NCBI RefSeq assembly: GCF_032302195.1
Contig: NZ_CP135275.1
Location: 2,852,001-2,916,000, forward strand
DNA length: 64,000 bases
Reading direction: 5' to 3'
Source: Paenibacillus sp. MMS20-IR301
GTDB lineage: Bacteria; Bacillota; Bacilli; Paenibacillales; Paenibacillaceae
In this document: positions 1 through 64,000 of the stretch, piece by piece
How the letters are laid out: the number at the start of each line of letters is the position of its first letter
Numbering within the stretch: the stretch's first letter is position 1
The notes under the pieces: model-generated
What the model saw: only the letters and a program-made list of their open reading frames with translations
The model's database searches: none
Told to the model about the DNA's origin: nothing
Translations under genes and position numbers: made by a program

Positions 1-788
1 TCAATTATACTGCGCTGCTCCTCCGCAATTTCAAACGCCTTAATATCCCACTTTAATCCTTCCACTCCCTCATTTATGAATGTAACCAGCGGATAAATCA
101 GCACCTGCAATGCAACCATGTTCAGCCCCAGATCCCGGTCCTTAACGGCTACTGCTGCTGTCAAGTTACCGCCTGCACTGTCTCCGCCGACAGCAATTTT
201 GCTCCGGTCGATGCCATATTCTTCAGCGTGATCATAAATATGCTTTACCGCATGGAAGCAGTCATTGAAGCCGTTCGGGAATTTCTTTTCCGGCGCCAGG
301 GAGTAATCAATGTTAAAGACAACCGCATCCGCCAGCTCAGCTATCAGGCGGCATGGATGCTCCAATGTATATATACTCCCGCCAATAAAACCTCCGCCAT
401 GTAAGAAAATCAGACAGGGCTTGCCGGCTTGCCGCATTGACTTTCTCGGGTAATAACGCCATAATCCAACTTCATTACCTTCAAAATTAAGCTGCTCATA
501 CCTGGTGTGGATCTCAACCGTGTTCAAATTCCGGTTCGGGAATCCCATATTGTCTCTCATGGTTTGCAGAGCAAGCTCAGGAGACTCAGTGGCAGACGAA
601 TTCCCTGCTCCAGGCCCCTCTTCTTTCCCTACCCAGTGCTTAGTAATGATTGCAAGCTCATAGGGATCTATTAAGCCTGGTCCAGGTTCTTCAGGATTGA
701 CCTTCTCAATTAATTTTATCCCGCCATGGTCTGCAGCTTTCTGCTGTTCCTGTAAAGCATCCACAAGCTCTTTCTTATACAATCTCAT
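1..788 (-). CDS. Alpha/beta hydrolase of the HSL/esterase family (3' end beyond window)
   Basis: The open frame starts at an ATG at 788 and runs off the left edge, so only about 262 N-terminal residues are visible. The oxyanion-hole motif HGGGF is at residues 130-134 and the nucleophile elbow GDSAGG at 202-207 (Ser204). Together these define the hormone-sensitive-lipase branch of alpha/beta hydrolases, which hydrolyse short acyl esters. There is no signal peptide, so it is probably cytoplasmic. It is the last visible gene of the minus-strand sugar cluster, 157 bp beyond the AraC regulator, so it could be an acetyl-xylan-type or other esterase. The substrate cannot be read from sequence. The catalytic Asp and His lie outside the window. 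Confidence 0.85.
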   Translation of the reverse strand, partial: MRLYKKELVDALQEQQKAADHGGIKLIEKVNPEEPGPGLIDPYELAIITKHWVGKEEGPGAGNSSATESPELALQTMRDNMGFPNRNLNTVEIHTRYEQLNFEGNEVGLWRYYPRKSMRQAGKPCLIFLHGGGFIGGSIYTLEHPCRLIAELADAVVFNIDYSLAPEKKFPNGFNDCFHAVKHIYDHAEEYGIDRSKIAVGGDSAGGNLTAAVAVKDRDLGLNMVALQVLIYPLVTFINEGVEGLKWDIKAFEIAEEQRSII

Positions 789-945
789 TATAAAAAACCT
801 CCATTTTATCGCCAGTGTCACATTAAACCGCTTACAAAAACTATTTTAAAGGAAACCGCTGTCTTTCACCCGTTCATTATTAACCTTTTTACAGGCGAAT
901 CCTGACCATAGGACCTCTGGAACAGACAGAAAAAGCCCAACGCTG

Positions 946-1821
946 TCATTGGACTCTTCCGCCAAGCCTATGTTTCCGGTATTCGTGTGGTGTTGTTCTA
1001 TAAACAGCTTTAAATACGCGGCTAAATGATTTCTCGTTAGGAAAACCGTGCTCAAACGCAATGCGGGTAATGGAAATATCGGTATTCATTAAATCACGGT
1101 AGGCATGCTCTAAGCGGATCGTATTAAGATACTGAAGAATCGTCATGCCGATATGTTTCCTGAAAAAACGGGACAGATATTCCCCAGTCAGGCTAAACCG
1201 GGCAGCCAGCACTTCAATCGGCAGTTCCTGATTATAATGCTGCTTAATATAGTTTGTTATACTGGTTAGCCGTTCCAAATGCTTATAGGTTTGTATTACC
1301 CCGGCAGGCTTTTCAATCAAGAAATGACTTAGCAGTATGTACATAAGCTGATATGACAAACCTTTGATTTCAATATCTGCGAGCGGGTCACTCCCGTAAC
1401 AGAGATAAGCATCCGTGATCCGGCCGAGAATGTCACGTAATTTGCTTAATTTCATGCGCTGCTTATGACTATGCTCCTGCATATGTCTTGATACACAATG
1501 AATGGAATAACGGTCCATCTCTGAGAAGCTCTCTTTAATAAATTCATATGGAATCTGCAGAGTTAACGCCAACCGGTCCGATCCTGCGGAAACTGAAAAG
1601 GAATGAACCGCATTTGAATTAATCACCACGATGTCGCCTTGCTCCGAGGTGTACGACGCCCCCTCAACGTAGATCTCATCGATCCGGCCCCGGATAACAT
1701 AAGATATCTCCACACTCTCATGCCAATGCCTCGGGACATACTGCTCAGCACCCGATGTGTGAAGGATTATTTTGACTGGTACAATATCGTCATGTTTAAT
1801 GAGCTCATACTTGTAATTCAT
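946..1821 (-). CDS. AraC-family transcriptional regulator with cupin sensor domain
   Basis: A 291-residue protein with an N-terminal AraC-type cupin (HWHE motif near residue 34) and a C-terminal double helix-turn-helix. The C-terminal part shows the family pattern, including EYLSRFFRKHIG and the closing FSRVFKAVYRTTPHEYR. Such proteins bind a sugar in the cupin and activate neighbouring catabolic genes. It lies between the GH43 gene and an esterase on the same strand, 210 bp downstream of GH43, so it may have its own promoter. The start is the ATG at 1821, and the ribosome binding site is weak. The ligand is unknown; a pentose or xylo-oligosaccharide is an inference from neighbours. Confidence 0.9.
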   Translation of the reverse strand: MNYKYELIKHDDIVPVKIILHTSGAEQYVPRHWHESVEISYVIRGRIDEIYVEGASYTSEQGDIVVINSNAVHSFSVSAGSDRLALTLQIPYEFIKESFSEMDRYSIHCVSRHMQEHSHKQRMKLSKLRDILGRITDAYLCYGSDPLADIEIKGLSYQLMYILLSHFLIEKPAGVIQTYKHLERLTSITNYIKQHYNQELPIEVLAARFSLTGEYLSRFFRKHIGMTILQYLNTIRLEHAYRDLMNTDISITRIAFEHGFPNEKSFSRVFKAVYRTTPHEYRKHRLGGRVQ

Positions 1822-2031
1822 CTCGGGCCAGCTCTCTTCAATGCGGAATTGTTAACACATTTGATCACATCATCATGATTAACAATATCGCATTTCATCG
1901 CGTCATTTCAATAAGATTATAGGGAGTGAACTTGTGCCAAGAGCTATGGATGAAATATTGATCTTCTGCATTCTAACAAATAGTTGTCAGAATTCCCTCA
2001 CTTCTTGAAGTCATATATACCGCTTGATGAG

Positions 2032-3603
2032 TTATTTCATTGTATGCTGTATCATTTCTTTCTGAATATAATCAAAATACTCAAAGTGGGCCGGAGACTG
2101 GCTCGGCCGGCCGTTTCCTGTCGCATACATCCCGAAGAATACTCCGGTAAAGCCTCCCGCAACCTCGGTCGCAACATAGGAGCACTCCCCGCTGCCGATG
2201 GTAACCTCCTCCTGGCCTGCTAAGGAATAGCTGAAGCTATAATTCCGGGAATCCGCACGGATGTTCAGAATCACCTCGCTCGCCTCCAGCGCCTTCTCCC
2301 ATTCCACCTTCACGAGTGAACCGATACGCCGGCGCAGGAATAGCGTTCTCTGGCCGCTATTTCTCCTTACTCCAATCTCGTAATGCGCCTTCTCATTCAT
2401 GTAGACGGTAAGCCCCGCCTCTTCCCCTTCATTTCCGGGATCAAACAGCAGCTGTGCTGAGACAACGCAATCGAAATCCTGCTGCCTGCGGCCGGCGAAG
2501 GCTAACTGCTGGGAATCGTCCAGCGTATATTCTGTTCCATATAGTGTAAGACAGCTTTCCCGCTCGGAAAGAGAGTAGCTGTGTTCAGGCGGATTCTTAT
2601 AGAAGTTCCACTGGAAGCCCGGAACCTCTCTATCGAAATCGTCACGGCCGAAACGGGATAACGCCGGATCATAACCCGCGAAAAATCCCGGCCCTTCCAT
2701 CTCGGCATCTACTCTGCCCTGCTCTCCAATGACCGGCCAGCCGTCCTCCGTCCAGGTTACAGGTGCCAGATAAGTTTCCCTGCCCAGATGGTGGTGGAAA
2801 GGATATCCGACCGGACGGATACCAAGCAATACGGTCCACCATGAACCGTCATGGGCCTGTACCAAATCTGCATGACCTGTGGCCTGGACCGGATGGCTGG
2901 TGCTCCTGTGTGACAGAACTGGATTATATGGACAGGCTTCAAAAGGTCCGTAAGGCTGCCCGCTTCTGGCAACGGTCACCATATGGCCGTACTCTGTACC
3001 GCCTTCAGCAATGACCAGATAATAGAAGCCATTGATAGGATACAGGTGCGGCCCCTCAGGGAAGCAGCCGCCGGTCCCCTCCCAGATCAATCGCCTTTCT
3101 GTCAGAATGTCACCGGTAGCGGGGTTAATTTCTGCCTGGTATACTCCCGGGACGGCATCCTTATGGCTGCCGGTACCTGTGATGTATACTTTTCCGTCTT
3201 CGTCAAATAAAAGCGAGGGATCAATTCCTCCCCATTGATCGAGATACAGCGGCTCTGACCAGGGGCCCTCGGGCTTATCTGCCTGGATTATAAAGTTCCG
3301 TCCCCCAACTGTATTGGTTGTCACAATATAGAAGCGCCCGTTATGAAACCTGATCGTCGGAGCGTAAATCCCCATATAACTGAATAAGGGTCCGTCTGCG
3401 CCCTCACTGCTGAGTAAGGGTACCTGGCTCTCCCTTGTTAATCCGTAACCGATCTGCCGCCAGTTGACCAGATCTTGACTGTGAAATACGGGTAAGCCGG
3501 GAAAGTATCCAAACGAGCTGTTCACGAGGTAATAGTCGTTATTCACCCGGCATATACTCGGGTCCGGATAAGCTCCGCTGATAATCGGATTGTTGAATTT
3601 CAT
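2032..3603 (-). CDS. Glycoside hydrolase family 43 beta-xylosidase/arabinofuranosidase
   Basis: A 523-residue, leaderless (cytoplasmic) GH43 enzyme. The expected catalytic carboxylates are visible: general base Asp14 in YPDPS, pKa-modulating Asp128 in GGIDPS, and general acid Glu183 in FPEGPH. The five-bladed propeller covers about residues 1-310. A C-terminal concanavalin-like beta-sandwich (about 320-515) is typical of the XynB-like subgroup, so length and architecture are complete. It would cleave imported xylo- or arabino-oligosaccharides. It is 21 bp downstream of the second permease gene, apparently the last enzyme gene of the transport operon. Whether xyloside or arabinofuranoside is preferred cannot be decided from sequence alone. 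Confidence 0.92.
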   Translation of the reverse strand: MKFNNPIISGAYPDPSICRVNNDYYLVNSSFGYFPGLPVFHSQDLVNWRQIGYGLTRESQVPLLSSEGADGPLFSYMGIYAPTIRFHNGRFYIVTTNTVGGRNFIIQADKPEGPWSEPLYLDQWGGIDPSLLFDEDGKVYITGTGSHKDAVPGVYQAEINPATGDILTERRLIWEGTGGCFPEGPHLYPINGFYYLVIAEGGTEYGHMVTVARSGQPYGPFEACPYNPVLSHRSTSHPVQATGHADLVQAHDGSWWTVLLGIRPVGYPFHHHLGRETYLAPVTWTEDGWPVIGEQGRVDAEMEGPGFFAGYDPALSRFGRDDFDREVPGFQWNFYKNPPEHSYSLSERESCLTLYGTEYTLDDSQQLAFAGRRQQDFDCVVSAQLLFDPGNEGEEAGLTVYMNEKAHYEIGVRRNSGQRTLFLRRRIGSLVKVEWEKALEASEVILNIRADSRNYSFSYSLAGQEEVTIGSGECSYVATEVAGGFTGVFFGMYATGNGRPSQSPAHFEYFDYIQKEMIQHTMK

Positions 3604-3624
3604 TGGTATGCTCCTTATCTCTTT

Positions 3625-4515
3625 TTATTTCACAGCACCAATAGTGATCCCTTTTACAAAATACTTCTGGAAAAAAGGATAAGCGACCAGGATCGGCAGA
3701 ACACCGATTGCCGCTATTGCCATCCGGACGGATGTGCTCGGCAGCTCCGCAATCGCTGCTCCGGCGTTCACGCCTGCGGCATTACTGTTGCTTGTGAGGA
3801 ACTGGATATCCATCACCATCTTGGTGAGAATGGTCTGAATCCCGAACATCCGGGTGTCCGTGATATAGATCAGGCCGTTGAACCAGTCATTCCAGTAAGC
3901 AATGGCCTGAAACAGGCCAATCGTAGCCATTATGGGCATGGACAGCGGAAGAATGATCCGGTAGAAAATTTTGATCTCTCCCGCCCCGTCTATACTCGCC
4001 GCATCAATCAGTGCAGGCGGAATCGAGGTCAGGAAGAATGTCCGGACCAGCAGGATATTAAAGCCGTTCATCAGCAGGCCGGGCAGGAGCAGGCCGAAAA
4101 GTGTATTTTTGATATCAAAGAGTTGTGTATATACCAAATAGGTCGGTACCAGACCGCCGTTAAAGAGCATAGTAAAAAAGACAATAAAGGTCCAGAATCT
4201 GTTCAGCGGCATATCCCGGCGGGACAACGGATAAGCCAGCATTGAGGTAATGGCGAGACTCACTGCAGTTCCTACCGTTGTTATAAGAATTGTAATTCCG
4301 TAAGCCCGCCCCAGCTCTAACTGATGCTGCCAGAGATACTCATAGGCCTTCAGGCTGAACGCCTCCGGGAAGAACGTATAGCCCTGCCGGACGATACTTT
4401 CTTCACTGCTGAACGATGCAATAATCAGCAGGGCAAAGGGAATCAGGCACGCAGCGGAAAAAATTCCCAATACAAGATTAGAAATCCATTTCATGGCTTT
4501 ACTCTCATTAATCAC
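3625..4515 (-). CDS. Carbohydrate ABC transporter permease (LplC/YtcP-type)
   Basis: A 296-residue integral membrane protein with about six hydrophobic segments. The cytoplasmic EAA loop (DAASIDGAGEIKIFYRIILP) contacts the ATPase. The C-terminus KGITIGAVK is characteristic of the LplC/YtcP branch of MalG-like permeases. It pairs with the permease encoded 21 bp upstream and the lipoprotein upstream of that. No ATPase gene is in the cluster. This is usual for the YesMN/LplABC type, which shares a general MsmX-like ATPase encoded elsewhere. The substrate is inferred from GH43 to be a plant-cell-wall oligosaccharide. Confidence 0.92.
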   Translation of the reverse strand: MINESKAMKWISNLVLGIFSAACLIPFALLIIASFSSEESIVRQGYTFFPEAFSLKAYEYLWQHQLELGRAYGITILITTVGTAVSLAITSMLAYPLSRRDMPLNRFWTFIVFFTMLFNGGLVPTYLVYTQLFDIKNTLFGLLLPGLLMNGFNILLVRTFFLTSIPPALIDAASIDGAGEIKIFYRIILPLSMPIMATIGLFQAIAYWNDWFNGLIYITDTRMFGIQTILTKMVMDIQFLTSNSNAAGVNAGAAIAELPSTSVRMAIAAIGVLPILVAYPFFQKYFVKGITIGAVK

Positions 4516-4536
4516 GTTCCGCTCACCCCGTTTCTG

Positions 4537-5493
4537 TTAGAATAAAGCATTATCTTTGCTGAATCTGCGTACAAGCAGATTCGCCCCGAGTACCAGGATG
4601 AAGCCGACGATGGACTGATAGACACCCGCAGCCGATGCCATACCCATATCCCCGGATACCATCAGCCCCTTGTAGACATAAGTATCAATTACGCTCGTTG
4701 TATCTGAAATAAATCCGGCATTCATCGGCACCTGATAGAACAGCCCGAAATCAGAATAGAATATCCGCCCGATGCCAAGCAGGGTCAGCATGACAATAAC
4801 CGGCGTAATCAGAGGAATGGTAATTGAGCGGATCTGCGCCCACTTGGAGGCTCCGTCCAGCGTTGCAGCTTCATAGTATTCCGTATCGATACTTATAATA
4901 GAAGCAAGAAAGATAATGCAGCTGAAGCCGATGGATTTCCACAGATGAATAATCGTTAAGATGAACGGCCAGTACTTCGGTTCGGTATACCAAGAAATCG
5001 GATCTATTCCCAGAAGCGGCAGGACTGTTTTATTCATGAACCCTGTCTCCAGGCTCAGTCCGGCATAGGCCAAGTAACCGACCACTACGAATGAAATCAG
5101 ATGCGGCAGGACAATAACACTCTGATAGAACCGGGACAGCACCTTTTTCTTAATCTCATTGAGCAGAATGGCAAAGGCAATGGCACATATCGTTCCCAGT
5201 ACGATGAACACCGCATTGTAAAGAATCGTATTTCTCGTAATGATATAAGCGTCGCTCGTCTGGAACAAATATTTGAAATTCTGAAATCCGATCCACTCGC
5301 TGCCGAAGATGCCCTTAGTGAAATTAATGTTTTTGAAAGCAATGAATATCCCCAGCATCGGCAGATAATTGTTGATCAGCAGATAGGCGATTCCCGGAAT
5401 CATCAGCAGATACAAGGGGGCATATTTAAGCTTCTTCCCGCTTCGCTTTAAGCTCAGCTGCTTCATTCGACCACACTTCCTTTCCCTTGGCAA
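4537..5493 (-). CDS. Carbohydrate ABC transporter permease (LplB/YteP-type)
   Basis: A 318-residue MalF-like permease with six predicted membrane segments and the EAA loop YEAATLDGASKWAQIRSITI. The basic N-terminus (KRSGKKLKYAPLYLLMIPG) is typical of LplB. The annotated start at 5493 may be a few residues early: an internal Met (MKQLSLKRSG, about 5466) also fits the family. It forms the inner-membrane channel together with the downstream permease. It lies 61 bp after the solute-binding protein gene, in the canonical order binding protein, permease, permease. Confidence 0.92.
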   Translation of the reverse strand: MPRERKCGRMKQLSLKRSGKKLKYAPLYLLMIPGIAYLLINNYLPMLGIFIAFKNINFTKGIFGSEWIGFQNFKYLFQTSDAYIITRNTILYNAVFIVLGTICAIAFAILLNEIKKKVLSRFYQSVIVLPHLISFVVVGYLAYAGLSLETGFMNKTVLPLLGIDPISWYTEPKYWPFILTIIHLWKSIGFSCIIFLASIISIDTEYYEAATLDGASKWAQIRSITIPLITPVIVMLTLLGIGRIFYSDFGLFYQVPMNAGFISDTTSVIDTYVYKGLMVSGDMGMASAAGVYQSIVGFILVLGANLLVRRFSKDNALF

Positions 5494-5554
5494 TAAAATA
5501 GCATTTTAATAATACGATCCAACCAGCACCCTGCCGATTGGATCGTAAGCTTGC

Positions 5555-7084
5555 CTATTTGGATGTATTGCCGGCAATCCATTCATCCAGCTGTTTCTGC
5601 TTCTCGGTGATGATGGTATTGATTCCGGCATCATCGAGCTTCTTCAGGAATTCAGGAAGAGCTTTATCCAGTTCAAGCACCCCGCTCTCAACCGCCCGGC
5701 GGTATTGGTCAAGTACCGCATTGCAGGCAGCAATTTCGGCCTTCACAGAGTCGCCGTTAAATGTAAAGCCAAGTGCTTTGGATTTGGCGGCAGACTGGTT
5801 GAATTCGTTCATCTTCACATACACTTCAGGGTCATCACCCTCAAAGACATAGGAGAGGAACTGGTTGCCGTGCATCCAGCCGTCACTCTTGTAACCGACG
5901 TTGTCGCCTGTGACCCCATCAGGATAATGAATTACATTATCTGAGCCTTCGGCCTTTACGTAATGCTTGCCTTCAATACCCCAGTCAATCAGATTTACAA
6001 TCTCCTTGTCAGTGTACATCAGGTTCAGGAACTGCAATGCCTTTTCCGGCTGCTCCGAAGTAGCTGCAACACCAATGGCTACGTTAGTCACCGTATCCGT
6101 CATGGCGACTGGCGCCTGGGTGCGTGCGGCTGTCATTTCCACCCCGACATTGCGGCTTTCCTGTGTTTCAAAGCCCGGTTTCATTGCAGATAACCAGCTG
6201 GCTGCTTTGCCGCTTTTCACCATCACATTATTTAATTCCGGACTGGTTGCGGCGTCCTTGACCAGGTAGCCCGCCAGATACCACTCGCGGATCTTGGTCA
6301 CAATCTGTTTGTATTCCTCAGAAGCGAACAGGTTAACGACGTTCGTATCATCAAGACCATGGTTAAGCAGGACACCCAGATTATTCCCGAGCGGGTCCTG
6401 GATTCCGTAAGTACTGAGAATCGACCCGTTCGTCAGGTTGGTTGCACCGGCCATTCCCGGCTCGTTCTCTTTAACCGCTTTGAAGATGAATTCAAAGTCA
6501 TCAAAGGCTTTGACATTATCGAGGTCAATGTTATATTTGTCCACGATATCCTTGCGGACTACGATTCCGAAATCCTGAGCCAGGTCGCGGAGACTCGGTA
6601 CACCGTAGCTGACGCCCCCTACCTTGGTAGCGTTATAGTAATCGACACCCAGTGCATCAATTGTGCCTTGCGCATTCGCTTCCATGATGTTGCCGATCGG
6701 ATACAAGGCTCCTTTGGCTACCTGATTGCTATAGTTACTGAGCATAGCGAACATATCCAGCTTTTCCCCGCTTGATAACATCAGGTTGATCTGGTTAGTG
6801 AAAGCGCTGTTACTAATCGGCAAAAGCTTTACCTTTACATTGATTTTGTCTACAGCAATCTTGTTAATGGCCTCCTGAACCTCCTGAATGTCAGCAGGTA
6901 CATTAGAGAAAGCCGGATAAGCGTATACCACTTCATACGGCTCCCCTTTATTTCCGGATGAATTGGCACTGCCTGATTCTTTATTCCCTCCGTTACTATT
7001 CTTTCCCCCGGAATTTCCTGAACAAGCGGTTATTGCAAGCAGGATTACCAATATGAGACTCAACCAGCCAAACTTTCTTTTCAT
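5555..7084 (-). CDS. Extracellular solute-binding lipoprotein (LplA-like) for an oligosaccharide
   Basis: A 509-residue protein with a lipoprotein signal: a basic N-terminus, a hydrophobic core and the lipobox LAITAC with Cys21 as the lipidated residue. A Ser/Gly/Asn-rich linker follows. The rest fits the large family-1 binding proteins that pair with LplB/LplC permeases. It captures substrate outside the membrane. It starts 134 bp downstream of the response regulator stop, the usual place for a YesN-controlled promoter. Ligand specificity is inferred only from the co-encoded GH43 enzyme. Confidence 0.92.
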   Translation of the reverse strand: MKRKFGWLSLILVILLAITACSGNSGGKNSNGGNKESGSANSSGNKGEPYEVVYAYPAFSNVPADIQEVQEAINKIAVDKINVKVKLLPISNSAFTNQINLMLSSGEKLDMFAMLSNYSNQVAKGALYPIGNIMEANAQGTIDALGVDYYNATKVGGVSYGVPSLRDLAQDFGIVVRKDIVDKYNIDLDNVKAFDDFEFIFKAVKENEPGMAGATNLTNGSILSTYGIQDPLGNNLGVLLNHGLDDTNVVNLFASEEYKQIVTKIREWYLAGYLVKDAATSPELNNVMVKSGKAASWLSAMKPGFETQESRNVGVEMTAARTQAPVAMTDTVTNVAIGVAATSEQPEKALQFLNLMYTDKEIVNLIDWGIEGKHYVKAEGSDNVIHYPDGVTGDNVGYKSDGWMHGNQFLSYVFEGDDPEVYVKMNEFNQSAAKSKALGFTFNGDSVKAEIAACNAVLDQYRRAVESGVLELDKALPEFLKKLDDAGINTIITEKQKQLDEWIAGNTSK

Positions 7085-7217
7085 TCTTCATCCCCCTGTA
7101 CCGTGTGTGAGTTGGAATCGAATTTGCATCGAATCTGTTTATAATGTTACAGCGGGCCACCGTTCCTCACTACTCTGTTTTCGACCTTGCATTTGGACAT
7201 TTTCGACCTGTACGCAT

Positions 7218-8813
7218 CTACTGCTTATGCTTGTTCCGGTAGTCCTTGGGATTCATCCCCACCACCTGCTTGAACCGCCGGGAGAAATGGGCCAGGTTCG
7301 TGTAACCTGTGCGGGATGCAATAGCTCCAACAGGCAGGTCGGTCTTCGCCAGCAGATCCCTGGCCAGCAGCATACGCCTGGATACAATAAGCTCCGTGAC
7401 GGAATAGCCGGCTTCCTTCTTAAAGAGCCTGTCCAGATAATCCGGGTTCAGGTAAACATGGCTGGCAACAGCCTCCCGGGTCAAATCCTCCGATTCAAGC
7501 TGCTGTAATATAAAGTTCTCCGCGTCTTTCATAATCGGCTGCGATTGCTGAACCGTTCCCGCATAATCCATTGCTTTGGCAATGGTATGCTTCATCCAAT
7601 CATTCATATCCGTCAAGGAGCGGACCGCACGCTGGAATAGAGCAGATGAGGTTTCATCGTTGAACAGCAGCTGGGCCTCAATTCCGTTAGTCTTCAGTAC
7701 GTAATAGACCATCTGCAGAAAGTTATGGTGAAACCGGTATAGGCTGTCTGCATCAACCGAATCCGCTCCACTCAGGTTATGAAGGAACTTCTCCGCCTCT
7801 GTAAGCACCCTGTCCCCATGCCCCTCCTTCAGCAGAACAGACCAGATATTCATATCCGGCAGCGCAATAGCCTGCTGGATATAGGGTTTATTTCTCCATA
7901 GCAGCACTTTATTGCTGCCAGCTACATTGTTCATGTCCCATTCTGCCAGCCGGCTCACCATATCGGTCAGTTCGTGACTAAGAACCTCATTGCCAATGTA
8001 GATGGAGATATCGCAATAGAAATAGGAGCTCGCCGTATCCATAAAAATCCGTCCTCGTGTCTGCAGCTTCTCCTGAATGTCAAGCGTGTCCTGTTCCACC
8101 GGAATCAGTGCCAGCAGCTTACGCTCCGGCAGTCCGAACAGCAGGCCGCTGCCCTGGATTCCCAGCAGCTCTGCGCCGGAGTTAATCAGGGCATATTCAA
8201 TAATTTTCTCATCACGGGAGGTAAAGGATTTGTTATAGCGCTGGATGGAAATAAGGGCAGGCAGAAGCTTAAGGCTTGTATCAAATGGAATGTTGCGTGC
8301 TTCTGCTTCCTTGCGGATCAGTTCAGGATTAGACGGAATTGTATGGTTAATAATATCCAGCCAGAACCGTTCCGCCAGCAGCGGCTGATGCTTGGCCCAG
8401 AACTCCCCGAACCGGCTGTATTGCTTGGTCTCCTTGTCTTTGTTGATCTTCTCAACGGCCCTGCGTGCGACATCACGCAATTCATCTGCAGCAACCGGTT
8501 TCAGTAAATAATCGAAGCTTCCCAGCTGTACCGCCCGCTGCGCATATCTGAAATCGGCATGACAGGTCATGAACGCAGATTCGGTGCGCGGATAATGCTC
8601 CCTTACCCAGGCCAGCAGCTCAAGTCCGCTTCCCTGCGGCATTTCGATATCACACAGCATGAAATCCACCTGCCCGCGCTCATAGATTTCTTTGGCCTGG
8701 CGGGAATTGTAAGCCGTATGGACAAGGCCAATGCCTATGGAGGCCCACTCTATTTCATTAGTTAGTGAATCTGCAAACAGCTTTTCATCGTCTACAATCA
8801 GCATAGTTAACAT
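7218..8813 (-). CDS. YesN-type response regulator (REC + AraC HTH)
   Basis: A 531-residue regulator. The N-terminal receiver has the acidic pair VDDE at residues 7-10 and phospho-acceptor Asp55 in LCDIEMP. A long middle region follows, then an AraC-type double HTH at about 430-531 ending in MNPKDYRNK. It follows the sensor kinase gene by 18 bp, so the two are co-transcribed. YesN regulators normally activate the adjacent sugar ABC operon, here the solute-binding protein onward. No specific binding site could be identified by eye. Confidence 0.93.
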   Translation of the reverse strand: MLTMLIVDDEKLFADSLTNEIEWASIGIGLVHTAYNSRQAKEIYERGQVDFMLCDIEMPQGSGLELLAWVREHYPRTESAFMTCHADFRYAQRAVQLGSFDYLLKPVAADELRDVARRAVEKINKDKETKQYSRFGEFWAKHQPLLAERFWLDIINHTIPSNPELIRKEAEARNIPFDTSLKLLPALISIQRYNKSFTSRDEKIIEYALINSGAELLGIQGSGLLFGLPERKLLALIPVEQDTLDIQEKLQTRGRIFMDTASSYFYCDISIYIGNEVLSHELTDMVSRLAEWDMNNVAGSNKVLLWRNKPYIQQAIALPDMNIWSVLLKEGHGDRVLTEAEKFLHNLSGADSVDADSLYRFHHNFLQMVYYVLKTNGIEAQLLFNDETSSALFQRAVRSLTDMNDWMKHTIAKAMDYAGTVQQSQPIMKDAENFILQQLESEDLTREAVASHVYLNPDYLDRLFKKEAGYSVTELIVSRRMLLARDLLAKTDLPVGAIASRTGYTNLAHFSRRFKQVVGMNPKDYRNKHKQ

Positions 8814-8831
8814 TATGCAATACCTCCAGGG

Positions 8832-10589
8832 TTATGCTCTGTTCTCAGGAGTAAAAGGAAGCCTGATATCGATTATTGCCCCGTGCGGAGCAGCATTTCG
8901 AAGGAGAATCTCTCCCTGCCCGTGATAGAGGAGGCGGAGCCTCTGTTTCAGGTTCCTGATCCCGATATGCTCACCGTCCTCATCGATTATGCGTTCCTCC
9001 TGATCAATCTGACGGATAATTCCGTCCTGGAATCCCGGCCCGGTATCACGGATCTGGATCCGGATTCCCGCCTGCGGCTGTTCACTCATCTCAAGCTCGA
9101 TATACAAGTATACCGGATCATCCAGAGTAATGGCATGCTTGACAGCATTCTCAACAAAGGTCTGAATGACCAGTGGAGGTACCGGCGTATTCAGCAAAAA
9201 TCCCGAAGCCTTGATCTCAGGAATCAGCTGATCCGGAAACCGCAGCTCCTGAATCCGCAAATAATTCCTCACATGCTGCAGCTCATCCCTGAGTGTGACA
9301 AAGCTTAGATTACTCTGAAACATATAACGGAAATAACGGATCAGATAAAGAGACAACTCTTCCAGCAGCCTTACTTCCTTTGTCCGGGCCAAGGTATGCA
9401 GTAAGTTTAAGGTGTTGATATAGAAATGGGGCTTAATCTGCAGCTGCAGATGCTGAAGCTCCGCCTTCTGCTTGTTAAGCTGCTCTTCGTAAACGTTAAT
9501 CCGCAGGTTTTTGATCTGGTCCATCATATTGTTAAACGTATCATTGACCGCCCTGAACTCCATTGAGGTCGGGAACTGCTTAATCTGGGTATCCAGATTG
9601 CCCTGCTGAATCCGGTTCATCGCTTTTAACAGGCGGTTCAGCGGAAGAAGCAGTGTTTTGCGCAGCAGCACCAGTCCTAGTAACAAGATGAGAATGGAAG
9701 CAAAGGGCAGGATAAAGGAGATTGCCCGCAGTGTCGGCAGCTGCTGCAGAATTTTTTCCTCCGGTATAAAAGCATACAGGCTGAAATCCCCTTCATGTGA
9801 ACGCTCCCCCACCGTGAGATAACGCTCTGATGTTCCGGTCAAATAATAAGATGCTTCATCCAGCCTGATCTCGGCGCCTTTCTCACGGATAAAGCTCTGA
9901 TTAACGAGTGCATTTCCGCGGTTGTCTACAAGCAGAGCTGCACCTTTCTCCCCGATGCCCAGCAGCTCAAGTGGGGTTTTGAAGGAATTCATATTGATCC
10001 ATGCACCTACCACCGATTTATTGGGCATCACAAAAAAACGGATCAGGTATGTCTGGTCTCCGCTCCGCTGAACATACCAGTTCTTCATATGCTGGCGCTG
10101 CAGACTTTCACTTTTGCTTACATCACTGACAATATAGTCTTTCAGATACATCCTGTCGAGATAAGTGGACCTGGTCTGGAAGGAGTACAGGAAAGCGTCA
10201 TCCGAAGACAGATACACAAATAATCCGTCCAGCACGGAATAACGCAGAATGGAATTCGATAGATTGTTATTAATCCGTTGTTTTACAAAGAGACGCTCAT
10301 CCGGCTCGCTGTAAAAGTCAAAATCCGAAAGCTCCGGTTCGAGCATTAAGCCGTTCAGGTAATTGTCCGCCTCCTGCAGCCGCGCATCGACCTGGCTTCT
10401 GTACAGAGACAGAAGATCCTTGCTCGATTCTGCCACCTGTGTTCTTACCGTGTGTATGGCATACACATTGGAATAGATCAGAAACACAATAAGCGGAGTG
10501 ACAATCAGGAATAAACCCGCCAGCATTTTCACGCGGATGGACTGCCAGGTTAAATAAGGATTGTGCCGGATACGGAGTGTACGGAGCAT
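8832..10589 (-). CDS. YesM-type sensor histidine kinase
   Basis: A 585-residue membrane kinase. One transmembrane helix is at about 22-44, an extracellular sensing domain at about 45-290, a second membrane helix at about 292-312, then HAMP. The His_kinase domain carries the phospho-acceptor His388 in QIKPHFYINTLN, and a C-terminal HATPase has DTGPGF. This is the LytS/YesM architecture, which senses extracellular sugars, sometimes via the binding lipoprotein. It is the first gene of the minus-strand operon and is divergent from the hydrolase at 10755. The 165-bp intergenic region contains a 7-bp inverted repeat (AGAATAG/CTATTCT, 10612-10630) of unknown meaning. Confidence 0.93.
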   Translation of the reverse strand: MLRTLRIRHNPYLTWQSIRVKMLAGLFLIVTPLIVFLIYSNVYAIHTVRTQVAESSKDLLSLYRSQVDARLQEADNYLNGLMLEPELSDFDFYSEPDERLFVKQRINNNLSNSILRYSVLDGLFVYLSSDDAFLYSFQTRSTYLDRMYLKDYIVSDVSKSESLQRQHMKNWYVQRSGDQTYLIRFFVMPNKSVVGAWINMNSFKTPLELLGIGEKGAALLVDNRGNALVNQSFIREKGAEIRLDEASYYLTGTSERYLTVGERSHEGDFSLYAFIPEEKILQQLPTLRAISFILPFASILILLLGLVLLRKTLLLPLNRLLKAMNRIQQGNLDTQIKQFPTSMEFRAVNDTFNNMMDQIKNLRINVYEEQLNKQKAELQHLQLQIKPHFYINTLNLLHTLARTKEVRLLEELSLYLIRYFRYMFQSNLSFVTLRDELQHVRNYLRIQELRFPDQLIPEIKASGFLLNTPVPPLVIQTFVENAVKHAITLDDPVYLYIELEMSEQPQAGIRIQIRDTGPGFQDGIIRQIDQEERIIDEDGEHIGIRNLKQRLRLLYHGQGEILLRNAAPHGAIIDIRLPFTPENRA

Positions 10590-10710
10590 TGTGATCTTCC
10601 TCTCTATGCTGAGAATAGGATGTCTATTCTGACAGAACGATAATACCTCAATAAGCCTGTGATGAATATAAGTATATTTGGTATAAATAAGATTTCTGCC
10701 GGGATTAAGG

Positions 10711-10716
10711 TATAAT
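10711..10716 (+). promoter_or_regulatory. Probable -10 element of the 10755 hydrolase gene
   Basis: A perfect TATAAT lies 38 bp before the ATG. The matching -35 region is weak. A purine-rich ribosome binding site (AGGAGAGGAAGG) precedes the start codon. Confidence 0.45.
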
Positions 10717-10754
10717 GAAAGCGCATGCTTACATAAGGAGAGGAAGGTTACGGG

Positions 10755-11936
10755 ATGGACAAGAACATTATTGAGCGTGATTTCAGCTGCACCAGAGACA
10801 GCTTAACGATTCGCGGAACAGCATTTATACCGGAGGGTACTGAGCTTCCAGCCATTATAGTCAGCCACGGCTTCGGCGGTAATTCGCGTGATCTATTTGA
10901 CTATTGCCGGGTCTTGGCAGCCTGGGGCTATGCAGCCTATTGTTATGATTTCTGCGGCGGAAGTGCCCCCGGGGAAGGCCGAAGCGACGGAGCAGCCACT
11001 GGTATGACAGTGCTGACAGAATGCGGAGACCTGAAGGCCGTTATGGAATACGTTAAAAGCCAACCGTATGCTGATGCAGGCAAAATAACGCTTTTGGGCT
11101 TCAGCCAGGGAGGATTCGTATCAGCGCTGTCCGCAGCAAAACACCCGGATGAAGTCGAAGCGCTGATTCTCATCTACCCCGCGCTCTGCATACCGGATGA
11201 CGCCCGCAAAGGGGCTTTGGGAGGCTCTTCCTATGATGTCGGCAATGTGCCGGATATCATAGATTGCGGGATAATGAAGCTGGGCAAAAGGTTCCATGAG
11301 ACGGTTGCAGACATGGACCCCTATGAAGAGATCACTCCCTACAAAGGCCCTGTGCTGCTGATGCACGGCACGGAGGATCAGGTCGTTGACTACAAGTATG
11401 CCGTTAAGGCCTGTGATTCTTACCTGCCTGGCCAATGTCAGCTTCAGCTGATTCAAGAGGCGGGACATTCCTTTACTGAACAACAAAGTGTCAGCGCTCT
11501 GGTATCCATACAGCAGTTTTTGCTTGGCAAAAAAGAAATATTAACTATTCGTGTCCAAATTACGGGCGTAGAGATCCGCAAGGAAGAAGGTTCGTACAGG
11601 CAGTCAGCCGTACTCTTTACTGGAAATAGTAGCAGCTCGTTCTTTACGGGACATATTATGCCCGGCGCAGTGGACGTACAGGAGCATGTGGATGATCTAT
11701 TAGTCAGCATCCGGGCAGCCTACACTTTAGAGGGAACGGATTATACAGGTAAGCAGTGCCGGATACATATCGTCAACCAGAGTGTGGACGGGGAATGGAA
11801 GCCAGCCATAGATACAGACAGCAGGGCACTGGCTTTTTTGAATCAGGAAGATTTGACTGCTGGCTTGGAGGGGTACACTGACGGCCTGACTGTACGGATT
11901 TATTCGGCGGTACCGGAGAACAATCCCCCACTCTGA
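10755..11936 (+). CDS. Alpha/beta hydrolase with C-terminal DUF3237-like domain
   Basis: A 393-residue protein. Residues 1-255 are a serine hydrolase: oxyanion region SHGFGG at 37-42, nucleophile GFSQGG with Ser117, acid in HGTEDQVVD and catalytic His in EAGHSF. The usual family length is about 250 residues. The extra 130 C-terminal residues resemble the small beta-barrel DUF3237 family (pattern FTG.IMPGAVDVQ, then an LEG.DY..Q..IHIVN strand). There is no signal peptide. It is an isolated gene, convergent with the DUF418-like gene. The hydrolase call is firm; the tail assignment is tentative and the substrate unknown. Confidence 0.85.
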   Translation: MDKNIIERDFSCTRDSLTIRGTAFIPEGTELPAIIVSHGFGGNSRDLFDYCRVLAAWGYAAYCYDFCGGSAPGEGRSDGAATGMTVLTECGDLKAVMEYVKSQPYADAGKITLLGFSQGGFVSALSAAKHPDEVEALILIYPALCIPDDARKGALGGSSYDVGNVPDIIDCGIMKLGKRFHETVADMDPYEEITPYKGPVLLMHGTEDQVVDYKYAVKACDSYLPGQCQLQLIQEAGHSFTEQQSVSALVSIQQFLLGKKEILTIRVQITGVEIRKEEGSYRQSAVLFTGNSSSSFFTGHIMPGAVDVQEHVDDLLVSIRAAYTLEGTDYTGKQCRIHIVNQSVDGEWKPAIDTDSRALAFLNQEDLTAGLEGYTDGLTVRIYSAVPENNPPL

Positions 11937-11948
11937 TTAGGTGGGGGA
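11924..11948. terminator. Hairpin between convergent stop codons
   Basis: Perfect 8-bp arms TCCCCCAC / GTGGGGGA enclose a 9-nt loop that contains both stop codons of the converging genes (TGA 11934-11936 plus, TTA 11937-11939 minus). No long T-run follows on either strand, so terminator activity is uncertain. Confidence 0.4.
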
Positions 11949-13058
11949 AGCATTATTCTTTTCAAATCCGCTGAATAACCGGTCAAAGCGGCGCATCAGG
12001 GTCTCAAGAGGAGCTTGAGAGAAGCGAACAAGAAGCCAGCCTGCAAGGAGTGTGATGAGTACAACAATCCCATCTCCAAACGGGATTTCACCAATATAAT
12101 AATTGACTCCGGCCGTTATGAGCACCCAGGCAAGAACAAACTGTGCAGCATACAGTGTCAGCGCCACCTGACCGACGGCAGCAAAAGGAAGCAGCACGGC
12201 GGCAAGCTTTTTTTCAATCAGACAAGCAAGTCCCAGTACGATAAGAGAAGTGCCGAGTCCGATGAGAAGCTGGAAGCTTGAGCCGCTCTGCGGCGCTGAT
12301 GTCAGCAGCATATTCCACAGGGGCGGCATTACATTATGCGGCCAGATTGCATAGGGATCCGGCTGTGCAGCCGTAACATTAGTATTAGCTATAAGCCACT
12401 GTTCAAAAGATTGTAACCATACGGGAAGAACCTTTGCAGCTAGTATTTTGGTAATGACGAGCACAAAGGTACCACTAACAGTAAACCAGATTGCATTTCG
12501 CACACTGTGCAGATTGAGCCGGCCGAGCGCCATCCCCGCAACGAAAACCGGAGCAACCCCGAGCGCAGATAACGGACCGCCAGCTATGTCACTGAGAAAG
12601 TAGGCAGATGAAAAAACGCTGCCGCCCAAAATCATCAATGGCGGGCCAACAATTAGCAGTGCCGCTGATATTATGAACAAGGTACGTCTGGAGCAATGAA
12701 CAAGCACTAAAGCTAATACGAATAAGGCAGCATATGCAGGTAAAATGACCGCAAAAGGGGCATTAAGCATAATAAGCAGATAACCGACCAAATCAATAAA
12801 TACTGCCCGTGCCAGCATCTGCGCCCGGAAAGATGCCATCTCCGTTCCCTTTTCAAGCATACGCTGTGACATGAGTGAGAAAGAAATGCCGGAACAAAGG
12901 ATAAATAATATCATGGTGTTTCCTGAAACAATTGAAGCATTAAAATTATTCAAGGCAAAATGCTGTACAAACATTCCGATTACAGCCAGCCCCCGTGCTG
13001 CATCCAGTGCGACTAGCCGCCGTGACCTTGATTTTCTTAGATTATCATCGTTTGACAA
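11937..13058 (-). CDS. DUF418/DUF1624-like polytopic membrane acyltransferase-type protein
   Basis: A 373-residue protein with about ten hydrophobic segments. The N-terminus RRLVALDAARGLAVIGMFVQH matches the start of the DUF418/DUF1624 group, related to heparan-alpha-glucosaminide acetyltransferases. Its C-terminal part (VALTLYAAQFVLAW) resembles DUF418. The conserved D..RG..I..M..QH pattern is what is expected of membrane acyl transfer to sugars. It lies 28 bp after the M14-SLH gene, as the last gene of the envelope cluster. A role in modifying a cell-wall glycopolymer is inference. Confidence 0.75.
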   Translation of the reverse strand: MSNDDNLRKSRSRRLVALDAARGLAVIGMFVQHFALNNFNASIVSGNTMILFILCSGISFSLMSQRMLEKGTEMASFRAQMLARAVFIDLVGYLLIMLNAPFAVILPAYAALFVLALVLVHCSRRTLFIISAALLIVGPPLMILGGSVFSSAYFLSDIAGGPLSALGVAPVFVAGMALGRLNLHSVRNAIWFTVSGTFVLVITKILAAKVLPVWLQSFEQWLIANTNVTAAQPDPYAIWPHNVMPPLWNMLLTSAPQSGSSFQLLIGLGTSLIVLGLACLIEKKLAAVLLPFAAVGQVALTLYAAQFVLAWVLITAGVNYYIGEIPFGDGIVVLITLLAGWLLVRFSQAPLETLMRRFDRLFSGFEKNNASPT

Positions 13059-13086
13059 ATGGATCCCTCCTAAGTTCTCGAGACGT

Positions 13087-16000
13087 TTAATAGTATAATT
13101 GTCTGATCCGGCTGATCATAACGGCTGCCTGAGCACGGTTAGCGATCTCCTGAGGAGCAAATACTGTCGGGGACAAGCCTTCAATTATATGGGCATCACT
13201 TAAAACAGCCACAGCTTCCCTGGCATACGGGGCAATCGCCTCACGGTCGGTGAACTTCTCCAGTGCTTCTTTAGAAGCTTGAAGCGGAAAAGCTGAGGAG
13301 TGCTTAAGAACATTAGCCGCTATTAACGCCATTTCCTGGCGTGTAACAGCACGGTCAGGCTCAAACCTTCCTTCTCCAACACCGTTTACCAGCTTTGCTC
13401 CCACTGCTGAAGCAATATACGGATAATACCAGCTTGAAGATGGAACATCTGTAAATGAGATTGCCGAATGTGCCTCGGACAAATCAAAGGTCTTAATAAG
13501 CATAGCTAGATATTCAGCCCGGGTTACGTGCTGTAGCGGCTTAAAACGTTCTCCGCCCGAACCTTGCAGCGCTCCAAGGTCTAATAGTTCGCGAATAGAA
13601 TCTCCTGCCCAGGATTCTACACCATTCAAATCACCGAACTTCACAACGGGAACAGTTGCCGGCTGTATGCCGGCTGCATTGAATATTGAATTCGCCAGCA
13701 ATCGGTATTGATGCTGAGAGTGGGCTTTATTAATCAAATCATTAGCAAAAACGCTCAGATGCTTATTGTTTTCATTGTAAGTGAACGCCAAAATCTTCCC
13801 CTTGGCTGCAGCGTGTCCCGGCCACCATCCTGCTTTATAGAAATCGTTCTTACCGCTTATGGTAGCAAGTACTTTTGCAGCTTTGGGTACTGCTGTAATA
13901 TATGAACCGGACACAGTATAGAAATTCTCCTGCGCATTGTAAGGACCCGTAATGATGTTATCTTGCATGACATCGGCCATGAATACACCTTCATAGCTTT
14001 CCCATTCAGGCCCGGCAAAAGCAAATCCGGGAATCAGATTCTTAACATTCGTCATCCCCATATAGCCGTAGGCTACATATGGCTTTCCGCTGCGGACCAG
14101 CTCTTCAGAATCAAACGTATTTACCAGAATATCAGCCTTCTTCTGGTCTGCAGTCACTTCAAAACCCAAACCTTTCAACACAATTTCCGGTTCACCCAAA
14201 GCGGCTATAGTCTGATGTTTTAGCAACTGTCCTTTCGGTTCGACTTTTCCAAATGCATCTGCGTCTAGTAGATATTTTTCAAGCAGCGGTTTCAAATCCT
14301 GATAAGAAACAATAAAATCCCCGGCTTTGTCCTTCTCTGTACCCGCTGTAAGCATCGTCACCGTTTTACCTGAGGAGAGCAACTCATTGACAGCCCTTAT
14401 TGCATCATTATTTGTATTATGAATAACAACATAACCGGTATTGCCGGGCAGCGTTGTTCCAGACATGGTTACCGAGGTTACAGGCTGCGTTTTGCCTGTA
14501 AATATATCCGGCTGACGGATTGCGTAACAATTAAACCCGCGCAAGTCCGGGAAGTTCTGAACAATTTCTGCGGTAACCCATTCAGCATCTGATAGATCAA
14601 CACCGTCATACAAGACAAGATTAGCCAGCCCCCGCATGGCCTGATGCATATTCACTACAAAAGAGCCCGCTGGATACGCCATACCTCCAACTCTTACCTG
14701 TTCAGTTGAACGTTCAATCTGAACACCGTTCCGCAGGAAATATTCGATCATATGATACACTTCAAGCGCATTTTTCTGTACACCCGCTTCCACCGGCAGC
14801 ACATAATACTCCGGGAAGAAATTTGTATTTCCTTTGCGCGGACGGCCAATTTCTTCATTCCTTGCATCGACTAAATATTTATCCACTGCATGATCATCCA
14901 GATTATCTATACCACGCTCATAGATTTTGAGCTGATTCATAAACAGCTTATCCTGATTGTCCATAACGTAGGATGTGGCTGCTGCCACGCTGTAGTATAT
15001 TGCTTTTACTGACTCTTCGTTGTTCTCCGGCATTTCCAGCGTGTGTCCCAAAGCGCCGTGATGCATGGCAAATACGGCAGTATACGCCGGAGAAGCATCA
15101 TCCCAGCCCGATGCTGTTCCCTTAGATATGTATTTAGGATCTAATACAGACTTCTTATGTTCTTCATAGGGAATATGATAGTAATCATACTTTGTGTTGG
15201 CAATACCAGCTTCGCCCATCGCTTTGGCCTGCTCCAGCATGCTGTTCATTAACAGGTCATACTCGATGTTCGGATCATGCGGCGGCGTAGCCGGTTCAAT
15301 TAGAAAGTTTTTATCAAAACCATGCAAATCAAGAAAAGAAAGCGGAGACCATTTGGCAATTTGCTCCGTTACGCTGCGCGTCTCCGGCTGTGTCTGATAT
15401 GTGTTATCCCGGTTTAGATCAAAATCATTGGCGTTGACTCTGGAAGTATGAAACCGTCCGTCTGGATTATCCGTGTAGACCAGAAGGAAAAACACCTTTT
15501 TTAACACGTCATCTATATTCATGTTGGTTTCACTTGCATCTCCATCCGGCAGTGTTGTATTATACGAAATCCGGCTCTCCAGTGCCAAAGACTTGAAATA
15601 GTTAAAAATAGCATCGACTCCCGGGGATTCATTCGGGTGAATATTATTCAGCCAGACAGGTACCGCGTATTCGCCGAATACACCTGACTTTATATCAGCC
15701 TGCAGCTGCTTAGGATTATTCATCATCGCAGGGTGCGTAACATTCTGGTATTTATCTACCGTTTTCTTATCTTTTGCAACAATGGTAAGGTAAATATCCC
15801 TTCCTTCTACTGATTTTCCAATGGTTTCGGTATGGATGTACCTGTCATTAAGGACAGCGGCTTGCGATGTAACCGCATCGATTGCCGGCTTCAGTTCATC
15901 GTAAGTCAAGAAACTCTCATAGGGTGTTAATTTGACAGGAGCCTTAGCCAATATTTGTCCGTCAGATGATATTGCTGCCAGTTCATAGGTTCCCATCAGA

Positions 16001-16401
16001 GATCCGAATAATTGCCGCTGCAAGCGGGGTTCAGCCAGATTATCACTGCCGTACGGGAGATCAAAGGTAATACTTGCCGAATAAAGTCCTCCTTCTACCT
16101 TTTCTTGGCTGACTGTGATGAAGGAGGGGCCGGTATAATCCCGTTGTTCAAATGTTTTCCATTCGGATAACGGTTTCCCCCCATAGGTCCAACTGATCTT
16201 TTTCAGATCTTCTCCATTCGGCAGATGAAAACTGACTTGAAATACCCTCTTTGCCGTCATGGATGCCACGTTGTTGTTCATTACCAGTACCTGTGCGGGC
16301 GGTTCCCCGCTCACCCTATTATCACCATAAGCCGTTGTACCTGTCAGCAGTGACAGTACCATTAACAGCGCCAGCATCCCTTTATTGAATAGCTTCTTCA
16401 A
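13087..16401 (-). CDS. Secreted M14 zinc carboxypeptidase with C-terminal SLH repeats
   Basis: A 1104-residue exoprotein. It has a signal peptide (residues 1 to about 26) and an N-terminal beta-rich segment. The M14 metallopeptidase domain has zinc ligands His255 and Glu258 (HPNE) and His360 (LDLHG), substrate-binding Asn330-Arg331 (DLNRD) and catalytic Glu456 (TLEMP). A long middle region follows, and three SLH repeats fill about residues 915-1104 and attach the protein to pyruvylated wall polymer. It would trim peptides or peptidoglycan stems at the surface. The start codon overlaps the end of the LCP gene by 20 bp, indicating translational coupling. Confidence 0.92.
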   Translation of the reverse strand: MKKLFNKGMLALLMVLSLLTGTTAYGDNRVSGEPPAQVLVMNNNVASMTAKRVFQVSFHLPNGEDLKKISWTYGGKPLSEWKTFEQRDYTGPSFITVSQEKVEGGLYSASITFDLPYGSDNLAEPRLQRQLFGSLMGTYELAAISSDGQILAKAPVKLTPYESFLTYDELKPAIDAVTSQAAVLNDRYIHTETIGKSVEGRDIYLTIVAKDKKTVDKYQNVTHPAMMNNPKQLQADIKSGVFGEYAVPVWLNNIHPNESPGVDAIFNYFKSLALESRISYNTTLPDGDASETNMNIDDVLKKVFFLLVYTDNPDGRFHTSRVNANDFDLNRDNTYQTQPETRSVTEQIAKWSPLSFLDLHGFDKNFLIEPATPPHDPNIEYDLLMNSMLEQAKAMGEAGIANTKYDYYHIPYEEHKKSVLDPKYISKGTASGWDDASPAYTAVFAMHHGALGHTLEMPENNEESVKAIYYSVAAATSYVMDNQDKLFMNQLKIYERGIDNLDDHAVDKYLVDARNEEIGRPRKGNTNFFPEYYVLPVEAGVQKNALEVYHMIEYFLRNGVQIERSTEQVRVGGMAYPAGSFVVNMHQAMRGLANLVLYDGVDLSDAEWVTAEIVQNFPDLRGFNCYAIRQPDIFTGKTQPVTSVTMSGTTLPGNTGYVVIHNTNNDAIRAVNELLSSGKTVTMLTAGTEKDKAGDFIVSYQDLKPLLEKYLLDADAFGKVEPKGQLLKHQTIAALGEPEIVLKGLGFEVTADQKKADILVNTFDSEELVRSGKPYVAYGYMGMTNVKNLIPGFAFAGPEWESYEGVFMADVMQDNIITGPYNAQENFYTVSGSYITAVPKAAKVLATISGKNDFYKAGWWPGHAAAKGKILAFTYNENNKHLSVFANDLINKAHSQHQYRLLANSIFNAAGIQPATVPVVKFGDLNGVESWAGDSIRELLDLGALQGSGGERFKPLQHVTRAEYLAMLIKTFDLSEAHSAISFTDVPSSSWYYPYIASAVGAKLVNGVGEGRFEPDRAVTRQEMALIAANVLKHSSAFPLQASKEALEKFTDREAIAPYAREAVAVLSDAHIIEGLSPTVFAPQEIANRAQAAVMISRIRQLYY

Positions 16402-17386
16402 CCGGCTGCTCCCCCTCTACTGTTTGTTCTTTTGCATCGCCCTCAAGGATCTTCTTGACGTATTCTTTCAACTCATTGCTGTTGGAGACAGCTAGTATCG
16501 CTGCTCTTCCCGCATAAGTCTCTTTGACCAGATTCATAGGAGGAATCTGCTCACTTGCCTCCATTGCACTTTGGTAGCCTACGGTTGCCAGCTTCCACAT
16601 ATCGTTCACCGACAGATTGGTATCAATATATGGACTAACCTCCTCAAGAATGGACGGAAGCTTCATAATAGAGGTCGTGCTTTTCATTTTTTGGACGATA
16701 GCATCGGTGAAATCCCGCTGGCGCTTCGTCCGGGAGTAGTCGGACAAAGCATCATGACGAAACCGGACATATTGCAGCGCCGTTGTTCCATCCAGATGCT
16801 GCTGCCCCTCTTTCAGATTTATGTCATACTGATGCTTATCCGCTATACTCTCATACTTCATATCCTTCTCTACATAGAAATCGACTCCGCCTACAGCATC
16901 TACAAGCTTAATAAATCCTTGAAAGTCCGTGTATACATAGAATTGGATGGGAATGCCCAGCAAATCACTTACTGCACTCATCGCTGTTTTGGGGCCATGA
17001 GTAATTGCCGTATTAATGCGATTCTTACCGTGATCAGGAATTTGGACATAGGTGTCACGGAGAATGGAGAACACATGAATTTTTTCCCGCACAGGATCCA
17101 GTGACACTACCATCATGCTGTCGGAGCGGGGAATCTCCCCTTTTGCCGTTCCGCGGGCATCCACTCCCATCAACAAAATATTTACCGGCTCCTTCCCCTC
17201 CCATTTAGGCGGCTCTGCAAGCTTCTCTTCACTAGCCTTTACCTCGGCTAATGGGGAGCTGGAATCGGTTTTACTTAAATCATCCAGCTCTTTATAAACA
17301 GACCAGATATAAAATAATACTATTGCGGCGATTACACTCATAACTATCAAGAAAAATGCTGCGAGCTTCTTCATTTTTAGCGACAT
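16382..17386 (-). CDS. LytR-CpsA-Psr (LCP) family cell-wall polymer ligase
   Basis: A 334-residue type II membrane protein. It has one N-terminal membrane helix (about 7-28) followed by an extracellular LCP domain starting at about residue 67 (NILLMGVDARG). Family arginines are visible in IPRSDSMM and SILRDTYV, and again in YVRFRHD. LCP enzymes transfer polyprenyl-phosphate-linked teichoic or other glycopolymers to peptidoglycan. It lies 36 bp after the SGNH gene and overlaps the M14-SLH gene. A GAGG ribosome site precedes the ATG by 7 nt. The cluster suggests a modified wall polymer that also anchors SLH proteins. Confidence 0.93.
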   Translation of the reverse strand: MSLKMKKLAAFFLIVMSVIAAIVLFYIWSVYKELDDLSKTDSSSPLAEVKASEEKLAEPPKWEGKEPVNILLMGVDARGTAKGEIPRSDSMMVVSLDPVREKIHVFSILRDTYVQIPDHGKNRINTAITHGPKTAMSAVSDLLGIPIQFYVYTDFQGFIKLVDAVGGVDFYVEKDMKYESIADKHQYDINLKEGQQHLDGTTALQYVRFRHDALSDYSRTKRQRDFTDAIVQKMKSTTSIMKLPSILEEVSPYIDTNLSVNDMWKLATVGYQSAMEASEQIPPMNLVKETYAGRAAILAVSNSNELKEYVKKILEGDAKEQTVEGEQPVEEAIQ

Positions 17387-17422
17387 ATTTGACCCTCATT
17401 TCTTTGTATTGCATTCTGCGTA

Positions 17423-18100
17423 TTATTTCTCCAGAGCCTCCAGAAGAAGCGAAGCGTAATATCTGCTGCCTTCCGGTTTCAGATGCACTCCGTCTTTGTA
17501 GAAATAATCTGACTTCCCTTCACTTGCAGCATACCAATCCACAACTTTAGCGTTATTAAATTCACGAGCAACATCCTTTATCGTTGTGTTGACCGTATCT
17601 TGCCACCCCTTAGGTACCCGGGCAGTTACAAGAAGTACCTGTTTGGCGCCGGACAGTGTAGTTAATATATTGCGAAGTTGTTTCTTATTGAATGGACCAT
17701 TTGTACCAAGCTCAATAATGATATAATCGCCCAGTTTTCCGTTTGTTTCTAATTCGGTAATTAACTTCTGCGCCTGCACCATCTGTCTGCTTTCCTTACC
17801 ATTCACCGTTGCATCAGGAAGCAGTTCTTTCAGGTAGGGTTCAACTCCCACCATAACTGAATCTCCAATGGCGGTTACTCCGTTTCCGGTAAACGGCTGC
17901 TCTTCCTTCAGGGGCTGAGGAGTGTTTCTTGAAACCTGCTGTTGATTCTGTGCAACTGGCTGTTGACTCTGCACAACCGGCTGATTTGCTATAACTTTTT
18001 CGCCGGGCTCCGAAGAAACCTCCCTGTGTACCCCCAGGTATACCAAAGCAATAATCACAATAACAAGCAGCCATATCATTCCAGTTCCTTTATTTTTCAT
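17423..18100 (-). CDS. Membrane-anchored SGNH-hydrolase-like acetyltransferase domain protein
   Basis: A 225-residue protein with an N-terminal membrane anchor (about 9-24), a Gln/Val-rich low-complexity linker (about 37-60) and an SGNH fold. Block I is GDSVMVG with Ser81, the Gly-Thr-Asn block GTNG is at 132-135, and Asp203/His206 lie in DGVHLKPEG. This resembles the extracellular C-terminal half of OatA-like peptidoglycan O-acetyltransferases. The gene directly follows (7 bp) an acyltransferase-3 gene, so the two may form a split OatA. The acceptor sugar is unknown. Confidence 0.85.
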   Translation of the reverse strand: MKNKGTGMIWLLVIVIIALVYLGVHREVSSEPGEKVIANQPVVQSQQPVAQNQQQVSRNTPQPLKEEQPFTGNGVTAIGDSVMVGVEPYLKELLPDATVNGKESRQMVQAQKLITELETNGKLGDYIIIELGTNGPFNKKQLRNILTTLSGAKQVLLVTARVPKGWQDTVNTTIKDVAREFNNAKVVDWYAASEGKSDYFYKDGVHLKPEGSRYYASLLLEALEK

Positions 18101-18107
18101 CTGTATA

Positions 18108-19316
18108 TCATCCCTTTCCCGCCTTCTGAGTTATCCAAGTGACAAGCCGTACAAAAAGGATAAGAATAAGAATTAATCCGATCATCGGTTTGAATGAGAT
18201 GCGGCTCTTAAGGGACAGCAGTTGAGCACGAAAAGTTCCTCTACGGAATGGTTCCTCAATATATCTGTAAGAGATAATAGACAACATAAGGATAACTGCA
18301 AGCTGTAGCAAAATTTGTGCAAACCCTGATTTTTCGTTAGCGCCATTCGTATTCATGAGAATAATTACAGGATAGTGCCAAATGTACAGGCTGTAGGAGT
18401 GTTTACCGATCCAGGCCAGCGGCCTGCTGCCCATTATTCCGCCAACCCGGCTGGCCGGATGCGCCAGCACTGCAATGACAACGGCCGAGATCACAGACAA
18501 GAACAGGAAGCCGGACGGATAAAGCGAATCATCGTATTCATTGGTTCGATAGATCAGCACTAGAAGTAGAATCAATCCCAATCCGCCCGTAAAATCCAGC
18601 ACAGATTGCCCGGCATTTGATATCTGTCTATTTAGTTTCCAGCTTGGCCAGACAACTGCTAAAGCTGCACCCATCAGAATGGCAAAGGCACGGGTATCTG
18701 TTCCGTAATAGACCCTGCTCGGGTCTGTTCCAGGTACATAAATAATAGCCATGACCGCTGCAGACGCAGAAATTAATAGCAGAAGATACAGCAGCAACTT
18801 GCCCCTGCGCGGTACCCATTTTAAACCAATACTTAAGGCGAGGGGCCAGATGATATAAAACTGTTCCTCGATCGACAGCGACCATAAATGCCCGATGGGT
18901 GATGCCGGACCGAAGCTCTCGAAGTAGGAGACCTTATGAAAAATCAGGTACCAGTTATTCATGTAGAAAACGGATGAAACTATATCCCCTTTTAGCGAAA
19001 ACAGCCTGGATGAATCCGTAAACAGAAGATACAGTACAACAGTTAACAGCATAAACCCCATTGCAGGCAGCAGCCTGCGGAATCTTCGTATCCAGAAATT
19101 CCGGAGAGACAGACTTTTATTCAGTCTCCACTCCAGAAGAATCTGATCCGTGATCAGGTATCCCGACAGTACAAAGAACACACCCACTCCCAATAATCCG
19201 CCCTGCGCCCACGGCAGGTTGAAATGATAGGCCATGACTGCGAGGACAGATATAGCCCTCAAACCGTCTATTCCCGGCATATAACGCTTCATAAGATGAT
19301 CCTGTTTCCCGTTCAT
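18108..19316 (-). CDS. Acyltransferase 3 (OatA/OafA-type) membrane protein
   Basis: A 402-residue protein with about ten membrane helices. It shows the AT3 signature GIDGLRAISVLAVMAYH near the N-terminus and LWSLSIEEQFYIIWP in the middle. AT3 proteins pass acetyl groups across the membrane to extracellular glycans. The family often carries an SGNH domain at the C-terminus. Here it ends after the last helix, and the SGNH domain is a separate gene 7 bp downstream. It is the first gene of the envelope cluster. Start M1 (19316) has AAGGA 9 nt upstream; M9 is a possible alternative. Confidence 0.9.
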   Translation of the reverse strand: MNGKQDHLMKRYMPGIDGLRAISVLAVMAYHFNLPWAQGGLLGVGVFFVLSGYLITDQILLEWRLNKSLSLRNFWIRRFRRLLPAMGFMLLTVVLYLLFTDSSRLFSLKGDIVSSVFYMNNWYLIFHKVSYFESFGPASPIGHLWSLSIEEQFYIIWPLALSIGLKWVPRRGKLLLYLLLLISASAAVMAIIYVPGTDPSRVYYGTDTRAFAILMGAALAVVWPSWKLNRQISNAGQSVLDFTGGLGLILLLVLIYRTNEYDDSLYPSGFLFLSVISAVVIAVLAHPASRVGGIMGSRPLAWIGKHSYSLYIWHYPVIILMNTNGANEKSGFAQILLQLAVILMLSIISYRYIEEPFRRGTFRAQLLSLKSRISFKPMIGLILILILFVRLVTWITQKAGKG

Positions 19317-19437
19317 TTCTGTTCATTCCTTGTTGTGTATTGGGCTTATCCTCTTTACTCACTATAAAGACAGGATGTCGCCAAAGTTTGATCAAGATGT
19401 AAACAAGTTGTCAACAAATTACGCTGTGGTCCGGACA

Positions 19438-19474
19438 CAAAAAAGCCGCATTACGGAAACCCGTAATACGGTTG
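19438..19474 (-). terminator. Rho-independent terminator after the lipoprotein gene
   Basis: Read on the minus strand, a stem (CCGTATTACGG / CCGTAATGCGG, one mismatch) is followed by TTTTTTG. It lies 21 bp past the stop of the 19495 gene. Confidence 0.8.
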
Positions 19475-19494
19475 TTTGATGTCAGAACCTCTGC

Positions 19495-20631
19495 CTATTT
19501 AAGTTCAATAATATACGACGGTCCTCTGGAGGAGTCGTTTTGTCCGGTAAATGGATTTGCATATGAACTGGCTCCCTGAAGCAGCAGCTTTGTATGATCC
19601 GTATTCCAAAACATTGCCGAAGGCACTAAACCATGATATACAGGCTCTTTGTACACCACATTTCTGCCCTGCATTCTGCCGACGTATACCGCCTCATCAT
19701 CCTGCTGGTAGTATGCAATAATTTTCTTGTCATCAGATAATTTATAAGCAGATATATTCTCAAGTATTACGGAAAGCTCGCTGTTTCGCTGGTCATATTC
19801 ATACAGCGTTCCATCCGGTCCAAGAAAGGTAAACTGATCATTACTAATCCATGTGCTCTGTTCCTCCACAGTTTCGCGTGTATACATAATCTTAATATCC
19901 GGATCAGTCATCCTTCCGAACATTAAAGCTGTTTTACCCGCCCGGCCGGCTTCAAACAAGGTGAACAATACACTATGCCCGTCATCTGAAACATTAATGC
20001 TGAGCAATGTATTCCCTTGTTCCATATCCTTTAACGGATACTGTCTGGAAGCATGGGTCTGCAGATCGTAGAGATATACGCTATTGTTATCACTGTCAGA
20101 GACATCCAGCACCAAATAACTCAGGAACCGGCTATTGCCGGACCAGGATATATCCTGCAGGTATTGCTGGCCGCTGCTGCTGAATGAAGCAACCTCTGTT
20201 TCCTTCCCGTCCTTTAAAGGAACCACTTTCAGGCTAGTCCCCGTATTGGAGCTGCTTATCTCAGCGGTGTATTTCCCGTCTGGAGACAACTCCAATTGAG
20301 CATTGTCTTTGACTGCTTTAATATTCTCACTTTGCTCATATGGGTAGGTTAACGTGATCAAGTTGAATGATTCTGACGTTCCTGCAGTCTTGAATGCACC
20401 GGTCAGCGAATCTGCCGCAGTCCAGCCCAGCCAGTAACCATCATTTGTGAATTTATCCGCTAACCGGTATATGGCTTTGACCTGAAATGAGTTTGAGCTC
20501 TGGGGAGCTTGCTCTGTTTCCCCTTCATCCGGGATAATTACAGTTTCACTGTGAACGCCCGCCCGGCAACCGGACAACAGCAGCAAGAGAAACAGAATTG
20601 CAGATACCCATCCTGTATATTTGCGAATCAT
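19495..20631 (-). CDS. Lipoprotein with WD40/TolB-like propeller pattern, coupled to a two-component system
   Basis: A 378-residue protein with a lipoprotein signal (lipobox LLSGC, Cys22). The body has repeating blocks such as LSPDGKYTA, WSGNSRFLSYL and VSDDGHSVLF, which suggest a beta-propeller of the TolB/WD40 type. The start overlaps the stop of the upstream sensor kinase by 4 bp (ATGA), so it is translationally coupled to it. An accessory sensing or output role for the kinase is inferred from this layout. I cannot name an orthologous family. Confidence 0.75.
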   Translation of the reverse strand: MIRKYTGWVSAILFLLLLLSGCRAGVHSETVIIPDEGETEQAPQSSNSFQVKAIYRLADKFTNDGYWLGWTAADSLTGAFKTAGTSESFNLITLTYPYEQSENIKAVKDNAQLELSPDGKYTAEISSSNTGTSLKVVPLKDGKETEVASFSSSGQQYLQDISWSGNSRFLSYLVLDVSDSDNNSVYLYDLQTHASRQYPLKDMEQGNTLLSINVSDDGHSVLFTLFEAGRAGKTALMFGRMTDPDIKIMYTRETVEEQSTWISNDQFTFLGPDGTLYEYDQRNSELSVILENISAYKLSDDKKIIAYYQQDDEAVYVGRMQGRNVVYKEPVYHGLVPSAMFWNTDHTKLLLQGASSYANPFTGQNDSSRGPSYIIELK

Positions 20632-22094
20632 TGGCTGTCTGCCTCCTCTGCCGCTATCATTCTCCCGAATTCTACAGTAACAAGAGTGCGGTTGTTATGG
20701 CTGGTGACGGAAATACTGCCTTCCAGCTCATCAACAATAGACTTGACAATGCTTAGACCAAGCCCCACGCTCCCTTGCTCGGGGTTCATGGCATGTGCCA
20801 GATAGAAAGGTTTGAACAGATTGGATAACTGTTCTTCACTGATAGCTTCACTCGGATTACCAATGACAAACCGGATGTTGCCGTCTGTATGAAATCCAGT
20901 TACTTTTATTTCCGAGAGCGGCCAGCTGTACTTAATGGCGTTATCGATCAGATTAATAAAAAGCTGGCGCATCCGGTCACTCTGGCCCATCATCCACAGG
21001 TCACTTTCGATTTCAATCCGGAGGTTTTTTTTATACCGCTGCGCCTTTATATCCATGGACTCACAGACATCCCGGAGAACAGCACCGGCATCTACCGCCT
21101 CAAGGCGGCCATTGTTCTTCACCTGACGGGAGACCTCAAGCAGCTTCAGCACCAGCGTATGCAGCCGCCTGCTTTCCTCAACGATGTGATTCATCCCTTT
21201 CTCAAAGAAAACCGGGTCCCGCTCGCCGTTCACTTTAATCAGCTCCGCGTATCCCAGAATTGAGGTTAAAGGAGTCTTCAGTTCATGCGTAATATTGTCA
21301 AAGAAGCGTTTTTCCTGCTGATGAAGCTCCTTGAGCTGGTCACGGTCTTTGCTGATCATGCTGATCTGTCTGCCAATCTGATCAATCATGTCATTATAAT
21401 TCTCTGCCAGCCGGCCGATCTCGTCCTTTCTTCTTAAGCGGATGCGGACATCCAGATTTCCGTTCCTGACCTGGGAAGAAGCATGGGCAAGCTTGCCGAG
21501 CGGAAGGGTGATATGTCTGGACAGAATGAATGAAAACAGAAAAGCAGCTGTAAATATTGCCAAAGTGATGTAGAGGGTTACATCGAGAATCCGGTCGCTC
21601 TGCTGGTAGAGCAGGCTGTAGTCCTTGAAATAACGCAAAATGCCCACTTTGGCTCCGTCTATAATCACCGGATAAGAAAACATAACCGAGGTCTGAGGCT
21701 CATGAGTCTGGATGCTGTAGGCCGTCTTTCCGGATAGCGCTTCCTGCAGATCATTGTGCTCCCGCTGCTGGAATACCGCTTTGTCTGATGCGTACAGCAG
21801 TTCACCGTTAACTGTATATATCCCCACGCTATTGCCTGTCGCATGCTTCAGGGTATTGCCTAATTCCTCGGCCATCTCACCGAAATACAATTCATTGCTG
21901 GAATAATGATTGATCAGGAACGCCTGCCGGACATACACATTACTGTTATTTTTCAGCCCTGTCAGCTCTGCAGTAATCAGATCCTGGTTATTGGTGCGGA
22001 TGAACGCTTGTACCGTCTGGCTCAGCACAACAAAAGAGATAACAAAAATAAACAGTAATCCGAGCAGAAACTTAAGGCTGATTCTACGTATCAT
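20628..22094 (-). CDS. Sensor histidine kinase, EnvZ/ResE-like with HAMP domain
   Basis: A 488-residue membrane kinase when started at 22094 (MIRRISLKF). This start has AGGTG 7 nt upstream and begins inside the end of the response-regulator gene (11-bp overlap). Domain order is membrane helix, extracellular sensor (about 35-165), second helix, HAMP (RRKDEIGRLAENYN), HisKA with NITHELKTPLTS, and HATPase with GLGLSIVKSIVDELEGS. It phosphorylates the OmpR-type regulator upstream. The signal is unknown. The downstream lipoprotein gene overlaps its stop and is a plausible sensory partner. Confidence 0.92.
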   Translation of the reverse strand: MIRRISLKFLLGLLFIFVISFVVLSQTVQAFIRTNNQDLITAELTGLKNNSNVYVRQAFLINHYSSNELYFGEMAEELGNTLKHATGNSVGIYTVNGELLYASDKAVFQQREHNDLQEALSGKTAYSIQTHEPQTSVMFSYPVIIDGAKVGILRYFKDYSLLYQQSDRILDVTLYITLAIFTAAFLFSFILSRHITLPLGKLAHASSQVRNGNLDVRIRLRRKDEIGRLAENYNDMIDQIGRQISMISKDRDQLKELHQQEKRFFDNITHELKTPLTSILGYAELIKVNGERDPVFFEKGMNHIVEESRRLHTLVLKLLEVSRQVKNNGRLEAVDAGAVLRDVCESMDIKAQRYKKNLRIEIESDLWMMGQSDRMRQLFINLIDNAIKYSWPLSEIKVTGFHTDGNIRFVIGNPSEAISEEQLSNLFKPFYLAHAMNPEQGSVGLGLSIVKSIVDELEGSISVTSHNNRTLVTVEFGRMIAAEEADSQ

Positions 22095-22794
22095 GCTGAG
22101 GCACCTGTTTTTTGAACTTGTATCCGATTCCGAACACCGTTGCAATATACTCCGGTGAATCCAGTTTTTTGCGGAGCCGCTGAATATGCGTATCTACCGT
22201 GCGGGTATCCCCTGCAAAATGATAGCCCCATACGCTGTCAAGCAGTTCGGACCGTGAAAAAGTCCTTCCCGGATTTCTTACCAGCATGATCAGCAAATCA
22301 TATTCCTTCGGGGTTAGTTCAACATCATGATTGTTTTTCCTTACAAGCCGTTCTTCAGCGACAATTTCGATATCCTGAAAGGTATAACTCTCTGCAGATG
22401 CGTCAGCTTTACGTCCGGTGCCGGCCTGCTCCACTCTGCGGAGAATGGTTCTGACCCGGGCAATCACTTCCCGCAGATCAAAGGGTTTGGTAATATAATC
22501 ATCCGCACCGAATTCAAGTCCCAGCACTTTATCCGTTATATCTGACTTGGCGGTAATCATAAGGATGGGAATTTTGTATCCGGCGGTTATCTTCTTGCAT
22601 ATTTCCAGCCCGCTCGTATCAGGAAGCATCCAGTCCAGCAGCAGCAGATCAGGCTGAAAGGACTGAATTTCCTGCATCCCCGAAGTGCCGTCTGCAGCAA
22701 TCCGTGTATGAAAACCCTCCATGGAAAGCCCGTATGACAGCAGATCCGCAATCGGAGCATCATCTTCAATGATCAGTATTTTTGCATTATTCAT
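22084..22794 (-). CDS. OmpR/PhoB-family response regulator
   Basis: A 236-residue regulator. The receiver has acidic residues IIEDD at 8-12, phospho-acceptor Asp54 in LLLDWMLP and the conserved lysine in ITKPFD. A C-terminal winged helix ends with TVFGIGYKF. The upstream in-frame ATG (22821) lacks a ribosome binding site, while the ATG at 22794 has GGAG 6 nt upstream, so the shorter form is preferred. It is first gene of the RR-kinase-lipoprotein operon and divergent from the chemotaxis receptor. Confidence 0.93.
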   Translation of the reverse strand: MNNAKILIIEDDAPIADLLSYGLSMEGFHTRIAADGTSGMQEIQSFQPDLLLLDWMLPDTSGLEICKKITAGYKIPILMITAKSDITDKVLGLEFGADDYITKPFDLREVIARVRTILRRVEQAGTGRKADASAESYTFQDIEIVAEERLVRKNNHDVELTPKEYDLLIMLVRNPGRTFSRSELLDSVWGYHFAGDTRTVDTHIQRLRKKLDSPEYIATVFGIGYKFKKQVPQHDT

Positions 22795-23028
22795 GTTTAT
22801 CTCCGTCTCATTAATACTCATATCATATAAACATTATTGATATGAATCTTATGTTAACAACTTGTGTACCAATAATCAATTTGCCGGTATATGAGCTCCA
22901 GCAAATCAAGGTACAGCCGTCATCATTAAATTTGTATAAATATAATTTAAATATCTACAATTCACGCAAATAGCTGTCGATATACAATTCATATGTATTT
23001 TTTACGAAGCAAATTGAGGAGTGGGAAG

Positions 23029-24765
23029 ATGGATTACAGACAAAGAAACCTTTTGGGGAGAATGAAGTTGACGATTCGCATGAAATTATTGATTGGGTTT
23101 CTGGTTGTGGCTGCACTGCTTGCCTTCGTAAGCACCTATGCCTTAAATCAGATCTATGTCATGACCGACACTTCAGAGGAAATCGATCAGAAGTGGATGC
23201 CGAGCGTCAGCTTGCTTGGCATGATGAATGGTGATGTCTCAGATGTGGAGCGTATCGCTCTTGCCGTCATCGTAGAGACCGATCAGAATGAAATCAAGAA
23301 GATGAATGAAGCTTTGGAGCAGCTCCTGGCCAAGATTGAGGAAGAGCGCAATCAGCTGATCACGCTCATTGCGGGCAGCGATGAAGCAACCGCAATGTAT
23401 GATACCTTTAGCGCCAATTATGATAGCTATCTGGAGAAAATGCCTGCATTTGTCGAATTAGGTTTAGCTAATAATTTCGGGGAAGCCAGCAGGCTGCATA
23501 CAGAGGCTTACCCCTTATGGTATACGGCCAATGATACCCTTGCCCAGTTGATTAACCTTGGCAGCAAACTATCAGGACAGGCTACAAGTGATTCATTGAC
23601 AGAAGCCAACCGTGCTTTTAGTATCATTCTGACCGTAACGATTATTTCCTTCCTGACCGCCTTGTTCATCGCCTTCTTTATTGCAGGCATCATCTCAAGA
23701 CCCATTCAGAAGATGAATGCGTCCGCACTGCTTATAGCAAACGGTGATTTAACCGGTGAGACGATCACGCTTAAAAACAAGGATGAGCTCGGCACACTGG
23801 CTGCCTCGTTCAATATCATGACCGGCAATTTGCGTGCGATGATCCAGTCCGTCTCCATGACCTCCGAGCAGGTAGCCGCTTCTTCGGAAGAATTGCTGGC
23901 AAGCGCTGAGCAAAACACGAAAGCATCCGAGCAAATCTCCGAAACGGTCGAGCAACTGTCTGCAGGCACTACGGATCAGGTGAACATGGTAAAAAATTCT
24001 TCACAGGCTATGAGTGAGATGGCTGCGGGTTCGGAACAGATCGCTCTCCTGGCCCAGAGCGTATCCGTCTCGGCTGTAGATGCGGCAAATCAGTCGGCTG
24101 AAGGCAATAAGGTTATCCAACAGGCAGTGGAACAAATGGGCTCCGTGCGTGCTTCTATCTCCTCACTGACAGAGCTGGTTACCGGGCTGGGGGAACGTTC
24201 TGCTGAGATTGGCAGCATTACCGGGGCAATCAATAATATCGCAAGTCAAACCAATCTGCTCGCATTGAATGCAGCTATCGAGGCTGCACGTGCAGGAGAA
24301 CATGGGCGGGGCTTCGCCGTTGTTGCCGGAGAGGTACGTAAACTGGCAGAGGAATCTTCTAAATCTGCGCAGAAAATTACGGATCTGGTACAGCTGATTC
24401 AGCAGGATACGAACCATGCAATACTGGCTGTGCAAGTGAACAGCAATGAAACCGAAGCCGGAATTGAGATTGTCACTGCAGCCGGACAAGCATTCGAGCA
24501 TATCTACGAAGTCGTGAACAAGGTCGCTGATGAAATTCAGGAAGTATCTGCCGGTTCAGAAGAAATGTCTGCCAGCACAGATGAAGTAGTCGGGTATATA
24601 AGCCAGATCTCCAATATTGCCGGGGAAGCCTCAGGCGGGGTCCACAATGTATCTGCTGCAACTGAGGAACAGCTCGCTTCCATGGAGGAGATCGCATCAT
24701 CAGCTGAATTCCTCTCCAAGATGGCCGAAGAATTGCAGGAACAGATCAATAAATTTAAAGTTTAG
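23029..24765 (+). CDS. Methyl-accepting chemotaxis protein
   Basis: A 578-residue transducer. Start 23029 is chosen because GAGGAG lies 7 nt upstream; the earlier ATG at 22993 has no such site. Order: membrane helix (about 14-36), four-helix-bundle extracellular ligand domain (about 37-195), second membrane helix (about 200-224), HAMP, and a long cytoplasmic coiled coil. The signalling hairpin tip ([20 protein letters not shown]) contacts CheA/CheW. It is monocistronic. Its 3' end lies about 100 bp from the left end of the transposon. Confidence 0.95.
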
Positions 24766-24862
24766 AGCTGCCAAAGATAACTTGTTAGTACATCCGGCTA
24801 TTCACCGGATGATACAGTGTAGTCAAAGCGTTACGATGGCGGTATGGCAGATTATAAACATT

Positions 24863-24868
24863 ATTTAT
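24863..24868 (+). repeat. Candidate target-site duplication, left copy
   Basis: ATTTAT here is repeated at 40643-40648 just outside the other terminal repeat. The context is AT-rich and Tn7-family duplications are usually 5 bp (TTTAT would fit), so this is tentative. Confidence 0.4.
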
Positions 24869-24873
24869 CAAAT

Positions 24874-24888
24874 AAAAGTCCCGATAAG
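24874..24888 (+). repeat. Left terminal inverted repeat of the Tn7-like element
   Basis: AAAAGTCCCGATAAG is perfectly repeated in inverse orientation at 40621-40635. Homology continues inward after an 11-nt length difference (TTATCCT.CA.AA.GTTTG.AAAA). The outermost few bases are not well matched, so the exact tip is not certain. Confidence 0.8.
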
Positions 24889-25167
24889 TGTTATCCTCCA
24901 CAATGTTTGAAAAATTCATTTGAATAAACCCTGTTATACCAAGGGGTATTTTCACAAAGGTTGTATCGGTATCTTCTTATAAATAGAAAATAGTTGAGAA
25001 ATTCTTTATAAAGTTTGCAAAAGGTTAATTTCTTCCTTAAGGTTTGAAAAAAGATTTGCCGATATCAGAAAGTTTGCAAAAGGTTATGCATCTGTGTCAC
25101 AAAATTTGAAAATGCTTTTTTGGTTTTGTTGAATGGAATGCTGATTAAAGTAAAAGATGGTAGCAAC

Positions 25168-25210
25168 ATATAAAAGTTCTGGCATCGAGTAGATGCCAGA
25201 ACTTTTATAT
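25168..25210. terminator. Strong hairpin terminator at the end of tnsC
   Basis: Perfect 19-bp arms (25168-25186 and 25192-25210) flank the 5-nt loop GAGTA. It overlaps the tnsC stop codon (25205-25207). A-rich and T-rich arm ends suit termination in both directions, insulating the module from the end. Confidence 0.85.
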
Positions 25211-26128
25211 CGCAAAATTTTCGATGAGAAACGGATTGATTTCCTTCGTTCCTTTCCCATTTTTCCATAGATGCGCATATCTTTCGAATGCGGCTGCAAA
25301 GTCAACCTTTTCAATACGTTCTGCATTTTTTTCAATTGCGTTTCTAGCAGCACGACGAATTAGCATCATTATTGAGTCCAGCACCCCATCCGAAGCATAA
25401 AATATCGCATCGCAAATATCTGGATCTGTCAGGTGGGACTGCCTATCGAATACATTGGATAACTGTTCTTCAATGTCTTGAAGAAAATCAATGTATTCAT
25501 TATCTCGTTTAAATGGCTTCAGCTCTTTTTGAACAGGCATTCTTCTGCCCAACTGCTCATTCACCTCCAACACCTCCGTCGACGTTGACAAGCCAAACAA
25601 AATAATAGGTACTCGCACGGTATTAAGAAACGATTTAAACCAATTGGAAACTGTTATCGCACCTCCGGGTTTCTCAGCGTCTAAAAAGTGCTGAAATTCG
25701 TCAGCCATGATCAACTGTATGTTATTTTTCTTAATGAGTTCCCCTAACCTATCTACTTTCTGACTAGGGGTGCCCCTTGAAAAATACCGGTCACCAATTT
25801 GTTTGAGCAATTTCTCCGTTACTGAAGTATACCTAGCTGGACTTGGAATTTCGACGGTGAGTATCGACTTGCTCTCCGCTTTACCCCAAATGGACTGTGT
25901 CATCTCCTTTCTTTGTTTATTGGCTAAATACGCCTCCATAAGTGTGGTTTTACCAGACCCTGGAGGTCCATAGATCAACATTGACAACGGTTGATTGACT
26001 CCCTGCCCTTCTAGATGGGTCTGTTCCATCAATTCAAGTATCTCGGTGAAGGCTGGATACATAACGCGGATACCATCCACATAACGAATTTTATCCTCAG
26101 CACTCATTACATCACTTGGTGCTTGCAT
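25205..26128 (-). CDS. tnsC: TnsC/TniB-type AAA+ transposition regulator
   Basis: A 307-residue ATPase. Walker A is GPPGSGKT at 54-61 and Walker B LIMADEFQ has Asp143-Glu144. The N-terminal TniB pattern (RVMYPAFTEILELMEQ) is present. It links target-selecting TniQ/TnsD to the transposase, as TnsC does in Tn7 and TniB in Tn5053. Its start overlaps the end of tnsB by 17 bp, indicating coupling. It is the last gene of the tniQ-tnsB-tnsC transcription unit, ending in a strong hairpin. Confidence 0.93.
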   Translation of the reverse strand: MQAPSDVMSAEDKIRYVDGIRVMYPAFTEILELMEQTHLEGQGVNQPLSMLIYGPPGSGKTTLMEAYLANKQRKEMTQSIWGKAESKSILTVEIPSPARYTSVTEKLLKQIGDRYFSRGTPSQKVDRLGELIKKNNIQLIMADEFQHFLDAEKPGGAITVSNWFKSFLNTVRVPIILFGLSTSTEVLEVNEQLGRRMPVQKELKPFKRDNEYIDFLQDIEEQLSNVFDRQSHLTDPDICDAIFYASDGVLDSIMMLIRRAARNAIEKNAERIEKVDFAAAFERYAHLWKNGKGTKEINPFLIENFAI

Positions 26129-28118
26129 TGTATGACCCCCATTTTGTATTCCCCTTGGATTTTGGTTGTGTTTTTGTCAACTCGACGATAATCGCAGATG
26201 GGCGAGTTCTTGTTGTACCTTCTTCACTTGAAACCACCTTGTCCATGCCCTTGTTTTTCATCCGTTGTTGGGCAGAGTGTGTTACCTTCGTTTCATTTGC
26301 GAGATCATCCTGTAGCGTGCTTTTTTCTTGTTTAAGCCTCTCTAGTGTCATTTGGGATTTTTTCACTCTTTGCTTGCCGTTTACTACCTCCTTTTGCTTT
26401 TCGCGCAATTGTGCAACAATCACACCGTGGGTATACTCGCTTAAACCCTTCGAATATTCCTGGTTAATACACGGGATTGTAATGTATTTTCCATTTATCG
26501 GGTCATATACGAAGATTTTCGACATATCCGTAGGATCGTATTTAATATCGATTTTCACCGTTTTTTGTATCGTCCCCTTCTTCAGATTTTTTTTAAGTGC
26601 CTGGAGCTCATCCGACTGATAGAACAGGTACTGGTGACGAATTCCTGTACGCTGTATGGACAATCCTCTTTTGAGCTTGCCCAGGATTATTTCCCATTGC
26701 GGCTGGATCACAAGTGAAGGGTGACCATGTTTATTCAAATAATCCTGCCATAGATCATGTGGTCTCCCTTTAACACCAGTGTGCCAGTCATGAGCGTATT
26801 CCTCAATGACCCATCTATGAAAGATCTTAATAAACGTTTCATAACCGACTACTGCGTTTTTTTGAGGGTCATATTCCCTCTTTTTTTTCTCCAAGATGTT
26901 AGAGAAGGTTGTCCCTGGTAACTGATGGAGGAGCTTTGAATTAAGCGTCCGGAAGAATCTTTCTACCGCACCTTTGTACCACGGACGTCTGGGAGGGCAA
27001 TAATAAATCTCGATCCCCATTTGCAAGCATGCGTCCTTTAAAGATTGGCTTCGAAATTCCTTTCCATTATCCAAAACGAGCAGCTTAGGCTTGCCATGAG
27101 CTAACCACGGTTCTAAATCGGGATACTTTTCTGTCATGTAGCTTTTTGTAGAAAAAGCATGCTTCAGCGCAAGCATTACGGATACATAGGATGGTGGATC
27201 AAAACCAATATGAGTACCTAAAATGTATCCAGTCGCACAGTCGATAAGAATAGTGATCCATGGTCTTCCAATTGGGAGCCGAGTTTTCTCGTCAACGACA
27301 ATAAGATCAAGTTTGGTATGGTCAACTTCCACCCTATCCAATGGTTTTTCTGGTTTTGGGCGAAGTGTGACCTTTCCTTCCTTTTCGTAGGCGTACTTAA
27401 ATCCATGCGAATTTTTCAGTCGTTCGAAAGGATCTAAATCCAGGATGCGTCGGCGGATTGTAGAACTTGACGGACATTTAAGTCGGTCCGTTTCCAATCG
27501 GCGAGAATTATATAATTCTATGGTATTTTGGACCTCTTTTGTAAGAGAATCCACTGTTGATTCTTCTTTCCTCTTCTTTGTAATGATATCGTAAACAAGC
27601 GCCTCCACATCAGAAGAAAGCCTTGTACCGCGACCTGATTCTATATGCCCTGGAACCAGAGAGATAATATCGCAGTTGCTTGCGATATAAGCATCGTACC
27701 AACGTCGTATCGTGTTAGCTGAGATATGCTCACTTTTTTTAACTCTAAGTGGCTCCATTTCTTTTGCACGAGCGACAAAATGTTTTTGCATCTTCTCTGC
27801 TTTTATGCTGAGTAGAGGCTTAATGACCTTTAATCGCCATGCTGCCTTATCTTTGTACTCTTTTGGCAACGACTCGAAATCGACGATTTTTTGCTGTTCA
27901 ATCCATTCCTCTGATGGAGTCGGAATCAACGATTGATTAGGAGCAAATACAAGCACCCCATTTTCGTACTGTTTGATAATCTCCTTCCGAGAGATACGAA
28001 AGATTTGGTCTTTCGAGACATTGGTAACAATGTATTGATCCGGTGTCGTTTCTTTTTTTATCTCACAGTGATCATCATTCAACATAAACTGTATACCGGT
28101 ACCCAACTCAATTTCCAT
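26112..28118 (-). CDS. tnsB: TnsB/TniA-type DDE transposase
   Basis: A 668-residue retroviral-integrase-superfamily transposase. N-terminal HTH regions (about 120-240, including SEHISANTIRRWYD) should bind the end repeats. The catalytic core has Asp266 (EVDHTK), Asp350 (LVLDNGKEF) and Glu386 (GAVERFF), a DD35E spacing. A Mu-type beta-barrel C-terminal region follows. The last 60 residues are Lys/Gln-rich, probably the TnsC-contacting tail. It lies 21 bp downstream of a tniQ gene. All catalytic residues are present, so the enzyme should be active. Confidence 0.94.
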   Translation of the reverse strand: MEIELGTGIQFMLNDDHCEIKKETTPDQYIVTNVSKDQIFRISRKEIIKQYENGVLVFAPNQSLIPTPSEEWIEQQKIVDFESLPKEYKDKAAWRLKVIKPLLSIKAEKMQKHFVARAKEMEPLRVKKSEHISANTIRRWYDAYIASNCDIISLVPGHIESGRGTRLSSDVEALVYDIITKKRKEESTVDSLTKEVQNTIELYNSRRLETDRLKCPSSSTIRRRILDLDPFERLKNSHGFKYAYEKEGKVTLRPKPEKPLDRVEVDHTKLDLIVVDEKTRLPIGRPWITILIDCATGYILGTHIGFDPPSYVSVMLALKHAFSTKSYMTEKYPDLEPWLAHGKPKLLVLDNGKEFRSQSLKDACLQMGIEIYYCPPRRPWYKGAVERFFRTLNSKLLHQLPGTTFSNILEKKKREYDPQKNAVVGYETFIKIFHRWVIEEYAHDWHTGVKGRPHDLWQDYLNKHGHPSLVIQPQWEIILGKLKRGLSIQRTGIRHQYLFYQSDELQALKKNLKKGTIQKTVKIDIKYDPTDMSKIFVYDPINGKYITIPCINQEYSKGLSEYTHGVIVAQLREKQKEVVNGKQRVKKSQMTLERLKQEKSTLQDDLANETKVTHSAQQRMKNKGMDKVVSSEEGTTRTRPSAIIVELTKTQPKSKGNTKWGSYNASTK

Positions 28119-28139
28119 TTTAATTCCTCCTTGGGTTTA

Positions 28140-29942
28140 TCAATGTACATTTGCTTGCGAGTACATCAAATTTTCCACATCGCTTTTTTTAACGTACTGC
28201 GAAAAACTTTTACCTTTTGGTATTTTGCGTGCGACATCTATTGCACCGTCGTCAATCCATCTTTGAACTTTGCGTTGCCCCACATTTAGCATCGAAGAAA
28301 TTTCTTTTACGGTATACCCAATTTCGTCAATGCGCTTTTGTCGTGCTTCTGCAATCAGCTTTTGAACATCCCTTTTGTGAAGAAAAATCCCGCTAAGCGA
28401 TAGTTCTTTGGATGCAACCGCTGTTTTGATCCTGCCGGTTAGAATTAATTGAGTGAGTTCAATGGCGTTGAACCCGCTGTTGTGTAAATGCAGCAACGAT
28501 TCGTGAAATGATTTCCACTCGGGTGATGGCTTTACCATTACAACAGTTCCTGTCGTCACATTTTGAAGAAATGCTGCAACTGTTTCTGGTTCAAAAAGAC
28601 GCTTTTGAAACCCATCCACTTTGGGTCCGCGGAGTGCTGGCAGTAAACCTGCGTCAGCAAGCTTCCAAACCTGTAATCGGTGAATGCCTAATGCCTTCGC
28701 CACCTGTTCTGAGGTCAGAAGGGACTTCCTTTTCAACGACCACGCATCTACATCACTCTTCGTAAACATCATGTTCTTGCGAACTGTGCGTGGACGCTGA
28801 TGTCCTTTTAAGAATCCAGCCTCAATAAGATGCATACATTGTTTGTACGTGATAGAAAGCTTTTCAAGTGTCTCCTGAAGTGTGTAATAGTTGGAATCCG
28901 GGATGGTAATCTCATTTTTCCGTCTTGGATAGACGTAAGTAAGATTCCTCAAATATTCGTCGTACAAGCTTTGATGATCTTCGAGCGCTGGGAAATCTAT
29001 AATTTTCCGCAGTAACCTGCGCTTGTAGATGAAGCGCTTCTCTGGAAATGTTGTCATTTCTTCAAGCGTTCTTACCACTTCGTTAAAGCATTCGTCTGGA
29101 GTTGATAACAGAAAATACGCTGCCGTGTGAACAGCAGTAATCATCTGAACATCTCTTTCTTCACCTCCTTTAAGCAGATAATTTGCACTCTCACCTAATA
29201 TGGGAAAGTGTTTGAATACAAGGTGATTTCCATCGAAATGATGGAGCAGCGATGAAAACAAGTGAACCAAACGGAAATAGTCGCGTGCATTTATATTCGA
29301 ACCCGCATTCAATTCCATTTCTGTTGTGTTTCCAGCGATCAGTGATTGCGTAATTCGCTGAGCCTCCATTACCATCGCAGATAACACAGTTTCGCTTTGA
29401 GTATCTTCAATAAAGGTACCGCATCGGCAGTGACCAGCCATCAAGTCAAAGATGGACGTTGTTTTTTGACACGACGTACATCGTTCAAGTAACAACAGTT
29501 CATGTTCTAGGCAGACTGTCACATTTGCAATATCCCATTGCAACCGATGGAATGGATCTTCTCTCATACACTGTGGGCAATATTTAACCCGCTTTTGGTA
29601 AAAGAAAAGCTCAAGATCCCTTTTGTTCGGTGGTTTATCGAAAAAAAGCTTCTCAAACTGATTCAGTGTCAGCTTTTCAGGAAAGAGTCCCCCTTGTTGT
29701 ACAATTTCAGCAAGCTTTTTCTGTACCCCAGAAGCTTTACAGAAATTTAAATTGCATGAGTACACCGTAGAATGGTTCACGTTATCAAGCAGAAACTGCA
29801 AACTGGTATATACGTTTTCAACCGTCGCTATTCGGAAGAGGAAACTATATATGCTTTCCCCTTCTTTCGGCAGTGTGCATAAATCAAAGCTGATTTCGCA
29901 TCGCTCCCTTAGAGTATGGACCCAATATTTGGATCCAAACAT
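28140..29942 (-). CDS. tniQ: TniQ/TnsD-like target-selection protein (copy 1)
   Basis: A 600-residue protein. The N-terminal TniQ domain (SIYSFLFRIATVENVYTS) is followed by Cys/His zinc motifs: Cys122/125, Cys144/His147, Cys155/158 and Cys172/174. The C-terminal half has several MerR/excisionase-like HTH units: YTLQETLEKLSI near 352, LTSEQVAKALGIHRLQVWK near 410 and YTVKEISSMLNVGQRKVQRW near 545. This size and layout match TnsD-type sequence-specific target binders rather than short TniQ. It is the first gene of the tniQ-tnsB-tnsC unit, isolated from upstream genes by a terminator. The ATG at 29942 lacks a good ribosome site. Confidence 0.88.
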   Translation of the reverse strand: MFGSKYWVHTLRERCEISFDLCTLPKEGESIYSFLFRIATVENVYTSLQFLLDNVNHSTVYSCNLNFCKASGVQKKLAEIVQQGGLFPEKLTLNQFEKLFFDKPPNKRDLELFFYQKRVKYCPQCMREDPFHRLQWDIANVTVCLEHELLLLERCTSCQKTTSIFDLMAGHCRCGTFIEDTQSETVLSAMVMEAQRITQSLIAGNTTEMELNAGSNINARDYFRLVHLFSSLLHHFDGNHLVFKHFPILGESANYLLKGGEERDVQMITAVHTAAYFLLSTPDECFNEVVRTLEEMTTFPEKRFIYKRRLLRKIIDFPALEDHQSLYDEYLRNLTYVYPRRKNEITIPDSNYYTLQETLEKLSITYKQCMHLIEAGFLKGHQRPRTVRKNMMFTKSDVDAWSLKRKSLLTSEQVAKALGIHRLQVWKLADAGLLPALRGPKVDGFQKRLFEPETVAAFLQNVTTGTVVMVKPSPEWKSFHESLLHLHNSGFNAIELTQLILTGRIKTAVASKELSLSGIFLHKRDVQKLIAEARQKRIDEIGYTVKEISSMLNVGQRKVQRWIDDGAIDVARKIPKGKSFSQYVKKSDVENLMYSQANVH

Positions 29943-30032
29943 GGTTTTTTAAATGGTAAACGAAAGTAAAACTTGACCTAACTTTAAATCAATTAGGAAA
30001 AGGTTTTTCAGTTGACAATTGAAATGAAAAAG

Positions 30033-30078
30033 AAAACAAAACAAACCCGCCTAGAGCCAGGCGGGTTTGTTTTGTTTT
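30033..30078 (-). terminator. Strong rho-independent terminator between the two tniQ units
   Basis: Perfect 20-bp arms (30033-30052 and 30059-30078) surround a 6-nt loop. The GC core is AAACCCGCCT/AGGCGGGTTT. It lies 26 bp past the 30104 gene and would separate it and tniQ copy 2 from tniQ copy 1 onward. Confidence 0.88.
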
Positions 30079-30103
30079 TATAAAATACTAATATGTAAAT
30101 AAT

Positions 30104-30751
30104 TTACGTCCATGATGTTGCTTTAATCTTCGCCGTGATGTCATTACAACGACGTTCAGCTTCCATTCCGCTACACCCTGTTAGCGTATCATGAATAACA
30201 CGCAGTAACTCATTGACCGAATTCCGGAGCTCAGGATCTTCCTTGATGACATCATAAATACGTTGAAAACCTCGAATATTGGAAAGACCTTTCCGAACCG
30301 TTACGCCCAATATCTCGTCACGGTGAATCCCTTTCTGCTTTTCAAAATAAAGGATATCCTCCGCAGTTAGTGATGTTGGGCTTGCCACATTCAATACATT
30401 TTGTAATGATCGAACATCGGGATAGCCATAATCCTCTGCAATTTCCATAAGATATTCGGTCTTATGCCCTCTTTTAATACGTTTTGCAATTGCCGCTTCG
30501 AGGTTGATGGCAATTTGGCTTCGAATCTTATTATCTGCATCACGTCTTTTCAACTCCATAATTGGAGGACTGTCATGATCTTTTTCTTCTAAACGGATCT
30601 GCTTTCCCATAACTTCCCGGAATACATTGGACTCTACACAGATCCAGTCCCGAAGATTCCCAGATGTATCTTTGCGTTGCACTTCGTAATAAAGATGTTC
30701 ACCGCTTTGAGTTTCAAATTTCCCATCGGGTTTCAAGACTTCATCGCGCAT
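30104..30751 (-). CDS. Unknown protein encoded between the two tniQ genes
   Basis: A 215-residue soluble protein that I do not recognise. The frame can be extended to a TTG at 30766, but GGAGGT lies 7 nt before the ATG at 30751, which fixes the start. The N-terminal half is charged. The middle is rich in Lys/Arg (ELKRRDADNKIRSQIAIN, AKRIKRGHKTEYLMEIA) and could bind nucleic acid. The C-terminal half looks helical and contains Cys residues (GCSGMEAERRCND). It shows no zinc finger, no TnsA nuclease motif and no recombinase signature. It follows tniQ copy 2 on the same strand, so a role in target choice or in regulation is plausible but unproven. Confidence 0.7.
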   Translation of the reverse strand: MRDEVLKPDGKFETQSGEHLYYEVQRKDTSGNLRDWICVESNVFREVMGKQIRLEEKDHDSPPIMELKRRDADNKIRSQIAINLEAAIAKRIKRGHKTEYLMEIAEDYGYPDVRSLQNVLNVASPTSLTAEDILYFEKQKGIHRDEILGVTVRKGLSNIRGFQRIYDVIKEDPELRNSVNELLRVIHDTLTGCSGMEAERRCNDITAKIKATSWT

Positions 30752-30839
30752 ATTTATAACCTCCAATTAATTGTCATTTATTAAATCTTGTCTATGTAAA
30801 AACAAAAAGAAATTGACATTCAAATACATGTCAATCTCT

Positions 30840-32702
30840 CTAAGATGTTTTTTGATTATGATGAGATTTTATTGATAATGCTTCTCTCAACTGATCCACG
30901 TTAATTAATTTGCTTTTAGAAAGCCCCATCATTACATCTTTAAGCCGCCCAATTACCAGCCATCTGCGTATAGTGGCATCTGAGATACCAAACTGCATGG
31001 CAGCTTCACTTATTGTGAGATGATTTTGTTTAAAAACGTCAACTTTCTCCTTGTCGTACACATATTGTTTACGACCGTCCTTTAACGTAATGACTTTGTC
31101 TGGAGTCAATATATGATGGGTTGCCATCGTCCATATTGTCTTCTCCCCAACACGAAAAATCTCCTGCAAATCAGTCATAAAATAACCATTTTTAGTTTGG
31201 TTTTCCTTTTTGATCTGCTTCATACGTAAAATAAGATCATTTTCATCGTAATATACATCTTTAAGTGTTCCCGTATTGCCATAGCTCATCGTTTTTAAAT
31301 CATTCTTTAAAGTAAATTCGATTAAAAGGGCAAACGAGAGACCACAATGATTATATTTTTCAAATGCCTTATCAAAGGATATCATAGTTGGGCTTTTAAA
31401 CGGCACCATTTTGTTCCGGCAGCGGCTTATCAAATTGTTGACTTCATCTCTTAAAAGCTTATTGGATCCATCAGGTGACCGACTAAGCCGAAGTATACCA
31501 GCTGAAATGAGCTTTGAGACAGTGTCGCGTTGAAAACCCAGCATCTTAGCTGCTTCGGATCTTGTAACAAAACACTTCATTTGTTTCACCGTTGCTTCAA
31601 GTATTTTCTTTTCAATACGATAGCGATTAATCTTTTGTTTTGGAATGATTTTTGTTTGAAGAGCACCATAACGGTTTAATGAATTGATTTTTTCGTATGT
31701 GAGACCATATTTGTTTTTTACCTCTTCTCTAGAAAGGTGAGTCCTCTTTCCTAAAAGAGATGGCTCTTCCTTAAATACCGAAAAGTCAGCCCGAACGTTA
31801 CCACTATCAGCTTGATTGACCCAATAGGTTTGGTAAGCTTTTTTGATAACTTTAAATTCAGGTCGCCACAAAAGCTTTTCAAATTCGGGTTTTTGCATAT
31901 ATTTTATACTTGGATCTTTCTTTTGAAAAGCGTCAAGAACCTGTATGAAATGGTTTGGAAATGCTTCATACATAAAATGGACACTTGCGTATGCATGTGC
32001 GCTGTTTTCGGTAGTTTTATCTCTACCTTCTTTATTATAGAAACCCACTACAGGCTTTTTATAATCGGTATGGCGAGTAAGACCTTCAATGATAAACATA
32101 CTACGGCTGCTTAGTTGCAAATAATTAGCAAGCGACAGATTACCAAATAATGAACATTCCCCTTCTTCAATTAACCTTTGTAATTCCAACTGGGCTTGAA
32201 AAAGCAGAGAATCCCGATTTACTAATTGTAGGGCAGCATATTTATATTCAAATCCGCAATGCAGACAGTAGCCATCCATAAACGTATTCATGCTCAAGTC
32301 TCTGAAGCAGAATTGGCATTCTTCGATCAGTAACGTTTCATGCTCAAGGCAAACTGCGACCGGATACAGGGTCCAAATTGACTTATAATAATGATCTTGT
32401 TGAATACAAATAGGACAATATTTAGCTTTATTTCTGAAAGCTATCTTCTCGTATGCATTGGCACCCATGGACGTTTTAAATCCATGGGAACTCATCGAAA
32501 CAAGCTCTTGAATATCAAATCCTGTAATATCAGCAACTAGCTTAATGGCATCCATAGTGAAGTCGTTATTATTAATATCAGCGACAGAAATGGACAAATC
32601 ATCCGCCATGATGCTTACATTAAAGTGACCATTAGCTCGTAATAATCTTTGTAAATAACTAGACAAACTCTCATTTGGAAAAATCCAAGGTATCTGATTC
32701 AC
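30840..32702 (-). CDS. tniQ: TniQ/TnsD-like target-selection protein (copy 2)
   Basis: A 620-residue protein with an N-terminal TniQ domain (ESLSSYLQRLLRANGH). Zinc motifs are Cys96/99, Cys118/His121, Cys129/132 and Cys146/149. Several HTH segments follow (TRSEAAKMLGFQRDTVSKLI near 386, LTISEAAMQFGISDATIRRW near 576). It is clearly related in plan to copy 1 but divergent in sequence, so the two may recognise different targets. AGGAGGT lies 7 nt before the ATG at 32702. It is divergent from the GIY-YIG gene, with a palindrome between them. Confidence 0.88.
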   Translation of the reverse strand: MNQIPWIFPNESLSSYLQRLLRANGHFNVSIMADDLSISVADINNNDFTMDAIKLVADITGFDIQELVSMSSHGFKTSMGANAYEKIAFRNKAKYCPICIQQDHYYKSIWTLYPVAVCLEHETLLIEECQFCFRDLSMNTFMDGYCLHCGFEYKYAALQLVNRDSLLFQAQLELQRLIEEGECSLFGNLSLANYLQLSSRSMFIIEGLTRHTDYKKPVVGFYNKEGRDKTTENSAHAYASVHFMYEAFPNHFIQVLDAFQKKDPSIKYMQKPEFEKLLWRPEFKVIKKAYQTYWVNQADSGNVRADFSVFKEEPSLLGKRTHLSREEVKNKYGLTYEKINSLNRYGALQTKIIPKQKINRYRIEKKILEATVKQMKCFVTRSEAAKMLGFQRDTVSKLISAGILRLSRSPDGSNKLLRDEVNNLISRCRNKMVPFKSPTMISFDKAFEKYNHCGLSFALLIEFTLKNDLKTMSYGNTGTLKDVYYDENDLILRMKQIKKENQTKNGYFMTDLQEIFRVGEKTIWTMATHHILTPDKVITLKDGRKQYVYDKEKVDVFKQNHLTISEAAMQFGISDATIRRWLVIGRLKDVMMGLSKSKLINVDQLREALSIKSHHNQKTS

Positions 32703-32763
32703 AAAAACCTCCTAATCTACATTTTAGCCAAGAAATCAGAAAATATATCGTTTAACAGTCATA

Positions 32764-32785
32764 TATATAAGCAAACGCTTATATA
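32764..32785. promoter_or_regulatory. Palindrome in the divergent tniQ / GIY-YIG intergenic region
   Basis: Perfect 9-bp arms TATATAAGC / GCTTATATA flank the 4-nt centre AAAC. The position between two divergent genes suggests an operator controlling expression of the transposition module. The binding protein is not known. Confidence 0.55.
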
Positions 32786-32804
32786 CTAGTGTTGAGGTGA
32801 TACT

Positions 32805-33179
32805 ATAAAAACAAATTTAATACCATTCAGAATCGGCGTATTCGCCATATTGAATCAGGTTAATCAGAAAGTTTTCATTGGGTCGGGAAATTTATATTCA
32901 CGAAAAGCATCAAATTGGAGCCAACTGCGTGCCGGAACACATAAGAATGTTGGTTTACAGAAAGAATGGGACAAGTTTGGTGAAGATCAGTTCAAGTTTG
33001 TTATTCTTTTTGAATGCGAGGATGCCGCTGATGTTTCTTTCTTAAACAAATGTGAAAGATACTGGTTAGACTTAACAAAAGCAACACGAAAAGAATACGG
33101 CTATAACACAAACAGGCAAGCCCATAAAAATGAAGACTTTGTATTGAAAATTGAGTGTCTGGAAAAGGTCGCCGAATAA
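32805..33179 (+). CDS. Small GIY-YIG-domain nuclease-like protein, unusual start
   Basis: The frame holds a short GIY-YIG domain. GVFAIL and VFIGS stand for the GIY and YIG strands, followed by W..LR.G.H.N..LQ..W...G...F.F, a conserved Glu in KCERYWLD and a final GYN. The first conventional start is TTG at 32850, which would cut off the GIY strand. An in-frame ATA at 32805 has GAGGTGA just upstream and would restore the domain (124 residues). Either a rare ATA start is used or the ATG has mutated. The gene is alone on the plus strand, divergent from tniQ copy 2 and followed by a terminator. It may be an endonuclease linked to the element. Confidence 0.7.
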   Translation: MKTNLIPFRIGVFAILNQVNQKVFIGSGNLYSRKASNWSQLRAGTHKNVGLQKEWDKFGEDQFKFVILFECEDAADVSFLNKCERYWLDLTKATRKEYGYNTNRQAHKNEDFVLKIECLEKVAE

Positions 33180-33214
33180 AAGAAAGGCATCCATTTTGAT
33201 GGATGCCTTTCTTT
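33179..33214. terminator. Bidirectional terminator
   Basis: Perfect 15-bp arms (33179-33193, 33200-33214) with A-rich and T-rich ends lie between the converging GIY-YIG and phosphatase genes. Confidence 0.85.
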
Positions 33215-33226
33215 CGTTTCTTCATG

Positions 33227-33673
33227 TTATGATCTTGCGTATATTTGTTTTAATAATTCCTTTTGCATGGGTTTAATGTTAATGACTTGTCTAATACCTT
33301 TAGCTTTCGCTTCAGCTTCTTCGAATGTATCAGCAAGTCCTAGTTCTAATATGGTTCCAGCAGCAACGGTCCCTGTTCTCCCCTTGCCTCCACCACAGTG
33401 AAAGGCAACTTTTTTGCCCTCATTGTATGCACTAACTACCTCATCAATGGCTTGTTTAAAAAGATTCGCTTCCGTTTCTTGGGTATTATCATCAAGCGGA
33501 ATCTTCACCCAGCGTACGTGATCCGACGGATACGCACACTCCGTTGCTTCTTCTCTCAGGTCCACGATAATTTCAACACCTTCATTGATGACCATTGCTT
33601 CTACATCGGCAGCCCCGCCCATGAAGATCTTGTCGTCAATGAGTGCATGGTACTTATTTTCGCCATTTTGCAT
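33227..33673 (-). CDS. Dual-specificity/tyrosine phosphatase family protein in the ars operon
   Basis: A 148-residue protein with the CX5R active-site loop HCGGGKGRTG (residues about 92-101) and an upstream general-acid loop region containing LDD. This is the cysteine phosphatase family, which cleaves phosphoprotein or phospholipid monoesters. The start is 1 bp after the arsC stop, so it is translationally coupled and last in arsR-arsB-arsC-phosphatase. The nucleophilic cysteine and its link to arsC suggest a role in arsenate handling, but this is inference. Confidence 0.85.
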   Translation of the reverse strand: MQNGENKYHALIDDKIFMGGAADVEAMVINEGVEIIVDLREEATECAYPSDHVRWVKIPLDDNTQETEANLFKQAIDEVVSAYNEGKKVAFHCGGGKGRTGTVAAGTILELGLADTFEEAEAKAKGIRQVINIKPMQKELLKQIYARS

Positions 33674-33674
33674 C

Positions 33675-34100
33675 TTACTTACCTTCTTTCAAAAATTGCT
33701 CAATTCGGTTTTTAATCGAATCACGAACTTCAGCAAATTTTGCTGTAATCTCTTCTTCTGTACCGGTCGCTTTAGCTGGATCATCAAAACCCCAGTGCCA
33801 TCTTTCTGCTTTGTCGTTACGGACGACCGGACAATTATCGTTGGCATGACCGCAAAGCGTGATGATGTAATCAGCTTCCTTTAAAATTTCAGGGTCGATG
33901 ACATCAGAAGTGTGATTTGAAATATCAATTCCTGCTTCTTTCATCGTTTGAACAGCACGTGGATTTAACCCGTGTGCCTCTAGACCTGCACTTTTCACTT
34001 CAAATTTATCACTTCCAAGTGCTTTCAAAAATCCATCAGCAATTTGGCTCCTGCAAGAGTTTCCGGTACACAAGAAGTAAACGAGTGGTTTGTTGTTCAT
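33675..34100 (-). CDS. arsC: Arsenate reductase, thioredoxin-coupled low-MW phosphatase type
   Basis: A 141-residue enzyme reducing As(V) to As(III). The P-loop CTGNSCRS has nucleophile Cys11 and Arg17. The redox relay cysteines Cys83 and Cys90 lie in [11 protein letters not shown]. This triad marks the Bacillus/Staphylococcus type that is re-reduced by thioredoxin, not glutaredoxin. It lies 36 bp downstream of arsB and 1 bp before the phosphatase gene. The product As(III) is exported by ArsB. Confidence 0.96.
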
Positions 34101-34136
34101 GATTAACGATCTCCTTTATTTTCATTCTGGTTAATT

Positions 34137-35552
34137 TTAACGTCTCTTCTGGTAAGCAGCCTTACCCATTTTTGAGCTAACCAGAGCTTTGATTAGCCAA
34201 GCAATTACCACAAGCGCAATAGTTACAGCAGCAATTAAAACCCAAACATTCATGTTTAATGAATCGATAACGTATAGCCAGATATACAAGCCTGTTAACG
34301 TAATAAACAATGTCGGAACCGTGAGTAAAATACCGGTTTTAAAGTAACTGCCCCATGTAATTTTAATATCCTTGCGTGACAATACATGAAGCCACAATAA
34401 GGTAGCCAGCGATCCGATCGGCGTGATTTTGGGACCCAAGTCACTGCCGATCACATTGGCATACACGAGAGACTCCCGTATTATCCCTTGCGCATCTGTT
34501 CCTTGAATGGCAAGAGCATTAATCATAACCGTCGGCATATTGTTCATAATCGACGACAATATAGCGGCTAAAAAACCCATTCCCATCGTTGAGGCATACA
34601 GCCCTTGTTCAGAAATAGTCTCGATAAATCTGCCCAACTCATCTGTCAGCCCCACATTACGAAGACCGTAGACAACGACATACATACCAATGGAGAAGAT
34701 AACAACTGCCCATGGAGCCCCTTTAACCAGCTTCCATGTTTGAATGGCTGGACTTTTACGTGCTGCCAAAATAAAGAGGACGGCAACCACACCAGCAATC
34801 ACAGAAACCGGAACCTTTATAAATTGGCTGACCAGGTAGGCAACAAGCAAGACAGCTAAGATGATCCACGAAATTTGGAACAGCCGTTTGTCCTTAATCG
34901 CTTCTGCCGGTTTTTTAAGCTGCTTTAAGTCATAGTTACTCGGAATACTTTTACGGAAGAAGATAAACAAGACAATAAGACTCGCCAGCAGTGAAAAAAA
35001 GTTCGGAATGATCATCCGGCTGGCATATTCGACAAAGCCGATACCGAAATAATCAGCAGACACGATATTTACAAGGTTACTGACGACAAGCGGAAGTGAT
35101 GCCGTATCTGCAATAAAACCACTTGCCATAATAAAAGGCAGAATCATTTTCTGATCGAACTTGAGTGCTCGCACCATGGCTAGCACGATTGGCGTTAAGA
35201 TGAGCGCGGCACCGTCATTGGCAAAAAAAGCTGCTACTGCCGCGCCAAGAAGAACGACGTAAACGAACATCAGCTTGCCATTGCCTCTGGCGAGCCTTGC
35301 CATGTACAGTGCTGCCCATTCAAAAAAGCCGATTTCATCCAAAATAAGCGAAATCAAGATAATGGCGACAAAAGCAAGGGTAGCATTCCATACAATCCCT
35401 GTAACCGTACCTACGTCAGAGAAGCTAACGACTCCAAAGAGAAGCGCGAGAATAGCGCCTGCAGAAGCCGACCATCCAATGTTTAGCCCCTTGGGTTGCC
35501 AGATCACAAAGGTGAGTGTCAGTAAGAAAATTAAAACTGCAATGACTGTCAT
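34137..35552 (-). CDS. arsB: Arsenite/antimonite efflux permease ArsB
   Basis: A 471-residue membrane protein with about twelve hydrophobic helices and ArsB-type motifs ([37 protein letters not shown]). It exports As(OH)3 and Sb(OH)3 using the proton gradient. It belongs to the ArsB/NhaD ion-transporter superfamily, not Acr3. The start overlaps the arsR stop by 4 bp (ATGA), indicating coupling. No arsA ATPase gene is present, as in most Gram-positive ars operons. Confidence 0.95.
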
Positions 35553-35881
35553 ACTTCCTCCTGTGGACTACAGCAATCGTTATTAAGACAGACTATTTTG
35601 CTTTTCATTGACGGCAAGTGTTCATAAATACACTGTACATAGGACTCCGCTGCTGGATTTAACGAATAATATACCCACTGTCCTTTTTTCCTTTCGCTGA
35701 GAAGACCAGCTGACTTTAATTTTCGCAGATGTTGGCTGGCATTGGGCTGTGACATACCAATAACATCGGTGATGTCGCAGACACAAAGTTCCTGCTCTTT
35801 AAGCAGTGCCACAATTGTCAGCCGCGTTTTATCGGCTAATAATTTATAGGTATCTGCCATTTCTTGTATCTTTTGTTCCAT
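35549..35881 (-). CDS. arsR: ArsR/SmtB-family arsenite-responsive repressor
   Basis: A 110-residue winged-helix repressor. The metalloid-binding motif ELCVCD (Cys32 and Cys34) is in the alpha-3 position, followed by the recognition helix [13 protein letters not shown]. Extra cysteines near the C-terminus ([10 protein letters not shown]) could add a third ligand. It releases DNA on binding As(III) and so induces its own operon. The start follows AGGAGGAG by about 6 nt. A 9-bp direct repeat upstream is a candidate operator. Confidence 0.95.
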
Positions 35882-35933
35882 ATGTAGCTCCTCCTGTCAT
35901 TCATCATATTGAGTTCAACATTTAATGACATAA

Positions 35934-35958
35934 TTATATAATTAATCACTTATATAAT
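35934..35958 (-). promoter_or_regulatory. Candidate ArsR operator (direct repeat)
   Basis: TTATATAAT occurs at 35934-35942 and again at 35950-35958, 16 bp apart. The location is 53-77 bp upstream of the arsR ATG, in an AT-rich promoter region. Operator function is inferred from position only. Confidence 0.45.
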
Positions 35959-35995
35959 CAATGACAAATATACAAAGGTATTGAAAACGTGAAAA

Positions 35996-36022
35996 CAGCC
36001 TTAGGCTTATTACCCAAGGCTC
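35996..36022. terminator. Possible terminator between gshF and arsR
   Basis: AGCCTT and AAGGCT arms flank a loop of about 13 nt, followed on the plus strand by CTTATTATTT. It lies about 75 bp past the gshF stop. The stem is short. Confidence 0.35.
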
Positions 36023-36097
36023 TTATTATTTATAGTGTTAACATATCCATATGGTCTTACCGTTCTGACAACCTGCATTTTCCCGTCTTATTTTTAG

Positions 36098-38437
36098 TTA
36101 ACTTTCCACTTTTCCAAACAGCAAGTCGAGAATTTTTTCATCCGCCTTGCGGTTTTTCCCCTTGTATGGATAGCAGTGGATATGAATGGCTGGATTAAAG
36201 TTGATCTCAATAATACTATAATTGGATCCGGCTGCTTCAGATGTAATATCATCTATCATCATGTCCACTCCACAGAAGGTAGCTCCTGCAGCCTTTGCTG
36301 ATTCAATGGCTAATGTCTTATAGCTCTCTGGAATGTCATCGGTAAAGTCAAGGCTGTCTCCACCTGTACTGATATTGGAGTTTTCCCGTAAATAAACGAC
36401 TTGACCTAACGTAGGGACCTCACTCCATTGATGGTTATGATTCTTTAAGAATATGGTTTCTGCTTCACCTAGCTGAATCTTTTCTAAAGGTGTCTTATAA
36501 CCGCGACCCCGAAGCGGATCTTTATTCTTTTCGTAGACGAGTTGCTCAATCGTGTGAATTCCATCACCCATGACATTGGCTGGTACGCGATGCAGTATCC
36601 CCACAACCTCATCACCCATGACCATGAATCGATACTCTTTACCTGTCATGAATTCTTCTAGCAGAACCGTCTGATCATGCTTAAACGCCATTTCAAATGC
36701 TTTTCGATAGTCTTCCTTGGAGAATGCACGATTAAAGATGGTAATACCCAAACCAAAGTTGGTGGACTTTGGTTTAATGACAATAGTTTTGTCACGGTAC
36801 ATCTCATAGGCAGCCAATGCCTCTTCCTGACTGTGGAAAGCATCTCCATTGGGTACACGAATACCACGTTCTTTAAGAACTTCTTTTGTCACAACTTTAT
36901 TCTCCATGATCAGTACCGTACTGTAGGAATCAAGCGACGTCTTGGTAGCCTGCTTTACATATTCCGTATGATCTCCCTTTGTAAGCAGGACGAAGTTCTC
37001 ATGACGGTCAATTAGTTTGAACTTAACCCCACGTTTCACGGCTGCCTTTAGAAGCAATTGTGTTGATAGTTCTAAATCTTCATATCCAACAAAGCGATAC
37101 CCATTTTTTTCGCTATCCTCGGCATAAACTTTAGCTTTAGCCAAATGATATTTCATGTAAGTGGATTTCTGAATTTCCGACTTAATTTTATAGGCAAAAC
37201 CCAACTCAGGATGAAGGATTTTTTGCATTTCTCCATCAAGGAGTTGGAAGAATTCTTCCCCATCAGGATTAAGGAGTTGCACCATTTCTTGCATCTCACG
37301 GATACAAGCAACCGCCATCTCCTTCATCGTGCCACGGGAGCCCTGAGAATCATTTAAGATACCATCAATGCCCTCAGTGATCACTTGATCATGATTGAGG
37401 TCCGCCATCTTCTGGTCTTCCGTACAAAAAAGCTCATCTTCTTTGAGCAGCATAAAAAGAATGAACAGATGGATAAACTTCATCGTTTCTTTACTGATCC
37501 CAATCTTATGCAGTGGGTTGAGATCAATCAAGCGCAGCTCTAAGTACGCCACACCATCTTCCACAAGTTCTTTTAATGGATTCAACCCTTTGGCTGTTTT
37601 CAACCGAACGGGATTGTAGAATTCCTTTGCATTCAGCAATTCATCTTTCTGAATTAGTGTGTTCAAATCCTGTACGTAGTCATGTATCGAATCAAAGGAT
37701 ACATAGAATGGTTTTTTATTCCGATAACCACATACACTATTCCGAAGCGAATTCATCTTAGGGAAATAGTGACTCTTGTTATCATCTGAATTGCTTAATG
37801 ACACACACTCTTGGATATAGGTTTTGTCAAAGACTGGACTTGCCCCTGTGAGATAAATAAGCAACCAACGGTACCGAAGCAGGTTGTGTGCAATCCTAAA
37901 GTAAATGGCATCCTTGAAGTCTTTGTAAGCTTCCCCCTTGCTTATCGTTTCATGTAGCTTTCGTAAGAACCGTTCATCAAACGAGAAATTATAATGGATT
38001 CCACTTAGCAGTTGTCTTTTGCGACCATACTTATCTGCTAGTTCATGACGATACTCATCAGCAATCGGATCATTCATCTTTGCAATCGGGATCTTTTGTT
38101 CTTCGGGTAAGATCGGCGGATTACTACTTGTCCACAGATATTCACCTTCAAGCTCTAATGTCACAATGTCCTGTAAAGCTTCCATGAACTGATAGGTCTC
38201 TTCAATCGAATCAAAGGCTGGGGTAATCATCTCGATTTGGCTCTCTGAAAAATCTGTTTGGATATAGGGATTCTCCGTTTTACTCCCAAACGCCTTTGGA
38301 TGTGGGGTCAGCGCCAATTTTCCCTCATGATCTACCCTAACATTCTCTTTCTCCAAACCAAATTGACCTCGAAACAGATCCTTATTTAACGAATTATCAA
38401 TAATTTGTTTTATGATTTCACGATTTAATAAATTCAT
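36098..38437 (-). CDS. gshF: Bifunctional glutamate-cysteine ligase / glutathione synthetase
   Basis: A 779-residue fusion enzyme. The N-terminal half (about 1-450) is a glutamate-cysteine ligase with FGLEKENVRV near the start. The C-terminal half (about 480-779) is an ATP-grasp domain (VIKPKSTNFGLGI, LLEEFMTGKEYRFMV, EINFNPAIHIHCYP). Together they make glutathione from Glu, Cys and Gly, as in GshAB/GshF of streptococci, Listeria and other Firmicutes. The length is typical. AAGGAAGGT precedes the ATG. It lies within the arsenic cargo upstream of arsR on the same strand, where glutathione would complex As(III) or buffer redox stress. Confidence 0.94.
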   Translation of the reverse strand: MNLLNREIIKQIIDNSLNKDLFRGQFGLEKENVRVDHEGKLALTPHPKAFGSKTENPYIQTDFSESQIEMITPAFDSIEETYQFMEALQDIVTLELEGEYLWTSSNPPILPEEQKIPIAKMNDPIADEYRHELADKYGRKRQLLSGIHYNFSFDERFLRKLHETISKGEAYKDFKDAIYFRIAHNLLRYRWLLIYLTGASPVFDKTYIQECVSLSNSDDNKSHYFPKMNSLRNSVCGYRNKKPFYVSFDSIHDYVQDLNTLIQKDELLNAKEFYNPVRLKTAKGLNPLKELVEDGVAYLELRLIDLNPLHKIGISKETMKFIHLFILFMLLKEDELFCTEDQKMADLNHDQVITEGIDGILNDSQGSRGTMKEMAVACIREMQEMVQLLNPDGEEFFQLLDGEMQKILHPELGFAYKIKSEIQKSTYMKYHLAKAKVYAEDSEKNGYRFVGYEDLELSTQLLLKAAVKRGVKFKLIDRHENFVLLTKGDHTEYVKQATKTSLDSYSTVLIMENKVVTKEVLKERGIRVPNGDAFHSQEEALAAYEMYRDKTIVIKPKSTNFGLGITIFNRAFSKEDYRKAFEMAFKHDQTVLLEEFMTGKEYRFMVMGDEVVGILHRVPANVMGDGIHTIEQLVYEKNKDPLRGRGYKTPLEKIQLGEAETIFLKNHNHQWSEVPTLGQVVYLRENSNISTGGDSLDFTDDIPESYKTLAIESAKAAGATFCGVDMMIDDITSEAAGSNYSIIEINFNPAIHIHCYPYKGKNRKADEKILDLLFGKVES

Positions 38438-38491
38438 ATGTCGGACCTTCCTTCTTATTTGTGTAAAATCACGGTTATTAGAACTTTCAAC

Positions 38492-38611
38492 CTATCTATT
38501 TTCCATTGCTGCTGCCGCCAAACCCAGCGGTCCCGTTCCAATAATTGCAACAGGTAATACATTTTTTTTACTGGCGTCTACAACAGATCGTTTGGTTTGC
38601 AGGAATACATC
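38492..38611 (-). pseudogene. Remnant of an ArsO-like FAD/NAD(P)-binding monooxygenase
   Basis: The minus strand reads VLPVAIIGTGPLGLAAAA, a GxGxxG dinucleotide-binding start typical of flavoprotein monooxygenases found in ars islands, and stops 5 codons later (MENR, then TAG). No in-frame start codon exists; the nearby ATG is in another frame. Only about 40 codons survive. A MarR-type operator lies just upstream, as if it was once the regulated gene. The family assignment rests on this short segment only. Confidence 0.55.
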
Positions 38612-38637
38612 TCATTATGCTTCTTCTCCTCAATATT

Positions 38638-38654
38638 ATTTGCAAATTGCAAAT
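38638..38654. promoter_or_regulatory. MarR-type operator, copy 2
   Basis: ATTTGCAA and TTGCAAAT form a perfect inverted repeat around a single A. It shares the half-site pattern ATTTGC-N5-GCAAAT with the copy upstream of marR at 39157-39183. It lies between the MarR stop and the flavoprotein remnant. Confidence 0.7.
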
Positions 38655-38680
38655 ATATGACTTAGTTAAAGGGATAGTAA

Positions 38681-39127
38681 CTATCCCAGTGGTGTACAAC
38701 ATACACTTGACTTCTCCATACTGGAGTTAAGCAGTTTGATTGCGTTAATGACCATGTCCCGCTCAAACTCAGACATATGCGAGAACACTTCTATTAAATA
38801 GTCATTCATCTGTTTATCGATGACTGTAGCAATATATTTTCCTTGCGTTGTTAAGTTTAAAATATAAATTCTACGGTCTTCCGGAAGCGGAGTCTTCTGA
38901 ACTAGCCCCATTTTCACAAGGCTTTGAACCTGGCGACTAAATGTGGTGATATCCATTGCAAGTCCATCCGCCACCTGCTGAATGGATGGATTATGTTTGC
39001 GATCAATTTCATAAATAATATGACTCTGCACCAGGGAAATATCCACTCCCCCTGCGACGCAACAATTTTTATCTAATAGCCCAAACCGTCGCGTCATGAT
39101 TTGAAATATTTCTCTTAGGTTTTCCAC
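38681..39127 (-). CDS. MarR-family regulator with paired cysteines
   Basis: A 148-residue winged-helix dimer-type regulator with recognition region AMDITTFSRQVQSLVKMGLV and wing EDRRIYIL. The frame can begin at GTG 39136, but AAGGGGTG lies 6 nt before GTG 39127, so that start is preferred. Adjacent cysteines occur near both ends (Cys22-Cys23 and Cys143-Cys144), a pattern suited to thiol-binding arsenicals or oxidation sensing. It lies between gshF and the divergent acetyltransferase gene. Two matching palindromes flank it, suggesting autoregulation and control of both sides. Confidence 0.85.
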   Translation of the reverse strand: MENLREIFQIMTRRFGLLDKNCCVAGGVDISLVQSHIIYEIDRKHNPSIQQVADGLAMDITTFSRQVQSLVKMGLVQKTPLPEDRRIYILNLTTQGKYIATVIDKQMNDYLIEVFSHMSEFERDMVINAIKLLNSSMEKSSVCCTPLG

Positions 39128-39156
39128 TTCTTTCACCCCTTGAATTATTTATACCT

Positions 39157-39183
39157 CAATTATTTGCAAAACGCAAATAATTG
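39157..39183. promoter_or_regulatory. MarR-type operator, copy 1
   Basis: Perfect 11-bp arms CAATTATTTGC / GCAAATAATTG flank the 5-nt centre AAAAC. It is between the divergent marR and arsN1-like genes, so one site could control both. Confidence 0.75.
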
Positions 39184-39266
39184 TTTTGAAATTTTTTTAG
39201 CCCTTCCCATATCAAATCAAGATGTGATATAAAAGCGATATAGGACAAATTATAGGAGTGATGATG

Positions 39267-39755
39267 ATGTTTTTAGTACGACCAGCTACAGCATCTGATC
39301 TAAGCGAAATATTACATATCTATAATCAAGGAATTGAGGATCGGATCGCCACATTGGAATCCGAATTAAAAGATGAGGTATATATGAACCAGTGGTTTGA
39401 CAAACATCAGGAGCGGTACGCGGTACTTGTAGCCGAGCAGGATCATCAAGTGATTGGATGGGCTTCCATCAATCCGTATAGTCCCAGAAGCGCTTATGAT
39501 GGTGTCGGTGACCTTTCCATCTATATTCATCGCAACCATCGCGGCAAAGGAATAGGCAGACAATTGCTTCAAAAATTAGAGACTGTCGGCAAAGAAAATA
39601 AATTTTATAAATTTGTTCTATTCACTTTTCCATTCAACAATCTAGGACAAGGCTTATATCATAGAGCTGGATATCGGGAAGTTGGAATATTTCAGAATCA
39701 AGGTATCTTGGACGGTGCGTTTATAGATGTGATGGCGATGGAGAAGTTGCTGTAG
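39267..39755 (+). CDS. arsN1: GNAT acetyltransferase, ArsN1 (arsinothricin/phosphinothricin) type
   Basis: A 162-residue GNAT enzyme with RPATASDLSEILHIYNQGI at the N-terminus, IEDRIATLES, and the acetyl-CoA pyrophosphate loop HRGKGIGRQLL. This is the phosphinothricin acetyltransferase-like subgroup, whose ars-island members (ArsN1) N-acetylate the organoarsenical antibiotic arsinothricin. The frame opens with GTG and four Met codons. AGGAG lies 8 nt before the ATG at 39267. It is divergent from marR with a shared operator. A plain phosphinothricin acetyltransferase is the alternative; the arsenic context favours ArsN1. Confidence 0.82.
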   Translation: MFLVRPATASDLSEILHIYNQGIEDRIATLESELKDEVYMNQWFDKHQERYAVLVAEQDHQVIGWASINPYSPRSAYDGVGDLSIYIHRNHRGKGIGRQLLQKLETVGKENKFYKFVLFTFPFNNLGQGLYHRAGYREVGIFQNQGILDGAFIDVMAMEKLL

Positions 39756-40070
39756 ATTGGAAACTCATGATCTGTTGCTATAATCGTAATTTACATCTTC
39801 CTTTCGATAATTGTCGCAGGAATAACTAGGTAAGATGTCGAATAATACAATTCATACATAGGTCATTAGAATGAGAATATACTATATGGAAGAGGATTTT
39901 TCATTTGTTGAACTAAAGAATAACAGTGATGTATTATTAAATTGTTTAATGTTTGTGGATTATGAACAAAAACCCAACTAACATTTAATTTTTCGAATAA
40001 GTTGACAATTAAAAAATAAGAGTTAACTTTATAACATATTACAAACACAATGTCATACAAGGTTTATGCC

Positions 40071-40118
40071 ACATGATTTGTCAAATGAAATGTCACACGA
40101 ATTTTCACATGAATTGTC
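40071..40118 (+). repeat. Degenerate 12-bp tandem repeat, four units
   Basis: The units are ACATGATTTGTC, AAATGAAATGTC, ACACGAATTTTC and ACATGAATTGTC. In one plus-strand frame they read as the tetrapeptides HDLS, NEMS, HEFS and HELS. This frame opens with an ATG two codons earlier and closes after 33 codons, so it may be the remnant of a repeat-containing protein end or a chance array. Confidence 0.55.
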
Positions 40119-40210
40119 ACGAGGGGTTAGATTCTTCAATCTTTCCCCTTTAACTTTTGCTTTGTAAAGTGCATCGAAATAAATAAGTTCAACATATATA
40201 TGCTTATTAC

Positions 40211-40243
40211 AAAAATACGCCTTTGACCGGGGCGTATTTTTTT
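40211..40243 (+). terminator. Rho-independent terminator
   Basis: Perfect 11-bp arms AAAAATACGCC / GGCGTATTTTT flank a 9-nt loop and run into further Ts. It is on the strand of the acetyltransferase gene and inside the right end, so it would insulate cargo and host nrdJ. Confidence 0.8.
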
Positions 40244-40273
40244 ATTGCCTTTTGATGCGGAACGGCATAAAAA

Positions 40274-40302
40274 AACAAAGCGTAAGAGTAACGCTTCGTT
40301 TT
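40274..40302 (+). terminator. Second hairpin terminator near the right end
   Basis: Arms AACAAAGCGT / ACGCTTCGTT (9 of 10 pairs) around AAGAGTA are followed by TT. It is a weaker companion of the one 30 bp upstream. Confidence 0.5.
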
Positions 40303-40620
40303 GGTAGATCTTTTTCAATTTTTCAGAAAATAATACGTCATTCTTTTTCATATTTAGTGAATTTCGAGTCGGATTAATGTCGATCTTTTTCAAACTCTGT
40401 GATTTCGGCTTAAGCATTTCCAAACTTAAAGAATGAAAACAAGCTTTTTCAAACTTTATTAAAAAGCATGTTTTCAAAACCGATTAAATTTCAGTGGTTT
40501 GAAAATTATTTTTAACACTTAAATCAACAAACCTAGTCATCACAAGGGTTTAACCAGCTAAAATTCCCAAACTTTATTTTCACTTTTGCAAACCTTTTGA
40601 AGGATAACAATAAGAAAATC

Positions 40621-40635
40621 CTTATCGGGACTTTT
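40621..40635 (-). repeat. Right terminal inverted repeat of the Tn7-like element
   Basis: It is the reverse complement of AAAAGTCCCGATAAG at 24874-24888, a perfect 15-bp match. The inner neighbourhood also matches the left end after a short length difference. Confidence 0.8.
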
Positions 40636-40642
40636 TGCTCGC

Positions 40643-40648
40643 ATTTAT
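40643..40648 (+). repeat. Candidate target-site duplication, right copy
   Basis: ATTTAT matches 24863-24868. It lies 18 bp beyond the nrdJ stop codon on the side of the insertion. Confidence 0.4.
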
Positions 40649-40666
40649 TTCATTTCACATTCCATC

Positions 40667-43600
40667 TCAACCACACCGGCTATACCCGCAATTCCCACAT
40701 GTCTTGCACCCTTCAATATTAATCAGCGATGCACTGCCGCAGGATGGGCAGAGATCCCGCGAAGCTGTAGCGTGGCTATGAGCGCTATGGCCGCCATGCT
40801 CGGCATCGGCCTGAGCCGCGGCCGGAACACTCGCTTTCAGCTCGGCGTTCAGCGCCTCGGTGAAATCCTCCAGCTCCAGCGTGGCCGCGATCGGAGCGGC
40901 CGCATGATCGTCATGTGCATTATTCAGCACATGAGTTTCGAGGGCCTTCGCCACCGCGTCGGCGATAGACTCGACACGGTTCGCGCCGAAGCCGATGGCG
41001 CCGGAGCCGCCGATGCCCTTGAGATGCTTGATCAGCAGGCCGACCTTCTCACCGTGGTCGCCGTAGCGCAGGAACAGCGAGCAGACCCGGCCCAGCGCTT
41101 CGGCCATGGCGAAGACGTCGGAGCCGGCTTTGCCGACATTCAGGAAGATTTCGGCCGGAATGCCGTCCAGGTCATTAATGGTGATATACGCCATTCCGAA
41201 CGGCGTGTTGATCTTGTACGTAGCGCCGCGCAGCACCTGCGGGCGTTTCTTGTATTGCTTGTCCACACCGCTGGCCGCAGGCTGCGCAGCAGGCACTGCC
41301 GCCACAGTAACAGGCTCAGCCGCTACCGGTTCAGCGTTCTTAGCCTCAACGGTTTCAACCTCAGCCAGTGTCTCCTTCTTCTCTTCCTTCTTCGCCGTTT
41401 CCAGCACCTGCACATCGCGGCTGCCGTCACGGTAGATGGTTACGCCTTTGCAGCCCAGATCGAAGGCCATTTCGTACAGCTCGGCGGTTTCCTCTATCGT
41501 GAAGTCGGACGGGCAGTTCGCGGTCTTGGAGATGGAGCTGTCTACCCAGCGCTGAATCGCCGCCTGTGCGCGGATATGATCCTTGGCGGACAAATCCATC
41601 GAAGTCACGAAGTACTCCGGCAGCTCTTCACCCGGATGGGCTTCCAGCCACTCCTCTGCAATCGGAACGAACTGCTCGTCATAGCCGAGACGGCTCTGGC
41701 GGTAATATTTGAAGGCGAAGTACGGCTCGATCCCGGTCGAGGTGCCGACCATCGTTCCTGTGCTGCCTGTTGGTGCCTGGGTAATCACGGTAACATTGCG
41801 CATGCCGAGCTCACGGATGGAATTACCGACCTCCGGATATACCTCAGCAATATTGCGCATGAATCCGCTCTGCAGATATTGTTCGGCATCAAATGCCTGG
41901 AACGAGCCCTTCTCGCCGGCGATCTCAGCTGAAGCCAGATACGCCTCGCGGGCCATGAAGCCATAGAGCTTGTCCAGGAATTCCAGGGATTCCGGGCTGC
42001 CGTAACGGATATTCAGCTTGATCATCAGCTCAGCCAGACCCATAGTGCCCAGGCCTACACGGCGCTCGAGCTTCTGGTTCGCTTCATTTTCCGGGAAATG
42101 ATAAGGTGTCTTGTCGATAACATTATCCAGGAAACGTACGGAATAACGGGTGGTTGTGGCCAGGTCCGCCCAGTCTACATCATGATTCTCCGCATCGTAG
42201 AACTTGGAGAGGTTCACAGCGGAGAGATTGCATACGCCCCAGCCCGGAAGTCCTTGTTCCCCGCAGTTATGAGCGACTACACCACCTGCAATCAGCGAGT
42301 GCGTTACAGGCTCAGTAATATCGTATACCGTTACAGTCTCGCCTGGTTCAATTCCCACGACCCGTGACATGAATTTCTCCGTTTTGCGTGAAGGTCTGGC
42401 GATCCGCTCCAGGGCTTCCTGTTTTCTGGTAAGCAGCTTGAAGCCGATCTTCTCCTTGAACTCTACAATATTGTTGCCGCTTATAATCAGCTCATAAAAT
42501 CCGCCGCCCGCATAGCTGCGTTCTTCCCCGTTTATGGTCGTGTAAGAGAACAACGCCTGAGCTTTCTTCTCACGATTATAGATGGAGCTGTTGATTCCGA
42601 AATTGAGCAGCAGCAACTGTACACCTTGCAAAAGCTTCTTCGATGCGGATGTCAGCCGGACCGTGCGGTGCATCTCGTCATTCTCATATACCGTACCGTC
42701 TGCCGAGAATAATCCTTGCAGGAAAGCTGTAACTGTCTCACGTGAAGCCGTATAGAGAGCGGCCGGAACCTCTTTGCCGGCAGCTTTAACCGCCTTAACA
42801 CCCAGTGCCTCAAGCTGTTCACGGAAAGACTTACGCCACCAGTATGCCTGCTTGGTACCGTTGCTGCGGTCAAACACCTTAGCGGTCACACCTGTAATGC
42901 TCTCCCCGGCAGCAATCAGCGCCGGAATCACTTCGCTGTCCGCTTCACCAAACACCATGCCGATATCACCGCGCCCGGACACCCATCCGTCGCCAGTAAG
43001 CCAGCCCAGGAACCAGCCCCACTGCTGTCCAAGTGTATCTTCAGCCGCGAAGCTGCCTTCACCGGACTGCAGATATACACGGTCGTCAGCAGTTAAAGCA
43101 TGGGCCTCTTTCCAGCCGGAATCGGTATACAAACGATGCTCAGGGGTGACGGATATTTCAACGCCATTTTGCAGGGAAATCTTCAAAGTCTCTCTGGTTC
43201 CGGTCGGGAACACTGTAGCCCGTCTCATCTGCAGTCCCGGAACTTCATAGCTTCTACCGCCTACTACCTTCGCTGCTTCAACCAGCCGCAAGTCTGTGCC
43301 GACAAGGAAAGATTCTCCTGCTGTCTTCTTGTACAGCTGTTCTATAGTAAGGAGTCCATATTCAGTCGCGATCCGCGTATCCGGGTGGAAGCACGGATTA
43401 GTACAAATAATCGGATTGAAATACCAGCTGTTCGACATCTGGTTGTAGTATTCCATGAACACTACGCCCGGCTCAGCCGATTTCCAGGCCGATTCAATAA
43501 TCGTATGCCATACATCGCGGGCCTTGACGGTACGGTAAGGAATGACGCGGCGTCCATCGGCTTTCCATTTCTCCAGATCCCCGTCCCAGATGGTATCGTA

Positions 43601-44449
43601 GTCCGGATCAGTTGTATCAGGGAAGACCAGCTCCCAGTCGAGATCCTCCTTAACCGCCTTCATGAAGCCGTTGCTCACGCATACCGACAGGTTGGCATTC
43701 GTGACCTGCCCCATTGTCTGCTTCACGGTAATGAAATCAAGCACATCCGGATGCCAGTCATTGATCATCAGCATCAGCGCACCTCTGCGGCTGCCGCCCT
43801 GCTCAATCAGTCCGGTGGTATAGCTGAAGAGGCCGCCCCAGGATACAGAGCCGCTGGATGATCCGTTTACTCCCCGGACAATCGCCCGGCGCGGGCGCAG
43901 CGAAGACAGGTTAATCCCGACACCGCCGCCGCGGGCCATGATTTCGGTCATTTCGGAGAGTGTCTGCATGATGCCGCCGCGGCTGTCTTTTGGCGAAGGA
44001 ATAACATAGCAGTTGAACAGCGTAAGCTCCTCGCTCGCCCCTGCCCCGGCAGCAATCCGGCCGCCCGGTACGAGCTTCCAGTCATCCAGAATCGAGCGGA
44101 ACCTGCTTGTCCACTCTGCCTGCAGCTCAGGGGTCTTCTCTACCGAGGCCATTGCCGCCGACAGCCGGTCCCACATTTCCTCCGGAGTCTTCTCAATGTT
44201 CAGCGTCAGCTTCTCCACATCCGACTGCACGAGCTCGCCGCTGCGGGTCCGCACCGTAACAATCCGGCCTGTACGCTCTACAATCTCGCCGACCTCCTTG
44301 GTCGGGAACTTCGGATCATCCTTGGTCAGGACCAGCACGACATCGCCAACCTTGGCATTGTTACTGTCCGCATCCTTCCAGGCATAACGGTCCAGAAATA
44401 TTTTCTCGCTCAGACCTTCAAGACGCTGCTTGCCTTCCACTCTTCCCAA
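40667..44449 (-). CDS. nrdJ: Class II (B12-dependent) ribonucleoside-diphosphate reductase with intein
   Basis: A 1260-codon frame: 884 residues of reductase interrupted by a 376-residue intein (residues 353-728). The reductase reduces ribonucleotides using adenosylcobalamin. Visible marks are FNCYVI with the reducing Cys147, the split finger-loop motif NP-CGEQ, APTGSTG, and a C-terminal zinc-ribbon-like tail (CPSCG, CKTCGNCG) that re-reduces the active site. The start is TTG at 44449 with CCGGGAGG upstream. Two NrdR-box-like sites lie upstream. The Tn7-like element sits directly past its stop codon, making this the likely attachment gene. Splicing is required for activity. Confidence 0.95.
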   Translation of the reverse strand: MGRVEGKQRLEGLSEKIFLDRYAWKDADSNNAKVGDVVLVLTKDDPKFPTKEVGEIVERTGRIVTVRTRSGELVQSDVEKLTLNIEKTPEEMWDRLSAAMASVEKTPELQAEWTSRFRSILDDWKLVPGGRIAAGAGASEELTLFNCYVIPSPKDSRGGIMQTLSEMTEIMARGGGVGINLSSLRPRRAIVRGVNGSSSGSVSWGGLFSYTTGLIEQGGSRRGALMLMINDWHPDVLDFITVKQTMGQVTNANLSVCVSNGFMKAVKEDLDWELVFPDTTDPDYDTIWDGDLEKWKADGRRVIPYRTVKARDVWHTIIESAWKSAEPGVVFMEYYNQMSNSWYFNPIICTNPCFHPDTRIATEYGLLTIEQLYKKTAGESFLVGTDLRLVEAAKVVGGRSYEVPGLQMRRATVFPTGTRETLKISLQNGVEISVTPEHRLYTDSGWKEAHALTADDRVYLQSGEGSFAAEDTLGQQWGWFLGWLTGDGWVSGRGDIGMVFGEADSEVIPALIAAGESITGVTAKVFDRSNGTKQAYWWRKSFREQLEALGVKAVKAAGKEVPAALYTASRETVTAFLQGLFSADGTVYENDEMHRTVRLTSASKKLLQGVQLLLLNFGINSSIYNREKKAQALFSYTTINGEERSYAGGGFYELIISGNNIVEFKEKIGFKLLTRKQEALERIARPSRKTEKFMSRVVGIEPGETVTVYDITEPVTHSLIAGGVVAHNCGEQGLPGWGVCNLSAVNLSKFYDAENHDVDWADLATTTRYSVRFLDNVIDKTPYHFPENEANQKLERRVGLGTMGLAELMIKLNIRYGSPESLEFLDKLYGFMAREAYLASAEIAGEKGSFQAFDAEQYLQSGFMRNIAEVYPEVGNSIRELGMRNVTVITQAPTGSTGTMVGTSTGIEPYFAFKYYRQSRLGYDEQFVPIAEEWLEAHPGEELPEYFVTSMDLSAKDHIRAQAAIQRWVDSSISKTANCPSDFTIEETAELYEMAFDLGCKGVTIYRDGSRDVQVLETAKKEEKKETLAEVETVEAKNAEPVAAEPVTVAAVPAAQPAASGVDKQYKKRPQVLRGATYKINTPFGMAYITINDLDGIPAEIFLNVGKAGSDVFAMAEALGRVCSLFLRYGDHGEKVGLLIKHLKGIGGSGAIGFGANRVESIADAVAKALETHVLNNAHDDHAAAPIAATLELEDFTEALNAELKASVPAAAQADAEHGGHSAHSHATASRDLCPSCGSASLINIEGCKTCGNCGYSRCG
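42266..43393 (-). other. LAGLIDADG intein within nrdJ
   Basis: The intein spans residues 353-728 of the precursor. It begins with Cys353 (CFHPDTRI, block A) and has TPEHRLY (block B). Two homing-endonuclease motifs follow (LGWLTGDGWV near 481 and LQGLFSADGTV near 577). It ends with VYDITEPVTHSLIAGGVVAHN, with penultimate His and terminal Asn728. The next extein residue is Cys729. All splicing residues are present, so it should self-splice to restore NPCGEQ. The dodecapeptide acidic residues (Asp487, Asp584) are kept, so endonuclease activity is possible. Confidence 0.95.
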
Positions 44450-44631
44450 TAAAAAAACCTCCCGGATAAGTATTAATGTAGATCCCGTTCCTTGGTGTGG
44501 GCTTCATTTTTGTGACCCACAACAACAACTTCCCGCCGGCTGCAGCGGCTTCTGCAAGAACAGCGGAAGTTCCTCTTGTCAATAACAAATAAACGCAAAA
44601 CACCGGAAATAATCACGATTTCAAGCAATTG

Positions 44632-44680
44632 TAACAATATATTGTGTGCGTCAACTTTTAAACTATACCACATATTGTGC
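44632..44680 (-). promoter_or_regulatory. Pair of NrdR-box-like sites upstream of nrdJ
   Basis: ACAATATATTGTGT (44634-44647) and ACCACATATTGTGC (44667-44680) resemble NrdR boxes (ACAC.ATAT...GTGT class) and are 33 bp apart, about three helical turns. A TTGAC lies between them. NrdR represses ribonucleotide reductase genes when dATP is high. The 478-bp leader otherwise shows no gene and no recognisable B12 riboswitch. Confidence 0.6.
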
Positions 44681-44927
44681 TGAAGGTCTTTTTAGAAAAA
44701 AGCAGCCCGGAGCAGGAATATCCGGATTTCGGTAAAAGACAATCGATTTTCTTCTTCTATCTCGCTTTTTTGGGGGCATGGATTCTGTAAGCTTTCAAGA
44801 TGCGGATTGCAGTTTCCGCCGCCGGATTCATTGGCCTGCTGAGGATAGCAGGTTATGAAATCTCTCTTTTACGCGCATACTACTGCTACGCATTCTTATA
44901 TGAAACCGCACCGGAGGAGGCTGCAAC

Positions 44928-46673
44928 ATGACGCAATTATTCCGAAGTTCCCTGCCGCAAGAGAGAGTGACGCCTGCGCCGCTGCTGCCTGTCCCCCTGT
45001 CCTATGAACGCAACTGGCTCCATGATCTGGAGTCGAGACTGGATAAAGGCGGACCCTGGGGCGACTGGAAGCTGTCCCGGCTGGCTGTAGAAGGTGAACG
45101 GTCCGGACTTGTCACGAGCTTCGATGAGCTGCAGTGCATGAAGCATCTGTCCGGGCTGTCACCGCTACCGCATCAGCTGGATACCGCTCATAAGGTGCTG
45201 TTTCAGATGTCGGGCCGGGCCATTCTGGCCGATGAAGTCGGCCTTGGCAAAACGATCGAAGCGGGGCTTGTGCTCAAGGAATATCTGGTACGCGGGCTGG
45301 TACGCAAGGTGCTGATTCTGGTTCCGGCCTCGCTTGTCCTGCAGTGGGTGCGGGAGCTAAACGCCAAATTCGGCATCTCGGCCGTAGCTCAGAAGAAGGC
45401 TTATTCCTGGGGTAATGAGATTGTCGTCGCCTCGATGGATACGGCCAAACGCGATCCCCATAAGGAAATGCTGCTGAGCCAGGAATACGACATGCTGATC
45501 ATCGATGAAGCGCATAAGCTGAAGAATAAGAAATCAACCAATTACCAGTTCGTGCAGCAGCTTCACAAAAAATATTGCCTCCTGCTCACCGCCACCCCTG
45601 TGCAAAATGACCTCGGAGAGCTGTTCAACCTGATTACGCTGCTTAAACCGGGCCAGCTCGGCAACCAGGGGGATTTCGCCAGTAATTTCGTTGTCGACAA
45701 ACGCCAGCCGAAGAATGAGGGCCAGCTGAGGGACGAGCTCTCCAAGGTAATGATCCGCAACCGCCGCGGGGAGGGTCCGGTGAACTTCACCAAACGTAAG
45801 GTGCGCAATATTCCGCTTACCCTCTCTGCTGAAGAGAAGGAATTGTATGACGGGGTAACCGCTTTTGTCAAAGAACAGTATCAGGAAGCGGGCGGCAATC
45901 TCAGCAGCATGCTGTCCCTGGTTACCCTTCAGCGCGAGGTATGCAGCAGCCGGGATGCCGTGTTCATTACGCTGGTCAATCTGATCAAGAAGCTGCCGGC
46001 CGATTCCCCGAAACGCGAGCGGATGATGGCACTGCTCCAGACACTGCGCACCGTCAAAACGAACACCAAGGCGGAGACAACGATCGAGCTGATCCGGCAA
46101 ATGAATGAGAAGGTTATTGTGTTCACGGAATACCGTGCGACTCAGGAATATCTGCTGCAATATTTCCGCGATCACGGACTGCAGTGCGTTACCTACTCCG
46201 GCGGCATGAACCGCGGCAAAAAGGACTGGATGATGGATCTTTTCCGCGGCCGCGCCCAGGTGATGATTGCCACGGAAGCGGGCGGCGAGGGCATTAACCT
46301 GCAGTTCTGCCACCATATGATTAACTTCGATCTGCCCTGGAACCCCATGCGGGTAGAGCAGCGCATCGGCCGGGTCCACCGGCTGGGCCAGGAGAACGAT
46401 GTGGTGATCTGTAACCTCTCTACCGAAGGCACGATCGAGGAGCATATTCTTCATCTGTTGCATGAAAAAATCAATATGTTCGAGATGGTCATCGGCGGGC
46501 TGGATGTGATTCTGGAACGCTTTGAGAAGAAAGAGTCACTCGAGAAAAGCTTATACAAAATCGTTCTCGAAGCGCGAAGCGACGAGGAGCTGCGCAGCGG
46601 GCTCGATGAAATCGGTGATTCGCTCAGCGAGCTGGCCCACGTAAGCCTGGATGAAAGCGAGGCAACCTCATGA
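44928..46673 (+). CDS. yqhH: SNF2-family DEAD/DEAH helicase, YqhH-type
   Basis: A 581-residue two-domain ATPase. Domain 1 has Q-motif-like PLPHQLDTA, Walker A DEVGLGKT, and the DEAH box IIDEAHKLKNKK. Domain 2 has VFTEYRATQEYL and motif VI VEQRIGRVHRLGQ. Such RapA/YqhH-type proteins translocate on double-stranded nucleic acid, and the physiological role in Bacillus is not settled. It overlaps the downstream yqhG by 4 bp (ATGA), and the yqhH-yqhG pairing is the same in Bacillus subtilis. Confidence 0.9.
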   Translation: MTQLFRSSLPQERVTPAPLLPVPLSYERNWLHDLESRLDKGGPWGDWKLSRLAVEGERSGLVTSFDELQCMKHLSGLSPLPHQLDTAHKVLFQMSGRAILADEVGLGKTIEAGLVLKEYLVRGLVRKVLILVPASLVLQWVRELNAKFGISAVAQKKAYSWGNEIVVASMDTAKRDPHKEMLLSQEYDMLIIDEAHKLKNKKSTNYQFVQQLHKKYCLLLTATPVQNDLGELFNLITLLKPGQLGNQGDFASNFVVDKRQPKNEGQLRDELSKVMIRNRRGEGPVNFTKRKVRNIPLTLSAEEKELYDGVTAFVKEQYQEAGGNLSSMLSLVTLQREVCSSRDAVFITLVNLIKKLPADSPKRERMMALLQTLRTVKTNTKAETTIELIRQMNEKVIVFTEYRATQEYLLQYFRDHGLQCVTYSGGMNRGKKDWMMDLFRGRAQVMIATEAGGEGINLQFCHHMINFDLPWNPMRVEQRIGRVHRLGQENDVVICNLSTEGTIEEHILHLLHEKINMFEMVIGGLDVILERFEKKESLEKSLYKIVLEARSDEELRSGLDEIGDSLSELAHVSLDESEATS

Positions 46674-47674
46674 GTATGTCCCCTGTAGAAGTGCGCAAGC
46701 AGGTCATGGATTATCTGGAATCGACAGAGTGCACAATCCTCGAAGCTTCACCGCTGCATGTGACGGTGAAGCTCTCGCCGCGTGCAGACCGGATGCTGAC
46801 GGAACGCCCCTATTACTGGGGGTTCGTGGAGCGTACCGGCGTAGATCCGGAGACCCTGTCCTTCACCTTCGTCTTCGATCCGGAGAAGTACGATGCCCTT
46901 GCGGCGCAGGCAGCTGCTGCGCCGCCTCCCCGCGCAGCCGGCAGGGCAGCGGCTGCGGCAACAGCACCGGGCGGCGGCGCGCTGCCGCCCGGCGTGTCTG
47001 CTGATCCGCAGGACAGCATCCTCGCCCGCTATTTCGGCATCGTTCCGGCGCTGCCGCGCATCGGACCGGGCATGATCCGCCGCGAGGATGTCACTTACGG
47101 CAGCAAGCGCCTGCGGCAGATCTGGGCTGCCGCCCGCGACGAAGGCAAATGCCTGCAGCTGTTCGAGGACCCCGGGCTGCGGCAGCGGACCACGCTGTTC
47201 TCGGCAGCCTATGAGCCTTGGCTTGCCGTCTGCTACAAGGTGGAGATGAGCTGTGACCTGAAGCGGGAAGAGCTGCACTTCATCGGGGTGTCCCTGACCT
47301 CCGGGCTGATTGTTCCGGACTTCGAAGCCCGGCTTGCCAAGCGGGAGCTGACTCCCCGGCTGCCGGAGAATATTCATATTCAGCCTTCGGAGCTGAGTAT
47401 ATCCGCAGGAGCCGACAGGCTGGAGGGCTACTTGACCTCCAAGCTGGCCTTAATCGACTATACCTGGGCTGAGGAAGCGCGCGAGCGGCTGGAGCTTGAG
47501 CTTGGCATCGTGGATATGTACTATGCGGAGCTGCTGAAGGAGCCGGACGAGGAGAAACGCCTCGCCACTGAGGAGCAGTATAACCGGCGCCGCCAGGAGA
47601 CCTCCTGGCAATATGAGCCGCAGATTGCAGTTTCTGCCGTAACCTACGGGCTGTTTCACCTGCGGAGCACATAG
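46670..47674 (+). CDS. yqhG: YqhG-family protein
   Basis: A 334-residue soluble protein of unknown function. The N-terminus (VRKQVMDYLESTECTILEAS) and YYWGFVERTG match the conserved YqhG family. An Ala/Pro-rich insertion (about 78-108) is a low-complexity linker absent from the shorter Bacillus protein, which may explain the extra length. It is translationally coupled to the helicase gene, suggesting a joint function. The start is ATG at 46670; a second Met two codons later is an alternative. Confidence 0.88.
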   Translation: MSMSPVEVRKQVMDYLESTECTILEASPLHVTVKLSPRADRMLTERPYYWGFVERTGVDPETLSFTFVFDPEKYDALAAQAAAAPPPRAAGRAAAAATAPGGGALPPGVSADPQDSILARYFGIVPALPRIGPGMIRREDVTYGSKRLRQIWAAARDEGKCLQLFEDPGLRQRTTLFSAAYEPWLAVCYKVEMSCDLKREELHFIGVSLTSGLIVPDFEARLAKRELTPRLPENIHIQPSELSISAGADRLEGYLTSKLALIDYTWAEEARERLELELGIVDMYYAELLKEPDEEKRLATEEQYNRRRQETSWQYEPQIAVSAVTYGLFHLRST

Positions 47675-47819
47675 AATGCGACCCGCCTCGCTAAAAGCAG
47701 GCAAAAAAACCGTGAAATTCCCGCAGCCCGCCGCGACAGCAAGCAACAGCCTTTTCAGGGCTTGTCCCCTACAATGATCTGTATGAACAACCTTTAGAAC
47801 AGGAAAGGTGAACGATGAT

Positions 47820-48893
47820 ATGAAAATCAAAGCAAGGCAGAACCTGCCGCTCGGGCGGCGAGCCCGCCTGCTCCTCTGTCTGACCCTTGGACTGGCTATA
47901 TTCGCCGCCAGCAGCAGCTTCCCCCCGGCACTCGCGGCTACAGGCAGCCGTTCCACTGTCACGCAAGCGGTTACGCAGGAGAATCTGCCGGGGCTTGCGC
48001 TGAAGCCGGCAGCTGCGGCTGAATCGCTGCAGGCTTTCACCCGGGTGATTATCGGTCAGCTGTCAGCGGATGCCCCGTTTCAGGAGTGGAAGAATGCCGG
48101 GACCGAGATCTTCCCGCTGGGCCCGGGCACGCACAGCTGGCTGGTCAATGTGATGAACGGGGAGCAGCGGATCGGTTACCTGATTATTTCTGCTGCCGAA
48201 GACGGCGGATATCTGCTTAGTGAATACGGAGCCGGGACCGAAGGGCTCCCTTACAGTATGAGTGATCTGCGCCAGTATCTGGTGCAGGAAGGACTTCTTC
48301 CATCTAATTATTCCGGTGTAATCGGGCTGTCGGCGCTGTACGCCCCGCTGCTGCCTGTCTGGAAGCTTACTATTGAGAACAAGACACTGTATCTCAATGC
48401 TTCAGTTCTGCAGGTGCTGCCTTGGAGCCTGAGTCAGGCAGACAGTATTCTGAGCCGCCAGCTTGATGCCAAGGCGCTGCTGCCTGCTGGAACGGATCAG
48501 CAGGCACGGAAGCCTGCACCTGCTCTCTTGAGCGGCGGGCAGGATGACCCTTATGCCGACCTGCTCTGGCTGACCGCTCCGAAGCTTACCGCTGTGAGCG
48601 GTCCCGGCTTAGCCGCGCTGCTGGCCGGGCGCGGCAGCATCGCCTTCCAGGCAGCCGGCCATAATGGTGACCTGGGGTCACCCTTTATGATTACAGGCTG
48701 CCAGAGCTGGCTCCCGGCATCCGGCGGGAGCCAGAAGAGCAGTGCGGCGGCGGTGGTCTACGCCGCTGCCGGGCCCGGCGGCAAGCGGTACCTCCCGCTG
48801 GCCGCGCTGCAGCAGTACGGCAGCTTCCACAAGCCGCCGCTGCCGTTATCCGGCGGGACAACGCTGGGCGCTGCGCCTGCATCAAAGCCATAG
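47820..48893 (+). CDS. Secreted protein of unknown function
   Basis: A 357-residue protein with a classical signal peptide: basic RRARLL, a hydrophobic core, and an Ala-rich cleavage region near residue 37 (ALAATG). The ATG at 47820 follows AAAGGTGA by 8 nt, while the GTG at 47808 overlaps that site, so the ATG is preferred. The mature part is Ala/Leu/Pro-rich with no family I recognise. It stands alone, between yqhG and the convergent yqzE, with a hairpin terminator after it. Confidence 0.8.
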   Translation: MKIKARQNLPLGRRARLLLCLTLGLAIFAASSSFPPALAATGSRSTVTQAVTQENLPGLALKPAAAAESLQAFTRVIIGQLSADAPFQEWKNAGTEIFPLGPGTHSWLVNVMNGEQRIGYLIISAAEDGGYLLSEYGAGTEGLPYSMSDLRQYLVQEGLLPSNYSGVIGLSALYAPLLPVWKLTIENKTLYLNASVLQVLPWSLSQADSILSRQLDAKALLPAGTDQQARKPAPALLSGGQDDPYADLLWLTAPKLTAVSGPGLAALLAGRGSIAFQAAGHNGDLGSPFMITGCQSWLPASGGSQKSSAAAVVYAAAGPGGKRYLPLAALQQYGSFHKPPLPLSGGTTLGAAPASKP

Positions 48894-48913
48894 CCGCCTG
48901 CAGCCGCCCATAC

Positions 48914-48967
48914 GCAAACAGCCTTCCCCTTCTGCCGCTATCGCAGCTGAGGGGGAAGGCTGTTTGC
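48914..48967. terminator. Terminator after the secreted protein gene
   Basis: Perfect 16-bp arms GCAAACAGCCTTCCCC / GGGGAAGGCTGTTTGC (48914-48929, 48952-48967) surround a 22-nt loop. It is between the plus-strand gene and yqzE and could serve both. Confidence 0.75.
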
Positions 48968-49005
48968 ATTTGCATTCAGGCATTGGACCAGCTGCTAAGC
49001 ACAGC

Positions 49006-49194
49006 TCACTCCTGCCCGCCCCGGCTCCACTTGCTGCGCCAGAGCGACCAGGCGAGCGGCAGCGTGCCGAACCATTTTTCCGCCCAAGGCTGCTTCTGCG
49101 CTTTCCGCCTTGCATGAACAGCACGCGGGTCTTCCATGTATACTACTACTTTCTCCGTAATGTATTTCACCAGATCGTCTCCGCTGGATGCCAT
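49006..49194 (-). CDS. yqzE: YqzE-family small protein
   Basis: A 62-residue protein with the YqzE pattern: N-terminal DDLVKYITEKVV.Y, a basic middle, and WFGTLPLAWSLW near the C-terminus. GGGAGGTG lies 6 nt before the ATG, which supports it as a real gene. In Bacillus subtilis yqzE lies next to the comG operon. Its function is unknown. Here it is convergent with the secreted-protein gene. Confidence 0.85.
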   Translation of the reverse strand: MASSGDDLVKYITEKVVVYMEDPRAVHARRKAQKQPWAEKWFGTLPLAWSLWRSKWSRGGQE

Positions 49195-49437
49195 TCTCTA
49201 CACCTCCCGTGTGAGTAACGGACGGCTATACCGCCCTCTGCTGCAGCTCTATATCACTAGTGTGCTCCATTCCCTGATTCTCTAAACCGGCCTCAGCAGG
49301 GCCGTATAGGTTTGGCGCTTAAGGCACAATCTAACAAAGATTCCACCGTATGAACTGGATCGCACAGAGAGCAGCTAGTGCAGCCTCACTCACTTCAGCA
49401 TGAAGCTGTTGATTATTCCGGCAGGGAGGTTATACAT

Positions 49438-50220
49438 TTGAGAATTTGGAAACAAGAACATGAGGCTACTGCAGAGCATGCACACCGTTCAAGAAGTACA
49501 GGCGGAGTGCTGCCGCGGCGGATTTTAATTTCAGTCCTAGTAATGCTCCAACTGGCGGCAGGAAATCCTGGCGCTGCAAGAGCAGCAACACCAGGGGCAG
49601 CGGACCCGCATCAAGACCGTCAGCATATGCTCGGCCATGACCAGCGGATTATTCTGATCGATGCCGGACACGGCGGAATCGACGGCGGAACCTCTTTCGG
49701 GGATATTTTGGAAAAGGATATTACACTCGCCATCTCCCGCCGCCTGTTTCTGCTGCTGCGCAGTGACGGATTCGATGCAATTCTTAACCGCACCGGCGAT
49801 TATGCGCCCAGCGACGAGAACCTCTGGCTGCGCAGCAAATCCCGGCATCTGCGTGATCTCGCCCAGCGCAAGGAGCTGGCCGAGACCCTCCCGGCAAATG
49901 TTGTGGTCAGCATTCATATCAATTGGGCGAAATCTGCGGCCAAACACGGTCCCCTTGTGTTATACCGCGAGGAAGGACGCAGCTTCCTGCTGGCGAGGTC
50001 CATCCAGGACCAGCTGAACGGGCTTTACAAGGTGCAGGCAGCTCCAAGACAGGGCAAGCCGTTCTATCTGCTCAACAAAATAACCGCCACAACGGTTATC
50101 GTTGAGGCGGGATTCGTCAGCAGTCCGGCAGACCGTGAGAAGCTGTGCACCCCTAAGGGCCAGGAGGAAATAGCTGAAGCCATCGCGAATGGAATTGCCG
50201 CATATCTTATGGAAGTGTAA
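49438..50220 (+). CDS. N-acetylmuramoyl-L-alanine amidase (Amidase_3, CwlD-like)
   Basis: A 260-residue protein starting at TTG 49438, preceded by GGGAGGT 7 nt upstream; an earlier GTG at 49378 lacks such a site. The N-terminal segment with RR and a hydrophobic core is a signal peptide or anchor (about 30-52). The catalytic domain has zinc ligands in DAGHGG, FGDILEKD and SIHINW, and the catalytic Glu in VIVEAGF. It cleaves the amide between MurNAc and L-Ala. CwlD-type amidases act in spore cortex formation; that role is inferred. Its stop overlaps the convergent deacetylase gene by 14 bp. Confidence 0.92.
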   Translation: MRIWKQEHEATAEHAHRSRSTGGVLPRRILISVLVMLQLAAGNPGAARAATPGAADPHQDRQHMLGHDQRIILIDAGHGGIDGGTSFGDILEKDITLAISRRLFLLLRSDGFDAILNRTGDYAPSDENLWLRSKSRHLRDLAQRKELAETLPANVVVSIHINWAKSAAKHGPLVLYREEGRSFLLARSIQDQLNGLYKVQAAPRQGKPFYLLNKITATTVIVEAGFVSSPADREKLCTPKGQEEIAEAIANGIAAYLMEV

Positions 50221-51091
50221 GCTGCGATTTCCATTTCCACTCCTCACGGACCAGATCGGAAATTCCGATAAACTCTACATCCTTCATTCCGGCAATACCG
50301 CTGCGGATACCCGCGGCGGTTTCTTTGCCCTGGATGCCGACATGGCCGATCGTCACGCAATAACGCTGGTTCAGCGCATGCTCCTGCACCAGCTTCATCT
50401 GTTTGACTACATGGCTCACTGAATGCACATCATCAAGGAAGATGTGATTCTCTACAGGCGGCAAGCCCAGCTCCCGGGCCATCCTTCCGGCTACGGAGCG
50501 GTAGTTGGTATGGCTGTCAACAAAGAAGAGGCCTCGTTCCTTGCAGACGGCAAGCACAATGCCCATCACCCGCTCATCGCCAGTCACCTTGGAGCCCATG
50601 TGGTTATTGATGCCAATGGCATAAGGAACATTATCGAGCGCCGCTTCCACCCGCTGGCGGATTTCAGCATCGCTCATCCCGGTCAGCACGGCTCCCGGCC
50701 CCAGCCATTCCGGCTTGCCCTGGCGCGGCTCCATCGGCAGATGAACCAGCACATCGAAGCCCAGCTCATGGGCCCGCCGGGCATCCTGCTCACTTGTCGG
50801 CATGAACGGCATTACTGCAGCGGTGATTTTGACCGGCAGCTTGAACATCTCCTCTGTGCCCCGCATTTTATTGCCGAAATCATCCACGATGATGGCTACA
50901 CGCGGGGGCAGCCTGGAAGGCTCCGCCTGGCCGGCAACGGCAGCCGCCTTGCCAGTGTGGGCCGCAGCTTCAGCAGACCCTGCGGCAGCGTAGACAGCCC
51001 GCGGCGCAGACGGATTCAGCATGGTTCCTACGGCAACTGCGAATGTTACTAAGCCAATCAGACAGCTTCCTGCTCTCCTGCTATTCTTCAA
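50207..51091 (-). CDS. Divergent polysaccharide deacetylase family protein (YibQ-like)
   Basis: A 294-residue secreted protein. TTG 51091 follows GAGGAGGTG by 5 nt and starts a signal peptide (KNSRRAG, then a hydrophobic core). The upstream TTG at 51121 would place that site inside the gene. The mature domain has the family pattern VAIIVDDFG, VLVHLPMEP, GINNHMGS and FFVDSHT, in which Asp and His residues form the metal centre. This family is related to polysaccharide deacetylases, but the substrate is uncharacterised. It is convergent with and overlaps the amidase gene. Confidence 0.88.
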   Translation of the reverse strand: MKNSRRAGSCLIGLVTFAVAVGTMLNPSAPRAVYAAAGSAEAAAHTGKAAAVAGQAEPSRLPPRVAIIVDDFGNKMRGTEEMFKLPVKITAAVMPFMPTSEQDARRAHELGFDVLVHLPMEPRQGKPEWLGPGAVLTGMSDAEIRQRVEAALDNVPYAIGINNHMGSKVTGDERVMGIVLAVCKERGLFFVDSHTNYRSVAGRMARELGLPPVENHIFLDDVHSVSHVVKQMKLVQEHALNQRYCVTIGHVGIQGKETAAGIRSGIAGMKDVEFIGISDLVREEWKWKSQLTLP

Positions 51092-51178
51092 ATCAAACAC
51101 CTCCTCTTGAATCTTCAACAATTGTTCTCATTGTTTGGATCAGGGAGGCTAAATATGTACGCCGCACTTACGCAATAA

Positions 51179-52282
51179 TTAACAATGGCCTGAAGCCCTT
51201 GCCCCGCGGCGGTCAGCGGCCAGAAATGCTTCCAGTACCTGCTTGGGTGTCACGCTGAACGGCATGTTCATCATCGGGCTGCCTTCGGCGCAGCTGGCCT
51301 CTGCTGCCATCATCAGGCGCTCTTGTTCTACGCCTGCCAGCCCCAGCTCCGCAAGTGTCACGGGCAATCCTGCCATACGGCAGAAATCCGCTACCTTGCT
51401 GATCTCCTCCTCTGCCTCACCTTCCAGCATCAGCTGCACAAGTGTGGCGAAGGCCACCTTCTCGCCGTGCAGCGCCGCCCGGCATTCCGGAAGCAGTGTC
51501 AGCCCGTTATGAATGGCATGCGCCGCAGCCAGCCCGCCGCTCTCAAAGCCGATGCCGCTGAGATAAATATTAGCTTCAACAATATGCTCTACAGCGGCTG
51601 TGGCCTGCCCGGCAGAGGCATCCTTCAGCGCCTGCCGCCCATCGGTGAACAGCGTTTCCAGGCAAGTACGGGCTAATGCAAGCGCCGCAAGGGTACTGGT
51701 TCCCCCGGCGCTGGTGACCGCTGCTGATTTGCTGCAGGCTCTGGCCTCGTAATAGGTAGATAAGGCGTCGCCCATTCCTGCTGCCAGCAGCCGCACAGGA
51801 GCCTTGGCGATAATCGCCGTATCGGCAACGACAACATCCGGGCTGCGGCGCAGCTGCAAATAACGGTCAAATTCACCAGATTCACTGTAGAGCACCGACA
51901 ATGCACTGCACGGAGCATCTGTTGAAGCTACTGTGGGAACCAGCAGTACCGGAAGAGATGCGAAATAACTGACTGCCTTGGCTGTATCAAGCGTCTTGCC
52001 CCCGCCAACCCCCACTATAACCTCCACCCTACTGCGATCCAGTTCAGCTGTAATTTGTTGCACTTGGATCAGACTGCATTCACCTCTGAACTCACGCAGC
52101 GTAAGCGGAATCTGCTCCGCATCGAAGCTGCCGCTGATCTCCTGCCCATAGATGGACTGGATATAAGGATCAACAATGGCATAGGCCCCTTTTACACCTA
52201 GCTGCAGGCAATATTCGCCAAGCCTCCTGATCTCCCCGCTGCCCTGGATGTATTTGGACGGTGAACAGATAATTTGCGGCAT
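51179..52282 (-). CDS. gldA: Iron-containing glycerol dehydrogenase-like enzyme
   Basis: A 367-residue protein of the group III alcohol dehydrogenase family. NAD-binding GVGGGKTLDTAKA (about 91-103), PTVASTDAPCSALSV, metal-ligand region GMGDALSTYYEAR (Asp about 171), and His ligands in AHAIHNGL and LHGEKVAF match glycerol dehydrogenase GldA, which oxidises glycerol to dihydroxyacetone. AGGAGG precedes the ATG. The length is typical. It is monocistronic. A glycerol-1-phosphate dehydrogenase relative is the main alternative, but the motif set fits GldA better. Confidence 0.88.
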   Translation of the reverse strand: MPQIICSPSKYIQGSGEIRRLGEYCLQLGVKGAYAIVDPYIQSIYGQEISGSFDAEQIPLTLREFRGECSLIQVQQITAELDRSRVEVIVGVGGGKTLDTAKAVSYFASLPVLLVPTVASTDAPCSALSVLYSESGEFDRYLQLRRSPDVVVADTAIIAKAPVRLLAAGMGDALSTYYEARACSKSAAVTSAGGTSTLAALALARTCLETLFTDGRQALKDASAGQATAAVEHIVEANIYLSGIGFESGGLAAAHAIHNGLTLLPECRAALHGEKVAFATLVQLMLEGEAEEEISKVADFCRMAGLPVTLAELGLAGVEQERLMMAAEASCAEGSPMMNMPFSVTPKQVLEAFLAADRRGARASGHC

Positions 52283-52404
52283 AATACATTCCTCCTCACT
52301 GAATTCCCCTTATTCTAAGGAATATTCCGGAGCCAGGCAGCGAAAAAAGCCATACTCCTCACTAAGTTGGAGTACAGCTTTCAATAATTGGACAGCCTTC
52401 GTTA

Positions 52405-52845
52405 TCAGCGCTTGCGTCTCAGCGGCATTCTGGAGGTCTCAGCTGTCAGCTCACATGCCTGCGGGCCAAGATGGCCCTGATCGATCTTGGTATCAATCAG
52501 ATCCACAATCTGCTGCAAGGATGCAATCTGCTCCAGAATCTTCTGCTTATGGTTCAGGATCAGCTCATGCAGCTCCGGATATTCGGCGATGTCGGAATTC
52601 AGGGACAGGACCAGGAACGGCCGCATATCGTCCAGGGACATGCCTGTTTTCTTGAGGCAAGTGATCAGCTGCATCGTCTCCAGATCCTGATCATTATAGA
52701 TCCTGTGGCTGTTACCCTTGCGCTGCGCGCGGGGCAGAAGGCCGATCTTCTCATAATACCGGATGGTATCCTCAGCTATTCCGGTCCGCTCCGCGGTTTC
52801 TTTAATTGAATATCCTTGAGTAATATTAGCTTCTGCCAGACTCAT
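52405..52845 (-). CDS. MerR-family transcriptional regulator
   Basis: A 146-residue regulator. The N-terminal winged HTH (YSIKETAERTGIAEDTIRYYEKIGLLP) is followed by a coiled-coil dimer helix (about 85-120). There are no cysteine clusters, so it is not a metal sensor of the MerR type. It resembles the group adjacent to SDR or aldo-keto reductases. GAGGTGA precedes the ATG. It is divergent from the SDR gene, with two near-identical palindromes in 19-bp promoter spacers between them. Confidence 0.92.
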   Translation of the reverse strand: MSLAEANITQGYSIKETAERTGIAEDTIRYYEKIGLLPRAQRKGNSHRIYNDQDLETMQLITCLKKTGMSLDDMRPFLVLSLNSDIAEYPELHELILNHKQKILEQIASLQQIVDLIDTKIDQGHLGPQACELTAETSRMPLRRKR

Positions 52846-52886
52846 AGGTTCACCTCATCCGGATTTCATTTGATAACTATCATATA

Positions 52887-52906
52887 ACTTGGAGTCAGCT
52901 CCAAGT
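52887..52906 (-). promoter_or_regulatory. MerR operator/promoter for the merR gene
   Basis: ACTTGGAGTCAGCTCCAAGT is an imperfect palindrome. On the minus strand it sits in a TTGACT / TATGAT promoter with a 19-bp spacer, the spacing typical of MerR-controlled promoters. Confidence 0.8.
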
Positions 52907-52928
52907 CAAGTACCGGAAATAGCATTTG

Positions 52929-52948
52929 ACTTGGAGCCGGCTCCAAGT
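52929..52948 (+). promoter_or_regulatory. MerR operator/promoter for the SDR gene
   Basis: ACTTGGAGCCGGCTCCAAGT is a perfect palindrome between TTGACT (52927) and TACAAT with a 19-bp spacer on the plus strand, mirroring the site on the other side. Confidence 0.85.
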
Positions 52949-53014
52949 TATACAATGGGCACCATTCAACACTTGATTTCATCATTTTATATCCCACCCT
53001 AAAGGAGAATACTT

Positions 53015-53884
53015 ATGACGACAATACATGCTTCTGGTCCGCTACAGCGAACGGCGCTGATTACCGGTGCAAACAATGGAATCGGATTATCCCTGACCCG
53101 CATGATGCTAAGTGAGGGCTGGACAGTTATCGCGCTCATCCGCTCAGCCTTTCCCGAAGATGATCTCCTTATCCGTGAAGCGGCCGGCAAGCGGCAGCTG
53201 CGGATATATAAGGCGGACTTGTCTGATTTCGTCCAGTTGAAGAATGCCCTTGCAGCTATCAGGAGCCAGGAGACGCAGATCGATCTGCTGTTCAATAATG
53301 CCGGCGGCAGCTTCCCGGAGCTAAGCTTCTCGAGGCAGGGCCGGGAGCTGCATTATGAGCTGCAGACGGTTGTTCCATACATCATTATGATGGAGCTGAA
53401 GCAGCTGATCCTTAACAGTCCTCTGCGGACGGTTATCAATACGTCTTCCAATGCTTTTATGATGAAGCGCAGGTTTGATCCGGCTGCCCTGGAGCGTCCG
53501 GCCAAATTCCGCAAGCTGACCGGTCCCTATGCGGACACCAAGCTTGCTTTGTCGCTGTGGACTGCAGCGGTTGCCCCGGAGCTTGAAGCGGAAGGTATTC
53601 TGATCCGCAGCGCCGATCCCGGAGGCAACAATACGATGCGCGGCGGCAAAAAATCAGGAATCCCCTTCTGGCTGAGACCGGTCATCCGTCTGTTCTTCCC
53701 TGACCCTACCCATGGTGCAGGGCTGCTCTATCAAGCGGCACTCGGCGAGCATAGCCACAGGTCCGGCGTGTTCCTGATCAAGAATCAGGTGACCCCGCTG
53801 AAATTCACAGCTACCAGCAAGCTTATTCTGGAGAAGGTTCAGGCCATATATCAGCAGGAGTTCCGCCCCGGCAGCAGTTCCTGA
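53015..53884 (+). CDS. Short-chain dehydrogenase/reductase controlled by a divergent MerR regulator
   Basis: A 289-residue SDR. The nucleotide-binding TGANNGIG (residues 19-26), NNAGG and the Ser (NTSSN) and Tyr-Lys (PYADTK) of the catalytic set are visible. There is no signal peptide. The retinol-dehydrogenase-like arrangement suggests a lipophilic ketone or alcohol substrate, but the true substrate is unknown. It is transcribed from a palindrome-containing promoter shared with the divergent MerR gene, so it is probably induced by that regulator's ligand. Confidence 0.88.
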   Translation: MTTIHASGPLQRTALITGANNGIGLSLTRMMLSEGWTVIALIRSAFPEDDLLIREAAGKRQLRIYKADLSDFVQLKNALAAIRSQETQIDLLFNNAGGSFPELSFSRQGRELHYELQTVVPYIIMMELKQLILNSPLRTVINTSSNAFMMKRRFDPAALERPAKFRKLTGPYADTKLALSLWTAAVAPELEAEGILIRSADPGGNNTMRGGKKSGIPFWLRPVIRLFFPDPTHGAGLLYQAALGEHSHRSGVFLIKNQVTPLKFTATSKLILEKVQAIYQQEFRPGSSS

Positions 53885-53917
53885 TTTACAGCAGCACAGC
53901 AGCAGTAACACGCAAGC

Positions 53918-53953
53918 AAAGCCCAAACCACCGCTAAGGCTGGCTTGGGCTTT
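53918..53953. terminator. Bidirectional terminator
   Basis: Arms AAAGCCCAA / TTGGGCTTT surround an 18-nt loop between the converging SDR and 54005 genes. Confidence 0.65.
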
Positions 53954-54004
53954 AGTTGCCTGTAATCTGTTTACGGTTCTGACGGTACTGTACTGTTTTG
54001 TTCT

Positions 54005-54937
54005 CTACTCCGCTGTGATCCGCCCGAACTCCCGCAGCAGCAGCAGATTCTCTATAACGATATGCGCCTTCCACCAGTTCTCACTGATTGCGAACTCCCG
54101 CACATAATCTGTCCAGCTCCAGGTCAGATCCCATATTCCTGCGGAATTCCGCGCCGCCAGCAGATAGTCCAGCTCCTGCTGCAGCAGCAGCGCAAGCTCT
54201 TCATGCCCCGGACTCAGCGGCGATCGGATGAAGAACGAAGGTCTGCAGCTATAGCTGGTCCAATTACCGGCATCGCGCTTCACCAGCTGCACACTTCGTG
54301 CCGTAAATGCCTCCAGAAGTGCAGGGTACGGAAACTGCTCCTGCAGTTCTGCTTCCGCGATACATTCCAGCAGTGTTCCCACACATCTCAGTGGATGCAT
54401 CTCAAGCCCGGGGTTCTGCAGGAAAGATTCCGCCAATTTTTGCACGATACCGCTTCCGCGTTCAAATAATGCGCTGTCTCTGGCAGCAAATTTCAGAATG
54501 AATCCGGCCAGAATAGCTGTCGGGTTATACGGGCTGCTGGCCGTACTTTCCGAGCTTGTATGCCACCAGGGCGCATGAGGGTACTCATTATTGGAAGCAA
54601 CGTTAAAGCTCCACGTATGGCCGTTCTGGTCAGCACCGCTGTCCAGATACTTCAGGATTCCTTGCACCAGCGGATGTCCGGCATCGGCGAAATCCAGCTC
54701 CAGCAGCCGCTCCACAGCGGTATTCGTCATAACGGGCGTTGAATTCGGATTCCATGCATCGGCCTCCAGCGCATGGCCGAAGCCGCCGTCTGCATTCTGA
54801 TACACGGATAATGCTTCGAGCACCGGCTGGATCTGTCCCTTCTCAAAGTGAAACCTCCATCTCGCCAAATCCAGCGGGCGGCTGTTGCGGTACATCCATC
54901 GTCTTATAACCTCAAATTCCTCCGGCTGCAGCTCCAT
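54005..54937 (-). CDS. Terpene-cyclase/prenyltransferase-like alpha-barrel protein of unknown function
   Basis: A 310-residue protein starting at the second in-frame ATG (54937; AGGAG lies 7 nt upstream, while the first ATG is too close). Repeats such as YQNADGGFGHALEAD and the W-rich helical pattern resemble the alpha/alpha barrel of squalene/prenyltransferase-type proteins. The DxDD-type active-site motif of class II cyclases was not seen. Such stand-alone proteins are common in Firmicutes, without known activity. It is monocistronic and convergent with the SDR gene. Confidence 0.7.
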   Translation of the reverse strand: MELQPEEFEVIRRWMYRNSRPLDLARWRFHFEKGQIQPVLEALSVYQNADGGFGHALEADAWNPNSTPVMTNTAVERLLELDFADAGHPLVQGILKYLDSGADQNGHTWSFNVASNNEYPHAPWWHTSSESTASSPYNPTAILAGFILKFAARDSALFERGSGIVQKLAESFLQNPGLEMHPLRCVGTLLECIAEAELQEQFPYPALLEAFTARSVQLVKRDAGNWTSYSCRPSFFIRSPLSPGHEELALLLQQELDYLLAARNSAGIWDLTWSWTDYVREFAISENWWKAHIVIENLLLLREFGRITAE

Positions 54938-55041
54938 ACACATTCTCCTCTTATCTTAATATGTAGTGATACTTGCTTACTATATTATTTGATTTCCAGT
55001 AAAATACAAGAGAACAGAGATTACCGAGGAGGAATAAACAG

Positions 55042-55371
55042 ATGACTGAAGATTTCTACTGTGACGAGGTACTAAACGGCAAAACGGAAGTTCAAAAGGT
55101 AATGGAGACCGATAATGTTCTCGCTTATTATCACACCCGGCCTTTCTATCCTGTGCACATTGTCGCTATACCCAAGAGACATATTTCCTCACTGCTGACG
55201 CTTCAGGACAGTGACAATGAACTGTTCCTGGAGCTGATGGGAGTGATTAAACAAGTAGCCGCCCGGGTTACTGAAGAGTACGGGGCCTGCAGAGTGAACA
55301 CGAACCTGGGAAATTACCAGGATTCCAAGCATCTGCACTATCACATCTGTTACGGCGAGCCGCTGCGATAA
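55042..55371 (+). CDS. HIT-family nucleotide hydrolase
   Basis: A 109-residue histidine-triad protein with the motif HLHYHICYG (His-x-His-x-His) near the C-terminus and IPKRHISSL in the middle. HIT enzymes hydrolyse adenosine phosphoramidates or related nucleotides. GAGGAGG precedes the ATG. Its length is at the short end for the family but complete. It is in line with the downstream YihY gene on the same strand, about 90 bp away. Confidence 0.9.
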   Translation: MTEDFYCDEVLNGKTEVQKVMETDNVLAYYHTRPFYPVHIVAIPKRHISSLLTLQDSDNELFLELMGVIKQVAARVTEEYGACRVNTNLGNYQDSKHLHYHICYGEPLR

Positions 55372-55462
55372 CAGGATATTTTGCCGCAGGATACATATAC
55401 ATTGATATATTTCGCAAACGATGTGAAGCCTAATAAGATACAAGGAAGCATAGGAGGGTCTT

Positions 55463-56314
55463 ATGAGCAGGAGCAGAGCCGGTGCCGGAGATGTAATTGC
55501 TTTTATCAGAGTGCTGTTACAAAAAATTAAAGCCGACGATGTCCAGGGGATCAGCGCTCAGCTGACTTATTATCTGATTCTGTCCCTGTTCCCTTTCCTG
55601 ATCTTCATTATGACCCTGATCGGTTATGCCCATATCTCCCTGGAGGACAAAATCAGCCAGCTGGAGCAGATCATGCCCGCTGAGGCCATCTCTATTATTG
55701 AAGAAATCCTGCAGGATGTATCCGAGGGACGCAGCCAGGCACTGTTGTCCTTCGGGATGCTGGCTACCCTGTGGGCGGCCTCCAAAGGAATCAATGCCAT
55801 TATCAAAGGCCTTAACCGTGCCTATGATATTGATGAGAGCAGAGCCTTCTGGAAAATACGGGGGATCGCTTTTCTCGCCACGTTAACCATCGGATTCGTT
55901 GTCTTAATCAGCATTCTGCTGCTAGTGCTTGGCAGCTGGCTCAAAACACAGGTTTTCCTTCTGGCAGATCTTCCCTATGGATTCCAGAAGCTGTGGGATC
56001 TGCTGCAATATGCCGTGCCGCTGCTCGTAATGTTCATTGTGTTCACACTGCTGTACTGGATTGCTCCCAGCCGCAGGCTGAAGCTGCGTGAGGTCATGCC
56101 CGGTGCCCTGTTCTCAACCCTCGGCTGGATTATTACCTCTGTGCTTTTCTCCGTATATGTCAATCAGTTCAGTGATTTCACCAAGACCTACGGCAGTCTC
56201 GGCGGTGTAATGGTTCTGCTGATCTGGCTCTATATCAGTTCGATTATTATACTGGCCGGGGGAGAGATCAATGCCATTCTGCAGAACCGCATAGTACAGG
56301 TAACTAAGCGTTAG
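55463..56314 (+). CDS. YihY/BrkB-family inner membrane protein
   Basis: A 283-residue protein with about six membrane helices. Family hallmarks are the N-terminal AQLTYYLILSLFPFLIF, the middle AYDIDESRAFWKIRG and the C-terminal YGSLGGVMVLLIWLYISS. The group was once called RNase BN but is now treated as an uncharacterised membrane family. AGGAGGG precedes the ATG. It is followed by a PadR gene on the same strand with its own promoter. Confidence 0.9.
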   Translation: MSRSRAGAGDVIAFIRVLLQKIKADDVQGISAQLTYYLILSLFPFLIFIMTLIGYAHISLEDKISQLEQIMPAEAISIIEEILQDVSEGRSQALLSFGMLATLWAASKGINAIIKGLNRAYDIDESRAFWKIRGIAFLATLTIGFVVLISILLLVLGSWLKTQVFLLADLPYGFQKLWDLLQYAVPLLVMFIVFTLLYWIAPSRRLKLREVMPGALFSTLGWIITSVLFSVYVNQFSDFTKTYGSLGGVMVLLIWLYISSIIILAGGEINAILQNRIVQVTKR

Positions 56315-56368
56315 CCGGACAGCTGCCCTGGTGTAATCCCCGTCCGTACGGCCTGAATAGAAAAACAC

Positions 56369-56427
56369 TTGACAATAATCCTAATAAATGTAATCATGTA
56401 TATATCGAACAGATATATCGAATAGAT
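56369..56427 (+). promoter_or_regulatory. Promoter and 13-bp direct repeat upstream of padR
   Basis: TTGACA at 56369 with TAATCA at 56391 gives a 16-bp spacer. Just downstream, ATATCGAACAGAT and ATATCGAATAGAT form a tandem 13-bp repeat (56402-56427) ending 17 bp before the ATG. This is a candidate autoregulatory PadR site. Confidence 0.55.
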
Positions 56428-56444
56428 ATAAATGAGGTGAAGAA

Positions 56445-56990
56445 ATGTTAGAGCACATCCTGCTTGGCATGCTGATGGAAGGCACGATGAGCGGATATGA
56501 CCTGAAGAAGACAATTGATCAATCTGTAGGCATCTTTTATACAGCCAGCTTCGGCAGTCTGTATCCCGCATTGAAACGGTTAACCGACAAAGGCTTAATC
56601 TCCCTTACCGAGACTGATAACAGCAAGAACAAGAAGCTGTATACCCTTCTGCCCAGCGGCCGGAAGGAATTCCTGGACTGGCTCGCCGGACCTTTTCAAT
56701 CAGGACGGAATGAACAGCTGATCCGTATCTTTTTCTTTGATTATCTGGAGGAAGAAATTCGTCAGCAGCGGCTGGGGGAGTACCTGAACAAAATGGAGAT
56801 TGAAATCCGCACACTGGAAGCCGTTAAAGGTATTGTGGAAGGGGAACTGGCAACGATTCCGAATCCTGAAGATTATTATTACCGGGTATCCGTGTTATCT
56901 TACGGACTGCAGCATTTCCGGATGGAACAGCAATGGCTGAGAGACATAAAAGAGAGGAAGAACCTTAATCATGACAACTCTACAATCTAA
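56445..56990 (+). CDS. PadR-family transcriptional regulator
   Basis: A 181-residue protein with an N-terminal winged helix (LEHILLGMLMEGTMSGYDLKKTI; SLYPALKRLTDKGLI) and a C-terminal dimerisation helix domain (about 95-175) of the larger PadR subgroup. PadR repressors respond to phenolics or drugs and usually control an adjacent membrane protein. Its 3' end overlaps the CPBP gene by 20 bp, so the two are coupled. GAGGTGA precedes the ATG. Confidence 0.92.
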   Translation: MLEHILLGMLMEGTMSGYDLKKTIDQSVGIFYTASFGSLYPALKRLTDKGLISLTETDNSKNKKLYTLLPSGRKEFLDWLAGPFQSGRNEQLIRIFFFDYLEEEIRQQRLGEYLNKMEIEIRTLEAVKGIVEGELATIPNPEDYYYRVSVLSYGLQHFRMEQQWLRDIKERKNLNHDNSTI

Positions 56991-57738
56991 ATTAACCTTT
57001 TCACAAAAGCATCCTATTTGGACCGTAGTCATTATTCAGCTGCTGCTGCTGCTGGCGATGACAGCCGCCGGAGCAGTAGCCACAATCCGAGAGCTCAGCG
57101 ACAAGTCCCCTGTATGGATATCCTTTATCCCGATCGCAATCGTACTCATGCTCTACTTCACATTGAAACGGAAATGGAGCCTGCTTGGATTCCGTTCGCT
57201 GAGCACCATTCCTTCCGGCAACTGGATCTATTATGCCCCTCTGCTCCTCATCCTGGTTATTAACGGCATCAAAGGATTCCGTGAAATTAGCGTATCTGAG
57301 GTACTGGTACTACTTCTCTTTACATTATTAGTAGGATTCGTGGAGGAGAGTCTTTACCGGGGACTGATACTGAAGACGCTGCTTGCCAAAGGGGTTACCA
57401 CTGCAGTCATCACCTCCAGCGTCCTGTTTGGCCTCACCCATATTCTGAATTCACTCTCCGGGCAGGATGTGGGCCAGACTATACTTCAGATCGTATACGC
57501 ACTCTTAATGGGGGTAGTGCTTGCTCTCTTAGTAGTGAAGGATAACAATATCATACCGGTAATACTCTTTCACTTCCTACATAACCTGCTTCAATATGTC
57601 GGCAATGATAACAGCAGCGCTTTCCTCGGGTACGACCTGCTCATTCTGGCCCTACTGGCCGGGCATGCTGTTTGGCTTATCTTTTCCTTACGTAAGAGCA
57701 CTCCCTCAGCGTATGCGGCTTCAAGCAGTATTCACTAA
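56971..57738 (+). CDS. CPBP-family intramembrane metalloprotease
   Basis: A 255-residue integral membrane protein with about seven helices and the Abi/CPBP motifs: EEXXXR (VEESLYRGL), FXXXH (LFGLTHI) and HXXXN (FHFLHNLL). These form the metal site of Rce1-like intramembrane proteases, which in bacteria are linked to bacteriocin immunity or stress. It is co-expressed with the PadR regulator through a 20-bp overlap. It is followed by a terminator. Confidence 0.9.
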   Translation: MTTLQSKLTFSQKHPIWTVVIIQLLLLLAMTAAGAVATIRELSDKSPVWISFIPIAIVLMLYFTLKRKWSLLGFRSLSTIPSGNWIYYAPLLLILVINGIKGFREISVSEVLVLLLFTLLVGFVEESLYRGLILKTLLAKGVTTAVITSSVLFGLTHILNSLSGQDVGQTILQIVYALLMGVVLALLVVKDNNIIPVILFHFLHNLLQYVGNDNSSAFLGYDLLILALLAGHAVWLIFSLRKSTPSAYAASSSIH

Positions 57739-57768
57739 CAGAATTTAATCCATTTATGCCTGCAGTTA

Positions 57769-57817
57769 TAAGACTGGAGATTAGACCGAGTGACTCGATC
57801 TTCTCCGGTCTTTTTTG
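57769..57817 (+). terminator. Terminator of the padR-CPBP operon
   Basis: AAGACTGGAGA pairs with TCTCCGGTCTT (one G-T pair) around a loop of about 20 nt and runs into TTTTTTG, about 30 bp past the stop. Confidence 0.8.
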
Positions 57818-57841
57818 TTTCAGACCACCGCAATAAGGATA

Positions 57842-57899
57842 CAAATAAAAAACAGGTTGCGAATCAGCCAAAAGCTGATCCACAACCTGTTTTTATTTA
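57842..57899 (-). terminator. Terminator of the tRNA-Leu gene
   Basis: A long stem AATAAAAAACAGGTTG / CAACCTGTTTTTATT encloses an inner hairpin CAGC/GCTG. It begins 5 bp from the 3' end of the tRNA on the minus strand. Confidence 0.8.
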
Positions 57900-57903
57900 A
57901 GGA

Positions 57904-57987
57904 TGCGGTCGAGAGGACTCGAACCTCCACGGTATTGCTACCACACGGACCTGAACCGTGCGCGTCTGCCAATTCCGCCACGACCGC
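57904..57987 (-). tRNA. tRNA-Leu (CAG)
   Basis: An 84-nt class II tRNA. The acceptor stem is GCGGTCG / CGACCGC with discriminator A. It has a D-arm with GGCGGAATTGGCAGAC, the anticodon arm CACGG-TTCAGGT-CCGTG (anticodon CAG), a long variable arm as expected for Leu, and a T-arm with GGTTCGAGTCC. CCA is not encoded. It is followed by a strong terminator. Confidence 0.96.
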
Positions 57988-58165
57988 ATATCTTGGTGAT
58001 CCGCTCTCGCGGCCACAAAATATATCTTACCATGTACAGAGAAAAGAGTCAACAAAATTTATTTTTCATTTCTTTTCATAAAATTTTGGATAATTATTGC
58101 TTTTCATTATAATTTCAAGGTATAATAAGAACAAAGGTTCGCATACTATAAATGAGGTGATTTAT

Positions 58166-58621
58166 ATGGCGACTACCAGAGTAAATTCCCGAGTCACAGC
58201 AAATATACCCGAAGCTATAACCAAAGACGAAATTTCCCTTGTCAGAAGCTACCTGCTGTTAACGTTTATTCATAAAGTATTCGAACGCGATTGCCGGGTT
58301 ATCGGCAAGAGCGGCCTGTTCAAGACCCCGCAGCTCTATATGGAGCTGGTATCCAGCGCCACTAAGAAGACTTCACTGATGCTGCAGGAGGTAACCCGCG
58401 AGCTTACTTCCCGTCAGCTCAAGATCAGTACCATCCGCCAGGATCAGCGCGGAGTCACAGCGGAGTATATGTGCCGGGGATACGCCGGGGAAATTCATAT
58501 TCTGTGGCCCGGCTTCCGCAGTGAGATGATGCAGCGCATGCGTGCTTACCTCGGGCTTGGTGCCGAGCTTGCCGCCCTCCCGAGAGAAGAAGCGGTGGAG
58601 CAGATGGCCTTGTCCATCTAA
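58166..58621 (+). CDS. Conserved hypothetical protein
   Basis: A 151-residue soluble protein of no family I recognise. GAGGTGA lies 5 nt before the ATG at 58166; the frame extends further upstream but without a ribosome site. The composition is mixed alpha/beta, with no signal peptide, no Cys cluster and one Trp. It is monocistronic and has a good terminator 60 bp past its stop. The real gene call rests on the ribosome site, the codon use like its neighbours and the terminator. Confidence 0.75.
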   Translation: MATTRVNSRVTANIPEAITKDEISLVRSYLLLTFIHKVFERDCRVIGKSGLFKTPQLYMELVSSATKKTSLMLQEVTRELTSRQLKISTIRQDQRGVTAEYMCRGYAGEIHILWPGFRSEMMQRMRAYLGLGAELAALPREEAVEQMALSI

Positions 58622-58682
58622 TTCTTCCTTGATCCGGACCATATGATCTTACCCAATGACCACTCCACCTTATTTCCTAGAG

Positions 58683-58716
58683 AGCCTTATCCCTATTCCG
58701 GATAAGGCTTTTTTTT
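58683..58716 (+). terminator. Terminator after 58621
   Basis: AGCCTTATCC / GGATAAGGCT arms around a 7-nt loop run directly into a run of eight or more Ts. Confidence 0.88.
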
Positions 58717-58813
58717 GATTTACTGCTTCTCGGGCGCTTGTTCTTGCTATTCAGGCCCGGATTGCCGCAGCATTGTGCTACACTGGTGTAAGTCATTGTT
58801 AAGGAGGCCATAC

Positions 58814-59698
58814 ATGGCAGCAACTAATTCACAAGATGAAGCGGGATTACACATGAAACTGCGGGCTGGAGCTGCTATTGCAGGCGGCTACCGCCATTCT
58901 GTAGGGCTTAAGGGTGACGGCACAGTAACCGCTGCAGGTGCCAATCCATACGGCCAATGCGAGGTCAGCCGCTGGCAGGACATTACCGCGGTGGCAGCGG
59001 GCAATGCCCATACGGGTAATTCCCATACGGTCGGGCTTCGTTCAGACGGTACTGTGGTGGCTACCGGCTGGAATAAGCACGGCCAATGCGAGGTCAGCAG
59101 CTGGCAGGGTATGGTTGCAGTAGCGGCGGGCTGGCGCCGGACACTCGGGCTGAAATCGGATGGCACAGTATACGCTGTAGGACGTAATACGGAAGGAGAA
59201 TGTAATGTCAGCGGCTGGCAGGATATCATCGAAGTTGCGGCAGGTGACTGGCACACGCTTGGCCTTAAGCCAGACGGCTCCCTAATATCAGCAGGCAATA
59301 ACCGGTACGGCCAATGCAATGTCAGCAGCTGGAACAGCCTTACTGCGGTAGCGGCGGGTTATCTTCATACCGCCGGACTTAGATCAGATGGCACTGTGGC
59401 GGCGGCGGGATTAAACAAGCATGAGCAATGTGAGGTAAGCGTCTGGCGCAATATCGTTGCAATAGCAGCTGGCAGTCATCATACAATCGGCTTGAAGCCC
59501 GACGGCACAGTGCTTGCCGCCGGCTGGAATGAATACGGCCAATGCTCTGTACAAGACTGGCAGGATATTGTGGCGGTTGCAGGAGGATGCACTCACACAC
59601 TCGGCCTGAAACGGGATGGCACAGTGCTTGCAGCCGGCCGGAACATGGAAGGACAATGCGAAGTAGGCAGCTGGCATAATATCCAGCTGCCCCTATAG
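58814..59698 (+). CDS. RCC1-like seven-repeat beta-propeller protein
   Basis: A 294-residue protein made almost wholly of seven RCC1-type repeats. Each has the form (H)T.GL..DGTV.A.G.N..GQC.V..W..I.AVAAG and is about 38-43 residues long, enough to close a seven-bladed propeller. AAGGAGG lies 6 nt before the ATG at 58814. There is no signal peptide, so it is cytoplasmic. The second repeat carries a small in-frame duplication (AHTGNSHT). RCC1-like repeats mediate protein binding; the bacterial function is unknown. Confidence 0.85.
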   Translation: MAATNSQDEAGLHMKLRAGAAIAGGYRHSVGLKGDGTVTAAGANPYGQCEVSRWQDITAVAAGNAHTGNSHTVGLRSDGTVVATGWNKHGQCEVSSWQGMVAVAAGWRRTLGLKSDGTVYAVGRNTEGECNVSGWQDIIEVAAGDWHTLGLKPDGSLISAGNNRYGQCNVSSWNSLTAVAAGYLHTAGLRSDGTVAAAGLNKHEQCEVSVWRNIVAIAAGSHHTIGLKPDGTVLAAGWNEYGQCSVQDWQDIVAVAGGCTHTLGLKRDGTVLAAGRNMEGQCEVGSWHNIQLPL

Positions 59699-59704
59699 TC
59701 TATC

Positions 59705-60382
59705 TCATTTGATTACTTTCTCGATCAGCTTCATCCCGGCAGCCGGGAACAGCTTCGCCGCATGCTCCGCAATCCGCGCTTTGGATTCAGCCGGCTGCTC
59801 CGAATAGCGTGAGGTAACCCATTCTGTTCCGAATACGTTCTCACTCACCGCATAGCGTCCGACACCCCAGCCGTAGGGACGGCCTGATTTATCCTGCTTA
59901 TATTCGAACCTGCTGGCAGTGACATATGTCTGCATCTGCAAAGTTGTCAGCGCCGTGTCGAAGCCTTTGGCTGCCTCCTTGATGAAGCCGGCCTTCACCT
60001 TGAGCTCACTGGAGAGCAGCCCCTCCGTATGCTCCAGCAGTACATCCATGATCATTTTGCTTGCCATCGAGGCTAATCCATCATCATATCTGGCGTCGAA
60101 ATCATATCCGTCCCGGCGGTAATTGGCGAAGTCGGGATACCATTCCCGGCTGATAAATCCCGCTTTTTTGTGAAAAAGCTTGGCGTAAGCGATCTCTCCC
60201 TCTTCGGCAATCCGCTCACGCCATTCCCACGGCCCTTCCACATCCTTCACGAACCAGTATCCCGGAGGTGTACATTCCTCCAGCGAGAAGCCTTCAATCC
60301 CGCAGCGGAACAGCGGCAGGAAGCCGATCTCCCGGATCAGCTCCGCCAGCTCCCGGGGATTCTTAATCAGCGGCAGCTTCAT
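59705..60382 (-). CDS. Probable AlkZ-related conserved protein
   Basis: A 225-residue soluble protein with the pattern GPWEWRERI, FISREWYPDFANYRRDGYDFDA and GWGVGRYAVSE. This resembles proteins labelled AlkZ-related (relatives of HTH-containing DNA glycosylases), but I see no clear catalytic QΦQ/QΦD motif, so activity is uncertain. Its start overlaps the end of the upstream SDR gene by 4 bp, so the two form an operon. Its stop is only 7 bp from the stop of the convergent RCC1-like gene. Confidence 0.6.
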   Translation of the reverse strand: MKLPLIKNPRELAELIREIGFLPLFRCGIEGFSLEECTPPGYWFVKDVEGPWEWRERIAEEGEIAYAKLFHKKAGFISREWYPDFANYRRDGYDFDARYDDGLASMASKMIMDVLLEHTEGLLSSELKVKAGFIKEAAKGFDTALTTLQMQTYVTASRFEYKQDKSGRPYGWGVGRYAVSENVFGTEWVTSRYSEQPAESKARIAEHAAKLFPAAGMKLIEKVIK

Positions 60383-61170
60383 AATTGCCCCCCGGGAAGA
60401 AAGGTCCAGCCTTCATCGCCATGATAAATCATCTGCTTGCCCATCCCGCCATCGATAGTAATGTTCTCACCGGTAATGAAGCCTGCGGCATCACTGCACA
60501 GGAACAGTACCATAGCGGCAATATCCGTCGGTGTTCCTACACGTCCAGCCGGATGCTGCAGCCGGTCCGCCTCAGAATGGACGGGTGTCCCGGCTTCACC
60601 TGTTCCATGATAGGCCGCAGTGTCAATCCATCCGGGACTGACCGCATTGACCCGTACTTTGCCGGCCAGACTTACGCTAAGCGCATGGGTCAAGGACCCG
60701 ATGCCGCCTTTGGCAGCAGTATAGCTCTCGGTATCCGGCTGGGACATCCGCTCCCGGCTGGAGGAAATATTCACAATAGAGGCCCCTTGCGCGAAATACT
60801 CCTTAAGCCGCAGCGTTAAATAATACGGCGCAGTGACTCCGATCCGCTGAACATATTCGAAGTCGTCATAGCTGCAGCCTGTAAGCAGACCCTTTTTGCT
60901 GATACAGGCATTATTAATTAGATAATCCACCTGCCCGAACCGCCCGGTAACCTGCGCAGTGAAATCCTCGATTACAGAACGTTCAGCGATATCCCCCTGA
61001 TAGAAAAACAGGCGCTCCGCCCCATAACGCCCGGCCAGCAGATTCCCGGCTTCAGGATCAGTATCTATACAGGCAACTGCTGCCCCTGCCTTCAGCAGCT
61101 CTTCAGTAATGCAGCGCCCGATGCCGTTCGCACCGCCGGTCACCACTGCAACTTTATTCTGTTGGCTCAT
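60379..61170 (-). CDS. Short-chain dehydrogenase/reductase
   Basis: A 263-residue classical SDR: TGGANGIG cofactor loop (residues 11-18), Asp37 after the second strand (CIDTD) favouring NAD(H), NNACIS, the Ser of NISSSRE and YTAAKG with the catalytic Tyr-Lys. The C-terminal part has DGGMG. AGGAGG precedes the ATG. It is first gene of a two-gene operon with the AlkZ-related gene (4-bp overlap). The substrate is unknown. Confidence 0.9.
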   Translation of the reverse strand: MSQQNKVAVVTGGANGIGRCITEELLKAGAAVACIDTDPEAGNLLAGRYGAERLFFYQGDIAERSVIEDFTAQVTGRFGQVDYLINNACISKKGLLTGCSYDDFEYVQRIGVTAPYYLTLRLKEYFAQGASIVNISSSRERMSQPDTESYTAAKGGIGSLTHALSVSLAGKVRVNAVSPGWIDTAAYHGTGEAGTPVHSEADRLQHPAGRVGTPTDIAAMVLFLCSDAAGFITGENITIDGGMGKQMIYHGDEGWTFLPGGQL

Positions 61171-61314
61171 AAGCTCCTCCTTATGTACGGCTGCTTGATG
61201 CAGCTTATAGATATTATCATGAAATTTACCTGTGACAGAAGAAACAGAAGAAACTTAGATCGGCATGTCCCGCGGTTACAGAGTATTAGCCGCACAGCCG
61301 CCAGAATCAACAAA

Positions 61315-61334
61315 AGTACGCACCAGGGCGTACT
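61315..61334 (-). terminator. Hairpin terminator past the 61371 gene
   Basis: Arms AGTACGC / GCGTACT around a 6-nt loop are followed on the minus strand by TTTTGTT. Confidence 0.6.
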
Positions 61335-61370
61335 CTTGTTAATTATTGCACAGTGTCATGCCACAAGCTA

Positions 61371-61583
61371 TCACAACGTATCCGGTCTTGGCTCGCTGTA
61401 CGGCTGGTAGAGATAATTCCGGTCCAGCTTAACCACCCGTTTATTGGGGCGGCGGATCATCACCTGGGAGTCATCCCAGGCTAGTACAATTCCTTTCACA
61501 TCGTTGCTCTCCAGCCCGTCCCGCACGACACGTAGCTTTTCACCGGAGACCCGGTATGCATCCAGTTGCTCATCACTAATCAT
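61371..61583 (-). CDS. Small conserved hypothetical protein
   Basis: A 70-residue protein of unknown function. The N-terminal half reads like a small beta domain (GEKLRVVRDGLESNDVKGIVLAWDDSQVMIRRPNK in blocks), similar to Sm/Hfq-like short barrels, although Hfq motifs are not present. The ribosome site AAGGAG lies about 13 nt from the ATG, which is rather far. It has a hairpin terminator past its end and no gene next to it on the same strand. It is likely real but unassigned. Confidence 0.55.
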   Translation of the reverse strand: MISDEQLDAYRVSGEKLRVVRDGLESNDVKGIVLAWDDSQVMIRRPNKRVVKLDRNYLYQPYSEPRPDTL

Positions 61584-61780
61584 TGCTGCTCAGAAGCTCC
61601 TTTCTGTGTATGGGTTGTCCTTCTGTAATTTCACATCGACCCCTGAATGAACACGTTAAGAGAATAATTGGCTTAGTCTGAAAAAAATATACAGCATTCT
61701 CAGGAATAAGGGGGGTTTGGGAGTTCTGGCAAGAAAATAGACGGTCCCGCAATGGTTATTCAAGCTAAAAGGTTAGCGCT

Positions 61781-61959
61781 ACGGACATGAGAGCCGTTAT
61801 GCCTGCGGAAAGCACCATGTGCTGGTCTTTACGGACACCAGTGTCGTTATTCCGCCTTTAAAGTGGCATTTGGAGCTTAAAAGTGGCAGATCAGGGCTGT
61901 CGTGTCCGTAAAGCTGCCAAATGGGCTGATTCTGAGCGGATAAGGGCTGTGATGTCCGT
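61781..61959. repeat. Palindromic intergenic repeat built of 50-bp-spaced modules
   Basis: ACGGACATGAGAGCCGTTAT at 61781 and ACGGACACCAGTGTCGTTAT at 61831 are exactly 50 bp apart. In opposite orientation, GGGCTGTCGTGTCCGT at 61894 and GGGCTGTGATGTCCGT at 61944 are also exactly 50 bp apart. The arms are thus inverted relative to each other. There is no coding frame. It lies in the 517-bp gap between two minus-strand genes and resembles a dispersed Paenibacillus-type intergenic element. Confidence 0.6.
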
Positions 61960-62030
61960 CCCTCGTAATCAGATCTTCTAAAGCCATTCACTCTATTCCT
62001 TTCCATTACCCCGCTCTTATCCGGTCAATG

Positions 62031-62061
62031 AAAAAGACCCAAATGATAAATCATCCGGGTC
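62031..62061 (-). terminator. Terminator of the 62101 gene
   Basis: On the minus strand GACCC, ATGAT and ATCAT, GGGTC form an interrupted stem followed by TTTTTC, 40 bp past the stop. Confidence 0.7.
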
Positions 62062-62100
62062 CAGTTATTATCTTATCATGCCTGTATATCTTATGAAGTT

Positions 62101-62418
62101 CTATATCAGCGCTTCATTCTTCTCAAACCAGAAGTCAAGAACTTTAGCGGACATTACACGCTCTTCCAAGTATTCTACCTGATGATCAGTGAAATTCTGT
62201 CTCCAGTTGAAGGTCAGCTCTTCACACAGACTCGTGATTGTCAGCAGCTCCGACCAAGCGACATACCGTTTGTACCAGAAAAACTGAGGATGTTCGATCA
62301 TATAGGGATACAAATCGTCAAACTCCGTATGCTTGCAGTCCAGCGCACGTTCGAAGTGATCCTTAGCCTCGGTTAGTTTATCAATAAAAAATTGCTCTGT
62401 CACCGGTTCATTCCCCAT
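62101..62418 (-). CDS. Conserved hypothetical protein
   Basis: A 105-residue protein, mostly alpha-helical by pattern, rich in aromatic residues (FFWYKRYVAWSELL, DFWFEKNE). GAGGAGG lies 7 nt before the ATG and a terminator follows, so the gene call is sound. There is no signal peptide or cysteine motif, and I do not recognise a family. It is monocistronic, upstream of the palindromic repeat. Confidence 0.7.
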   Translation of the reverse strand: MGNEPVTEQFFIDKLTEAKDHFERALDCKHTEFDDLYPYMIEHPQFFWYKRYVAWSELLTITSLCEELTFNWRQNFTDHQVEYLEERVMSAKVLDFWFEKNEALI

Positions 62419-62527
62419 TGTGACGCCTCCTCTCTCATATCTAATAATTATTATAAAGGAAAACTTATGGGGTGAAAAGCAGATGTTTCAAAAATAGGCT
62501 ATGTTCCTGTAATTGTCACTTTATCAC

Positions 62528-63097
62528 TTATTCGAAAGTAATGGTGCCCTCACTCAAGGAAGCGATGCTGACCAGCGACTCCAGGCGGATCCCCTGCTCA
62601 CGGATGGTGCGGGCGCCGGCCTGGAAGCTTTTCTCCACCACAACCCCAAGTCCGACAAGTTCGGCACCCGAGCGCTGGATAATCTTGATCAGACCGCGTG
62701 CAGCGTCACCGTTGGCAATAATATCATCAATGAAGAGAATTTTGTCATCAGCCGAGATATACTGCCGGGACAGCATAATGTCTGTTACAATCCCTTTGGT
62801 AAAAGACGGCACGCGTTCGCATAAGGCATCGGGGTCGGCGAGCAGTGTTTTTTTGCGGCGGGCAAAGACCAGCGGCACCTTCATTTCAACTGCGGTGGCA
62901 AATGCCACGGCAATACCCGAGGATTCCACAGTAACTACGCGTGTAACTCCGGCAGCTTCAAATCTCCGGGCAAACTCCCGTCCCATTTCCATCGTCAGCA
63001 TAGGATCTACCTGGTGGTTCAAGAGCCCGTCCAGCTTCAGTACCTGATCTGAGATGACGACCCCTTCCTCCAAAATCCGTTGTTTCAATAATTCCAT
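62528..63097 (-). CDS. xpt: Xanthine phosphoribosyltransferase
   Basis: A 189-residue purine salvage enzyme that converts xanthine plus PRPP to XMP. The PRPP-binding motif ILFIDDIIANGDAA and the N-terminal LLKQRILEEGVVISDQVLKLD...NHQVDP match Bacillus Xpt in sequence and length. GGAGGT lies before the ATG. In Bacillus subtilis xpt is under a guanine riboswitch with pbuX. No purine riboswitch core was seen in the 180 bp upstream here, and no pbuX gene follows. It is divergent from the YkvI gene. Confidence 0.95.
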   Translation of the reverse strand: MELLKQRILEEGVVISDQVLKLDGLLNHQVDPMLTMEMGREFARRFEAAGVTRVVTVESSGIAVAFATAVEMKVPLVFARRKKTLLADPDALCERVPSFTKGIVTDIMLSRQYISADDKILFIDDIIANGDAARGLIKIIQRSGAELVGLGVVVEKSFQAGARTIREQGIRLESLVSIASLSEGTITFE

Positions 63098-63279
63098 GAC
63101 TTTGAACCTCCAATACCCTTATTAATCGCAGACGTTCCACTGGAATAACTCCTATAACCCTCAGGCGGAAGTCATGTCCTTCTGTTCCTCATCATAACCT
63201 GTACTATGCGGACTGCACAAGGCCAATACTGCCGGGCCGCGATTATATATGCTTCGCAGCATTCAGAGGAGGAGGAACC

Positions 63280-64000
63280 ATGAAGTCACATATCCGCACG
63301 CTGCAGATTGCTTTTACTTATATTGGCACCATAGTGGGTGCCGGATTCGCCACCGGCCAGGAGATTCTCCGGTTTTTCACCAGATACGGCCATTGGGCCT
63401 TGCTGACCATCCTGTTCTCCACTGCACTGTTTATTTGGCTCGGCACGAAGATGATGGTTATTGCCCGGCGGATTGAAGCGGATTCCTATGAGGATTTCAA
63501 CCGCCATCTGTTCGGTGAACGGGTCGGCGCCAGCATCAGCCTGTTCACAATGATTATCCTGATCGGCGTGAACAGCATCATGCTGGCCGGTGCCGGAGCC
63601 ATATTCAAGGAGCATCTCGGCCTGCCCTACCAGGCAGGCCTGCTGCTGACAATGCTTGGCTCATACCTGCTGCTGAAGCGCGGCATTTCCGGCATCCTGC
63701 AAATCAACAGCCTGGTCGTTCCGCTTATGCTTACTCTGTCGCTAATCATTGTAATTAATACGCTCGGGGTTCCCGGAGCGGAACGCTTCCTGTTCCTGCC
63801 TACAGAGCGCAGCTTCTTCGGGGCCTGGATGTCTCCGCTGCTGTACACCGCCTTCAACCTTGGAATGGCCCAAGCTGTGCTTGTTCCGCTGGCCCGCCAT
63901 ACCGCTGATGAGCAGGCGCTCGTCCGCGGCGGCATTCTGGGCGGGATCGGAATCGGCTTCATGCTGCTGGCCGCCCACTTTGCCATGAGCTCACAGATGC
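63280..64000 (+). CDS. YkvI-family membrane protein (3' end beyond window)
   Basis: At least 240 residues of a polytopic membrane protein starting at ATG 63280 after GAGGAGGA. The N-terminal motif IAFTYIGTIVGAGFATGQEIL is the signature of the YkvI family, distant relatives of LeuT-fold amino-acid transporters. At least six hydrophobic segments are visible before the window ends. The transported substrate is unknown. It is divergent from xpt. Confidence 0.88.
   Translation, partial: MKSHIRTLQIAFTYIGTIVGAGFATGQEILRFFTRYGHWALLTILFSTALFIWLGTKMMVIARRIEADSYEDFNRHLFGERVGASISLFTMIILIGVNSIMLAGAGAIFKEHLGLPYQAGLLLTMLGSYLLLKRGISGILQINSLVVPLMLTLSLIIVINTLGVPGAERFLFLPTERSFFGAWMSPLLYTAFNLGMAQAVLVPLARHTADEQALVRGGILGGIGIGFMLLAAHFAMSSQM

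Follow-up and report, generated by a model that had tools for sequence, protein, structure and literature searches.

What fixes the position of a transposon that ends just past nrdJ in Paenibacillus sp. MMS20-IR301: is the 3′ end of this conserved gene its attachment site and, if so, which of the element's two TniQ proteins selects it? The window that we analyzed is a stretch of 64,000 nucleotides from a closed genome of 7.69 Mb. Judging from comparisons of sequences across the family, the nrdJ 3′ end very probably serves as a Tn7-like attachment site in Paenibacillaceae, with the second TniQ protein (TniQ2) as a dedicated selector that has been exchanged between transposase backbones.

The element is complete and encodes TnsB, TnsC and two TniQ proteins, all recognized with Pfam, between paired, repeat-bearing ends flanked by a 5-bp duplication (Table 1). 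This content places it among the Tn7-like transposons, defined as carrying TnsB and TnsC plus TnsA and/or TniQ (in the available part of PMC11406308). TnsA, which that definition does not require, had no Pfam match among the scanned genes of the window, and none lies between TniQ and TnsB in the relatives of this backbone. The two termini match at 24 of 30 bases and the duplication is perfect on both sides; this pair of ends scored 42 versus 28 for the runner-up in one scan, and 44 versus 26 in a second. The transposition genes are transcribed from the minus strand in the order TniQ2, 220-aa protein, TniQ1, TnsB, TnsC, and the 220-aa protein had no match in Pfam, PHROGs or PADLOC. By sequence, the best solved relative of TnsC is that of Tn6677.

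Table 1. Features of the element and of its insertion point (window coordinates).
Feature	Coordinates	Strand	Details
nrdJ intrinsic terminator, arm 1, parted from the other arm by the element	24874-24888	+	
Target-site duplication ATAAG, copy 1	24884-24888	+	
Complete Tn7-like element	24889-40609		15,721 bp (15.7 kb); ends TGTTATCC...GGATAACA; terminal inverted repeats; flanked by a 5-bp duplication
Left-end cluster of GTTTGCAAAAG-like repeats, presumed TnsB sites	24905-25082	+	
TnsC/TniB AAA+ ATPase	25205-26128	-	307 aa; Pfam TniB 4.9e-22
TnsB DDE transposase	26112-28118	-	668 aa; Pfam rve and Mu-transpos_C; PDB TnsB relatives of its alignment
TniQ1	28140-29942	-	600 aa; Pfam TniQ 3e-13; tracks the backbone (trees)
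220-aa protein	30104-30766	-	between the two TniQ genes, where relatives of the backbone have an XRE-HTH gene (synteny)
TniQ2, proposed nrdJ target selector (TnsD role)	30840-32702	-	620 aa; Pfam TniQ 2.9e-15
Cargo	33227-39755		dual-specificity phosphatase, LMW phosphatase (ArsC-like), ArsB, ArsR, GshF-like glutamate-cysteine ligase/ATP-grasp, MarR, GNAT (Pfam)
Right-end cluster of GTTTGCAAAAG-like repeats in inverted orientation, presumed TnsB sites	40385-40593	-	
Target-site duplication ATAAG, copy 2	40610-40614	+	
nrdJ intrinsic terminator, other arm	40621-40635	+	
nrdJ with intein; proposed attachment site at its 3′ end	40667-44449	-	

The neighboring gene encodes a class II ribonucleotide reductase (Pfam Ribonuc_red_lgC and TSCPD) and has its stop codon at 40667-40669; the last base of the element is at 40609, which puts the tip 57 bp past the stop (52 bp if the 5-bp duplication is excluded). 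The initial annotation was right that the tip lies just past the nrdJ 3′ end and that the C-terminus encodes a Cys-rich tail (EGCKTCGNCGYSRCG), but its estimate of a 20-30 bp spacing does not hold for the window, and the interval that it singled out (40621-40700) contains the last nrdJ codons, the stop and one terminator arm while just missing the tip. When the two flanks were rejoined in silico, they formed an intrinsic terminator (stem of 15 bp) that folds at -21.9 kcal/mol, where 200 shuffles averaged -4.98 (z -8.2). The element was inserted at the edge of the terminator's loop, splitting the terminator and leaving nrdJ itself intact. The nrdJ intein carries a LAGLIDADG domain, and another nrdJ (L114) aligns without the intein stretch.

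To test whether nrdJ is an attachment site, we collected relatives of TniQ2. A search of 394 genomes of the family gave 14 matches that exceeded 200 bits (the window's TniQ2 is one of them), and an alignment of TniQ2 relatives run against the genome_contigs collection (84,980 species) gave 21 loci; the two sets overlap in seven, leaving 28 loci, namely the window and 27 further Paenibacillaceae, which by name belong to Paenibacillus and Cohnella. Six were left out of the count because the contig ends between TniQ2 and nrdJ. Of the 22 that remain, 20 are located downstream of nrdJ and on its strand (17 at 2-37 kb, the other three at 42, 60 and 91 kb), although these loci are related and therefore not independent. 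This agrees with the earlier proposal of nrdJ as an attachment site. The two located elsewhere are a fragment in genome G285, 1.3 Mb from nrdJ, and an element of P. pectinilyticus, 495 kb away, whose neighbors include a Mu Gam-like gene and a phage exonuclease-like gene; the latter location would fit an element that can reach mobile DNA as well. In genome G017 just a remnant of TniQ2 remains, and at the Paenibacillus sp. SYP-B3998 locus neither TnsB nor TnsC was recognized. Paenibacillus sp. BK033 has two TniQ2-type elements with different backbones (L258 and L264), 7 and 91 kb past one nrdJ, which are possibly stacked.

Relatives of TniQ2 are associated with three or more transposase backbones, which the phylogenetic trees set clearly apart. 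The nearest relatives of the window's TnsB are in genomes G041, G207 and G361; backbone 2 is separated from it with support of 100/99 and backbone 3 with 100/100. The window's TnsC (96/98) and TniQ1 (96/89, and 100/100 in a later tree) group with the same elements, which, as described below, are of a type that abuts comEC, whereas the first TniQ of the backbone-2 elements at nrdJ belongs to a different clade (98/97). It follows that only one TniQ protein, TniQ2, tracks nrdJ, since the relatives of TniQ1 go with the comEC-abutting backbone; the expectation that relatives of each TniQ might abut nrdJ was thus borne out for TniQ2 (20/22) and contradicted for TniQ1.

The same evidence weighs on the alternative assignment, in which TniQ1 would select nrdJ and TniQ2 would serve another route, for example to plasmids or phages. 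HTH domains are present in both TniQ proteins, and the phage-type genes beside the P. pectinilyticus element are what such a division of labor might produce, but the component common to the nrdJ elements is TniQ2, and we regard this swap of roles as very improbable given the company that TniQ1 keeps in the trees.

A natural comparison is provided by the seven elements that are closest to the window's by TnsB in the 394 genomes (G361, G207, G041, G255, G232, G302 and G108). The first six carry a sister type of TniQ2 (group support 93/90; the G232 copy is broken) and abut a split comEC, of which a single half is seen in each (L050, L052, L054, L056, L058 and L060); these six are not independent, since G207 and G232 share about 90% identity in this region. 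The split comEC was recognized by comparison of flanks, with Pfam Competence matching on the four halves tested, and a scan for ends in these relatives found none. The seventh, from Cohnella ginsengisoli (G108), has a broken TniQ2 for which 4 of 4 pieces match the nrdJ type best, one of them narrowly (119 versus 111 bits), and this element abuts nrdJ, with a duplication. Within the window's backbone the site therefore goes with the TniQ2 type: six elements of the sister type are at comEC and the one of the nrdJ type is at nrdJ. For this TnsA-less backbone, comEC is apparently a second attachment site; it is not mentioned as a Tn7-like insertion site in the literature searched, nor in the available part of PMC11472951.

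How the selector and the backbones came together differs between cases. TniQ2 of the backbone-3 elements (G360a, G287 and P. pectinilyticus) is nested among that of backbone 2 with support of 100/99, while the corresponding TnsB proteins are far apart; because the selectors interleave and the transposases do not, TniQ2 has been exchanged between these two TnsA-bearing backbones (TnsA, PF08722, scores above the cut-off in backbone 2 and slightly below it in backbone 3). That nrdJ is shared by deeply different transposases can be explained by such movement of TniQ2-type selectors between backbones. The window's own TniQ2 joined the nrdJ type with support of 99/94 in the first tree, 80/93 with more full-length rows and 34/66 when gene pieces were added, and a tree uniting it with the comEC type was not rejected (p-AU 0.21). 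All 28 loci, some of them represented by gene pieces, cluster weakly (34/66), and the 26 that remain when the window and C. ginsengisoli are set aside cluster at 86/82. For the window's TnsA-less backbone, TniQ2 was either acquired, or inherited while the comEC relatives changed theirs.

We were able to read the tip adjoining nrdJ in 20 elements, 19 with TniQ2 plus the G017 element with its remnant. In 16 of them the tip is 26-34 bp past the stop, and in the other four the distance is 42, 45, 48 and 57 bp. The spacing rule is accordingly loose, 26-34 bp applying to most of the elements at nrdJ, and the window is its farthest outlier. For five of the 20, the other end was identified too, and the 5-bp duplication is perfect: the window (CTTAT on the nrdJ strand, 57 bp past the stop, 15.7 kb), G060 (TACAT, 31 bp, 32.8 kb), C. 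ginsengisoli (ACCGT, 42 bp, 47.5 kb), Paenibacillus sp. SYP-B3998 (GCTGG, 34 bp, 18.6 kb) and G017 (ATGAG, 34 bp, 26.0 kb). The other 15 are placed by a TGT-type motif, with the far end unconfirmed; for most nrdJ elements no far end with a duplication was found, and the weak candidate in G045 is excluded from the count. Because the five duplications all differ in sequence, the insertion point itself is seemingly unrecognized, as has also been reported for Tn7 (in the available part of PMC2918618).

Could the elements instead home to intrinsic terminators in general, nrdJ merely having a strong one? The window would suit this idea, with its empty site forming a 15-bp-stem terminator and the element at the loop edge, and some other tips, such as that in SYP-B3998, do lie close behind a hairpin. 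For the other four duplication-bearing elements, however, rejoining the flanks yields no hairpin that the insertion would have interrupted, and we have rejected terminator homing for that reason. Moreover, terminators are frequent genome-wide, yet the feature that these loci have in common is nrdJ, beside which 20 of the 22 TniQ2 loci are found, making this explanation very improbable.

Tip-like sequences past nrdJ are also found in 21 of 59 further genomes of the genus (G017 included; 19 of the 21 at 30-34 bp), a count that is purely descriptive because the tip motifs were picked after inspection of the sequences. The 59 come from 60 genomes, taken from the 94 that had a match, minus G063, which yielded no stop, and the control consisted of 2,950 single-base shuffles. 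In the 20-kb flanks of 60 nrdJ loci (L154-L213), Tn7-like queries match in just two. The tips without a recognized transposase within 20 kb are likely the products of repeated insertion followed by decay. One type of tip, TGTGATGTGCCAC (G084, G067 and G037), could be linked to no transposase. These tips, most with no transposase nearby, together with the restriction of all finds to one family, might suggest descent from a single ancient island past nrdJ that was later reshuffled, with no active targeting involved, but five duplications that differ in sequence and position (31, 34, 34, 42 and 57 bp), backbones that are deeply different, and a window backbone most of whose close relatives abut comEC leave that account hardly any weight.

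We therefore return to nrdJ as a docking site, which it resembles because elements with related targeting proteins and different transposases share the spot in both Paenibacillus and Cohnella. In the mechanism that we propose, TniQ2 would bind the last coding stretch of nrdJ via a tandem winged-helix array (its AlphaFold2 model has a TniQ core plus winged-helix units, pLDDT 83.8) and, by analogy with Tn7, would load TnsC onto the downstream DNA. TnsB would insert the element in a fixed orientation, at a distance downstream of the stop that is usually 26-34 bp but 57 bp in the window, leaving the 5-bp duplication and the intact nrdJ that can be read directly from the sequence. The window's TnsA-less backbone would thus use the nrdJ site through its own TniQ2. 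Whether TniQ2 is, beyond this, an exchangeable address module for nrdJ, which would be a common home for at least three backbones (one of them TnsA-less), and whether its gain moved the window's backbone from comEC to nrdJ, we consider an even bet; any move between the two sites is one that we infer.

The arrangement closely resembles that of Tn7, in which the TniQ-family selector TnsD directs insertion at glmS (attTn7): both use TnsB and TnsC, insert in one orientation beyond the stop codon of a conserved gene that encodes an enzyme, and generate a 5-bp duplication, and Tn7, too, inserts in a transcription terminator (according to the title of Gay et al., 1986, as cited in the available part of PMC2918618). 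The window's element differs from Tn7 in its target, in having two TniQ proteins and no recognized TnsA, in the absence of TnsE among the scanned genes, and in its spacing (57 bp versus about 20-25 bp). In type I CRISPR-associated transposons, with their parE-, tRNA- and glmS-directed TnsD proteins, a second TniQ/TnsD likewise provides a fixed chromosomal home (available part of PMC11406308, in which nrdJ is not named as a target); unlike the CRISPR-associated group, the window's element has no Cas effector genes among those scanned with Pfam. Tn6022, with TnsF at comM, also has modular selectors, and its competence-gene target is reminiscent of the comEC insertions of the window's relatives, although TnsF is tyrosine-recombinase-like (available part of PMC10293859) whereas the selector here is a TniQ with predicted winged-helix units. 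Tn5053-type elements share the lack of TnsA (available parts of PMC8649781 and PMC11406308), but, unlike the Tn5053/Tn402 group, the window's element has no site-specific resolvase recognized among its Pfam-scanned genes, the short reading frames having been scanned in part.

The earlier suggestion that an nrdJ site may be new is so far upheld: the literature searched does not list nrdJ among Tn7-like sites, and the name is absent from the main texts of both PMC10293859 and PMC8649781 (0 occurrences), supplementary tables and site lists aside. A conserved metabolic gene would thereby be added to the known docking sites of Tn7-like elements. If the address-module reading is true, one gene would reset target choice in natural Tn7-like elements. 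With one backbone, two TniQ2 types and two sites (comEC and nrdJ), the modularity of the selector is directly testable. To our knowledge, site-specific insertion tools for Paenibacillus are scarce, and the nrdJ system may offer one.

Three further observations concern the interior of the element. The gap that separates the 220-aa gene from that of TniQ1 holds a probable terminator (30033-30078), an inverted repeat whose 20-bp arms pair perfectly around a loop of 6 bases. In the cargo, TTTGCAAAT-type inverted repeats flank the MarR gene at 38635-38660 and 39156-39181 and are possibly MarR operators. Finally, the arsenic genes for ArsR, ArsB and the LMW phosphatase travel together with that for the GshF-like glutathione-synthesis enzyme (33227-38437), which might supply the arsenate reductase.
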